The notes beneath the pieces are model-generated. The model was not told where the DNA came from, ran no database searches, and saw nothing but the letters and a program-made list of their open reading frames with translations. A program made the translations under genes and the position numbers. Positions 1 through 40,257 of a DNA stretch of 40,257 nucleotides are shown here, piece after piece (the first letter of the stretch is position 1; every line of letters starts with the position of its first letter). Source of the stretch: Saprospiraceae bacterium (GTDB lineage: Bacteria > Bacteroidota > Bacteroidia > Chitinophagales > Saprospiraceae); assembly GCA_015490715.1 (NCBI GenBank), contig WFXH01000109.1, positions 1 through 40,257 of the forward strand, read 5' to 3'.

Positions 1-2539
1 CTCGGATGCGGATGTGGCCGCCGTCGTGGATCGTGTCGTAACTGATGAGGTCGCCGTTGCTGATGCCAAAGTTGTTGATGTCGCAGTCTACCGCGTCGAC
101 CAGTACGACCTCAAAGCAATATGCTTCGACCATATTGCCTGTCGCATCGTGCACTGTATCGCACTCTGCGACGCCCTTCCACGTCACCTCTTCGCAACAC
201 TCGGGTAGTTCGAGACAACGCTCGATATCGCAACAGGTGGGGCTTAGAAAATCGATTCGGTAGCAGAAGCGTGGAGTATCGATCAATCCAATGACTCCCT
301 CAAAGCACAGTTCAATAAAGAGATCTCCACCGGAAAAATAGCTCGTCTGGCTGATGATGTCTACAGCATTGTTCCGGAAGATAAAGCGACCGCAGTCGTT
401 CGCATCGTCGACCTGGATGGTCACGCACCAGTACTTTTGACCGGTGGTATCGTTGATTTTACACTCGATGGAGTCGTGGACCACAGGCTCAGTACAACAA
501 GGCTTGCGTATGGAGATGCAATCCTTGATATCGCAGCATTTCTTGCTGTCGAAATCAACAGTAAAACAGAGCTCATCATCATCGACCGAGGCAATATCGA
601 CGTAGCCTGTGATATAGACATCGTTGCCGACGACCTGTCTCTTCAGCGTACCGTCGATGATATCGCCGTTGTGAAGCTCAAAGCTAAAGCCGCCACAGTC
701 GAGGCCATCGGGCAGGTGAATTTTAAAGTAATAGCCCTTTTGGAAAATATTACTACCCGGCACGACAAAGCTATCGCATTGAGCTTCTCCCGTCCATGCC
801 ACCTGGGTACAGCATGGTTCGAATTCTTCATACGGAATGCAAGCTTTCAATGGGCAACAATCGGGATTGTCGGAAGTGAGCTCAAAGCACACTCCATTAA
901 AGCTCACAATTTTATTGTTCACCAATAGGACGTAATAACTCTTAAAGCACCCTTCGATGATGAGATTGCCCTGAGGGGTAATCGTCGCATCATAGTCGAG
1001 TAAAGTGGCATTGCTGTTCAACACCCATCGGCCACATTCGCGCCAGTTGAACACCTCCATGCGGAAACAGTAATTGAAGGAGTCGTTGTCGCTCGTATCA
1101 CACCATACACTGATGTCGTAACCGTGTTGGACACAGCAGATGGGAATAGGAATCGCTTTGGAATAAGTAATCTGTCTGTTATTCGCAGTATATTTCAGTG
1201 CCCAATCGAGCGAATCGACCCCTGAGGGCACGCGATTGGTATCGATGCACGAGGTGATGACGGTACTGCCGCCGACGTATTGGACTTCACACTTGTCGGC
1301 GGGAATGAATTTATTGCGTATTAATATCCCACACTGTACTCGTTGAGCATGCGCACTGTCGATGTGAAACTCCACGCAATAGTACTTTTTCCCATTGGGA
1401 TGAGGACGTGAAGGTGGCTCTTCGTCACAGTAAGTTTTTGCCACCCATATCTTCAGTTTACAATTGGGCACTTTGATACAGCCCTGTATATCGCAACACA
1501 CTAAATCGGGCGGTGCATAGGGGAAGGCGAGCTTATAGCACATCACTGTATCCTCCGCATCGATCAAATCGGGATCTAAACATCCTTTGAAGTGGTAGTA
1601 GCCATCCCCTTCAAACCCCTCTTGAAAAGTGCCATCCATGATTGGAAGATTGGATAAAAACACAGGTGTGTCGCACAGTGGGAGGCTATTGGCTAAATCG
1701 ATTGCAATGTCGAAACAAGTCGCTCCTTTGTGTACGTAGCCGTCCCTGATAATGTCGCAATAGACGCGTTCGTACACCACGGCCCAATCCATGTCGCGCT
1801 CGCAACACTGATTGAGGCTATCACAAAGAGTAATATCACAACACAGGGGATTGTCAAAGTCGACGGTGATGCATACCACCTCGGTCCCCGGAGGTATGTC
1901 GGCCTCGTTATAATTGACTTCGACAGAGTAATTATAACCTATCCACGACACGTTGACATCGGCAGGTATTGGTGGATCCAACACGACATCGAAGTTGTTG
2001 CACAAAAACGCACTATCCGATGGCTGAAAGCTAAAGCGCTTTGTGTAGGACGTCTGCCCATCCCTTTCCCTACAGGCGAGCTCCTCTTCATGCACCACGC
2101 TGCGATATTGACAGCAGCTTGGGGGTATATCGATACATTCCTTGATATCACAACAAATGCCATCATAGATGAAAGCATAGCATAGAGAGTCTTTCATGGT
2201 CTCGGGATAAAAACAATAATAATAGATAAATCCCTGAGGTTTGGCCGTAGCTATCAGGGGAAAGCCCGGTACGACCTCGGCGTTAAACTCCGCATCGGTC
2301 CATGTACATGATACATCTTGTGTATCAGGAAACCAGAATTCTACGCATATGAGCCCGTCAATGAAATCACATCGCACTTCTGCTTCGTAGCTTTCCTTTA
2401 CACATCGGTTGGTGATATCAAACTCTTGCCAGCCCTGGGCATTGATGTGTTGCATGATCCACAGTGAGAGTAATAAAGAGAGCAAAGCCAGGAGTTTCCA
2501 GCGATACTCCAAAGTCCGCATGCGCAATTGTTTTCCCAT
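1..2539 (-). CDS. Cysteine-rich modular secreted protein, partial (3' end outside window)
   Basis: I do not recognise the family. Reading the minus strand from the ATG at 2539 gives an open frame of about 846 codons with no stop before the window edge. The N-terminus is a typical signal peptide: basic residues, then a Leu-rich core (LLALLSLLLSLWIM), ending near INAQ at residue 35. The mature part has about 65 cysteines, roughly 8 percent. A motif of the form CCDIxxC recurs: CCDIKEC (about 2135-2161), CCDITLC (1823-1848), CCDIQGC (1478-1501), CCDIKDC (518-541) and CCDIERC (214-237). Degenerate copies lie near 1115-1141 (CCVQHGY) and 838-861 (CCPLKAC). Spacing is about 93-120 residues. Many copies are followed by a second CC pair and a Trp- or Val-rich strand, so each repeat is probably a disulfide-bonded beta domain. 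Whether a T9SS sorting domain ends the protein cannot be seen. An exported location is well supported; the function is unknown. Confidence 0.85.
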   Translation of the reverse strand, partial: MGKQLRMRTLEYRWKLLALLSLLLSLWIMQHINAQGWQEFDITNRCVKESYEAEVRCDFIDGLICVEFWFPDTQDVSCTWTDAEFNAEVVPGFPLIATAKPQGFIYYYCFYPETMKDSLCYAFIYDGICCDIKECIDIPPSCCQYRSVVHEEELACRERDGQTSYTKRFSFQPSDSAFLCNNFDVVLDPPIPADVNVSWIGYNYSVEVNYNEADIPPGTEVVCITVDFDNPLCCDITLCDSLNQCCERDMDWAVVYERVYCDIIRDGYVHKGATCFDIAIDLANSLPLCDTPVFLSNLPIMDGTFQEGFEGDGYYHFKGCLDPDLIDAEDTVMCYKLAFPYAPPDLVCCDIQGCIKVPNCKLKIWVAKTYCDEEPPSRPHPNGKKYYCVEFHIDSAHAQRVQCGILIRNKFIPADKCEVQYVGGSTVITSCIDTNRVPSGVDSLDWALKYTANNRQITYSKAIPIPICCVQHGYDISVWCDTSDNDSFNYCFRMEVFNWRECGRWVLNSNATLLDYDATITPQGNLIIEGCFKSYYVLLVNNKIVSFNGVCFELTSDNPDCCPLKACIPYEEFEPCCTQVAWTGEAQCDSFVVPGSNIFQKGYYFKIHLPDGLDCGGFSFELHNGDIIDGTLKRQVVGNDVYITGYVDIASVDDDELCFTVDFDSKKCCDIKDCISIRKPCCTEPVVHDSIECKINDTTGQKYWCVTIQVDDANDCGRFIFRNNAVDIISQTSYFSGGDLFIELCFEGVIGLIDTPRFCYRIDFLSPTCCDIERCLELPECCEEVTWKGVAECDTVHDATGNMVEAYCFEVVLVDAVDCDINNFGISNGDLISYDTIHDGGHIRIR

Positions 2540-2763
2540 TTTCTCAAGATTTTTAAGTTTGTCGATTTACATGGCAAAATTGAAGGCTATCCTGCAACAG
2601 TCAAAGCAAAAATGAATAAACTGTTGAAGTTTTTCGACCAAAAGATAAAATCGCGTAGTAAGCGGTCGAATTGTTGAGTTTATCAACCAGTACAGGGGGA
2701 AAATGGTCCGGACATCGTGGGAATGCCTAATAGTGAAGAAGCGTTGCAATATTGGAGAAAAAT
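2540..2763. other. Intergenic region upstream of the cysteine-rich gene
   Basis: These 224 bases separate the 3' end of the thioesterase gene from the start of the cysteine-rich gene, both on the minus strand. The stretch is AT-rich and must hold the promoter of the downstream gene, but I find no exact TAnnTTTG element; TATCTTTTG on the minus strand is the nearest, with one base too many in the spacer. A 60-codon frame here has no family features. No hairpin with a T-tract is visible. Confidence 0.5.
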
Positions 2764-3198
2764 TTATTTGCAGTCCTCAAGTGTCCATGCTTTATCGCTG
2801 CGGTACACCTGGCCGTTGATGAGTGCTACTTGCTGGTTATCATGATTGTACACGCGTATGAGATACGTTGCCGTCTTCCGCCCGAGATAGACCTCCTCCG
2901 TCGTTGCGGTCAACACATCACCGGCGCGAATGGGGACAAAGAGTTGTACGGAAGCGATGGTCGTCATACATTTCACACCATGACTATTGGCTGCAAAGGC
3001 CAGGGCGCTATCGGCCAGGGAGAAGGCGATGCCTCCATGTGCGATGCCGAAACCATTACACATTTCCTCGCGCACCCGCATACGCAACACCGCCCTCCCC
3101 TTGTCGATCTCAACCCGATCGATACCGAGCCATTGGCTAAAGGCATCGCGACGATACATGCAATCCACAATTTGTTGAGGAGTGAGTGCACCTTGCAT
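2764..3198 (-). CDS. paaI: PaaI-family hotdog thioesterase
   Basis: This 144-residue protein has the hotdog-fold thioesterase signature of the PaaI family: NGFGIAHGGIAFSLADSALA (about residues 47-66). It carries the Asn, the His-Gly-Gly and the Asp at the end of the central helix that form the acyl-CoA site. The length matches single-domain PaaI enzymes (about 130-150 residues). The family hydrolyses aryl- or acyl-CoA thioesters in the cytoplasm; in phenylacetate catabolism PaaI clears dead-end CoA esters. No other paa gene is in the window, so the substrate is open and the symbol marks family only. The ATG at 3198 lies one base after the TGA of the upstream glycosyltransferase gene, so the two are probably co-transcribed with coupled translation. 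Family assignment is strong; the pathway is inferred. Confidence 0.88.
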   Translation of the reverse strand: MQGALTPQQIVDCMYRRDAFSQWLGIDRVEIDKGRAVLRMRVREEMCNGFGIAHGGIAFSLADSALAFAANSHGVKCMTTIASVQLFVPIRAGDVLTATTEEVYLGRKTATYLIRVYNHDNQQVALINGQVYRSDKAWTLEDCK

Positions 3199-3199
3199 A

Positions 3200-4234
3200 T
3201 CACTTGTTTTTTCCGTAGTAATTTTTCACAAATCCCCTTGGCTCTTTCCCCTTCCAATGCTGCCATAGCCCCCATGCCAATCCCAGGCCGTAAGCACCCA
3301 CTTGGAGGACAAAGACAATAGGTGTCCATAGGGCAGTCTTCCACTCCCGATAGCGAAGCCAAGCACCAACCATCAAGAGAAAGCTGAGCAGTAGTGCCAT
3401 CGCAATGAACAGCGACAACACCCATAGGGGCAACCATCGCAGCATCGCACCTACTACAATCCCAATCCCCCCTACCCACACAACAAGAGGTAGCAAGTGG
3501 AGCCACTTCAACATCTCGCGATGTCGGCGGTACAAGGCGATGCGCGCCACTCCCCAGTTGAAGATTTGCTTAAAAAACTTCCACCAGTCGGTACGGCGCT
3601 TGTGGTAGACATAGGCATCGGCGATGAGGCACACGCGAAATCCCGCCTTGTAGATACGGGCCGAGTAATCCATATCCTGCCCATGTCGAAGCGAAGTATC
3701 CATACCACCGATCGCTTCGTACACCCGGCGGTGTATACCCATGTTAAAACTTCGCGGATAAAATCGCTCGGGGGCACGCCTCTTCCCACGCGTTCCGAGG
3801 GTGCCGATGTACGATGTCATGGTGTAGTTGACGGCCTTTTGAAAAGGTGTAAAAGAAGCATGCGCCTCGTCGGGGCCACCAAAGGCATCGCATCGGTGGC
3901 GCTGTAAATGGCGGTCAATGCGCTTCAGCCACATTGGGGGAAATAGACAATCGGAGTCGACAAATATGAAATATTGCGCCGTACTGTTGGCCATGCCGTA
4001 ATTTCGCGCAGCACCCGGGCCTTGATTGTTTTGATAGAGCCATCGCAGCTGCAAACCCGACGTCGAGCGATAGGATTGGATGAATTCCCGAAAGCCATCG
4101 GTAGAGCCATCATCGACGAACAGGAGTTCAAACAGCGTACGAGGAAAATCGAGTTCTTCTGCCGAAGCCAGAAGTTCTTTGACCTCTGCTAAGCGATTGT
4201 ATACAGCAATGATGATACTGTACTTGAGCGACAT
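3200..4234 (-). CDS. Family 2 glycosyltransferase with C-terminal membrane segments
   Basis: This 344-residue protein has a GT-A glycosyltransferase domain. IIIAVYNRLAEV (residues 7-18) is the nucleotide-sugar binding strand, FVDDGSTDG (39-47) is the second acidic motif, NNQGPGAARNYG (69-80) is typical of GT2 enzymes, and FVDSDC (91-96) holds the metal-binding DxD. Two or three hydrophobic helices follow, at about 250-325 (LLPLVVWVGGIGIVV, VLSLFIAMALLLSFLLMV, PIVFVLQVGAYGLGL). The enzyme is therefore anchored in the inner membrane with its catalytic domain in the cytoplasm. GT2 enzymes of this layout add sugars to lipid-linked polysaccharide or glycolipid precursors; donor and acceptor cannot be told. 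It precedes the thioesterase gene by one base and is divergent from the gene at 4349. Family is certain, role is not. Confidence 0.9.
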   Translation of the reverse strand: MSLKYSIIIAVYNRLAEVKELLASAEELDFPRTLFELLFVDDGSTDGFREFIQSYRSTSGLQLRWLYQNNQGPGAARNYGMANSTAQYFIFVDSDCLFPPMWLKRIDRHLQRHRCDAFGGPDEAHASFTPFQKAVNYTMTSYIGTLGTRGKRRAPERFYPRSFNMGIHRRVYEAIGGMDTSLRHGQDMDYSARIYKAGFRVCLIADAYVYHKRRTDWWKFFKQIFNWGVARIALYRRHREMLKWLHLLPLVVWVGGIGIVVGAMLRWLPLWVLSLFIAMALLLSFLLMVGAWLRYREWKTALWTPIVFVLQVGAYGLGLAWGLWQHWKGKEPRGFVKNYYGKNK

Positions 4235-4348
4235 CTAATGGCATTTGGGCAAAAATCCGCATTTTTGCTTAATATACCTCCCACGATGCTTCGGATGACA
4301 ATATTTCTTTCTCTGCAGGGGTTTTATCCACACACAAAGGTATCAGGT

Positions 4349-5017
4349 ATGACGCATCAAAGGTCGTGGAACATACCTCGTAGTATTTCTCTACTCGTTT
4401 TCGGGCTTTTCGGCTTAGTTGTTTTACACAGAGCGGATGGTCAGGTGCCGGTAGACAGCAATCTCATACAGTTTTCGGGTATAGTCTACACCGACGAGGG
4501 AGATACGATTATTCCGCTGCCCTTTGTCAACATTGCTATTAAAGGTACAACGCGTGGTACGTACACGGATTTGGATGGATTTTTCAGCATAGTGGTGAAG
4601 GAGGGCGATACGGTGCAGTACTCGGCCATTGGATTTCAGACGGTGACATACGTCATACCCGACACTTTAAAGACGGATCGGTACACGGTGTTTCAATATT
4701 TGCCCAAGGATACGATCTGGCTTCCTGAGACGGTGGTTTATCCCTGGCCGTCGCGTGAGCACTTTCGCGTGGAGTTCTTAGCTCTCGACGTAGAATCGGA
4801 TTACCGCAAGATGATCCGCGAAAACCTCTCCGACATGAAATTATCGCGATACGTCAAAGAGCTACCGAGCGACTCCAAAGAGATGATAGAGATCGCCTTC
4901 AAGCAATATCAGAAAAAGCTCTATTATGCAGGCCAGCTCCCACCGATGATCAATGTCATGGCCCTATACCGCTTTCTAAAGGAGTGGACGAAGGGCAAAT
5001 TGAAGCGCAAGCGTTGA
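4349..5017 (+). CDS. Exported protein with carboxypeptidase-like regulatory domain
   Basis: The open frame extends to an ATG at 4238, but the ATG at 4349 directly precedes a signal peptide: basic start MTHQRSWNIPRS, then hydrophobic ISLLVFGLFGLVVL, ending near ADGQ. I prefer that start (222 residues). Residues about 30-100 form a carboxypeptidase-regulatory-like beta-sandwich (FSGIVYTDEGD, PFVNIAIKGTTRGTYTDLDG, FQTVTYV), the module found at the N-terminus of many Bacteroidota TonB receptors. Here it stands alone and is followed by a basic, helical tail of about 100 residues ending KLKRKR. Such small proteins are common in the phylum and are thought to sit in the periplasm or outer membrane; no function is established. 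It is divergent from the glycosyltransferase and ends 1 base before the convergent truA stop. Confidence 0.75.
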   Translation: MTHQRSWNIPRSISLLVFGLFGLVVLHRADGQVPVDSNLIQFSGIVYTDEGDTIIPLPFVNIAIKGTTRGTYTDLDGFFSIVVKEGDTVQYSAIGFQTVTYVIPDTLKTDRYTVFQYLPKDTIWLPETVVYPWPSREHFRVEFLALDVESDYRKMIRENLSDMKLSRYVKELPSDSKEMIEIAFKQYQKKLYYAGQLPPMINVMALYRFLKEWTKGKLKRKR

Positions 5018-5018
5018 G

Positions 5019-5762
5019 TTACTGAGGATACTTGACTCCCATAAAAAACAAACCGTGTGCTGGAGCACTCAGGGATTTTGGTAGGCGCTGCTGGTGCTCA
5101 AAGGCATGCTGAATGTCTTCTAATTGCATCTGCCCCAGTCCCACCTGAACGAGCGCTCCCACAATCATGCGCACCATACCTCGCAAAAACCGCGTCGCAG
5201 CTATATCCAAAGTCAAGCGCTTCGCATTGCTGTCTATGTCTAATCGACAGGAGATGATGCGACACCGATAGTCGTTTGTCCCGCCCTTCACCTTACAGAA
5301 GGGATAAAATTCCTGCTGGTGGGCAATCATCTCGAGTGTTTGCTGCATCGCTTCGAAGTCCAATTTATCCCAGGCGGGAAAATGCCATGAAATTTCTTTG
5401 GAAAAGGGATCTTTTCGCCCGTGTATGAAATAGCGATAGCTCCGCTCGACGGCATGAAATCGTGCATGAAAAGCCAGGTCGACCGGCTGGACACCTATAA
5501 GGGCGATATCTTCTGGAAGCAGGGCATTTACGGAGCGAAAAAAGCGCTCAGGCAGGGGGCCTTGGCAATCAAAGTGAAATGCGAAGTTGCGTGCATGGAC
5601 ACCTGCATCGGTGCGGCAACATCCGTAGGTGCGCACTTCTTCGTGCAATACCGTGCGCAATGCTTTCTCTACTTCCGACTGCACAGTGACGACATCGGGC
5701 TGGCGTTGCCAGCCGTGAAAGTGCGTTCCCTTGAAATCTATCCGCCCTAAGTATCGCTTCAT
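5019..5762 (-). CDS. truA: tRNA pseudouridine(38-40) synthase TruA
   Basis: TruA converts uridines at positions 38-40 of the tRNA anticodon arm to pseudouridine. The 247-residue length is normal. CRTDAGVHA at residues 49-57 contains the catalytic Asp52, as in characterised TruA enzymes. The conserved segments SVNALLPEDI, FHARFHAVERSYRY (Arg and Tyr lining the active site) and TRFLRGMVRMIVGAL are present in order. The ATG at 5762 lies 13 bases after the yqaA stop, and yqaA lies 8 bases after the carB stop, so truA is probably the last gene of a carB-yqaA-truA transcript. Identification is secure. Confidence 0.97.
   Translation of the reverse strand: MKRYLGRIDFKGTHFHGWQRQPDVVTVQSEVEKALRTVLHEEVRTYGCCRTDAGVHARNFAFHFDCQGPLPERFFRSVNALLPEDIALIGVQPVDLAFHARFHAVERSYRYFIHGRKDPFSKEISWHFPAWDKLDFEAMQQTLEMIAHQQEFYPFCKVKGGTNDYRCRIISCRLDIDSNAKRLTLDIAATRFLRGMVRMIVGALVQVGLGQMQLEDIQHAFEHQQRLPKSLSAPAHGLFFMGVKYPQ
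5423..5431 (+). repeat. Dispersed motif GTATGAAAT, 9-base core only
   Basis: This copy lies in the truA coding region and continues AGCG rather than NGT. A near-copy, GCATGAAATCGTGC, follows at 5452-5465. Confidence 0.4.
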
Positions 5763-5775
5763 AGGCCAAAGTCCA

Positions 5776-6204
5776 TTAGAGGATTTGCAATACCCCCAGA
5801 GCCAACAATCCGTAGCGAATAAATTTGCCTATGGCTATGAAAAACAGGGCACTTCCCGTTGGGAAGAGCAACCCACCAGCGATGAGCACCAACACATCGC
5901 CCAGAAAGGGCACCCAAGAAAACACGAGTGCGACGACCCCGTATCGCCTCAATAAGCGCAAAGCTTGTTGACGTCGTCGGTCGGGTATGCTGACATGTCT
6001 TCGCTCGTACCACTTTGCTCCCCAACGACCAATGAGAAAGGTCGTCCAGCTACCAAGGGTATTGCCCGTGCCGGCCACAAGGGTCGGCCATAGCCAATCG
6101 CGCGATGCACTTACCACGTAGACAAACCACGCCTCTGAAGAGAGTGGCACGAGAGTAGCACTCAAAAACGACCATCCAAAGAGCACGACGTATTCCCACA
6201 CCAC
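5776..6204 (-). CDS. yqaA: YqaA-type small DedA/SNARE-associated family membrane protein
   Basis: This 142-residue integral membrane protein has the layout of the YqaA branch of the DedA (VTT/SNARE-associated) superfamily. An N-terminal helix with SFLSATLVPLSSEAWFV is followed by a GNTLGSWTTFLIGRWG re-entrant segment, a short basic cytoplasmic part with RRYGVVAL, and FSWVPFLGDVLVLIAGGL with the conserved Pro and Gly-Asp. It closes with IGKFIRYGLLA. DedA proteins are implicated in lipid flipping or proton-dependent membrane homeostasis; YqaA itself is uncharacterised. The start is GTG at 6204, 8 bases after carB ends, and no ATG in frame fits better. It lies between carB and truA, with no clear functional link to either. 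Confidence 0.85.
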   Translation of the reverse strand: MVWEYVVLFGWSFLSATLVPLSSEAWFVYVVSASRDWLWPTLVAGTGNTLGSWTTFLIGRWGAKWYERRHVSIPDRRRQQALRLLRRYGVVALVFSWVPFLGDVLVLIAGGLLFPTGSALFFIAIGKFIRYGLLALGVLQIL

Positions 6205-6212
6205 TTGAAACC

Positions 6213-9029
6213 CTATTGATTGAGGTACATGTACCGATTGCGCTCGAGCTCTCTAAAAAACGGGTCGTTGAGATCACGAATAAAACGTATTTCTTCTCCG
6301 GTCGATTTCATCTCAGGTCCCAGGCGCTTGTCGACATTGGGAAACTTGTCAAACGAAAATACCGGCACCTTGATGGCATAGCCGGAGAGTTTTTTCTCAA
6401 ACTGAAAGTCGCGGAGTTTGTGGGTGCCGAGGATGATTTTCGTGGCGATCTTGAGGTAGGGGATGCCGTAGGCTTTTGCAATAAACGGTGTGGTGCGCGA
6501 TGCCCTCGGATTGGCTTCGATTACGTACACTTTGCCATCTTTTACAGCAAATTGGATATTGATCAGTCCGACGGTATTGAGAGCAAAGGAGATTTTTTTT
6601 GCGTAGTGCTCCATAGTTTCGATGGTAGCTTGGTCCAGGCTGTATGGTGGAAGGACTGCCGAGCTGTCGCCGGAGTGAATGCCTGCGGGTTCGACGTGTT
6701 CCATGATGCCCATGATGTGAAAGTCCTCGCCATCGCATATGGCGTCGATTTCGGCCTCGGTGGCGCGCTCGAGGAAGTGGTCGATGAGCACGACATTGCC
6801 CGGCAGGTGTTTAAAGATGCTCAGTACGTGGCGTTCGAGTTCTTCGTCGTTGATAACGATTTTCATGCGCTGTCCGCCGAGAACATAGGACGGACGAACG
6901 AGTACGGGGTATCCCACGCGCCGCGCTATTTCTAAGGCCGATTCGACATCTTTGGCCACGCCGTACTCGGGATAAGGGATGCCGAGCGATTTCAGCAGGT
7001 CGGAAAAGCGGCCTCGGTCTTCGGCGAGGTCGAGGGATTCGAACTGGGTACCGAAGATGCGTACGCCGTGCTCGTGTAGCCTGCGCGCCAGCTTTAAGGC
7101 GGTTTGACCGCCGAGTTGGACGATGACGCCTTCAGGACGTTCGTGGTCGACGACGGCTTTGAGGTGCTCCCAGAAGATGGGTTCGAAGTAGAGCTTGTCG
7201 GCGAGGTTGAAATCGGTGGAGACCGTCTCGGGATTGCAATTGATCATAATCGCCTCATAGCCTACTTCCTTTGCTGCGAGGATGCCGTGTACACAACAAT
7301 AGTCGAATTCGATGCCCTGCCCTATTCGATTGGGCCCGGCACCGATGATGAGCACTTTCTTTTTGGAAGAGACTGCACTTTCGTTTTCGTCGTCAAAGGT
7401 GGAATAGAAATAGGGTGTTTGTGCAGCAAATTCTCCAGCGCAGGTATCTACCATTTTATACACCCGCCGAATTCCATCGGCTTCGAAGGCGCGTTCGACG
7501 TCTTCTTCGCGTACGCGAAGCAACCATGCGATCTGCTCATTGCTGTAGCCGAGCTGTTTGATTTTTCGCTTAAGATCCGTGGGGATATCTTCGGGCACGT
7601 TGTAGCGCATGATTTCGTTGTCCATTTCGACCAATTCGCGGATCTTGTACAAAAACCACGGGTCGATGCCGGTCAGCTTGTGGATGGTCTTGATCGGCAC
7701 GCCTAAGCGCAGTGCGTCTTTGATGCGGAAGACGCGGTCATCGCTAGGGTGTTCGAGGCGGTAGAGGATATCTTCAGTGCGGATCCATTCCTTCTTGTCG
7801 GCACCGAGGCCGGCGCGTCCATCTTCGAGCGACTGACAGGCTTTTTGTAGGGCCTCGGTAAAGTTGCGCCCGATGGCCATCACCTCGCCGACGGATTTCA
7901 TCTGCAAGCCGAGTTCGGTATCGGCACCGTAGAATTTGTCGAAGTTCCAGCGCGGCATTTTGACGATGACGTAATCGAGTGTGGGCTCGAAAAATGCGCT
8001 GGTGGTCCCGGTGATTTGATTTTTGAGCTCGTCGAGGGTATAGCCGATGGCCAATTTGGCCGCCACTTTTGCAATGGGATAGCCCGTCGCCTTGCTGGCC
8101 AATGCGGATGAGCGCGACACACGCGGATTGATTTCGATAGGGATGAGCTGTTCGGTCTGGGGATGCACGGCAAACTGGACATTGCATCCGCCCGCAAATC
8201 TACCGAGCGAGCGCATCAATCGGATGGCATCGTTGCGCATGCGCTGGTACACCGTATCGGGCAGAGTCATCGCCGGGGCAACAGTAATGCTGTCGCCCGT
8301 GTGGATGCCCATCGGATCCATGTTTTCCACCACGCAGATGATGACGACGTTGTCGTTTTGGTCGCGTAAGAGCTCCAGCTCGAATTCCTTCCAGCCGAAG
8401 ATGGCCTTTTCGATGAGTACTTCGTGGATGGGAGATGCACTTAAACCGTGTTTGAGCGCCCGATCAAACTCTTCCTTATTCCATACGAAGCGACCTCCGG
8501 TACCACCGAGGGTATAGGAAGGTCGTATGACGAGCGGAAAGCCGATTTCCTGAGCTGCTTCCTTACCCTCGAGAAAGGAATTGGCGATGTAGGAAGGCGG
8601 CACGTCCATGCCGAGCTTCTGCACATGTGCTTTAAAGGCTTCGCGATTTTCGGTCAGCTCGATGGCCTGGAGGTCCACACCGATAAGTTCGACCCCGTAT
8701 TTTTTCCACAGGCCTAATTCACCGGCTTCGCGAGCGAGGTTGAGTGCCGTTTGCCCCCCCATTGTGGGAAGTACAGCATCAATCCCTCCCTTTTGAAGAA
8801 TCTCCTCAATGCTCTCGACGGTCAACGGCTTGAGATAGATGTGATCCGCAATGACGGGATCCGTCATGATGGTGGCGGGATTGGAGTTGATGAGGCTTAC
8901 CTCTATGCCCTCTTCACGTAGGGCTTGGGCGGCTTGACTGCCGGAATAGTCAAATTCACACGCCTGGCCAATGACGATAGGGCCGGATCCGATAATGAGC
9001 ACGTGACGGATATCCTGACGTCGGGGCAT
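6213..9029 (-). CDS. carB: Carbamoyl-phosphate synthase large subunit, lacking the allosteric domain
   Basis: CarB makes carbamoyl phosphate from bicarbonate, ammonia (from the CarA glutaminase) and two ATP, for pyrimidine and arginine synthesis. Two homologous ATP-grasp halves are visible: the first begins VLIIGSGPIVIGQACEFDYS near residue 10, the second VLIIGAGPNRIGQGIEFDY near residue 562. Repeated signatures include EINPRVSRSSALASKATGYP and EANPRASRTTPFIAKAYGIP. The frame extends to a TTG at 9047, but that TTG lies inside a -7 promoter element, so the ATG at 9029 (938 residues) is the better start. Enteric CarB is about 1070 residues. This one stops directly after the second synthetase half (DLNDPFFRELERNRYMYL), so the C-terminal MGS-like domain that binds UMP and ornithine is absent. 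From memory, some Bacteroidota have CarB of about 950 residues, so this is probably a lineage trait. No carA is in the window. Confidence 0.97.
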   Translation of the reverse strand: MPRRQDIRHVLIIGSGPIVIGQACEFDYSGSQAAQALREEGIEVSLINSNPATIMTDPVIADHIYLKPLTVESIEEILQKGGIDAVLPTMGGQTALNLAREAGELGLWKKYGVELIGVDLQAIELTENREAFKAHVQKLGMDVPPSYIANSFLEGKEAAQEIGFPLVIRPSYTLGGTGGRFVWNKEEFDRALKHGLSASPIHEVLIEKAIFGWKEFELELLRDQNDNVVIICVVENMDPMGIHTGDSITVAPAMTLPDTVYQRMRNDAIRLMRSLGRFAGGCNVQFAVHPQTEQLIPIEINPRVSRSSALASKATGYPIAKVAAKLAIGYTLDELKNQITGTTSAFFEPTLDYVIVKMPRWNFDKFYGADTELGLQMKSVGEVMAIGRNFTEALQKACQSLEDGRAGLGADKKEWIRTEDILYRLEHPSDDRVFRIKDALRLGVPIKTIHKLTGIDPWFLYKIRELVEMDNEIMRYNVPEDIPTDLKRKIKQLGYSNEQIAWLLRVREEDVERAFEADGIRRVYKMVDTCAGEFAAQTPYFYSTFDDENESAVSSKKKVLIIGAGPNRIGQGIEFDYCCVHGILAAKEVGYEAIMINCNPETVSTDFNLADKLYFEPIFWEHLKAVVDHERPEGVIVQLGGQTALKLARRLHEHGVRIFGTQFESLDLAEDRGRFSDLLKSLGIPYPEYGVAKDVESALEIARRVGYPVLVRPSYVLGGQRMKIVINDEELERHVLSIFKHLPGNVVLIDHFLERATEAEIDAICDGEDFHIMGIMEHVEPAGIHSGDSSAVLPPYSLDQATIETMEHYAKKISFALNTVGLINIQFAVKDGKVYVIEANPRASRTTPFIAKAYGIPYLKIATKIILGTHKLRDFQFEKKLSGYAIKVPVFSFDKFPNVDKRLGPEMKSTGEEIRFIRDLNDPFFRELERNRYMYLNQ

Positions 9030-9044
9030 TTGCAAAAAGTTTGG

Positions 9045-9052
9045 CAAATATA
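9045..9052 (-). promoter_or_regulatory. -7 promoter element of carB
   Basis: The minus strand reads TATATTTG, a perfect match to the Bacteroidota -7 consensus TAnnTTTG. It ends 15 bases before the carB ATG at 9029, so the leader would be very short. The upstream TTG of the longer frame lies inside the box, which argues against that start. No convincing -33 TTTG is seen at 19-21 bases. Confidence 0.6.
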
Positions 9053-9115
9053 AGGTCCTTTCCCAATACGTCAGGATCGAGCTGCAATCTTGCCTCGTGT
9101 TTAGAGCTAAGAAAA

Positions 9116-9568
9116 TCAGTCGTAAATGATGACGCCACTGGCTGTAAAGCGGTATTCCCTTTTGGGTTGGGTGATTTTTTCGATCTCCTCTTTGGATTTT
9201 CCCTCATCTTCGGCGTAATGACGCAGTTCTTCTACGGGAGTGACGTGTATAAATGCATCGCCTTCGATGACTGCTGTCTTTCCCTCGATGTCTTTGGGCA
9301 CGAAAAATCCATAGTCCTTAAATCGTACGAAAAATTCGTTTCCCTTCTCGTCTTGAATGGTCATCCAGCAGCCCTTCATCTTACATACGCCGCTGACTTG
9401 TCCCTTGATCTTTGCATGGACCTTTTTACCCGCTACGAGGGAAGAGATGACATCTTCCATCGGTGTGATGCCCTTGTCGTCGATTTTTTCGCCGAAGTAT
9501 TGTTGAGCATCCACGCGCACTGCCCACAATAGAACCCATAGCAAAACTATCCACAATTTCATACGCAT
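9116..9568 (-). CDS. DUF4920 family exported protein
   Basis: This 150-residue protein has a signal peptide (MKLWIVLLWVLLWAVRVDAQ, cleavage near residue 22) and the core of the DUF4920 family. The core comprises VSGVCKMKGCWMTIQDEKGN with its paired cysteines, then FVRFKDYGFFVPKDIEGKTA and a C-terminal AKG- or ASG-like strand (YRFTASGVIIYD). The fold resembles small OB-type domains and the two Cys could bind a metal or form a disulfide; neither is shown for the family as far as I know. It lies between carB and the divergent caspase gene and is probably periplasmic. One copy of the dispersed GTATGAAATNGT motif overlaps its start codon region. Family recognition is good; function is unknown. Confidence 0.8.
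   Translation of the reverse strand: MRMKLWIVLLWVLLWAVRVDAQQYFGEKIDDKGITPMEDVISSLVAGKKVHAKIKGQVSGVCKMKGCWMTIQDEKGNEFFVRFKDYGFFVPKDIEGKTAVIEGDAFIHVTPVEELRHYAEDEGKSKEEIEKITQPKREYRFTASGVIIYD
9553..9564 (-). repeat. Dispersed motif GTATGAAATTGT
   Basis: This full 12-base match lies at codons 2-6 of the DUF4920 gene, beginning 4 bases into the gene. Confidence 0.45.
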
Positions 9569-9687
9569 AAAATTTTACAGCATTTTCCATCTTGAAAACG
9601 CAGAGAGTAATCTTCTATTTCACGGAAAAATTGTGAGCACCCCAAGGTCTGGACTTGCTATGGCAAGGAATTTGATACATTATAAAA

Positions 9688-10788
9688 ATGCTTCAAGTGT
9701 TGTTGCTTATGCATCTGATTGTTAGAGTTGTACTCCTCGTCATATTTCTGATGGTGGCCATCGCATTACTTCATCTCCATGCGTATGCTCAAGTTCACGA
9801 AAAAGACACCGCAGTACGTGCTTTCACGAATACTCCACCATGGACGATATGGGAATACGAGGGAGATATCCAGTGGAAAGGGGTATGGGATGTGGATCAG
9901 CGACGCGGAAGGGGTATGTGTTATTGGCGCAATGGTGCGGTCTACATGGGAGATTGGTCGGCACATCAGCCCAATGGGGTCGGTACACTCTTTTATCCCA
10001 ATGGAATCACGCTCAGTGGACAATGGCGCAACGGGAGGCTCATCCGTCGCAGCTTTGCGCACACTTTTGAAGAGTATAAGCTTGATTCGTGTCCTGTCCA
10101 AGGGGCTGTGCTTCGCGATACGAGGGCTACACTGCACATGGTATCTATCGGCATTGATCAATACGTGCATCTCGAAGCTCTCGGTCGAAGCGATTGCGAT
10201 GCACTACGCATTGCAGAGTTATGGTCGTCTTTGCACGAGCAACACACCCAATTGGCAGTACTCATCAACGAGCGAGCATCGGGTGCTGCGGTACAACGAT
10301 CTTTACATCAAACACTATGTGCTCTTCAGCCGCAAGATACCCTGATACTGTACTTTTCAGGGCATGCCTTGCCGGGGCGCATGCTCCTCTCGGATTTCAA
10401 CGGTTACGGGAGTACCATTTCATACAGAGCTCTCTTCCAAAAAATAGTACAACGTCAACCTGCTATTGTGTGGATGTTTTTTGATGCGTGTTATTCCGGG
10501 AGTGCATTGGAGGTCTTGGAGGCCGTCGTCCCCGACAGTGTGCGATCGCGATGGAGTGTATTTTGCTCTTCCACTGCTGAGCAAAAGTCCCTTCAAAAGG
10601 AAGGACAGATCAGCGTCTTCACTCAATACCTCGAATCGGGATTATTGGGAGCAGCCGATGCCAATGGCGATGGTATTGTTCGCTCGGGAGAGCTTTTTAA
10701 CTATTTGCGCTGGCACGTTTCGAAGGCCACGAGCGGTATGCAGACGCCCGTGTTTTGGGGCAATGAGGCTCTTCAACTGTCGCCTTAA
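9688..10788 (+). CDS. Exported caspase-like (C14) protease with MORN repeats
   Basis: This 366-residue protein starts with a long hydrophobic signal or anchor (VVLLVIFLMVAIALLHLHAYAQ, residues 14-35). Residues about 56-118 hold MORN-type repeats (YEGDIQWKGVWDVDQRRGRG, YWRNGAVYMGDWSAHQPNGVG, FYPNGITLSGQWRNGRL). A caspase-like domain follows. HMVSIGIDQY at 150-159 is its first strand, LYFSGHALPG at 221-230 carries the catalytic His226, and FFDACYSG at 264-271 carries the nucleophile Cys269. A DANGDGIVRSGE segment (324-335) resembles a calcium-binding loop. Bacterial caspase homologues cleave after Arg or Lys or act in signalling and cell death; here the signal peptide puts the protein outside the cytoplasm, so a role in envelope processing is more likely than intracellular suicide. 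Fusions of MORN with C14 domains are known in bacteria, but the job of this one is unknown. It ends 5 bases before the convergent DUF5689 stop. Confidence 0.85.
   Translation: MLQVLLLMHLIVRVVLLVIFLMVAIALLHLHAYAQVHEKDTAVRAFTNTPPWTIWEYEGDIQWKGVWDVDQRRGRGMCYWRNGAVYMGDWSAHQPNGVGTLFYPNGITLSGQWRNGRLIRRSFAHTFEEYKLDSCPVQGAVLRDTRATLHMVSIGIDQYVHLEALGRSDCDALRIAELWSSLHEQHTQLAVLINERASGAAVQRSLHQTLCALQPQDTLILYFSGHALPGRMLLSDFNGYGSTISYRALFQKIVQRQPAIVWMFFDACYSGSALEVLEAVVPDSVRSRWSVFCSSTAEQKSLQKEGQISVFTQYLESGLLGAADANGDGIVRSGELFNYLRWHVSKATSGMQTPVFWGNEALQLSP
10414..10425 (-). repeat. Dispersed motif GTATGAAATGGT
   Basis: This full match lies within the caspase-MORN coding region, antisense to the gene, flanked by CT upstream and AC downstream. 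Confidence 0.45.
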
Positions 10789-10793
10789 AGGCG

Positions 10794-12698
10794 TTATTTC
10801 GGTCGTACTTTGACGTTGTCTATACGTGCTGAGGTGGTCTTGCCATTGGGGCCGCTCCCCTCGTAGCGGAAGGCAATGTAAGCAATCCCAGAGTACGCAC
10901 TCAGGTCGATATCGCCGGAGGGGATCCACTCGTGGTCGGGATCGGATTCGCTGGCCAGGCGACATTGGAGGGGGTGCCAGGTGGCTTGAGCAATGTTTTG
11001 CCCATCGAAATCGGTCGATATCCACACGGATAGGCCTTGATGGGTCCAGAAAGCCTTGGCGGATTCGAACTGCAGGATTTTGGGTTGATCCAATCGCAGG
11101 GGCGGAGTGACGAGCATGGTCACCATCGACGGGGCGTTGTCGCGGAAAGCCGTCGCCTGTGCATAGGCATTGCCGCGATATGTTTTGATGCGCCATTGGC
11201 GCTGACCTTCGATGGCAAAGCTCTTCCAACCACGGGAGTCGATGTCTTGCCCATCGGGAAAGGAGGAAAAGTCTTCGTCGAGCACATCGAGCGTGTCGAG
11301 GCCTCCTCCCCCACTCGAGCCGTCGATATCGTCGAGGTTGCGCAATAAGAGCTGTTTGACTCGGTCTCTACCACCCTGTGAGGCGATGGCCACAATGGTA
11401 TTGGCGGATGCTGGTACGGGCTGGTCGGCAAAGCTCGCTTGATTGCGCGTAAAGAGGAGTATGCTGCCCGTGCCATCGCTCACTTCTGGTCCTTCGCGGA
11501 AGACGGTAGCACCTGTAAATTGCACGTTGTGGAGTCGGACGAGCTCGGCTTCATAGGATTCGAAGTCGCTGAGCAGATCCTCCACCGTCACATCCTGAGG
11601 CTGGACCATCGAGGATCCCACAATCTGGGCATTCGCCAGGGTGGCGTTGTTGATCTGGAGCATGCCGTTGTATTCGCTGATTTCACTGCCATCCAAGAGG
11701 AGTTCAATCTCTTGATAGAGGTCAAAGCTATGCGACTGCTGAAAGCGCACCAAGATGCCCGCTGTATTGTCTTGGAGAATGAGATTGCGCTCGTGGAGAT
11801 TGGCATGGGCGCGGTCGGAGATGACAACACCTCGTATTTTTTTCCCCGTAGGAGCAGGCACTGTACTCCCTTGAAACATCGCGCGCACCTCCGCAATATC
11901 GATCTGTGTACCCCCGCCGCCAAGCAAGCATGAACTATCGCGCATCGACACATCGGAGGTATCGCGTATGGTGAGCTGGAGGGTATTGCGGTAGCGCGAA
12001 AGTATACCGACGATCCAACCGTTGCCATCGGGGATGGGGGCGGATGCAAAATCGGCGTAGTTGCTCGTTCGGACGACCAGGACATTGCCGATACAGTCTT
12101 CAATCGTGCGGTTGGCAGGGCGATCTTCGTCGGCATAGCGCAAGGGCTTATCTGCCACGGAAAACTCGACTTCTTCTAATTTGATCAGCGTACCGAGATC
12201 CGCTTCACTGAGTTGGTATATCGACCGCAATCGCGGCGTAACGGGCTCGACCTCCGTACCGCGAAAGACGTACTCACGGTAGAGATTGTCGGGTATGCGC
12301 TGGCCGTGCAAGTCGAGGTAGATGTCGTTGTTGCGATCGGTAAGGGTTAGTCCACGGCACTTGACGTAGACCCTGCGCCCGGGCTCAAAGAGTACGTAAA
12401 AATCCGTGGCATTGATCGAGATGGGAATGCCTCCGGTACTGTCTTGTATCACCAGCACTTTGTAGAAATTGCCAAACCGGTCGTTGGAGACCACCTGTCC
12501 ACCGATGATCCAATCTTCGGTAATCTGCATACTTTGTCCCCTGACAGCTCGCTGCTTGAGCTCGTGGATAGAGATATTGGGTGTCAGATCCTCGGTTGAT
12601 GGTACGGGGGGCACATCCCATTGTTCATCACACGAAAGGGTGAAAGCCAATGTTAGGAGAATAAAGGTAATTCGCAGGGACACTGTCCAGCACTTCAT
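10794..12698 (-). CDS. DUF5689 outer-membrane lipoprotein with choice-of-anchor J-type C-terminal domain
   Basis: The frame opens at 12743, but the ATG at 12698 gives a clean lipoprotein signal peptide (MKCWTVSLRITFILLTLAF, lipobox FTLSC), so 634 residues are likely. Two OB-like DUF5689 units can be seen. The first runs about 40-150 (ISIHELKQRA, WIIGGQVVSNDRFGNFYKVL). The second runs about 255-365 (KKIRGVVISDRAHANLHERN, ILQDNTAGILVRF). A Gly-rich linker (SSGGGGLD) leads to a beta-sandwich ending in DIDLSAYSGIAYIAFRYEGSG and ARIDNVKV, typical of choice-of-anchor J/MAM-like domains. It lies 56 bases after the TonB receptor stop on the same strand, so the two form a receptor-lipoprotein pair. 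By analogy with SusCD-like pairs the lipoprotein probably captures a ligand at the cell surface. The ligand cannot be named from sequence. Confidence 0.8.
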   Translation of the reverse strand: MKCWTVSLRITFILLTLAFTLSCDEQWDVPPVPSTEDLTPNISIHELKQRAVRGQSMQITEDWIIGGQVVSNDRFGNFYKVLVIQDSTGGIPISINATDFYVLFEPGRRVYVKCRGLTLTDRNNDIYLDLHGQRIPDNLYREYVFRGTEVEPVTPRLRSIYQLSEADLGTLIKLEEVEFSVADKPLRYADEDRPANRTIEDCIGNVLVVRTSNYADFASAPIPDGNGWIVGILSRYRNTLQLTIRDTSDVSMRDSSCLLGGGGTQIDIAEVRAMFQGSTVPAPTGKKIRGVVISDRAHANLHERNLILQDNTAGILVRFQQSHSFDLYQEIELLLDGSEISEYNGMLQINNATLANAQIVGSSMVQPQDVTVEDLLSDFESYEAELVRLHNVQFTGATVFREGPEVSDGTGSILLFTRNQASFADQPVPASANTIVAIASQGGRDRVKQLLLRNLDDIDGSSGGGGLDTLDVLDEDFSSFPDGQDIDSRGWKSFAIEGQRQWRIKTYRGNAYAQATAFRDNAPSMVTMLVTPPLRLDQPKILQFESAKAFWTHQGLSVWISTDFDGQNIAQATWHPLQCRLASESDPDHEWIPSGDIDLSAYSGIAYIAFRYEGSGPNGKTTSARIDNVKVRPK

Positions 12699-12738
12699 TT
12701 TGCAGGTATTTCTGATGTACGATTTTATGCGTTGATCC

Positions 12739-12750
12739 ACCATTTCATAC
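12739..12750 (-). repeat. Dispersed motif GTATGAAATGGT
   Basis: This full match lies in the spacer between the TonB receptor stop and the DUF5689 lipoprotein start, flanked by TCT as in the copy at 10414. Confidence 0.5.
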
Positions 12751-12754
12751 AGAC

Positions 12755-15511
12755 TTAAAAGCGAAGACTCACATTGACGAAATAGGTTCGACCATAGGCG
12801 AAGAAGTACTTATTGGGGAAGATATTTAGATTGGGATATCCGTTGGGGTAATTGCGCACGCGATACTGCTCAAAGCCTCCAGTGATGATATCGGTGTTGT
12901 TGAGCAGGTTGGAGGCGTTAACGGTGAGCAACAGGTAGTACGGTCCCCATCGGAAGGACTTTCCTCCGAAGAGGTCGAGTGTAAAGGCGCCAGGCACGCG
13001 CTCTTGTGCGACAATTTTCTCAAAGAGGGGATCTTCGCGCACCAGGCCACGTGTAAAATCGCGCGTCCGCCGGTAGGGATAAAAATCGAGGTATCGCTCC
13101 CCGAGGTAGTTGGCCTTCAGGGAGAGCCACCAATAGCGACGTCCGTTGTATCTCAGCTCAAGGGCATAGGCCTCTTCGGGCAATCCCGGCAAGCGAAAGT
13201 TGCGCACATAGACAAAGGAGTCCAGCGGAAGCGGCTGATCCGAATCGTCGGGAAAGATGAGGAATTTTACATTGGATGCGTAGCGGTATGCTCCTTTTGT
13301 TGCGGCTAGGCCCATGGAAAATCCGTATCCCAATTGGATTTCGGCGGAGAGCTCTACCCCCCGATGCAGTCGATCGATGCCGGAGAGGATGATGTTGCCA
13401 AACTCGCCTTCGTCCAGACCGCGTGCGTTGTCGCTGTCAAAAAAGGCCGATCGATGGCGGATGCCGTTTTTAATGAGGGTATAAAATCCCGTGATACGTG
13501 CCTTTAGCGATGGGGCTCTGTACACCCATGAACCCTCTAAGGCTATGAGGGATTCCATTTCGAGCTTGGGTATGAAATCGTTGCGCGTACGGGGAGAAAT
13601 CATCGCATTGGAAAAAGCCGGCGGTCGCGTCTGATACATCGCTTGAAAGAGCACGTATTGACGACCTGAGGCTTTAAAGGTGAGCTGCGTCTTCAAAGTG
13701 TAAGGCAGAAAAACCTTTAACTCAGAGTATCCCTTGGATCGGTCGGGGAAAAATCCGTTACGCCATAGGCCTTTGCGTCGATACCCGGTCCAACCGATCT
13801 GGAAGCCGAGGTGAAAATCAAGTTGCGGCAGCTGATAAAAGAGCATACTCCACAGTCGATAGCGCTGAATGAGGGCGCGATAGTTATAACCAATCGTATC
13901 ACCGACACGTGCAATCGAGTTCGGGCGATCGAGGTTGTATTGTTGCTTGACAAAATCCGTCTCGTACTTGTTGTAATCGAGCCAGAAGTCCCCACCGAGT
14001 AGATCATCGACGATTTTATACTGATACTTTTTAAAGAGGAGCGCTTGCACGCCGCTGACGACGGTCAGGCGCTCAGCTGGACGCCAAAATGCCTTTGAGG
14101 TCCATTGTAAACTGCGATAGTCGTATCGGCGCTGTTCGACGATGTAGAGCGATTGCAATCCGCTAATGCCGTCATCCGTGCCGTTGACTTTGTCTATGGA
14201 AGTGAAATTGTTGAGGTTGGTGAGGTAGAGGTATTCCCACTGGATTTGTCGGTTGCGCTCATCGGCGTGCAGCCATTCGGCGAGCTGGTGTTTGACGGTA
14301 CTATCCGTAAAATACGAGGGCCACTTTTGGTAATAATCGGCCCTTGGGTCGTTGGCTTCAGCCCAGTTGAGTGCAGTGCTGCCGTTGGCTCCCCCTTGAA
14401 TGGAAAAACTCGACCAGAGGGTAAAATCTTCCGATGCGTACCAACTGTGACGCAGAATAAACACCGGTATATTGGCAAACGCCACCCTCGCATTGCGCTT
14501 ACGGCCGTCTTGATAGCCCCAATTCGGATTGTAATAGTGGCTGCCCGCAATGCGATACATCTCCATCGTCGCCGCAGTGGCCCTCCCCCTCCGAATCGGA
14601 GCGCCAAAGAGCAAGGCATCCCATTGATGATATCTGTTGGGTCGATACCGCATGCCTAAGTAATAGGCAAAAGCCTTGTAAAATGTCCCCGGAATGTATC
14701 CTTCCTCGGCCCAACGCACGGAAGACGAAACCGTATAGCGCAGGGGAATGTCTTTCCACTCATCGGTATAACTCGCCATGAGTCGATACCGATAGCTTCG
14801 ATTGCTCACACTTGTCGACAGGCGCAAGCCCGCACGATGAGCATCCGGGCTCATATCCATCCACACACCACCACCTGCACCACCAAAAAACAAATCCGAG
14901 GCCGTCAAGCCGACAACAGTATAGCGCCTGCGAGTGACTTCATTGAGTCCACCCCACAGCCCCCAGTAGATGCGGCGGCGCTCGAAGTCCATCATTTCGA
15001 CATCGTTGATATATACGGGCGTCTCTTCGCTGTTGTATCCGCGTATGCGAAATCGCAACGGGCCCCAATTGTACGCCGCCGTAGAGATAAAAAAGTCTCT
15101 CGAAGCCTGAAGTAGCGTAGAGAGGTCTTCTTGAGCATCTTCGATATCCGCTTCGACGATAGTCACTTCGTCGGCTGTATTCGATACTTCAACCGCGGGT
15201 ATGAGGTAGACGACCATTTCCTGAAGGGCCTTTTGGCGATACGAATCCAAGAGGGTGCGATTACTTTCATATCCCTTTTTCTCAAACCGCAGCCACTTCC
15301 AGGAAAGGTCGATGTTCGCCTCGAAAAAGCCATCTCCTCCAGTATAGCCCAATAAGGTATCCGTCGGACCAATAACCGCAACTTCAGGCAAGCCCTCACC
15401 CGTTTCGATATCCAGTACGCGGATGCGTAACACTTGTGCATCGATGGAAGTAAAATGCACGAGCCCTAAGAGGACAATCCCCACGTATAAAAGCAACCTG
15501 GATGTGTGCAT
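12755..15511 (-). CDS. TonB-dependent receptor with N-terminal carboxypeptidase-like domain
   Basis: This 918-residue outer-membrane protein imports a substrate using TonB energy. The frame extends to a TTG at 15532, but the ATG at 15511 sits directly before the signal peptide (MHTSRLLLYVGIVLLGLVHF, ending IDAQ) and the TTG lies in the promoter. Residues about 27-100 are a carboxypeptidase-regulatory-like domain (LRIRVLDIETGEGLPEVAVI). The plug follows (TVVEA-like VTIVEADIEDAQEDL, LRFRIRGYNSEETPVYINDV). A barrel of about 700 residues, rich in aromatic alternating strands, ends in the aromatic residue of YFVNVSLRF. It lacks the SusC family features I would expect and is shorter than SusC. Together with the DUF5689 lipoprotein gene it forms an uptake operon. 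Substrate unknown. Confidence 0.88.
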   Translation of the reverse strand: MHTSRLLLYVGIVLLGLVHFTSIDAQVLRIRVLDIETGEGLPEVAVIGPTDTLLGYTGGDGFFEANIDLSWKWLRFEKKGYESNRTLLDSYRQKALQEMVVYLIPAVEVSNTADEVTIVEADIEDAQEDLSTLLQASRDFFISTAAYNWGPLRFRIRGYNSEETPVYINDVEMMDFERRRIYWGLWGGLNEVTRRRYTVVGLTASDLFFGGAGGGVWMDMSPDAHRAGLRLSTSVSNRSYRYRLMASYTDEWKDIPLRYTVSSSVRWAEEGYIPGTFYKAFAYYLGMRYRPNRYHQWDALLFGAPIRRGRATAATMEMYRIAGSHYYNPNWGYQDGRKRNARVAFANIPVFILRHSWYASEDFTLWSSFSIQGGANGSTALNWAEANDPRADYYQKWPSYFTDSTVKHQLAEWLHADERNRQIQWEYLYLTNLNNFTSIDKVNGTDDGISGLQSLYIVEQRRYDYRSLQWTSKAFWRPAERLTVVSGVQALLFKKYQYKIVDDLLGGDFWLDYNKYETDFVKQQYNLDRPNSIARVGDTIGYNYRALIQRYRLWSMLFYQLPQLDFHLGFQIGWTGYRRKGLWRNGFFPDRSKGYSELKVFLPYTLKTQLTFKASGRQYVLFQAMYQTRPPAFSNAMISPRTRNDFIPKLEMESLIALEGSWVYRAPSLKARITGFYTLIKNGIRHRSAFFDSDNARGLDEGEFGNIILSGIDRLHRGVELSAEIQLGYGFSMGLAATKGAYRYASNVKFLIFPDDSDQPLPLDSFVYVRNFRLPGLPEEAYALELRYNGRRYWWLSLKANYLGERYLDFYPYRRTRDFTRGLVREDPLFEKIVAQERVPGAFTLDLFGGKSFRWGPYYLLLTVNASNLLNNTDIITGGFEQYRVRNYPNGYPNLNIFPNKYFFAYGRTYFVNVSLRF
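13570..13581 (+). repeat. Dispersed motif GTATGAAATCGT
   Basis: This full match lies in the TonB receptor coding region, antisense to the gene. It is preceded by GG and followed by TGC, like the hutU-region copy at 18619. Confidence 0.45.
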
Positions 15512-15529
15512 ACAGTGACTATTGACCGA

Positions 15530-15537
15530 CAAAATTA
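15530..15537 (-). promoter_or_regulatory. -7 promoter element of the TonB receptor-DUF5689 operon
   Basis: The minus strand reads TAATTTTG, matching TAnnTTTG exactly, 18 bases before the ATG at 15511. No good -33 TTTG is found at the expected distance. It lies in the gap between the hemW stop and the receptor start. Confidence 0.55.
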
Positions 15538-15554
15538 CGCAGAAATTTGACTCA

Positions 15555-16685
15555 TCATAGTATGTAAAACACTTCCCTCGCTATGGCATCGGCCCAGGGC
15601 TTTCCGTCAGCCGTCAGGCGCCACGATACGGGAGTCTCCACCACCCAGCCCTTCTGCACGAAAGGCTCAATAGAGTCATAAAAGTGATCCACCATGGCAT
15701 TGGGAAATCCCAACAAACGCTCTTTTGGAATCCCTTCATCCAGCCGCAGCCGGGTGAGTATCAACTCATTGTAGAGATCTTCGTCGGTTAAGTATTCGAC
15801 GCGATGAGGCAACACCCCACTCCGCAAGGAGCGTATGTAGGCGAGATTGCTGGCCACTACGTGATGTCGCCTTCGATGACCGTCGTAGCTATGTGCAGAA
15901 GGTCCGACACCGAGATACGGCTGCTGATACCAATAGACGAGATTGTGTTGGGATTCATGGCCCGGCTTTCCGAAATTAGATATTTCATACTGTCGATACC
16001 CCTTGTGCCGTGCCCAGTCCATGAGCAATTTCATTTGCTCAACGATTGCACTGTCATCGGGTGACGGGTATTTCCCCTTTTGTATGAAATGGTAGAGCGC
16101 CGTGCGACGTTCTACTGTGAGGGCATAAGCACTGAAATGCGGTATGTCGTACTGATCGATCAAGCGCAGATTTTCGATCAGCCCGTCTACCGTCGTTGTT
16201 GGGATGCCGTAGATGAGGTCGACACTGATCTTTGGGATATCGGAGCTGAGGATCGTATCCAGAGCACGATGAATCTGGCGTGCATCGTGTTGGCGGCCGA
16301 GATATTGCAAGTCCTCATTGCGAAACGACTGTACACCAAGGCTAATGCGATCGACCCCGTGCGCATGCCATAGTTCCAAAAGCTCTGAGGTAATGTCTTC
16401 GGGATTGCACTCCACGGTACACTCTTTTAGGTCGTCGATGCTGTAGAGCGACCGTATCGCTTCCAACAGCGATTCCCATTCGCTCAAGGACAGGATAGAG
16501 GGTGTACCTCCACCGAAATACAAGGTCGACAGACACCGATTTGCAAAGTAGTGAGCGGTGAGCTCGAGCTCTTGCCGCAATGCGTTGAGCAATTGTGGTC
16601 GATACCTCTGCGACACAGAAAAGTGAAAATCGCAGTAATGGCAGCGATGCCGACAAAACGGGATGTGCACGTATAAACTTGCCAA
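15555..16685 (-). CDS. hemW: HemW-type heme chaperone / radical SAM protein
   Basis: HemW proteins (formerly annotated as oxygen-independent coproporphyrinogen III oxidase-like) bind heme and a 4Fe-4S cluster and are thought to deliver heme to respiratory enzymes. The open frame is much longer at its 5' end, but the extra part is antisense to the hemerythrin gene. The family normally begins (M)A-x-x-Y-x-H-I-P-F-C, which fits a TTG start at 16685 (376 residues, normal length). The radical SAM motif is CRHRCHYC, with cysteines at residues 11, 15 and 18. FGGGTPS, ECNPEDIT, RISLGVQSF, DLIYGIP and HNLVYWYQQPYLGVGPSAHS follow in the usual order. The C-terminal HemN_C-type domain carries LRLDEGI. 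The motif has CxxxCxxC without the additional Cys seen in true HemN, which favours HemW. It is divergent from the hemerythrin gene. Confidence 0.92.
   Translation of the reverse strand: MASLYVHIPFCRHRCHYCDFHFSVSQRYRPQLLNALRQELELTAHYFANRCLSTLYFGGGTPSILSLSEWESLLEAIRSLYSIDDLKECTVECNPEDITSELLELWHAHGVDRISLGVQSFRNEDLQYLGRQHDARQIHRALDTILSSDIPKISVDLIYGIPTTTVDGLIENLRLIDQYDIPHFSAYALTVERRTALYHFIQKGKYPSPDDSAIVEQMKLLMDWARHKGYRQYEISNFGKPGHESQHNLVYWYQQPYLGVGPSAHSYDGHRRRHHVVASNLAYIRSLRSGVLPHRVEYLTDEDLYNELILTRLRLDEGIPKERLLGFPNAMVDHFYDSIEPFVQKGWVVETPVSWRLTADGKPWADAIAREVFYIL
15982..15990 (-). repeat. Dispersed motif GTATGAAAT, 9-base core only
   Basis: This copy is in the hemW coding region, sense strand, continuing ATCT instead of NGT. 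Confidence 0.35.
16082..16093 (+). repeat. Dispersed motif GTATGAAATGGT
   Basis: This full match is in the hemW coding region, antisense to the gene, about 100 bases from the core-only copy at 15982. Confidence 0.45.
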
Positions 16686-16730
16686 TCGTCTACGCGTTAT
16701 AATACCACAAAATTCTATAAAACCCCACAC

Positions 16731-17441
16731 ATGTCTTCCATACGCGACACCGACGTGCTTGCCGATACCATCATTCGATTCCCAGCAGCCCTTTGGGTCG
16801 TCGAGCGGTTTGGCATTCCTTTCGGCTTTGGTGATAAGACTATAGGCGAAATAGCAGGCGAACACGGCATACCGCACGAGCTCTTTCTCACCGTGCTCAA
16901 CATGAGTATCGACGAACACTATACGCCGTCCATTTTCGAACACTTCGATTGTTTGCCCTACTTGCTCAAATACCTGCGCAATTCGCATTCCTATTTCACG
17001 GAGGAACAAATCCCCCAGCTCAAAGCCGAATTTCAGCGTTTCATACGCGAATCCAATGACGAATCGACGCGCATCATCTCCCAAATCTTCGAACACTACA
17101 TCTCAGAGGTCGTCACCCACACCAATTACGAAAACGACGTCGTGTTTGATTATATCGAGCAATTGTACCGCAGCTATCTCAACGGCCATGAACTGGACAA
17201 AAACATCGCCTACCGCATCGGCATCTATGGCGCCCATCACGACGATATCGAGACGGTGTTAATGGACCTGCTCAACATACTGCTGCGCCACCTGCCAGAG
17301 GGGAAAAACACGCGCGTACGTCGTGACTTAATCCTGCACCTGCTGCACTTACAAGAGGATCTCTCGGTGCATTCCCGCATCGAAAACGAGCTACTCATTC
17401 CCACCGTCCACCGCCTTGAAAGGACCATGAATCTCGTTTGA
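16731..17441 (+). CDS. Hemerythrin-domain protein with N-terminal RIC/DUF542-like segment
   Basis: This 236-residue protein has two parts. Residues about 10-60 resemble the N-terminal DUF542 domain of the iron-sulfur repair proteins YtfE/ScdA (WVVERFGIPFGFGDKTIGEI, LFLTVLN). However, the usual Cys-Cys of FCCGG is replaced by FGFGD. Residues about 75-235 form a four-helix hemerythrin domain with candidate di-iron ligands His86 (RNSH), His130 and Glu134 (THTNYE), His169/170 (YGAHHDD), His214 and Glu218 (SVHSRIENE). Hemerythrin-like domains bind O2, NO or peroxide-derived species. Its TGA overlaps the ATG of the next gene (TGATG), so it is translationally coupled to a LuxR-type regulator. That suggests it reports a gas or iron state to that regulator; this link is inference. 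Confidence 0.85.
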   Translation: MSSIRDTDVLADTIIRFPAALWVVERFGIPFGFGDKTIGEIAGEHGIPHELFLTVLNMSIDEHYTPSIFEHFDCLPYLLKYLRNSHSYFTEEQIPQLKAEFQRFIRESNDESTRIISQIFEHYISEVVTHTNYENDVVFDYIEQLYRSYLNGHELDKNIAYRIGIYGAHHDDIETVLMDLLNILLRHLPEGKNTRVRRDLILHLLHLQEDLSVHSRIENELLIPTVHRLERTMNLV

Positions 17442-18076
17442 TGCAATCCCAAGGAGAGAAGCATATTTGCATCGCCAGTGAGTCGTACATCATCCGACAG
17501 GGATTGCAGTCCATCATGCGGCAGAGCATTGCGGGTGAACTGCGCATACTCTTCGCGCTCGCTTTTGATGACGTCCTCGCCTATTTGCGCAATTACGAGG
17601 TAGACCTGTTGCTCATTTCCAACAAGCTCTTGCACGGCTCGCAAATCGCTTGGACCAAGTTTCGCTTCGAATTTTCGTACCTCAAAGTAGTCGTCCTCAT
17701 CGAAGATCGCGCACTGGCCGAAAAAATGCGCTATCCCTACGCCCGCACCATCGACCTCTACACTGGTGATGCAGAAATCCTCAGTCTGCTCAACGAATTG
17801 TATCCCACTATGCGTATCGGAGAGGCCAACAAGGATAAAACCAAACTGACCGAACGCGAGCGCGAAGTGTTGCGGCTCATGGTCAAGGGCTTGACGACTG
17901 CACAAATTGCCGAAACCCTCTACCTGAGCCCCTATACAGTGAGCACCCATCGCAAAAACATTCTCAACAAACTGAAGATCAAAACCATGGCGGGTTTGAC
18001 CGTCTACGCCGTCATGCAGGGCATTCTATCGATTCACGAAGTGGGAGAAGCCCTCGAAAAGGGCAAGAAACCCTAG
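17441..18076 (+). CDS. LuxR-family transcriptional regulator with degenerate receiver-like domain
   Basis: This 211-residue protein ends in a LuxR/NarL helix-turn-helix. LTEREREVLRLMVKGLTTAQ begins near residue 145, followed by ETLYLSPYTVSTHRKNILNK. The N-terminal half has the secondary-structure rhythm of a response-regulator receiver (HICIASESYIIRQGLQSIM, EVDLLLISNKLLHG, LKVVVLIED). Its acidic pocket reads ASE instead of the usual ADD, and the phosphoacceptor strand reads LLLISNK without an Asp. Phosphorylation is therefore unlikely. The longer frame from a TTG at 17438 adds one residue; the ATG at 17441 overlaps the hemerythrin stop and is preferred. I infer that it is controlled by its co-translated hemerythrin partner rather than by a histidine kinase. 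Targets are unknown; nearby hemW and the flanking promoters are candidates. Confidence 0.85.
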   Translation: MQSQGEKHICIASESYIIRQGLQSIMRQSIAGELRILFALAFDDVLAYLRNYEVDLLLISNKLLHGSQIAWTKFRFEFSYLKVVVLIEDRALAEKMRYPYARTIDLYTGDAEILSLLNELYPTMRIGEANKDKTKLTEREREVLRLMVKGLTTAQIAETLYLSPYTVSTHRKNILNKLKIKTMAGLTVYAVMQGILSIHEVGEALEKGKKP

Positions 18077-18450
18077 CCCCCGATGATATTTTTCAGCGCA
18101 TTGATTTGCTCTTTCCAATACTCCTTTTGATCCTCAATTTCATCTTCGTCGGCAAAATCGACGATGTTCAACACCGTGTCGTTGGTGATGGGCGATTTGT
18201 GAATGCGGATGTCCCAGTATTCCCCTTCGTCGGCATCTTCCCACTTAAAACGCAAATGCTGGTCGGGTTCGTTTTGCACCAGCTCGGCTACCTCTTCCGA
18301 ACCACTCCACCCAAAAATGTACTTGTTGCCTTCAATCTGCAAGGTGTCGCAAAACCACCGCGTCAACCCCGACGGAGTGGAAAAGTGCTCGTATATGATC
18401 GATGGGGAGGCTTTAAAGATAAACTCCATTTCAAACTGCTTTCGCGACAT
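18073..18450 (-). CDS. START-like/SRPBCC domain protein
   Basis: This 125-residue cytoplasmic protein is of the START-like (AHSA1-related) type common in Bacteroidota. MEFIFKASPSIIYEHFSTPSGLTRWFCDTL is the N-terminal part with the aromatic Trp. YIFGWSGSEEVAEL and LRFKWEDADEGEYWD are the central strands, and an acidic helix (DEDEIEDQKEYWKEQINALK) closes the cavity. The open frame runs further upstream to 18696, but the ATG at 18450 is where family similarity begins. The upstream part lies in the intergenic region and has no features. The gene converges on the LuxR gene with a 4-base overlap (18073-18076) and is divergent from hutU. Ligand and role are unknown. Confidence 0.82.
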   Translation of the reverse strand: MSRKQFEMEFIFKASPSIIYEHFSTPSGLTRWFCDTLQIEGNKYIFGWSGSEEVAELVQNEPDQHLRFKWEDADEGEYWDIRIHKSPITNDTVLNIVDFADEDEIEDQKEYWKEQINALKNIIGG

Positions 18451-18596
18451 AGAGCGACACTTTACGTAGGTGAAATACAAGTATACTACGAACGAATGCA
18501 GGTAAAATTGTATCTTCAATCGCAGAATTTTCACCACCGATTTCTTTGGAAAATTTCCTGCACTACAGAGTACAGATGGTGAGCATAGTTTTTCGT

Positions 18597-18632
18597 GTAT
18601 GAAATCGTGCGCCTTTGGGTATGAAATCGTGC
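18597..18632 (+). repeat. Tandem pair of GTATGAAATCGTGC repeats in the hutU upstream region
   Basis: GTATGAAATCGTGC occurs at 18597-18610 and again at 18619-18632, exactly 22 bases apart, about two helical turns. A weaker partial copy (GTGAAATTCC) follows near 18636. The pair lies about 37-72 bases upstream of the hutU -7 box and between two divergent genes, a sensible place for a dimeric regulator. Both copies match a 12-base motif dispersed in the window, so they may instead be two adjacent copies of that element. Confidence 0.6.
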
Positions 18633-18668
18633 ACCGTGAAATTCCCCAACCGTAACGCCGAATACCGT

Positions 18669-18676
18669 TAAATTTG
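18669..18676 (+). promoter_or_regulatory. -7 promoter element of hutU
   Basis: TAAATTTG matches TAnnTTTG exactly and lies 18 bases before the hutU ATG at 18695. The upstream TTG that opens the longer frame is inside this box, so that start is unlikely. No clear -33 TTTG is present, which would fit a promoter needing an activator bound at the upstream repeats. Confidence 0.55.
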
Positions 18677-18694
18677 TTCGTACAACCGAAGGCC

Positions 18695-20716
18695 ATGACT
18701 GTCGAAGCATTTCAAGAGCAAATACGTCAAGGAATACCAGACCAACTTCCTCCAAAAAAAAGCCGCGACCCAAACATACCCCATGCACCGATTCGGAATA
18801 TCGCCAACGTGCTGACGCCCGAAGAGAAACGTTTGGCCCTAAAAAACGCCCTGCGCTACTTTCCCGAAGCCTGGCATGCCGAACTTGCCGAGGAGTTTGC
18901 CGAAGAGCTCGAACAGTACGGGCGCATTTACATGTACCGTTTTATGCCCGATTACCCCATGTATGCGCGTCCCATCACCGAGTATCCCGCCCGTCATCCC
19001 CATCTGGCAGCCATCATGTTGATGATCCAAAACAACCTCGATCCCACCGTAGCCAAATTCCCGCAGGAACTCATCACCTACGGCGGCAACGGTGCCGTAT
19101 TTCAAAATTGGGCACAGTATATGTTGACCATGCAATACCTCTCCCAAATGGACGAACACCAGACGCTGGTGCTGTATTCGGGGCATCCACTGGGCGTCTT
19201 TCCCTCCCATCCCAGAGCACCTCGCGTCGTCGTCACCAACGGCATGATGGTACCCAACTACTCCAAAAAAGAACACTGGAACAAGTACAATGCCCTTGGC
19301 GTCACCCAGTACGGGCAAATGACAGCGGGATCTTTTATGTATATCGGTCCTCAGGGCATCGTACACGGCACCACGATCACGATCATGAATGCGGGCAGGC
19401 TCCGCGGATATGGAGACTCCCTTCAGGGGCGCTTATTTGTCTCCTCAGGGCTTGGCGGCATGTCGGGCGCTCAGGCCATAGCTGCTGAAATTGCAGGGGC
19501 CACAGCCATCATCGCCGAAGTAGACCGACGTGCCATCGACCAACGCATTCAAGACGGCTACATACGAAGAGAAAACGTCTACACCGATATCCATGAAGTA
19601 TTGCGCCGCGCCGTTGAAGAAAAGGAGCGCGCAAACGCCGTCAGCCTCATCTATCACGGCAATGTCGTCGACCTATGGGAGGCCCTCGTTCGGGAGGGAA
19701 TCACCCCCGAACTGGGCTCGGATCAAACATCGCTGCACAACGTCGAAGGGCTCGGTTATTGTCCCGTGGGATATACCTACGAAGAGGCGCAACAGCTGCT
19801 CCAGGACGACTATGAGGCTTTCATGCGAGCGGTGCGCCAATCACTGCGCAGACATGTCGATGCCATCAACCGTCTTGCCGAGCGCGGAATGTACTTTTGG
19901 GATTACGGCAACGCCTTTCTCTTAGAGGCAGGGCGAGCTGATGCCGATATCTGGCTCGACAAGAAGGCGGGTATCTACCGCTACAAATCGTATGTTGAAG
20001 ACATCATGGGGCCGATGTGTTTTGACCTGGGCTTTGGCCCCTTTCGATGGGTCTGCACCTCGGGACTGGTCGAAGACCTACAACGCACCGACGTGATCGC
20101 CCTTGCCGAAATGGAGGAGTTGCTGAAAGAAGCTCTCCCCGAGGCCAGGGGGCAATGGAGGGACAACATCCGATGGATCCAAACAGTGGGCGAACGCCTA
20201 CCCATCGTGGGTTCGAAGGCGCGCATACTCTATGCCGATGCCTTTGGCAGGATACGCATTGCTCATGCCTTCAATCGCGCCATCCGAAAGGGCATCATCC
20301 GAGGCCCCATCGTCCTGGGAAGGGATCATCACGACGTATCCGGTACCGATAGTCCCTATCGCGAGACCAGCAACATCTACGACGGCAGCCGCTTTACCGC
20401 AGATATGTCCGTGCACAACGTCATTGGCGATGCGTTTCGCGGAGCTACATGGGTATCCCTTCATAACGGTGGTGGCGTGGGCTGGGGTGAAGCCATCAAC
20501 GGAGGCTTCGGACTGGTACTGGATGGCAGCGATGCCGCCGAGGAAAACCTCCAGCAAATGCTCTTCTGGGATGTGGCTAACGGCATCGCACGGCGCGCAT
20601 GGGCGCGCAACCCCAACGCATTGCGCACAGCGCAACAACTCCTGGCCAAAACACCTGCACTGCGACTAACTATCCCCCACCTCGCCGACGATGCACTGCT
20701 GAAAAACTACTTTTAA
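18695..20716 (+). CDS. hutU: Urocanate hydratase (long form)
   Basis: Urocanase adds water to urocanate to give imidazolone propionate, the second step of histidine degradation, using NAD+ as an electrophile. The ATG at 18695 gives 673 residues, the long form seen in Bacteroidota and some other phyla (the enteric form is about 555). Recognisable parts are YGGNGAVFQNWAQYMLTMQY, VVVTNGMMVPNYS, TAGSFMYIGPQGIVHGTT, the NAD-binding SSGLGGMSGAQAIAAEIAGA, ELGSDQTSLHNVEGLGYCPV, and the C-terminal DHHDVSGTDSPYRETSNIYD and HNGGGVGWGEAINGGFG. No other hut gene is in the window, so histidine degradation must be encoded elsewhere. Upstream lie a -7 box and a pair of direct repeats. Confidence 0.95.
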   Translation: MTVEAFQEQIRQGIPDQLPPKKSRDPNIPHAPIRNIANVLTPEEKRLALKNALRYFPEAWHAELAEEFAEELEQYGRIYMYRFMPDYPMYARPITEYPARHPHLAAIMLMIQNNLDPTVAKFPQELITYGGNGAVFQNWAQYMLTMQYLSQMDEHQTLVLYSGHPLGVFPSHPRAPRVVVTNGMMVPNYSKKEHWNKYNALGVTQYGQMTAGSFMYIGPQGIVHGTTITIMNAGRLRGYGDSLQGRLFVSSGLGGMSGAQAIAAEIAGATAIIAEVDRRAIDQRIQDGYIRRENVYTDIHEVLRRAVEEKERANAVSLIYHGNVVDLWEALVREGITPELGSDQTSLHNVEGLGYCPVGYTYEEAQQLLQDDYEAFMRAVRQSLRRHVDAINRLAERGMYFWDYGNAFLLEAGRADADIWLDKKAGIYRYKSYVEDIMGPMCFDLGFGPFRWVCTSGLVEDLQRTDVIALAEMEELLKEALPEARGQWRDNIRWIQTVGERLPIVGSKARILYADAFGRIRIAHAFNRAIRKGIIRGPIVLGRDHHDVSGTDSPYRETSNIYDGSRFTADMSVHNVIGDAFRGATWVSLHNGGGVGWGEAINGGFGLVLDGSDAAEENLQQMLFWDVANGIARRAWARNPNALRTAQQLLAKTPALRLTIPHLADDALLKNYF

Positions 20717-20726
20717 GCACTCGGAG

Positions 20727-20757
20727 TTTGTCCAACAAGTAAAATTCCTTACTTTTG
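20727..20757 (+). promoter_or_regulatory. Bacteroidota-type promoter of the CBS-domain gene
   Basis: TTTG at 20727-20730 and TACTTTTG at 20750-20757 match the -33 and -7 elements, with the typical 19-base spacer. The ATG follows 17 bases after the -7 box, so the leader is only about 10 bases. This is the best two-part promoter in the window. Confidence 0.75.
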
Positions 20758-20773
20758 TCCAAAATTGCCGTCC

Positions 20774-21169
20774 ATGAACGAACCGCTAAAAGAAATCATG
20801 ACCACGGAGCTGATCACCATCGCTCCCGATACGCCACTCAAAAAGGCCAGAGAGATACTCGGCACCTATCGAATCCACCACCTGCCCATCGTCAATGAGA
20901 ACAACGTTCTCCTCGGCCTGGTCACCACATGGGATTTATTTAAGCTGGAGATGTCCCCTGCCGAATACGCCGATATTCCCGTCAGCGAAATCATGACCAC
21001 ACACCTCGCCGTCTTAGGGCCCGAAGACAAAATTGGCTCCGCAGCCGAACTCTTCTTAGAACACCTCTTCCAAGCAGTGCCCATCGTTGACGAAGACCGT
21101 CATCTGCTCGGTATCGTCACCATGTTTGATATCCTTAAATTCTGCTTCTACAAGACGTACGACTATTGA
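20774..21169 (+). CDS. CBS-domain pair protein
   Basis: This 131-residue protein consists of two CBS domains and little else. The first (about 5-58) contains EIMTTELITIAPDTPLKKA, HHLPIVNENNVLLGLVTTWD; the second (about 68-125) contains EIMTTHLAVLGPEDKIGSAA and QAVPIVDEDRHLLGIVTMFD. CBS pairs (Bateman modules) bind adenosine nucleotides and regulate partner proteins. The frame extends to a TTG at 20765, but the ATG at 20774 is a better start because the promoter places transcription initiation near there. It follows hutU by 57 bases with its own promoter. The partner is unknown. Confidence 0.88.
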   Translation: MNEPLKEIMTTELITIAPDTPLKKAREILGTYRIHHLPIVNENNVLLGLVTTWDLFKLEMSPAEYADIPVSEIMTTHLAVLGPEDKIGSAAELFLEHLFQAVPIVDEDRHLLGIVTMFDILKFCFYKTYDY

Positions 21170-21219
21170 TCACCTAAACCATCTCTCTTTGCCTTAGGGC
21201 TTTCTATTGATACCTCTAA

Positions 21220-22137
21220 CTAAGAGGATATCAACGCTTCTGGTATAGGGGTGCGTTTTCGATCGATATCCTGCCATGCATCACCATGGGCTCGTAGCCA
21301 CTGCGGCACAGTGGCAATCGTAAATTCCATCGGAGAGGTCAGGTCGGCCAACACCTCCCAAGGCAAGGGCATGCTCACCGTCGCTGCCTCGGTGGCCCGC
21401 GTACTATAGGGCGCTACGACCGACTGCATCGGGTGATTGCGATATACATCGATCAACAACTGCCCCTGTCGTTTTCCCAACCGACGCTCCGTGGTGGTGT
21501 TTGCCACCTTCTTGATGGTCAGCTCAGCAATTTTAAACGCCGCCCCAAATACGTGCTGAAAACTGTATCGCGGCTGGATGGGACAAAAGATGTGTACGCC
21601 CTTCTTCCCTGAGGTCTTCACATAAGGGCTCAAACCGTACGCTTTTAAAATATCGCGCAAGACCAACGCCACTTCTACCGAAAGCCGAAAAGCATCTTCG
21701 ATTTTATACCCCTCCTCCAACGGCGGGTCGAGATCGAAAATCACAAAGTCGGGACGATAAAAATGCGGCGCTCGTACAGGCATCATGTGCAACTCCAGCG
21801 TGTCGATATTGACCAAATACAACAGATCGCGAAGCCCTTCTAATACGATGTATTCCGCCTTTTTGTGAATTCCCAGTTCAACCGAACGAATAAAATCCGG
21901 TGCACCTGCGGGTCTGTTGCGCTGAAAGAATGCAATCCCAGGCCAACCCTCTACAAATCGCTTGAGTATCACCGGCCGCCCCGAAATATGAGGCTGCATG
22001 AAATCGTAGATTTCATAATAATATTCGGCCACTTCCAATTTGGTATACCCCTTGGTCTTGTACAAGACCTTTTCGGGATGGGTCAACCATTCGACTGACG
22101 GACCTAAGATTTGATATAATCGCTCTTTGCTGTACAC
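21220..22137 (-). CDS. Stand-alone LigD-type polymerase/primase domain
   Basis: This 305-residue protein is the polymerase (archaeo-eukaryotic primase) domain of LigD without its ligase or phosphoesterase domains. Diagnostic parts are HPEKVLYKTKGYTKLEVAEYY near the N-terminus, SGRPVILKRFVEGWPG, FDLDPP (catalytic Asp135 and Asp137), TSGKKGVHIF (175-184, the nucleotide-binding SGxKGxH), LLIDVYRNHP (with the third metal ligand Asp230) and VVAPYSTRATEAATVSMPLP. Such domains fill gaps and add ribonucleotides during Ku-dependent end joining. No Ku or ATP-dependent ligase is in the window. The start is GTG at 22137. Its stop converges on the CBS gene. Confidence 0.88.
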   Translation of the reverse strand: MYSKERLYQILGPSVEWLTHPEKVLYKTKGYTKLEVAEYYYEIYDFMQPHISGRPVILKRFVEGWPGIAFFQRNRPAGAPDFIRSVELGIHKKAEYIVLEGLRDLLYLVNIDTLELHMMPVRAPHFYRPDFVIFDLDPPLEEGYKIEDAFRLSVEVALVLRDILKAYGLSPYVKTSGKKGVHIFCPIQPRYSFQHVFGAAFKIAELTIKKVANTTTERRLGKRQGQLLIDVYRNHPMQSVVAPYSTRATEAATVSMPLPWEVLADLTSPMEFTIATVPQWLRAHGDAWQDIDRKRTPIPEALISS

Positions 22138-22263
22138 GTCGCTAAGGACAACGGGTTAGTGTATTAGTGTATAAAATACTCGTCCAACGTAGACTCTTTC
22201 ACGCGATAACTCTACAAGGGAAGAATTTTCATCGTATAAAATAGTACATCGAGAAATAGACAA

Positions 22264-22288
22264 AAAGGCGGGTACGACACCCGCCTTT
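22264..22288 (-). terminator. Rho-independent terminator of the giant surface protein gene
   Basis: A perfect 10-base-pair stem (AAAGGCGGGT with ACCCGCCTTT) around a 5-base loop lies 42 bases beyond the stop of the giant gene. On the minus strand the stem is followed by further T residues (CTTTTTG). On the plus strand the T-run is shorter, so minus-strand use is favoured. Confidence 0.85.
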
Positions 22289-22330
22289 CTACCTCCTGTA
22301 CTTAACCCACTTTTTCGTTTATAGTCATCG

Positions 22331-25300
22331 TCACCGCTGAACGACGAAGCGTACGGTACGGCTCTGGCTACCGTCGCTGACGCGCAATTCATAGACCCCA
22401 ACAGGCAGGTAACGCACTGGAATGGTGAGTACTCTATTTCCCTTGAGATATTGCTCTTCGGCCGAATGGTACACGCGCTTTCCCTTGGTATCGAAGAGGT
22501 CAATCGTGAGGCGGCTTTCACGTCTGGTGTAGAGGTAAATAGATGCCTTGTCCCTGATGGGATTGGGACGTACCTCGACACTCAAATCATCCTCATTGCT
22601 TGGCCCCGGCACGTAAATACGCACCTCATCGGAATAATTTATCTTGCCCTGACCTTCGTGCATCTTCAGTCGGTAGATGTAGAGGCCCTCTCGACCGATG
22701 TCGTAGTCGTCGTAGCTGCACTTATGGAGACAGGTATCACCGCTCCACTCTCGAAGTACGGTAAATGTCTCCTCCGACTGATGACGTCGCTCTAAGGCAT
22801 AACTCAACAAGTCTTTTTGGTCGAAGAGCTCCCATTGGAGGACATTGTGATCTATTTCATGCCAGCCGGTAAATTGTTTGATCTCTACGGCCAGCACTCC
22901 GTAGACCAAACCGACATCGTAATGGGGATTGTATTCACCGGGTCGGACATTGACCAAGTCGGTAGTACCGGTTCCGTATCGATTGGTCACATCGCTATTG
23001 CGCGTGTCATCACTCAGCGAGGGCCCGTTGGTAAAGGCGTACCCCGCAGGTGGAATGAATTTCAAGTAACATCGCCGTGGTGGTATGCCCTTTAACATGT
23101 ACTCACCCTTGTCGTCGGTTGTGGTTTCGCAAATCATTTGGTGCTGCACGTTGTACGCGCGTACGATCACGCCTTTTACAGGGGGCTCGCCGGGATCTTG
23201 GAGGCCGTTTTCATTGGCATCAAACCAGACGAAATTGCCGACGCGGGCTTCGAGGTAGAGGCCTACGTCGATATCATCGCGCACATCCCCACTTTCAAGC
23301 TCCACGACGTGGGAGCTATTCGATCCATTGCTGTGGTCGAGGTCCGAATCAAAGTTTCTATCCCTACCCTGGTGCGGCAAGGTGGAGACCATGCCATTGG
23401 GCATACGCACTTTGATGTAATACTGCCCCGGCGGCAAGCAGACCTCCCAATAACCATCATTACTCGCAATCGTGGGGTGGCCGCGCGTGTAGACAACCTT
23501 CACGAGTCTATCCGTCTGGGCATCGTAGATGGCTATACGCACGCCGTTGATGCCATTTTCACCGGGATCTTGTACTCCATTGGCATTGAGATCGAGCCAA
23601 ACGACATCGCCGAGCTTTGCACAGCGATAGAGCCCGAGGTCCCACGACATATCGGCCATCAGCGGTGGAACGAAAAAGATCGATGTCGTGCCAAAGCCGT
23701 GTCCTCCGTCGACATCACTGTCCATTTGATCGTCTGTACCCTGATTGGCTTTGGTGATCGACCATCCTGCCGGCACGTCAAATTTCAAATAATAATCGCC
23801 TGGCACGATATCCGTAAACTCGTAATGGCCCTGTGGATCAGTGACCGTCACGGCTACGAGGTTGCCGTCAGCGGCATACAAATACACTGTTACACCCGGT
23901 AGACCGGGTTCATCGGGCTGCTGGAGACCATCGCCATTGATGTCTTCCCAAACATAATCGCCTAAGCTGGAAAGCCCGACTAATCCGGCATCGTAATCCA
24001 TGTAGCTCTGCCCAATCTGCAAGGTCACCGCAGGTCCCTGACCAAAGGAGTCTACATCGCTGTCCTTGGCCTCCACCGTCGCATCGGGCAGGGTCCACTC
24101 CATCTGCTGCATGCTTGTCGGAGGTTCGAAGGTCAAGTAATACGACTCATCAAACATCAATAGGTCAAAGAGGTAGTATCCATTAGCATCGGTGGTATCC
24201 ACCGCGATGAGCACACCGGTGCTATCCCACACGCGGACGATGACGCCTTCTACACCTGGCTCGTCGGGATCCTGGACGCCATCGCCGTCGTAATCGTACC
24301 ACACATAGTCGCCGAGCTTCGGATACACGGCGGATGAGGAAGGATCGTGATCGTCTTCGTCTTCCCCTTTGTGGAGGTAATCACCCGTGATCATGTCGTC
24401 CATATTGCTGCCCGGCATGACGCTCTGCTCATGCGGAGCATTGGACCCCGGACGACTGTCGGATTCGAAGTGGGAAATAGAAAGCCATTTCGAAGTATCG
24501 AGGCCATTTCTGCAATCCAGACAGGGCAGCTCGATACTGTAGATTTCCGCATAATTGATCCAGGAGTATATGTCCGGATCCTGAGGCATCTGGACCCGCA
24601 GTTTTATCTCCACACTAAAGCTATCGCCGTGTTGGAGATGGCCCGTATAGGTATACATTGGGCCCTTGGGCGTCATGGTCCACCCGGGGTTGAGCGTCGG
24701 ATCAAAGACGTAGCCCTCCGGCACATAGTCGACGATGGTGACACGCATCTGTGGACATTGTTGTTCAAATACTTCTTTTGTTAGGGTAAAACTGCTCCCC
24801 AAAGGATTATTGTATTCAGGTATGCACTCATAACACGGTGCACTGCCCTGATTGTACACACTGATGCGATAGCGAATGACGGATCCCACCTGAACGTTGG
24901 CACGATAGGGAATCATCTTTTTGCGCAGGGCCAAATCGAGCACCGATACGTAGACGGGGTCGTGATCGTCTTCATCGCCAGCGGGATCGTCCTCGCCCGG
25001 CTGAGCCTTCCCGTGTCCCGTCAATTTGTTATCCGATCGACCTCGCGGCACGCCACCGCCGTCGTTGTCTTTATCGCTGTCGGGTTGACTGTCAATATCG
25101 CTTTGGGTACCGCCGAGCGTATCGGTAAAGGAAGCGATTTCGAAGTAGCTCGTCCAATCACTCCCCGGCTGCGCTTTAAGCTCAATGTGTAGGTTTTCAC
25201 ACCGACCGGGGTAAATGCGCTTGGGCAATACATAGGTGGCTGTACGCGAAATTCCGTCCCATTGCCACTGAGCATTAGCAGTCGGATCAAAGTACATTCC

Positions 25301-28300
25301 ATCGGGAATGTAACCGATGATCTGGACATTTTCAACCGGTTGGGCCCCTTGATTACAGACGGTGATGAAGAAATTATCCCGCTCTTCGTACCGCATGAAA
25401 GTGTAGAGGCTTGACTCCGTACAGGCAAATCCCGGCGCTCTTCGTAGGGCAATCAGGGCCACATCATACACCGGAATATCGGCACAGGCGTCGTCGACAG
25501 CTTCCGACTCTTCTATAAATTGATCCATATAGTCGGCAATGAATCTGTCCTCTCTTGGGTCGAATTGTCGTGCAGTATCCTGTCTGACTCCTCCTTCTCC
25601 TTTTCCAGCTTGCTCTTCTTTGCGCTTTTTCTCTTCTTCCTCACGCCTTTTCTTCTCTTCTTCCTTTTTGCGTGGCTTTTCTTCCTTTGGCTTCTCATCT
25701 CGGGGTTTGTCGTCCTTGGGCTTGTCGTCTCCAGGACGTACTCCGCCTTTTTCAAAGAGTTCAAGCAAGATTTGAAGGCTCTTTTCATTGAGACCTGCAA
25801 AATTCCTCAACCCCTTCGGCCGAAGTGTAGTCGAGTCGCAGGCCACGTAGCCATTGTAATTATCCCAATTCCATTTCACAGTGATGCACACGTTATACCT
25901 GTGCACCTCACCAGGGTTGATTCTCTGATTCTCGGCTAACCTATAAATATAGGTGTTGCCAAAGGGTCGTTGGTTGAGAGGCCGACCAGAATGACCCACA
26001 CTCGATGTATAAGTCACGCCTCCTATAATCAGATGTTGATCGAAATACGGCATATCCCAAAGCATGTATTCATCTGCTTTGCCTCCCAGATTGGATACTG
26101 TAATGTCGTAACAAATCTCATATTTCAGCGGCGAGAGCTGGTGGATCTGCACATCATCCGACTTATCCAGCGTCAGGTACGGCACATCGCCACAAGCTGC
26201 ATCCGCGGTATCAATTTGGCCGTCTAAGACAGGCGTGGTATCCGGTCCGCCCGGAGGTGCGACAATCCCGTAATCAATCGACGCACGGTTGTAGAGCCCG
26301 CCAAAGTCGCTGAGTCCCTGCTCAACAAGCGCACAATCATCGTATCGATTGTCGCCCACCGTATCACTGAGATGAAGTATGCCTCCAACAGAGATGTAAT
26401 AGGTATGTGTTGCTCCCGACATGATTTGCACACTATCGGCCAGCAACCAACGACCAGTAGTATCCAGGCTTAATGGAAAGTTAGGCAGCGGTGGTCCAAG
26501 TGGACGCTGGATTTGCACCCATCCCGATACATTGGTGATGACAAAGTCGTCGTCAAAAAACGTACTGTCCCACAGGGTATAGCGCGCATAAAATGTCGGA
26601 ATGGCCCTCCATGGCAAACTAAACCACGTATAATTCTCCACCCGGATGACGTAATACGCCCCAAAACGGTGCGTGTTTGGATCGTACGACAGGGAATACA
26701 GCCGCTTCTCCAGGCGGATACAAGTATCCAGAGGTACGTATACGCTGCACTGCGTCGAGCACGTGCCATCCGTAACCGTCACGGTGTGAAGCCCCGGCAA
26801 GAGATATTGCGCCCGTGGCCCGCGCTCACCATTGGACCATTGGATGCTGAGTTCGGTCATCGATTCCACGCCAAAGACCTGTACCTCGGCCTCACCGGGC
26901 TTTCCATCTTTACAACGTGCAGGCGATACCAGAGTCACGACGCAGTACATCGAATCGGGCTGCTCAATCCACACACTGGCCGTGTCCAAACATCCATTGG
27001 CATCCGTGACCGTCACGTAATGTCTACCAGCATTGAGTTGTACCGCCGTAAAATCGGTCTCGCCATTATCCCACAGAAAACTATACGGTGCCGTTCCCCC
27101 AAAAGCCTTGACCATTGCGCTGCCGTTGCTCTGTCCGTAACACTGTACAGCACTGAGCATGTTTGCGATCGCCATTAAAGGCTCGTTACCGGCATCGCGA
27201 AGGGTATCGTTGGCACAAATGCATTGGGCTGCGTTGTCGTAGCTCGGATCCGATAGGATAAACAACAAGCCATTGCGCACATCACAGGCCGGAGGAAGAC
27301 TGTCGGCAAAGGGAAATACATCGCCCACCGCCATCGGTCCCGTCAGGATATAACTCGTCAGATAGGTCGCCGGCGCTCCAGTCGAATCGGCACAGTAGAC
27401 ATCGATGACGAGCTGCTCACCAACGTCCAGAGCTACATCCTGCAGCTGGAGGCTCCCCTGATAGTTACGGTATATACTGCTCACACAATACTCCACAGCA
27501 CCATCTAAGCTTACCGCTGATGCGCGTTTATCGACGTAGTGCGTGTTTTTACCCACCAGGGTACGCAATTCCATGCACGTCGACATCTGAGCAGCACATG
27601 AGATATCCATCGCATAGCTGTACACTTCAGTACGCACAAACTTGCGTTCACCACAGCTCCAGCCCGCACCACTCTCTACGTCGATGGTAAAGGACGTCGT
27701 CAGGGGTGAACTGAGATCAAAGCCTCCAGAAGGCATGGAGAGCTTCAACACCGTATTGCCAAAGGCGTCCTGCCCCACGCCGGCAAGATTCAAACAATTG
27801 GGCGACGAAGTACATTGGAAAGACCCCGGTACATAGACGAGGCCCGATTCGAGGATGAGGTAGACGGTATCGGTTTCGCTGGTGGTGTTTTTCTGCAGTT
27901 GCAAAAAGGAGATGCTGACTTCCTGAGTAGCTGTGCGGCAGTTTTCTACCGATTGACTTGCCAGGGAGATGGAAGCGATATAGGGTGTTTCCGCACCGTC
28001 GATGACGAGCCCCCCCGTAGCGATTTGTACGTTGTCATTGGTGGCAGGATCGCCACAGGGCCGCATGCCGCGTCCGCGAAAGACAATCGAGCTACCCGAT
28101 ATGAAATCGCAGTCGGTGGTAAATTTCAATTCGACAATGGCCGCCCGTTCATCCGGTGTTAAGGCATCGAGCGTACCCGGCAAGCCTTTGTCGCCGACAC
28201 CGGGGTGATCTTCGATATCGATGTACAAGACATTGCCGTTGACCGTGGGCTGTATCGCGGCAGTCGTACCTGTATTGGCAGGATACGTGACATTGATAGG

Positions 28301-31300
28301 TGTCTGAACCGTGATTCCGGGAGGTAAGTACACCTCTATGCGAGGATCGTCTAAATAAGCTGCTTGTGCGCTGTTGATATTTAACAAGATGGTTTGCTCC
28401 TGGCACAGCTGCATCGGTATCGGAGGTTGAGACAGTATTTCGAGCTGTACCTCGCTGGGATGGATTTCATAACTCATCTCGCGTTTAAGGATATAACACC
28501 TTCTCACCTCATCAATGGTCATTCCTGGTTCGTAACAACGACCATAATACAATGTAACTTGACCATCTAAGCACCCATCTGCAAGACCTATTACTTGCCA
28601 ATGCTTCGGATCATTGATGTAAAAGACACGCGTACCCATCTCAATAAATCCATCGGCATTGGGATAATACGTTGTCGTACCATCTTCAACGATATACCAA
28701 TCCATCAATACACCGTTGGGATCGTCCAGATAAACCCAGATATCTCCCTGTGTGGTTCCGTTATATGTAGGATTGAGCATCACATCCCATAGTACTGTAT
28801 CCGTCGTGGTCTGTACATGGCCACCTCCTGAAAAGTAAAGTGCTGCTCCCGCTTTTGTGATATTAAAGTAATCCGTGAGAGTTGTACCACACGATATGGA
28901 ATGTTCGTCCCATTGGCTCGGCGTAAAGGCATCATCACCCATCAAGCCCATCGACTTCATAGCCCAAAATACGGTGTCTTTACAGATCTTCGGGCGATAT
29001 ACAAAATCCAGAGCAGTAATCCAGTATTCGTATGGAGCTCGCAAGGGGCCGCCTCGATCTGCAAATAATTGATCTAAATTGATAAACTCGATCTTACCGG
29101 GGGATTCGATGACATTGGCATCGGGAATGGGAGTATTGCCTCCGTGATAGTGAAAGACGGCCGTCCCCGGCTCATAGTAAAAATTGGAAGGCCAATCGGT
29201 AATAGTAAAACTCGTGGGAACTGCTAACTGGCGAAACTCATTTAAGAAGTTAAAATACCCCTCTCCACTGCCGAGATACTGCCGCAAATAGTATCGACGC
29301 AGAAATGTACAGCCATCTCTGTTCCAATTACCGACGACATAAGAAATATGACGAACACTGAGAATATTCATATAAGAGTTGAGCTCCTCACATCGATAAA
29401 TTTTCACAGTGGAAGTGTCCCCCGTATAGGGATCATAGGTATTAAATACCCTCGTCTTGGTCTTTACAATGTCGTGCCCGCCTTTAAAGATCGATGCATT
29501 GACTCTAAAGTACGCCTTGATATAGACGGAATCGCCCTGATCCCATTGTGACTTGCACGGGCTTAAATCGTAAAGCGCTATATCGTTTTGTACGGTAGGC
29601 GAAACGGTACACTGAATAGGTGCCCCGCCACCCGCGGGGATGATCGTCACCTCTGCATCGCCAAGGGGAGCATACCAGGTAGGCGTGGTATTTTCTTCTG
29701 ACACGTTGTCGCAATATCGACCTGTGCGATCCTTCAGGTCGAAATCCATGTACATATGGTTAAACGGTTGATTGGCATTGGGACCACTAACGGGCAGATA
29801 CACTACCGCCCCCCAATTGGCCTCTATGGTATCGTTGTTGATGGCGTGGTCCCATTGGATGCTATCGGGATGCGCTTTGCCCGTACCATCGGGAATGTTA
29901 TCGTTGTCGTAATCCGCAAGTCCCGTCGATATCCTTTTAAACGTAAATAAAAACGGTATCGCTCCATTTTGATCCGATAGGCATCCACAATGTTGGACAA
30001 GATCCAAAGTTTGACATGAAAACAACACACCATCTCCACTGCAGTCGACATCGTTGTATTTTGTACGGTGCATGAAATGTAGCGGAATATTGGGCCCGCC
30101 ATTGGTGCACTCAAAGCGGAAAGGCAAGAGGATAGCAAAATTGAGCCAACGGATTTGATTGGGAAATTTCAACACCAAAGTGTCGTTTTTCATACTCACC
30201 TGTATCACTCCCCCATTAGTAGCGGTAATGGTGCTCCCCCCTGTATAGACCAAGCCCGTATTTGCCAGGGGAATCTCCAAACATATGTACCCCTTGGTGC
30301 TCGATCGCAAATACGCCGCTAACTCCGAATAGTTTATTCGCATCAGAAAATTCATCCCCGCATACATATCCGTGGGCATCGAAACGGTGTAATTTGCTCT
30401 TACATAGGGATTATAGGGATAATACCGCCTCGCAACTTTTGGACTTACATCACAGGGGCCGTGGTAGAAAACTTCGGTATACGTCCAATACCAACCTACA
30501 TAAGTACTATTCCGACACCCTTCAATACACTCCAAGTTACTTGTATAAATTGGTATTTCAATATCTACACGTTCACCTGGTTGTAATAGGAAATTTGATG
30601 GGAACTTGAAATAATAGCGCCTATTCGTAGGTTGGATCACCGAGCAATAGGCATCATACATTCCAATGGTATTACTTATGGAGTCATCTATAGTAAACAA
30701 AAAGTTACCATTCCCATCGCGCACCACCAGCGGCGCATCGTCCATATGAGAATTATTTGCCGTGCTATAATGAAAGAAAATATTGCGTGCAGGAGCAGAA
30801 CCGTTGTTGATGATGCTGAAAACAATTGTCTTCGGCATTCCTCCCTCGGCATTCGAACCATCAAAACAGAAGTCGTATTCCGGATTGAAGTATTGAAGGC
30901 TCAAATTCGGAGCACCATCGGTGACCATGCTCACCTGCTGCACCGTCAGCGTCCGCTGACACTCCTCTCCCTCACATCCCCAGTAGGCGTAATAATAGGA
31001 ATCGTTATTCCGACAGCTGGTGATGATATAATTTCGCCGCAAGACGACCGACTCGCCGTTATCCATCAACGCATCCCCGTTGCCAAATTCGGCAAATATC
31101 GACGGGTCAATAAAATAACAGATGGTGTCGTTCGAGTACGTACCCGTTATGACCGTTCCATTGGGTACGGTTTCAAGCGACTGCGTTTCAGTGCCGGGCC
31201 CGTCGACGATGCACAGGGTAAAGCCCTCTGTCAAGTAGCCGAGTCCTCCGTTGCGCACCGTGATCTCACTGCTCACTACAGCTCCTATGGGCCCCGAGAC

Positions 31301-31837
31301 ATTGCCACTGTGCGTCAAAGCCAGAGCTGCTGTCAATACATCGTAATTGCGCACACCATTGCTGGTGTCGGCCGTACTCCCTCCGTCCCATCGCAGGAGT
31401 ACACCATCTTTAAAGAGCCCCCCTTGATGCAGATGCTCCCGTGCCCGACAATCCGCATCGCGCTCCCAGCGCATGATAAACCATTCCCCCGGATATAGCG
31501 GACTCTTCGTCACCGAAAAGACCTCTCCCCCCGCCGCCGATGTACCTACATAGCTAATCTGTATACCCCCTGTCGACGACGTCACCGACGCCGAATTGGG
31601 AATATACCGCACCCCCGGAGGAAAGCGCAATTCCACCTCCAAATTGGTCACCGTGTCTACCACCGCAATGCGCACATAGTTCTCATTCGGAGCTTGAATG
31701 TCGCACACCACGATATCCGAAATCGGCAACTCCGTATTGTTTTGATCCACGTACAAGATCACTGCATCCTGAGCGTGTACTCGCACTACTCCCATGAGAA
31801 GGCACACCACACCCATCAGGTATACCAACCGTACCAT
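22331..31837 (-). CDS. Giant T9SS-exported surface protein with SprB, DUF11-like and SdrD-B-like domains
   Basis: This is a 3168-residue cell-surface or secreted protein. The signal peptide is MVRLVYLMGVVCLLMGVVRV, ending VHAQ. Residues about 30-1550 are beta-rich repeats with conserved-repeat (DUF11-like) character and scattered cysteines. Residues about 1558-1628 form a SprB-type repeat (VQCYGQSNGSAMVKAFGGTA, YVTVTDANGCLDTASV). A second related unit follows. DUF11-like units lie around 1850-2020 and 2110-2450. Between them, at about 2033-2090, is a Lys/Glu-rich charged linker (KPKDDKPRDEKPKEEKP and on). Four SdrD B-like domains follow near 2505, 2624, 2738 and 2861 (LGDYVWYDYDGDGVQDPDEP, LGDYVWEDINGDGLQQPDEP, LGDVVWLDLNANGVQDPGEN, VGNFVWFDANENGLQDPGEP); their DxDGDG loops probably bind calcium. 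The last 80 residues are a type A T9SS sorting domain (VEVRPNPIRDKASI, YLPVGVYELRVSDG). It is most likely an adhesin or stalk-like surface protein. The gene is monocistronic by its own promoter and terminator. Confidence 0.93.
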   Translation of the reverse strand: MVRLVYLMGVVCLLMGVVRVHAQDAVILYVDQNNTELPISDIVVCDIQAPNENYVRIAVVDTVTNLEVELRFPPGVRYIPNSASVTSSTGGIQISYVGTSAAGGEVFSVTKSPLYPGEWFIMRWERDADCRAREHLHQGGLFKDGVLLRWDGGSTADTSNGVRNYDVLTAALALTHSGNVSGPIGAVVSSEITVRNGGLGYLTEGFTLCIVDGPGTETQSLETVPNGTVITGTYSNDTICYFIDPSIFAEFGNGDALMDNGESVVLRRNYIITSCRNNDSYYYAYWGCEGEECQRTLTVQQVSMVTDGAPNLSLQYFNPEYDFCFDGSNAEGGMPKTIVFSIINNGSAPARNIFFHYSTANNSHMDDAPLVVRDGNGNFLFTIDDSISNTIGMYDAYCSVIQPTNRRYYFKFPSNFLLQPGERVDIEIPIYTSNLECIEGCRNSTYVGWYWTYTEVFYHGPCDVSPKVARRYYPYNPYVRANYTVSMPTDMYAGMNFLMRINYSELAAYLRSSTKGYICLEIPLANTGLVYTGGSTITATNGGVIQVSMKNDTLVLKFPNQIRWLNFAILLPFRFECTNGGPNIPLHFMHRTKYNDVDCSGDGVLFSCQTLDLVQHCGCLSDQNGAIPFLFTFKRISTGLADYDNDNIPDGTGKAHPDSIQWDHAINNDTIEANWGAVVYLPVSGPNANQPFNHMYMDFDLKDRTGRYCDNVSEENTTPTWYAPLGDAEVTIIPAGGGAPIQCTVSPTVQNDIALYDLSPCKSQWDQGDSVYIKAYFRVNASIFKGGHDIVKTKTRVFNTYDPYTGDTSTVKIYRCEELNSYMNILSVRHISYVVGNWNRDGCTFLRRYYLRQYLGSGEGYFNFLNEFRQLAVPTSFTITDWPSNFYYEPGTAVFHYHGGNTPIPDANVIESPGKIEFINLDQLFADRGGPLRAPYEYWITALDFVYRPKICKDTVFWAMKSMGLMGDDAFTPSQWDEHSISCGTTLTDYFNITKAGAALYFSGGGHVQTTTDTVLWDVMLNPTYNGTTQGDIWVYLDDPNGVLMDWYIVEDGTTTYYPNADGFIEMGTRVFYINDPKHWQVIGLADGCLDGQVTLYYGRCYEPGMTIDEVRRCYILKREMSYEIHPSEVQLEILSQPPIPMQLCQEQTILLNINSAQAAYLDDPRIEVYLPPGITVQTPINVTYPANTGTTAAIQPTVNGNVLYIDIEDHPGVGDKGLPGTLDALTPDERAAIVELKFTTDCDFISGSSIVFRGRGMRPCGDPATNDNVQIATGGLVIDGAETPYIASISLASQSVENCRTATQEVSISFLQLQKNTTSETDTVYLILESGLVYVPGSFQCTSSPNCLNLAGVGQDAFGNTVLKLSMPSGGFDLSSPLTTSFTIDVESGAGWSCGERKFVRTEVYSYAMDISCAAQMSTCMELRTLVGKNTHYVDKRASAVSLDGAVEYCVSSIYRNYQGSLQLQDVALDVGEQLVIDVYCADSTGAPATYLTSYILTGPMAVGDVFPFADSLPPACDVRNGLLFILSDPSYDNAAQCICANDTLRDAGNEPLMAIANMLSAVQCYGQSNGSAMVKAFGGTAPYSFLWDNGETDFTAVQLNAGRHYVTVTDANGCLDTASVWIEQPDSMYCVVTLVSPARCKDGKPGEAEVQVFGVESMTELSIQWSNGERGPRAQYLLPGLHTVTVTDGTCSTQCSVYVPLDTCIRLEKRLYSLSYDPNTHRFGAYYVIRVENYTWFSLPWRAIPTFYARYTLWDSTFFDDDFVITNVSGWVQIQRPLGPPLPNFPLSLDTTGRWLLADSVQIMSGATHTYYISVGGILHLSDTVGDNRYDDCALVEQGLSDFGGLYNRASIDYGIVAPPGGPDTTPVLDGQIDTADAACGDVPYLTLDKSDDVQIHQLSPLKYEICYDITVSNLGGKADEYMLWDMPYFDQHLIIGGVTYTSSVGHSGRPLNQRPFGNTYIYRLAENQRINPGEVHRYNVCITVKWNWDNYNGYVACDSTTLRPKGLRNFAGLNEKSLQILLELFEKGGVRPGDDKPKDDKPRDEKPKEEKPRKKEEEKKRREEEEKKRKEEQAGKGEGGVRQDTARQFDPREDRFIADYMDQFIEESEAVDDACADIPVYDVALIALRRAPGFACTESSLYTFMRYEERDNFFITVCNQGAQPVENVQIIGYIPDGMYFDPTANAQWQWDGISRTATYVLPKRIYPGRCENLHIELKAQPGSDWTSYFEIASFTDTLGGTQSDIDSQPDSDKDNDGGGVPRGRSDNKLTGHGKAQPGEDDPAGDEDDHDPVYVSVLDLALRKKMIPYRANVQVGSVIRYRISVYNQGSAPCYECIPEYNNPLGSSFTLTKEVFEQQCPQMRVTIVDYVPEGYVFDPTLNPGWTMTPKGPMYTYTGHLQHGDSFSVEIKLRVQMPQDPDIYSWINYAEIYSIELPCLDCRNGLDTSKWLSISHFESDSRPGSNAPHEQSVMPGSNMDDMITGDYLHKGEDEDDHDPSSSAVYPKLGDYVWYDYDGDGVQDPDEPGVEGVIVRVWDSTGVLIAVDTTDANGYYLFDLLMFDESYYLTFEPPTSMQQMEWTLPDATVEAKDSDVDSFGQGPAVTLQIGQSYMDYDAGLVGLSSLGDYVWEDINGDGLQQPDEPGLPGVTVYLYAADGNLVAVTVTDPQGHYEFTDIVPGDYYLKFDVPAGWSITKANQGTDDQMDSDVDGGHGFGTTSIFFVPPLMADMSWDLGLYRCAKLGDVVWLDLNANGVQDPGENGINGVRIAIYDAQTDRLVKVVYTRGHPTIASNDGYWEVCLPPGQYYIKVRMPNGMVSTLPHQGRDRNFDSDLDHSNGSNSSHVVELESGDVRDDIDVGLYLEARVGNFVWFDANENGLQDPGEPPVKGVIVRAYNVQHQMICETTTDDKGEYMLKGIPPRRCYLKFIPPAGYAFTNGPSLSDDTRNSDVTNRYGTGTTDLVNVRPGEYNPHYDVGLVYGVLAVEIKQFTGWHEIDHNVLQWELFDQKDLLSYALERRHQSEETFTVLREWSGDTCLHKCSYDDYDIGREGLYIYRLKMHEGQGKINYSDEVRIYVPGPSNEDDLSVEVRPNPIRDKASIYLYTRRESRLTIDLFDTKGKRVYHSAEEQYLKGNRVLTIPVRYLPVGVYELRVSDGSQSRTVRFVVQR

Positions 31838-31869
31838 AGACCCAGATTTTGATCAGCCAATAGCTTCAG

Positions 31870-31901
31870 CAAATATAACTCTTTCGCGCCTGGCTTCCCA
31901 A
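31870..31901 (-). promoter_or_regulatory. Promoter of the giant surface protein gene
   Basis: On the minus strand TATATTTG (31870-31877) matches the -7 consensus exactly, and a TTG (31899-31901) sits 21 bases upstream as a partial -33 element. The ATG is 32 bases downstream of the -7 box. Confidence 0.6.
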
Positions 31902-32136
31902 TGCGCTACCGATTATTTTTGAATCCATCCTTTGCACTTATACATAACTAACTGAAAACGTGCACCTTATACACATTCACATTCATCCTTCCCCCCTCTT
32001 AGCAATACCCCTCCAATTGCTTTCTGTCTTGTGAAGTTTATTTTCTTTCTTTTTTATGAAATGTTACAAAATTTTCGATATTGTGATTGCCAAATATCGT
32101 GCCAAACTCCAAACCCCTACTCAAAAAATTTGTTAT

Positions 32137-32144
32137 TAACTTTG
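32137..32144 (+). promoter_or_regulatory. -7 promoter element of tRNA-Ala
   Basis: TAACTTTG matches TAnnTTTG exactly and ends 13 bases before the mature tRNA 5' end, giving a very short 5' leader. No -33 TTTG is seen at the usual distance. Confidence 0.6.
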
Positions 32145-32157
32145 CATGCACGACCGC

Positions 32158-32231
32158 GGGGCTATAGCTCAGTTGGCTAGAGCGCTACGCTGGCAGCGTA
32201 GAGGTCACGGGTTCGAGTCCCGTTAGCTCCA
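32158..32231 (+). tRNA. tRNA-Ala (anticodon GGC)
   Basis: The 74-base cloverleaf has an acceptor stem GGGGCTA/TAGCTCC (one G-U pair), D-arm AGCTCAGTTGGCTAGAGC, an anticodon stem CTACG/CGTAG around loop CTGGCAG, and a T-arm ACGGG-TTCGAGT-CCCGT with the TTCGA core. The loop gives anticodon GGC, which reads GCC and GCU alanine codons. The discriminator is A, and the 3' CCA is not encoded in full (sequence continues ACAA), so it must be added after transcription. Confidence 0.97.
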
Positions 32232-32247
32232 CAATCCCTCCCCTTGA

Positions 32248-34596
32248 TTAGATCTTTACGTGCCATTTAATGCCAACCCTTCGAGGAGGCTCCATAATCC
32301 CAGGACGAAGCATATAGATGACATTGAAGGCGTTCTCGACGTAAACCGTACAGCGCATACCTTTCCACTGCACTCCACCGCGCAAATCCACAACACTATA
32401 ACCCTTGTGCCGCGCTCGGAATTCCTCCAATCCCGGCACGAAGATCTCAAACACCCGATCGATGGCACGCATCTCAGAAGCATAACGCAAATTGCCTCCG
32501 ACAAACCCACCGCGATATTGCCATTCCACATCCAGTTTGAGGGTCCACTCATGGCGGTATTTCAAGACATTACACCGACACGACGAATTCGCCGCATTGC
32601 GCTGAGCCACTGTCAAACTGGTATCGAGTATGGATGCCTCCCACCCCGTGGTGTCGTAGTCCAAAAACTTCGGCCAGATTCGGGTGATTCCCCCTTGCCA
32701 TAATATCGTGTGCCCACCATACGACCATTTACCTACCCAAGTCCACTCTACCCCTTTGATATCGGTATTCCCCACGTTTTGCGACTGAAACAAAATCTGA
32801 AAGTCCCGATACAGCGCATTAAACTCCATCATATCCCTGTAGCGCGACCAAAACACGCTGACATCGGTAAACCCCTGCACTCCACCCAGTATAAGCCCTT
32901 GCTTCCATCCCAGTTCTGCCGTCCAGCCCGTTTCGCTGCGCAATCTCGGATTGGGGATGAGGCGAAACAAACCCGCCTCGGTAGTAATAAACTGCTCTGC
33001 AATGGTCGGAAAACGATACCCCTGCCCCCAGGAGGCTCGCAAAAAGCTCCCCGCTACCAGCCGGTAATTCATCCCGACGCGCATCACCGGCCGATGCTCT
33101 GTTTTATACCCACCCGATGCCGTATCGCCAAATACCGCTGCTGGATAGCGCAAGGCATAACGCTCCCACCGCATGCCCAACGACAGCGTCCACTTCTCAC
33201 CAAACTCCCTGTCGAGCTGCACATATCCCGCCAGATGTCGTATAGTAAAACTCGTATCGCCGTACAGCTCGGCGCGCACCGCAACGTCCATTCCTACTAC
33301 ACCGGCAGTCAGATACATTCCGAGCTCCTTCCAAGGGCGATGGATCTGGTATTCCGCGTACCGCGTCGTACTATAATTAGAGCGGCCGTCGGAGACGGCG
33401 TTGCGCACGACATAATACCTCCCTGTCAGCCGGTGACGTACATTCCATCTCTTGCTAAAATAGTGCAAAAAGGGATCGATGTGATAGCGCACGCTCATGG
33501 TCTTTGCCAGCGATATAAAGGATGTCGGCTCGTAGCTGTACAAACTATCCCAGTAAAAAAAGCCCTGGGCATCCGCTCTGTTGTAATTGAGATACGCCCC
33601 GGCAGCAATTCCCTCCCCAAAGCGGTAGCGCACGCGCAAGTTGCCCCTACCAAAGTGGCTAAACGACTCGCGCAAATGGCTACGCGTATCCCTGTAGTAG
33701 CCCCCAGCAACCCAGTCCCATCTACCCCAACGCACGCGATAGGCGCCGTAGGCCGTCCATTCGTACAGGAGCGTATCGCTCCACCACGGGCGAATGGGCG
33801 CTCGTGGCCGAGTTACGGTCTTCCACACTGTACCTAGCTCCAGCTCTGGCTCATCCTTCGCATACTGCGTGCGCACGTGGATGATGCCGTTGAGTGCCGA
33901 AGAGCCGTACAAGGCCGACGATGCCCCTTTGAGTATCTCCACCTGTGCAATATTCTCTATGGGCAAATCGCTCCAGTTGGGATAACCCGCCCCTTGCTCA
34001 AGGATGGGTATGTCGTCCAACAACAACAGCACCCTGCTCCCTGCCCCATACGACCAGCCCGAACCTCCTCGTATATTGGCCTGCCCATCGATGATTTCCA
34101 CTCCGGCAATGCGATCGACGATGTCGGCGAGCCCCGTACTGCTCTGCATCTGCATAAACCGCGGCCGGATGAGCTCCATGCTCACGGTCGTCCTTTCAAG
34201 GGGCTTTTCGTAGCGCGTAGAGGTGATCACGGCCGCCTTGAGCAGGACGTGCATCGGCTGAAGGCGAATCACTCCACCCTCAGCCCGTAAATCCTTCAGG
34301 GTAAATGTATCGGCTCTGTACCCAAAGGCCACTACTACGATTTCACACGTATCGCTCCTGACCTCAATATCGGCCCGACCCGATGCATTCGTCCAATATT
34401 CCGCTCCACACGCCCATATCTGCGCGTAGTCGATTGGACGCTCAGCAACCGCATCCATCACCACGAGCTGTACCGCTTTCCCTTCCGTTGGGTTTTGCGC
34501 CATGGTGAGTATCCATGGTGTATGAAATAGTACTGCGGTGCACAAAACCCTCCCGTACAACACCCACCACCCGCTCGTCTTCAACAAACGCATCAT
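32248..34596 (-). CDS. TonB-dependent outer-membrane receptor (vitamin/siderophore type)
   Basis: This 782-residue receptor begins with a signal peptide (cleavage near TMAQ, residue 34) and a short carboxypeptidase-like domain at about 40-110 (VQLVVMDAVAERPIDYAQIW, NASGRADIEV). The plug follows at about 120-240. It includes VITSTRYEKPLERTTVSMEL as the TonB-box-like start, IVDRIAGVEIIDGQANIRGG, RVLLLLDDIPILE and QVEILKGASSALYGSSALNG. About 540 residues of beta-barrel end in the family C-terminus (NVIYMLRPGIMEPPRRVGIK). The short length and plug motifs resemble BtuB/FepA-like receptors for iron chelates or vitamins rather than SusC. No partner lipoprotein, iron-uptake or B12 gene is beside it, so the ligand is open. 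It has its own -7 box and converges on tRNA-Ala. Confidence 0.9.
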   Translation of the reverse strand: MMRLLKTSGWWVLYGRVLCTAVLFHTPWILTMAQNPTEGKAVQLVVMDAVAERPIDYAQIWACGAEYWTNASGRADIEVRSDTCEIVVVAFGYRADTFTLKDLRAEGGVIRLQPMHVLLKAAVITSTRYEKPLERTTVSMELIRPRFMQMQSSTGLADIVDRIAGVEIIDGQANIRGGSGWSYGAGSRVLLLLDDIPILEQGAGYPNWSDLPIENIAQVEILKGASSALYGSSALNGIIHVRTQYAKDEPELELGTVWKTVTRPRAPIRPWWSDTLLYEWTAYGAYRVRWGRWDWVAGGYYRDTRSHLRESFSHFGRGNLRVRYRFGEGIAAGAYLNYNRADAQGFFYWDSLYSYEPTSFISLAKTMSVRYHIDPFLHYFSKRWNVRHRLTGRYYVVRNAVSDGRSNYSTTRYAEYQIHRPWKELGMYLTAGVVGMDVAVRAELYGDTSFTIRHLAGYVQLDREFGEKWTLSLGMRWERYALRYPAAVFGDTASGGYKTEHRPVMRVGMNYRLVAGSFLRASWGQGYRFPTIAEQFITTEAGLFRLIPNPRLRSETGWTAELGWKQGLILGGVQGFTDVSVFWSRYRDMMEFNALYRDFQILFQSQNVGNTDIKGVEWTWVGKWSYGGHTILWQGGITRIWPKFLDYDTTGWEASILDTSLTVAQRNAANSSCRCNVLKYRHEWTLKLDVEWQYRGGFVGGNLRYASEMRAIDRVFEIFVPGLEEFRARHKGYSVVDLRGGVQWKGMRCTVYVENAFNVIYMLRPGIMEPPRRVGIKWHVKI
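34520..34531 (+). repeat. Dispersed motif GTATGAAATAGT
   Basis: This full match is in the signal-peptide region of the second TonB receptor gene, antisense to the gene. It is the only copy right of 19 kb. Confidence 0.45.
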
Positions 34597-34612
34597 AGTC
34601 GCCCATTTCCGA

Positions 34613-34620
34613 CAAATTTA
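34613..34620 (-). promoter_or_regulatory. -7 promoter element of the TonB receptor gene
   Basis: On the minus strand TAAATTTG matches TAnnTTTG exactly, 16 bases before the ATG at 34596. A good -33 element is not visible. Confidence 0.55.
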
Positions 34621-34764
34621 CAAATCCTGATCAATGCCCTATCGTTTACAGGACTTTCAGGTAGAAAATGCCCAATAACCATTTTATAAAAAGAAAACAC
34701 CTCCAAGCCCATGCCGAAGGTCAAGAATGGCTGTATCCGACGAGGATCATCGGAGGAGGGGAAA

Positions 34765-34788
34765 TCTCCTTATCGTACTCCTTATCGT
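34765..34788. repeat. 12-base tandem duplication
   Basis: CTCCTTATCGTA occurs twice in direct succession without mismatch. It lies in non-coding sequence and looks like a replication-slippage duplication; no role is suggested. Confidence 0.6.
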
Positions 34789-34926
34789 ACCAATACAGAC
34801 ACTACCGAGAATAATCACGGTCAAAAATCATAGCATAGTGCTCCGTGCGGACACGACAATGTCTCCTAATTACCACCTGAACTATAAGGTAGAAGTAAAC
34901 ATATGGAAGGCAGGGTGTAAAGTAGC

Positions 34927-36702
34927 TCATTGTATCCGTACCCATTGTACGGTTTTTCGGTACTTTCCATCGGCTGATACAATCTCGAAGAAGTACATAC
35001 CCGGTGGACACGACGACACATCAATAACTCTATTGCGCAGAGATACCGGATACTGCCGACCGGTCATGTCGTAGCACCGCACACGCATACGGTGTACATC
35101 CCCGATACCTTCCACATGTACTTTATCATCCACGGAAGGATTGGGATAGATAAAAATATTCGAACTACCTGTATGCAAGGTTGTCGTCCTCACGCCCTTT
35201 TCAAAGTGTCGCCCGGAAAAACGAGCGATAAATCGTCCCATGGTTATCGGTAGGACAATTTTGCTCCCGAATATATCCCCTTGTTCCACTTCAATAAACA
35301 ATTCGCACGCCGCTACAATATCCTTGTCATCCTTTAACAGTATGGGATCTAGATAAAGCTTAAGGCGATGCTCGGGATTGGATAACGCATAGATTACCCC
35401 TCCTGGTAGATGGTTATCTTCTATGACTACCGAGGTATCGCAGAGAGAGACCACTTGCATGGAGCTCCTGTCGTCTTCCAGATGCTGGTAAAGTGCAATA
35501 CACCGATTCCACGGCAAATAAAATGCATATCGATAGGGCAATGTTATCTCGTCGTAAAGGATCCGCTTTTTTTGAAGGAAAGGTGTTGAAATGCGTGCGA
35601 GCAGATTGCCCGAATAGTCAAATCGTCCGATAAAATTATATCCCTTCTGCTGGCTACCTATTTCCTCGATGGATACTCTGGATCTCAAAATGAAACTCTC
35701 CGTATCGGCGTAGAGCAAAGTGTATTCTCTTTCCTCAATCTCGGGCGAAAATCCCCCCAGTAGATCAATTTGCACAACGGGTGTGAGAGTGGAGTCCCAG
35801 ATCCAGAGATTCATCAACAATACCGTATCCGTATCTTGCACACTGCGCCAGTCCAGACTGATATATCCATTTGCAAGGGGAAGCATTTTGTGATATCTAC
35901 TGATTTTTGGACTGTCCGAAATGTGGGAAATCGATAAAGCGGGTATCTCCAAGCGCTCACAGGAGTCGAGGCGCATTGCATCGGTAAACACACAGCGCTT
36001 ATACCACACCTGTAAGGTATCCGTCTCCCTTTCGAGGAAATAATATCTATCGTCGGGACCGGCAAAGACGTGATACGCCCACTTTTTATTGGTCTTCAAT
36101 ATGTGATTGGTGTCTACTACATACGATCGGTGAATGGGTTGGCCGTTTTCAATGTCAAAACGCGTCAACGACCAAACTACGGGCATGCCGAATAATGCCT
36201 TGTACAGCATGTTTTCGATGGGATAGGGCTCAAGGGCTCGCATGCTAAACAAGTGCAACTCCCCGTCGCGCACAAAGAGCTTAAAGGGAAGTTCGAGCGT
36301 ATCGGCATTACGGTGATCATAGGTGTATCGCCACAACACCTCGCCAGTCTTGATATCGCGCTTTTCGAGAAGGTATCCACCTTTATCGTACAATACGGTC
36401 AAAAATACCGTGTACACGTACCGATCGTCGTGCACCATGTCAAAATAATCGGAATAGATGTGATTGCGACCATTCAACCGAATGGGTTTTTGCCAGTTGG
36501 GTATCCGCACACTATCACCTATTAAAGTGCTATCGATGACCAAACTAAACCACTTGGGCGCAGCAGCCGATCGGAATCCCACGTTTTCATACGGAATGTC
36601 TCCCACCTGGGCCTTCGAAAGACCGCTCACAACACTAAGGAGCAATAGGCTGATCAGCACTTGATACATACCCGACAGACTTACAACACCTTTAGAATGC
36701 AT
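34927..36702 (-). CDS. T9SS-exported protein, diverged member of a tandem paralogue family
   Basis: This 591-residue protein has a signal peptide (MYQVLISLLLLSVVSGLSKA from the second Met at 36669; the first ATG at 36702 is equally possible) and a C-terminal type A T9SS sorting domain. The latter comprises IFIYPNPSVDDKVHVEGIGD, RVRCYDMTGRQ and SSCPPGMYFFEIVSADGKY. Between them it shares an order of motifs with the two downstream copies: WFSLVIDSTLIG, GGYLLEKRDIKTGEVLWRYT, LPFKLFVRDGELHL, VVWSLTRFDIENGQ. The KRDxxTGEVxW pattern recalls the blades of PQQ-like beta-propellers, so a propeller fold is a reasonable guess. I do not recognise the family or its function. It is 75 bases after the second copy on the same strand. 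Confidence 0.85.
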   Translation of the reverse strand: MHSKGVVSLSGMYQVLISLLLLSVVSGLSKAQVGDIPYENVGFRSAAAPKWFSLVIDSTLIGDSVRIPNWQKPIRLNGRNHIYSDYFDMVHDDRYVYTVFLTVLYDKGGYLLEKRDIKTGEVLWRYTYDHRNADTLELPFKLFVRDGELHLFSMRALEPYPIENMLYKALFGMPVVWSLTRFDIENGQPIHRSYVVDTNHILKTNKKWAYHVFAGPDDRYYFLERETDTLQVWYKRCVFTDAMRLDSCERLEIPALSISHISDSPKISRYHKMLPLANGYISLDWRSVQDTDTVLLMNLWIWDSTLTPVVQIDLLGGFSPEIEEREYTLLYADTESFILRSRVSIEEIGSQQKGYNFIGRFDYSGNLLARISTPFLQKKRILYDEITLPYRYAFYLPWNRCIALYQHLEDDRSSMQVVSLCDTSVVIEDNHLPGGVIYALSNPEHRLKLYLDPILLKDDKDIVAACELFIEVEQGDIFGSKIVLPITMGRFIARFSGRHFEKGVRTTTLHTGSSNIFIYPNPSVDDKVHVEGIGDVHRMRVRCYDMTGRQYPVSLRNRVIDVSSCPPGMYFFEIVSADGKYRKTVQWVRIQ

Positions 36703-36777
36703 AACTTTTTTTCTTTTAACCTCTTTGAGATCGTTCTAATTTGCAACAACGACCCTATTGCATCATATTTTGTGCTT

Positions 36778-38565
36778 CTACCTCTCACGCAGCCGCACGA
36801 ACGGCTTGACTCCTCTGAGCTGCCCACTGCGGTCGTACAGCTGCAGGTAGTACATCCCTTCGGGCAAATCCGAAATGTCTATTCTTCCCGACGACACGCG
36901 CAGCACGCGCTGCCGCCCCATCTCATCCGTACACCACACCCACTGCACCGGATCCTCTCCTCCCACTATCTCTATCCAGCTCCCCGTAGCGGGATTGGGA
37001 TACAGGGCTATGCCGGTAGCCCACTGGTACTGCGGTTCTTCCGTGTGGACCGGCATCTGCAATACCTCCTTTGGTATATAAGTGACGATGGCTGCAAGTA
37101 AGATAAACGTGCCCGGTCTGTCTTTGGAAGGATAACCGACAGCAAAGACATTGATCAAGTCCCCTGTCGAAGTGATGGTATACATTCCGGGATAAGAGCG
37201 CAAAGCCCATTCTTCCCGATCGATTGCAAACGTCACCGCACCTTCTGCCGTATCCGTCACCACGAGGAATGAGTCGCTCACAAACGCAAACTCACTGGCA
37301 TAATATTCCGACTGTTTGCCCACGATTTTATACATCAAAACTCTGGAGCCCCAATTGGAGTGCGGATAAAAGTCGTATCGCTTCGTGGATGAGTTTTTGG
37401 TAGAGGGAGAAAAGATTTTTGACAGCACGTTTCCGTTGGTATCGATTTGAAGGATGAGGCTCGTACACAGCTCGCCATCTATCGTATCGTAGATGGGAAT
37501 ATCCAGCATAATACTGCCCTCATAATAATTGGAGGCCCTACCCCTTTCAAAATTAGAGGAGACCGTATAGTATCGTAAGTGCTCACTGAGGTCAATTTCC
37601 CGCTTCAGCTTAAAGCTCTCGTCGAAGAGCCACATCACCCCTTCCGCTTGCGTTTTCTCTTGACGATAAAATACCTTTACATCCACACCGACATATCCGC
37701 CTTCCACCTCTTTGATATCGTGTAAGACATTGAGCCCAAAGGTATCCACAAAAGGAAGGCGCAGCGTATCGCAGTGGTAGATGTCCATCGACCGCGTCAG
37801 CCGACAGATACTGTAATACTCTCCCTTACTGATATCACCCCTGATCGTATCGTACCCGCGGTGTACCGCAATGTATCTGCCTTCCCTGCGGGAGTAGAAA
37901 ATCGAATACAGAGAACTACGATAGTGATCGCTCCAGAGCGTATAGGCAGGTTTTTCCGGATAGTGATGGCACAGTAGCCTCCCTGTCTCAAGATCAAAGT
38001 GACGCAACGACCACACGGCGGGTTTTCCGCGAAAAAAAACATATAAAAATTCTAAATCGGTCGTATCGGTCCCTCGGATGCAGGCAAGGTGCAGCGCTCC
38101 GTCATGGATGAAGATACGAATGGGCAGCTCAAAGTACTTGCCAAATCGAGCGTCGTACTTGGCCTGCCAAACGACCTCTCCCGACGCCATATCGCGCTTC
38201 TCCAGCAAATAACCGTCGGGATACCCCTCGACGTATGTCGTAAAAGCCGTATAGAGATAGCCCTCGTGCTCGACGATCAACCTGCGCAACGGCCCCGGGG
38301 ATAAATAGTAAAAACTTTGCATAAAAACATGCCTCGTACCATTGTTGATGAAGTTCTGCTGTTTTTTGGGTTTATAACCGAACAAGGAGCTGTCGATGAC
38401 CACGCTCCACCATCGCGGCTTGTACTTGCCGACAAACTCCACCGGCTCGTAGTACACGACCTCATCATTTTGGGCCACGGCAGGAACGAGCGTGCCGTAG
38501 AGCAAACCAAGCATCAAGACGACTTTCCACTGCAGCAATGAACTTACATTCCTGTATTTTCCCAT
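36778..38565 (-). CDS. T9SS-exported protein, second tandem paralogue
   Basis: This 595-residue protein has a signal peptide (VVLMLGLLYGTLVPAVAQ) and a T9SS type A sorting domain (GIALYPNPATGSWIEIVGGE, ISDLPEGMYYLQLYDRSGQL). Its central part has the same motifs as the neighbour at 34927: RWWSVVIDSSLFG, GYLLEKRDMASGEVVWQAKY, LPIRIFIHDGALHLAC, VWSLRHFDLETGR. It is nearly identical to the copy at 38650 over most of its length, with stop codons 1872 bases apart. Differences are clustered: the last 400 bases differ at only about six positions, while segments near 37180-37220 and 37549-37590 differ strongly, including a two-codon indel. Function unknown. It is probably exported to the cell surface. 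Confidence 0.87.
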   Translation of the reverse strand: MGKYRNVSSLLQWKVVLMLGLLYGTLVPAVAQNDEVVYYEPVEFVGKYKPRWWSVVIDSSLFGYKPKKQQNFINNGTRHVFMQSFYYLSPGPLRRLIVEHEGYLYTAFTTYVEGYPDGYLLEKRDMASGEVVWQAKYDARFGKYFELPIRIFIHDGALHLACIRGTDTTDLEFLYVFFRGKPAVWSLRHFDLETGRLLCHHYPEKPAYTLWSDHYRSSLYSIFYSRREGRYIAVHRGYDTIRGDISKGEYYSICRLTRSMDIYHCDTLRLPFVDTFGLNVLHDIKEVEGGYVGVDVKVFYRQEKTQAEGVMWLFDESFKLKREIDLSEHLRYYTVSSNFERGRASNYYEGSIMLDIPIYDTIDGELCTSLILQIDTNGNVLSKIFSPSTKNSSTKRYDFYPHSNWGSRVLMYKIVGKQSEYYASEFAFVSDSFLVVTDTAEGAVTFAIDREEWALRSYPGMYTITSTGDLINVFAVGYPSKDRPGTFILLAAIVTYIPKEVLQMPVHTEEPQYQWATGIALYPNPATGSWIEIVGGEDPVQWVWCTDEMGRQRVLRVSSGRIDISDLPEGMYYLQLYDRSGQLRGVKPFVRLRER

Positions 38566-38649
38566 AGTTTATCCTTTATCAGGTCAATGATCGCGTGATT
38601 TGATTATGATTATAATTCGATTGCAAAACACATCACTGAATATTTCAAT

Positions 38650-40257
38650 CTACCTCCCACGCAGCCGCACGAACGGCTTGACTCCTCTGAGCTGCCCACT
38701 GCGGTCGTACAGCTGCAGGTAGTACATCCCTTCGGGCAAATCCGAAATGTCTATTCTTCCCGACGACACGCGCAGCACGCGATGCCGACCCATCTCATCC
38801 GTACACCACACCCGCTGCACCGGATCCTCTCCTCCCACTATCTCTATCCAGCTCCCCGTAGCGGGATTGGGATACAGGGCTATGCCGGTAGCCCACTGGT
38901 ACTGCGGTTCTTCCGTGTGGACCAGCATCTGCAATACCTCCTTCGGTATATAAGTGACGATGGCTGCAAGTAAGATAAACGTGCCCGGTCTGTCTTTGGA
39001 AGGATAACCGACAGCAAAGACATTGATCAAGTCCCCTGTCGAAGTGATGGCAAACATTCCAGGATAACTAAGCAGATACCATTCTTCCCGATCCGTTGCA
39101 AACGTCACCGCACCTTCTGCCGTATCCGTCACCACGAGGAATGAATCGCTCACAAAGGCAAACTCATTGGCATGACGCTCCGACTGTTTACCCACACTTT
39201 TTTGCATCAAAACTCTGGAGCCCCAGTTGGAGTGCGGATAAAAGTCATATCGCTTCGTGGATGAGTTTTTGGTAGAGGGAGAAAAGATTTTTGACAGCAC
39301 GTGTCCGTTGGTATCGATTTGAAGGTAGAGGTTCGTACACGGCTCGCCATCTATCGTATCGTTGATGGGAATATCCAGCATAATGCTGCCCTCGTAATAA
39401 TTGGAGGCCCTACCCCTATCTAATTTAACCGTATAACCTCCTAAGTGCTCACTGAGATCAATTTCCCGCTTCAGCTCAAAGCTCTCGTCGAAGAGCCACA
39501 TCACCCCTTCCGCTTGCGTTTTCTCCTGACGATTAAAAACCTTTACATCCACACCGACATATCCGCTTTCCACCTCCTTGATATCGTATAAGACATTGAG
39601 CCCAAAGGTATCTACAAAAGGGAGGCGCAGCGTATCGCAGTGGTAGATGTCCATCGACTGCGTCAGCCGACAGATGCTGTAATACTCCCCCTTACTGATA
39701 TCACCCCTGATCGTATCGTACCCGAGGTGTACCGCAATGTATCTGCCTTCCCTGCGGGAGTAGAAAATCGAATACAGAGAAGTACGAAAGTAATCGCTCC
39801 ATAGCGTATAGGTGGGTTTTGCCGGATAGTAATGGGAAAGCAGCTTCCCCGACTCCAAATCGTAGCTGCGCAACGACCACACGGCGGGCTTTCCTCGGAA
39901 AAAAACATTAGAAAAATACAAGTCGGTCGTATCGGTCCCTCGCAGGCAGGCGAGGTGCAGCGCTCCGTCATGGATGAAGATACGAATGGGCAGCTCAAAG
40001 TACTTGCCATATCGAGCGTCGTACTTGGCCTGCCAAACGACCTCTCCCGTCGCCATATCCCGCTTCTCCAGCAAATAACCGTCGGGATACCCCTCGACGG
40101 CAACCGTAAAAGCCGTATAGAGATAGCCCTCGTGCTCGACGATCAACCTGCGCAATGGCCCAGGTGATAAATAGTAAAAACTTTGTATAAAAGCATGCCT
40201 CGTACCATTTTGAATTTTATTCAAAACTCTCTTGTTCTTGATCTTATAACCGATCAA
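38650..40257 (-). CDS. T9SS-exported protein, third tandem paralogue, partial (5' end outside window)
   Basis: About 535 residues are present, corresponding to residue 60 or so onward of the copy at 36778; the signal peptide lies beyond the right edge, so the apparent start at the edge is not real. Shared motifs are GYLLEKRDMATGEVVWQAKY, LPIRIFIHDGALHLAC, VWSLRSYDLESGK and the sorting domain GIALYPNPATGSWIEIVGGE. It lacks two codons relative to its twin (GYTVKLDRGRASN against YYTVSSNFERGRASN). The gap to the next copy is 84 bases, so the three genes may be one transcript. Confidence 0.87.
   Translation of the reverse strand: MIGYKIKNKRVLNKIQNGTRHAFIQSFYYLSPGPLRRLIVEHEGYLYTAFTVAVEGYPDGYLLEKRDMATGEVVWQAKYDARYGKYFELPIRIFIHDGALHLACLRGTDTTDLYFSNVFFRGKPAVWSLRSYDLESGKLLSHYYPAKPTYTLWSDYFRTSLYSIFYSRREGRYIAVHLGYDTIRGDISKGEYYSICRLTQSMDIYHCDTLRLPFVDTFGLNVLYDIKEVESGYVGVDVKVFNRQEKTQAEGVMWLFDESFELKREIDLSEHLGGYTVKLDRGRASNYYEGSIMLDIPINDTIDGEPCTNLYLQIDTNGHVLSKIFSPSTKNSSTKRYDFYPHSNWGSRVLMQKSVGKQSERHANEFAFVSDSFLVVTDTAEGAVTFATDREEWYLLSYPGMFAITSTGDLINVFAVGYPSKDRPGTFILLAAIVTYIPKEVLQMLVHTEEPQYQWATGIALYPNPATGSWIEIVGGEDPVQRVWCTDEMGRHRVLRVSSGRIDISDLPEGMYYLQLYDRSGQLRGVKPFVRLRGR

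What the first reader, a model, noticed from the sequence alone, without database searches (positions are those of the whole stretch)
1..2539. Modular cysteine-rich exported protein with recurring CCDI motif
At least seven modules of about 93-120 residues share a CCDIxxC-type core, and about 65 cysteines occur in 846 residues. Bacteroidota exported proteins are usually cysteine-poor compared with this. I match it to no family. It may be a disulfide-locked surface fibre or binding array.
Basis: partly seen in the sequence, partly recalled or inferred. Interest (0 to 1): 0.62.

Follow-up and report, generated by a model that had tools for sequence, protein, structure and literature searches.

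The report
Disulfide-rich Ig-domain surface array protein
The window holds the front half of a large secreted bacterial protein built from about fifteen antibody-like domains in a row, each apparently pinned by three to five sulfur bridges, probably a stiff surface fibre of a kind that the protein family libraries searched here do not list.

Summary
The minus-strand frame 2-2539 encodes 846 residues with 66 cysteines (7.8%; 20 other window frames together 1.2%) in eight modules, the last cut by the contig end. It is the N-terminal part of a T9SS cargo. The rest (741 aa, ending in a type A sorting domain) starts contig C48, followed by a complete paralogue (1291 aa). A congener carries the uncut gene (1700 aa, 15 modules). 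No Pfam or NCBIfam model and no PDB sequence matches the modules. AlphaFold gives a module a confident Ig-like sandwich (pLDDT 94.7). Every complete domain counted has an even cysteine number (53 of 53: 41 ten, 8 eight, 4 six). Two cysteine pairs are lost only together: strands B-E (48 both, 39 neither, 0 single) and F-G (81, 5, 0). dN/dS is 0.11-0.14. The ten-cysteine array was found in two Saprospiraceae genera; looser relatives with fewer cysteines are scattered through the phylum. Best reading: a disulfide-stiffened surface fibre or adhesin stalk, a new variant of a known kind. Fibre function is inferred. DsbB and VKOR were not detected in this genome, an unsolved tension.

The parts
2..2539 (-). 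N-terminal 846 aa of the Cys-rich array protein; frame continues off the contig end
   Evidence: orthologue complete on L034/L061:1398-6500
2435..2539 (-). hydrophobic N-terminus, putative Sec signal peptide (about residues 1-35)
   Evidence: read by eye; no signal-peptide predictor was available
2114..2404 (-). domain 1 (10 Cys, counted from the second C of a junction to the first C of the next)
1805..2113 (-). domain 2 (8 Cys; strand B and strand E cysteines both absent)
1460..1804 (-). domain 3 (10 Cys)
1136..1459 (-). domain 4, divergent: no CCDI end, 6 Cys
812..1135 (-). domain 5 (10 Cys)
497..811 (-). domain 6 (8 Cys; strand B and strand E cysteines both replaced by Tyr); first half of the two-domain model
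197..496 (-). domain 7 (10 Cys); modelled alone at pLDDT 94.7, pTM 0.85, Ig-like sandwich
2..196 (-). domain 8, truncated by the contig end; its counterpart in the congener lies in a recently duplicated two-module unit
2764..3198 (-). 4HBT thioesterase; flanking marker, also next to the array gene in the congener (L034:772-1206, 144 aa)
3200..4234 (-). family 2 glycosyltransferase; its C-terminal part lies beyond the thioesterase in the congener too (synteny marker)

Best explanation
The gene encodes a T9SS type A cargo: a putative Sec signal, about fifteen Ig-like beta-sandwich domains joined with almost no linker (the last cysteine of one domain is usually followed directly by the first of the next), and a C-terminal sorting domain. 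Each typical domain holds ten cysteines, read as five intradomain disulfides. Two pairings have direct support from coupled loss (strand B with E; strand F with G); the other three (end of strand A with the C-terminal cysteine; the N-terminal and BC-turn cysteines with the CC of the FG turn) are inferred by elimination and topology. Steps inferred, not shown: Sec export, oxidation in the periplasm, T9SS translocation, removal of the sorting domain, and display at or release from the cell surface. Most likely work: a long (about 60 nm at roughly 4 nm per Ig domain, a recalled figure), stiff, protease-resistant fibre or adhesin stalk in which disulfides do what isopeptide or ester bonds do in Ig-domain adhesins of Gram-positive bacteria. 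I found no separate head domain, so any binding surface would lie on the Ig domains. My probability is about 0.85 for 'secreted disulfide-bonded Ig-domain array' and about 0.5 for fibre or adhesion as its job.
For: Open frame, cysteine content and module cutting. Sorting domain: TIGR04183 42.7 bits on the C-terminal piece and 36.7 on the paralogue, cut-off 23; PF18962 44.6 and 39.3, cut-off 27. T9SS translocon SprA_N 483.7 bits in the same genome, 0 of 14 control genomes. Full-length orthologue of 1700 aa next to the paralogue, behind the same thioesterase and glycosyltransferase, in a congener. AlphaFold: two modules pLDDT 91.1, pTM 0.63; one module 94.7, 0.85, seven strands. Second-look PDB rows: the 50 listed are, as far as their titles tell, Ig-superfamily chains, best Z 7.3, 81 aligned, rmsd 2.6. 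Even cysteine number in 53 of 53 complete domains: 41 with ten, 8 with eight, 4 with six; three cut-off pieces were left out. Coupled cysteines: strand B/E 48 both, 39 neither, 0 single of 87 rows, 5 partial rows set aside; F/G 81 both, 5 neither, 0 single of 86 rows. Three rows of other families carry the B/E pair at 26/62 instead of 24/64, which keeps i+j = 88. dN/dS 0.137, 0.133, 0.113 over 846, 711 and 947 codons.
Against: No functional datum exists. The Ig match is middling (Z 7.3; Foldseek best E 0.027 for one module; for two modules E 1.6e-5 but TM about 0.3 and rmsd 12), and the tool notes that Z under 8 may reflect only a common arrangement. The two-module pTM of 0.63 does not show a rigid junction. 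DsbB (found in 6 of 14 control genomes) and VKOR (3 of 14) gave no match and DSBA (8 of 14) only a partial hit under its cut-off (20.9 against 25.6 bits), in a genome 98.6% complete, so the oxidant is unexplained. With fixed positions and a tolerance of two, one row of the B/E test is discordant (47/39/1). Not all rows keep i+j = 88: four array rows align at 22/64 or 24/62 and one other row at 28/62, which I take as gap placement. The rows are related paralogues, so the counts overstate independent events; by my reading there are three joint B/E losses inside the arrays. The link of C109 to C48 is by homology and synteny, not by a continuous contig.
Confidence: 0.55

Rival explanations
1. A released or surface-held binding protein: many Ig domains that each bind a ligand (glycan, peptide, metal-carrying compound), with disulfides only for stability outside the cell, not for a mechanical role.
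For: I found no head domain; loops and inserts differ between modules while the core stays (alignments). T9SS cargo may be anchored or released (abstract start of PMC10202324 in the listing). Acidic bias: 272 D+E against 120 K+R in the full-length orthologue.
Against: No module matches a described binding family. dN/dS is low in the five stretches tested (0.086-0.209), with no sign of diversifying surfaces, though averages cannot show single sites. The acidic bias is absent in the G042 protein (58 against 57).
Confidence: 0.25
2. The cysteines bind metal ions (a metal-storing or metallothionein-like coat) rather than forming disulfides.
For: About 8% cysteine, CC and CxxxC spacings, acidic composition; no DsbB or VKOR found.
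Against: Two cysteine pairs sit on strands that neighbour each other in an Ig sandwich and are lost strictly in twos; by general knowledge a metal site usually needs three or four ligands, so loss of a site should remove more than two.
Confidence: 0.08
3. A gliding-type adhesin of the SprB class.
For: Large repetitive T9SS cargo in a Bacteroidota cell with SprA.
Against: The sorting domain is type A (TIGR04183), while SprB is exported with a type B domain (recalled); no SprB repeat was matched by the array proteins, although that Pfam model does match another window protein.
Confidence: 0.05

Closest known systems
Unnamed Ig-like domains of long Bacteroidota proteins (e.g. G134:C315, G186:C128, G796:C3 and loci)
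   Same: Same length and a shared profile (hhalign probability 88.3, E 2.9e-6 between the arrays and six such modules); shared core cysteines 12, 78, 89, 94, 100 in most rows
   Different: Three to nine cysteines in the aligned segments; 0 of 36 rows have the 24/64 pair, four have a slid version; one to three copies in the loci seen. In ten such proteins scanned no Pfam model reached its cut-off over the domain; GEVED overlaps it on L077 under the cut-off (20.5 against 24.4 bits)
Cross-linked Ig-domain adhesins of Gram-positive bacteria (Mobiluncus giant adhesin, PMC10619420, passages read)
   Same: Long row of Ig-like domains with intramolecular covalent cross-links; the passages describe one disulfide between adjacent strands of one sheet
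   Different: Cross-links there include isopeptide, ester and thioester bonds as well as disulfides; other envelope and anchoring; no sequence comparison made
TraA of Myxococcus with Cys-rich repeats TIGR04201 (PMC3325183, passages read)
   Same: Cys-rich repeats suggested as a rigid stalk, with a C-terminal sorting tag
   Different: TraA has a PA14 head and another repeat family; the array proteins gave no TIGR04201 hit in the NCBIfam scan, though I did not confirm that this model is in that release
T9SS type A cargo proteins (TIGR04183 / PF18962)
   Same: C-terminal sorting domain above cut-off; SprA present
   Different: The cargo part is a domain array without a library model

Membership tests
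T9SS type A cargo | C-terminal type A sorting domain | tested here: met
   On the C48 piece, 42.7 bits, and the paralogue, 36.7 bits, cut-off 23; not in the window part itself, which is N-terminal
T9SS type A cargo | Sec signal peptide | not tested
   A hydrophobic stretch ending in AQ is seen by eye; no predictor was available
T9SS type A cargo | T9SS translocon in the genome | tested here: met
   SprA_N 483.7 bits
Ig-like beta-sandwich fold | Beta-sandwich of about seven strands that superposes on Ig domains | tested here: met
   Seven strands, pLDDT 94.7; listed PDB rows are Ig domains by title, Z up to 7.3, rmsd 2.6, 81 aligned, a middling score
Ig-like beta-sandwich fold | Canonical B-F core disulfide of vertebrate Ig domains (recalled) | tested here: inconclusive
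   Coupled losses point to B-E and F-G pairs instead; coordinates could not be measured
Pfam or NCBIfam repeat family | Module match above cut-off | tested here: not met
   0 families for P0001 up to E 10; for P0002 and P0003 the matches all lie in the C-terminal sorting region
TraA Cys-rich repeat TIGR04201 | Match to TIGR04201 | tested here: inconclusive
   No hit up to E 10 in the NCBIfam scan; presence of the model in that release not confirmed
SprB-type gliding adhesin | SprB repeats (PF13573) | tested here: not met
   No match in the array proteins; the model is in the library, as one search shows
SprB-type gliding adhesin | Type B sorting domain | tested here: inconclusive
   Only type A models matched; presence of a type B model in the library not confirmed
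Isopeptide- or ester-bonded Ig adhesin | Lys-Asn or Thr-Gln intramolecular cross-link | not testable with these tools

The most novel reading that the evidence does not exclude
An undescribed Bacteroidota Ig-domain family has, in one Saprospiraceae lineage, gained paired cysteines until most of about fifteen tandem domains carry five disulfides (up to about seventy per molecule), giving a covalently pinned surface fibre that is the disulfide counterpart of isopeptide-locked Gram-positive adhesins, made in a cell without recognisable DsbB or VKOR and so by a T9SS-compatible oxidative folding route not yet known.
Probability: 0.3. Interest if true: 0.65.

Novelty: new variant of a known kind. 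Interest (0 to 1): 0.42.

Why it matters
Tandem Ig-like adhesins are known to be stabilised by isopeptide bonds, ester bonds or calcium (PMC10619420, passages). An array with about five disulfides per domain in a Gram-negative cell would be a further solution, in a phylum where disulfides in T9SS and gliding proteins have just become topical (PMC12635249, passages). The family also offers a natural series of three to ten cysteines per domain in which pairs come and go together, so the order in which disulfides were gained and their effect on stability could be tested. It raises a concrete question too: how so many disulfides are made where no DsbB or VKOR is detected.

Tried and rejected
Plain repeats or an artefact frame: rejected by purifying selection and homologues elsewhere. 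Two independent genes on C109 and C48: less likely, because the congener has one uncut gene followed by the paralogue on one contig. Module-level match to PDB sequences: none with the array profile up to E 10; one row at E 0.96 with the wider profile, taken as chance. In one search, 86 of 100 relatives matched the whole paralogue, but in the listed rows only G000, G001 and G042 match the modules; the others match its C-terminal region (the list is cut). Literature: searches listed, by titles and abstract starts, no paper on this array; several lists were capped (20 of 27, 15 of 74, 15 of 748) and the library holds open-licence PMC papers only. A complete disulfide map from coupled loss: only two pairs are informative; cysteines 12 and 100 are both present wherever both are covered (48, 0, 0), which shows nothing, and 1, 35, 88, 89 stay ambiguous. 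The gene-2 C-terminal dN/dS row was taken out of frame (22.8% identity) and is dropped. The two-domain PDB rows are dominated by Fab chains and give no function; a bacterial Ig family that is not among the rows is not excluded.

Full report
What is in the window. The window is contig C109, 1-40257, of a 2.45 Mb genome in 115 contigs, 98.6% complete. On its minus strand, 2..2539 is one open frame of 846 aa that runs off the contig end. It has 66 cysteines, 7.8%; 20 other window frames that I chose together have 144 in 11,655 residues, 1.2%. Cutting at the recurring CC-D-x-x-C motif and at one further CC gives eight modules, the last truncated.

The rest of the gene. Contig C48 begins with a 741-aa frame of the same modules that ends in a T9SS type A sorting domain (TIGR04183, 42.7 bits, cut-off 23), followed by a complete paralogue of 1291 aa, eleven modules, with the same end (36.7 bits). 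A congener, G001, has on one contig the end of a glycosyltransferase gene, a 144-aa thioesterase, an uncut array gene of 1700 aa with fifteen modules, and the start of the paralogue; the window has the same thioesterase and glycosyltransferase upstream of its array. By contig number and length, G001 corresponds to JALWKB010000216.1 and JALWKB010000122.1, a Saprospiraceae MAG. I infer that C109 and C48 hold one gene. The break lies where the congener has a two-module unit duplicated at 96.8% DNA identity. Over the 195 bases that can be compared, the two copies within a genome are more alike (92.8% and 94.9%) than orthologous copies (85.6% and 88.7%), which suggests homogenisation by recombination.

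It is a real, maintained protein. Nei-Gojobori dN/dS between the two species is 0.137 (N-terminal part, 846 codons), 0.133 (C-terminal part, 711 codons) and 0.113 (N-terminal part of the paralogue, 947 codons); five stretches of gene 1 range from 0.086 to 0.209. One further row, taken out of frame, is dropped.

Family searches. Pfam and NCBIfam at E up to 10 give nothing for the window protein, and for the other two only matches in the C-terminal sorting region. A PDB sequence search with the module profile gives 0 hits up to E 10. With a module profile, 4 of 396 genomes of the order match (the own genome, G042 of the same family, G134, G186), 2 of 395 of the class (own and G796) and 1 of 395 of the phylum (own). 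The groups are sampled (the congener was not drawn) and at most twelve candidates per genome were scored, so these are lower bounds. G042 (by length JALWRC010000064.1, also a Saprospiraceae MAG) has a compact form: 551 aa, four ten-cysteine modules and a weak type A end (18.7 bits, under the cut-off of 23). With a profile widened by the modules of G134, G186 and G796, 26 of 198 genomes of the order and 9 of 198 of the phylum match, the own genome included in both. Ten proteins of this wider set were scanned: 8 of 10 have PF18962 and 3 of 10 PKD_4 above the cut-off, and no model reached its cut-off over the domain itself; GEVED overlaps it on L077 under its cut-off (20.5 against 24.4 bits). Profile comparison of the arrays with six such modules gives probability 88.3 and E 2.9e-6.

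Fold. AlphaFold gives the pair of domains 6 and 7 a mean pLDDT of 91.1 and pTM 0.63, and domain 7 alone 94.7 and 0.85, with seven strands. The strand letters A to G are mine, by order. The chains that Foldseek and VIA-align list for one module are, by title, antibody, CD33, beta-2-microglobulin, MHC-like and similar Ig-superfamily chains; best Z 7.3, 81 aligned, rmsd 2.6, Foldseek best E 0.027. These are middling scores: the fold class is likely, a particular relative is not.

Cysteine bookkeeping. Counted from the second C of a junction to the first C of the next, all 53 complete domains in the window, C48, G001 and G042 have even numbers: 41 with ten, 8 with eight, 4 with six (the divergent domain 4 of each gene copy); the cut-off pieces at contig ends were left out. 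A first count of 25 of these gave 21 with ten and 4 with eight. This phase also explains why the first domain has one leading C and the sorting region is preceded by one.

Coupled loss. In domain 7 numbering the cysteines are 1, 12, 24, 35, 64, 78, 88, 89, 94 and 100. There are 92 distinct aligned module rows (arrays and wider relatives; loci L064 and L065 dropped as duplicates), of which 5 were partial. Of the other 87, 48 have a cysteine in both strand B and strand E, 39 in neither and 0 in one only. In three rows of other families the pair sits at 26 and 62 instead of 24 and 64, so i+j stays 88, as for neighbouring antiparallel strands; one more row has 28 and 62, and four array rows align at 22/64 or 24/62, which I take as gap placement. 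With fixed positions and a tolerance of two, one row becomes discordant (47, 39, 1). Positions 78 and 94, in strands F and G, are both present in 81 rows, both absent in 5 and never single. The rows are related, so these are few independent events; inside the arrays I read three joint B-E losses. Pairs 12-100, and 1 and 35 with 88 and 89, are inferred from topology and elimination only.

Mechanism. The likely path is Sec export, periplasmic oxidation, T9SS translocation and display or release. SprA is present (483.7 bits). DsbB and VKOR were not found, though the same searches find them in 6 and 3 of 14 control genomes; DSBA gives only a partial hit under its cut-off, with 8 of 14 controls positive. 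The oxidant is open; other thioredoxin-fold families were not tested. That disulfides form in Bacteroidota envelope proteins is shown for SprF, PorG and GldK in Flavobacterium johnsoniae (PMC12635249, passages). Rows of cross-linked Ig domains as stalks are described for Gram-positive adhesins (PMC10619420, passages), and a Cys-rich stalk was suggested for TraA (PMC3325183, passages). By analogy I take a stiff surface fibre or adhesin stalk as most likely; no result here shows adhesion.

Novelty. A tandem Ig-domain surface protein is a known kind. About five probable disulfides per domain, stacked almost without linkers in a T9SS cargo, with no model in the libraries searched, make this a new variant. 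Literature searches listed nothing on it, judged by titles and abstract starts in partly capped lists of an open-licence library.

Noticed in passing
window 22331-31837 (-): A 3168-aa protein with SdrD B-like domains (4 stretches), a SprB repeat, DUF11 and a T9SS sorting domain, and 70 cysteines, 2.2%: a second giant surface protein in the same contig.
   Followed up: partly
window 36778-38565 (-): A 595-aa frame with no Pfam match at E 0.001, lying between two frames with T9SS sorting-domain matches (34927-36702 above the Pfam cut-off; 38650-40257 under it, cut by the contig end).
   Followed up: no
window 9688-10788 (+): By eye, MORN-like repeats followed by a caspase-like stretch; not run against a library.
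   Followed up: no
window 21220-22137 (-): By eye, a LigD primase/polymerase-like protein; not run against a library.
   Followed up: no
G000 whole genome: DsbB (PF02600) and VKOR (PF07884) give no match and DSBA (PF01323) only 20.9 bits against a cut-off of 25.6, although the genome encodes proteins with over a hundred cysteines.
   Followed up: partly
L034:3777-4958: Two-module unit duplicated at 96.8% DNA identity; copies within a genome are more alike than orthologues over the 195 bases compared, which suggests gene conversion and possible repeat-number variation.
   Followed up: partly
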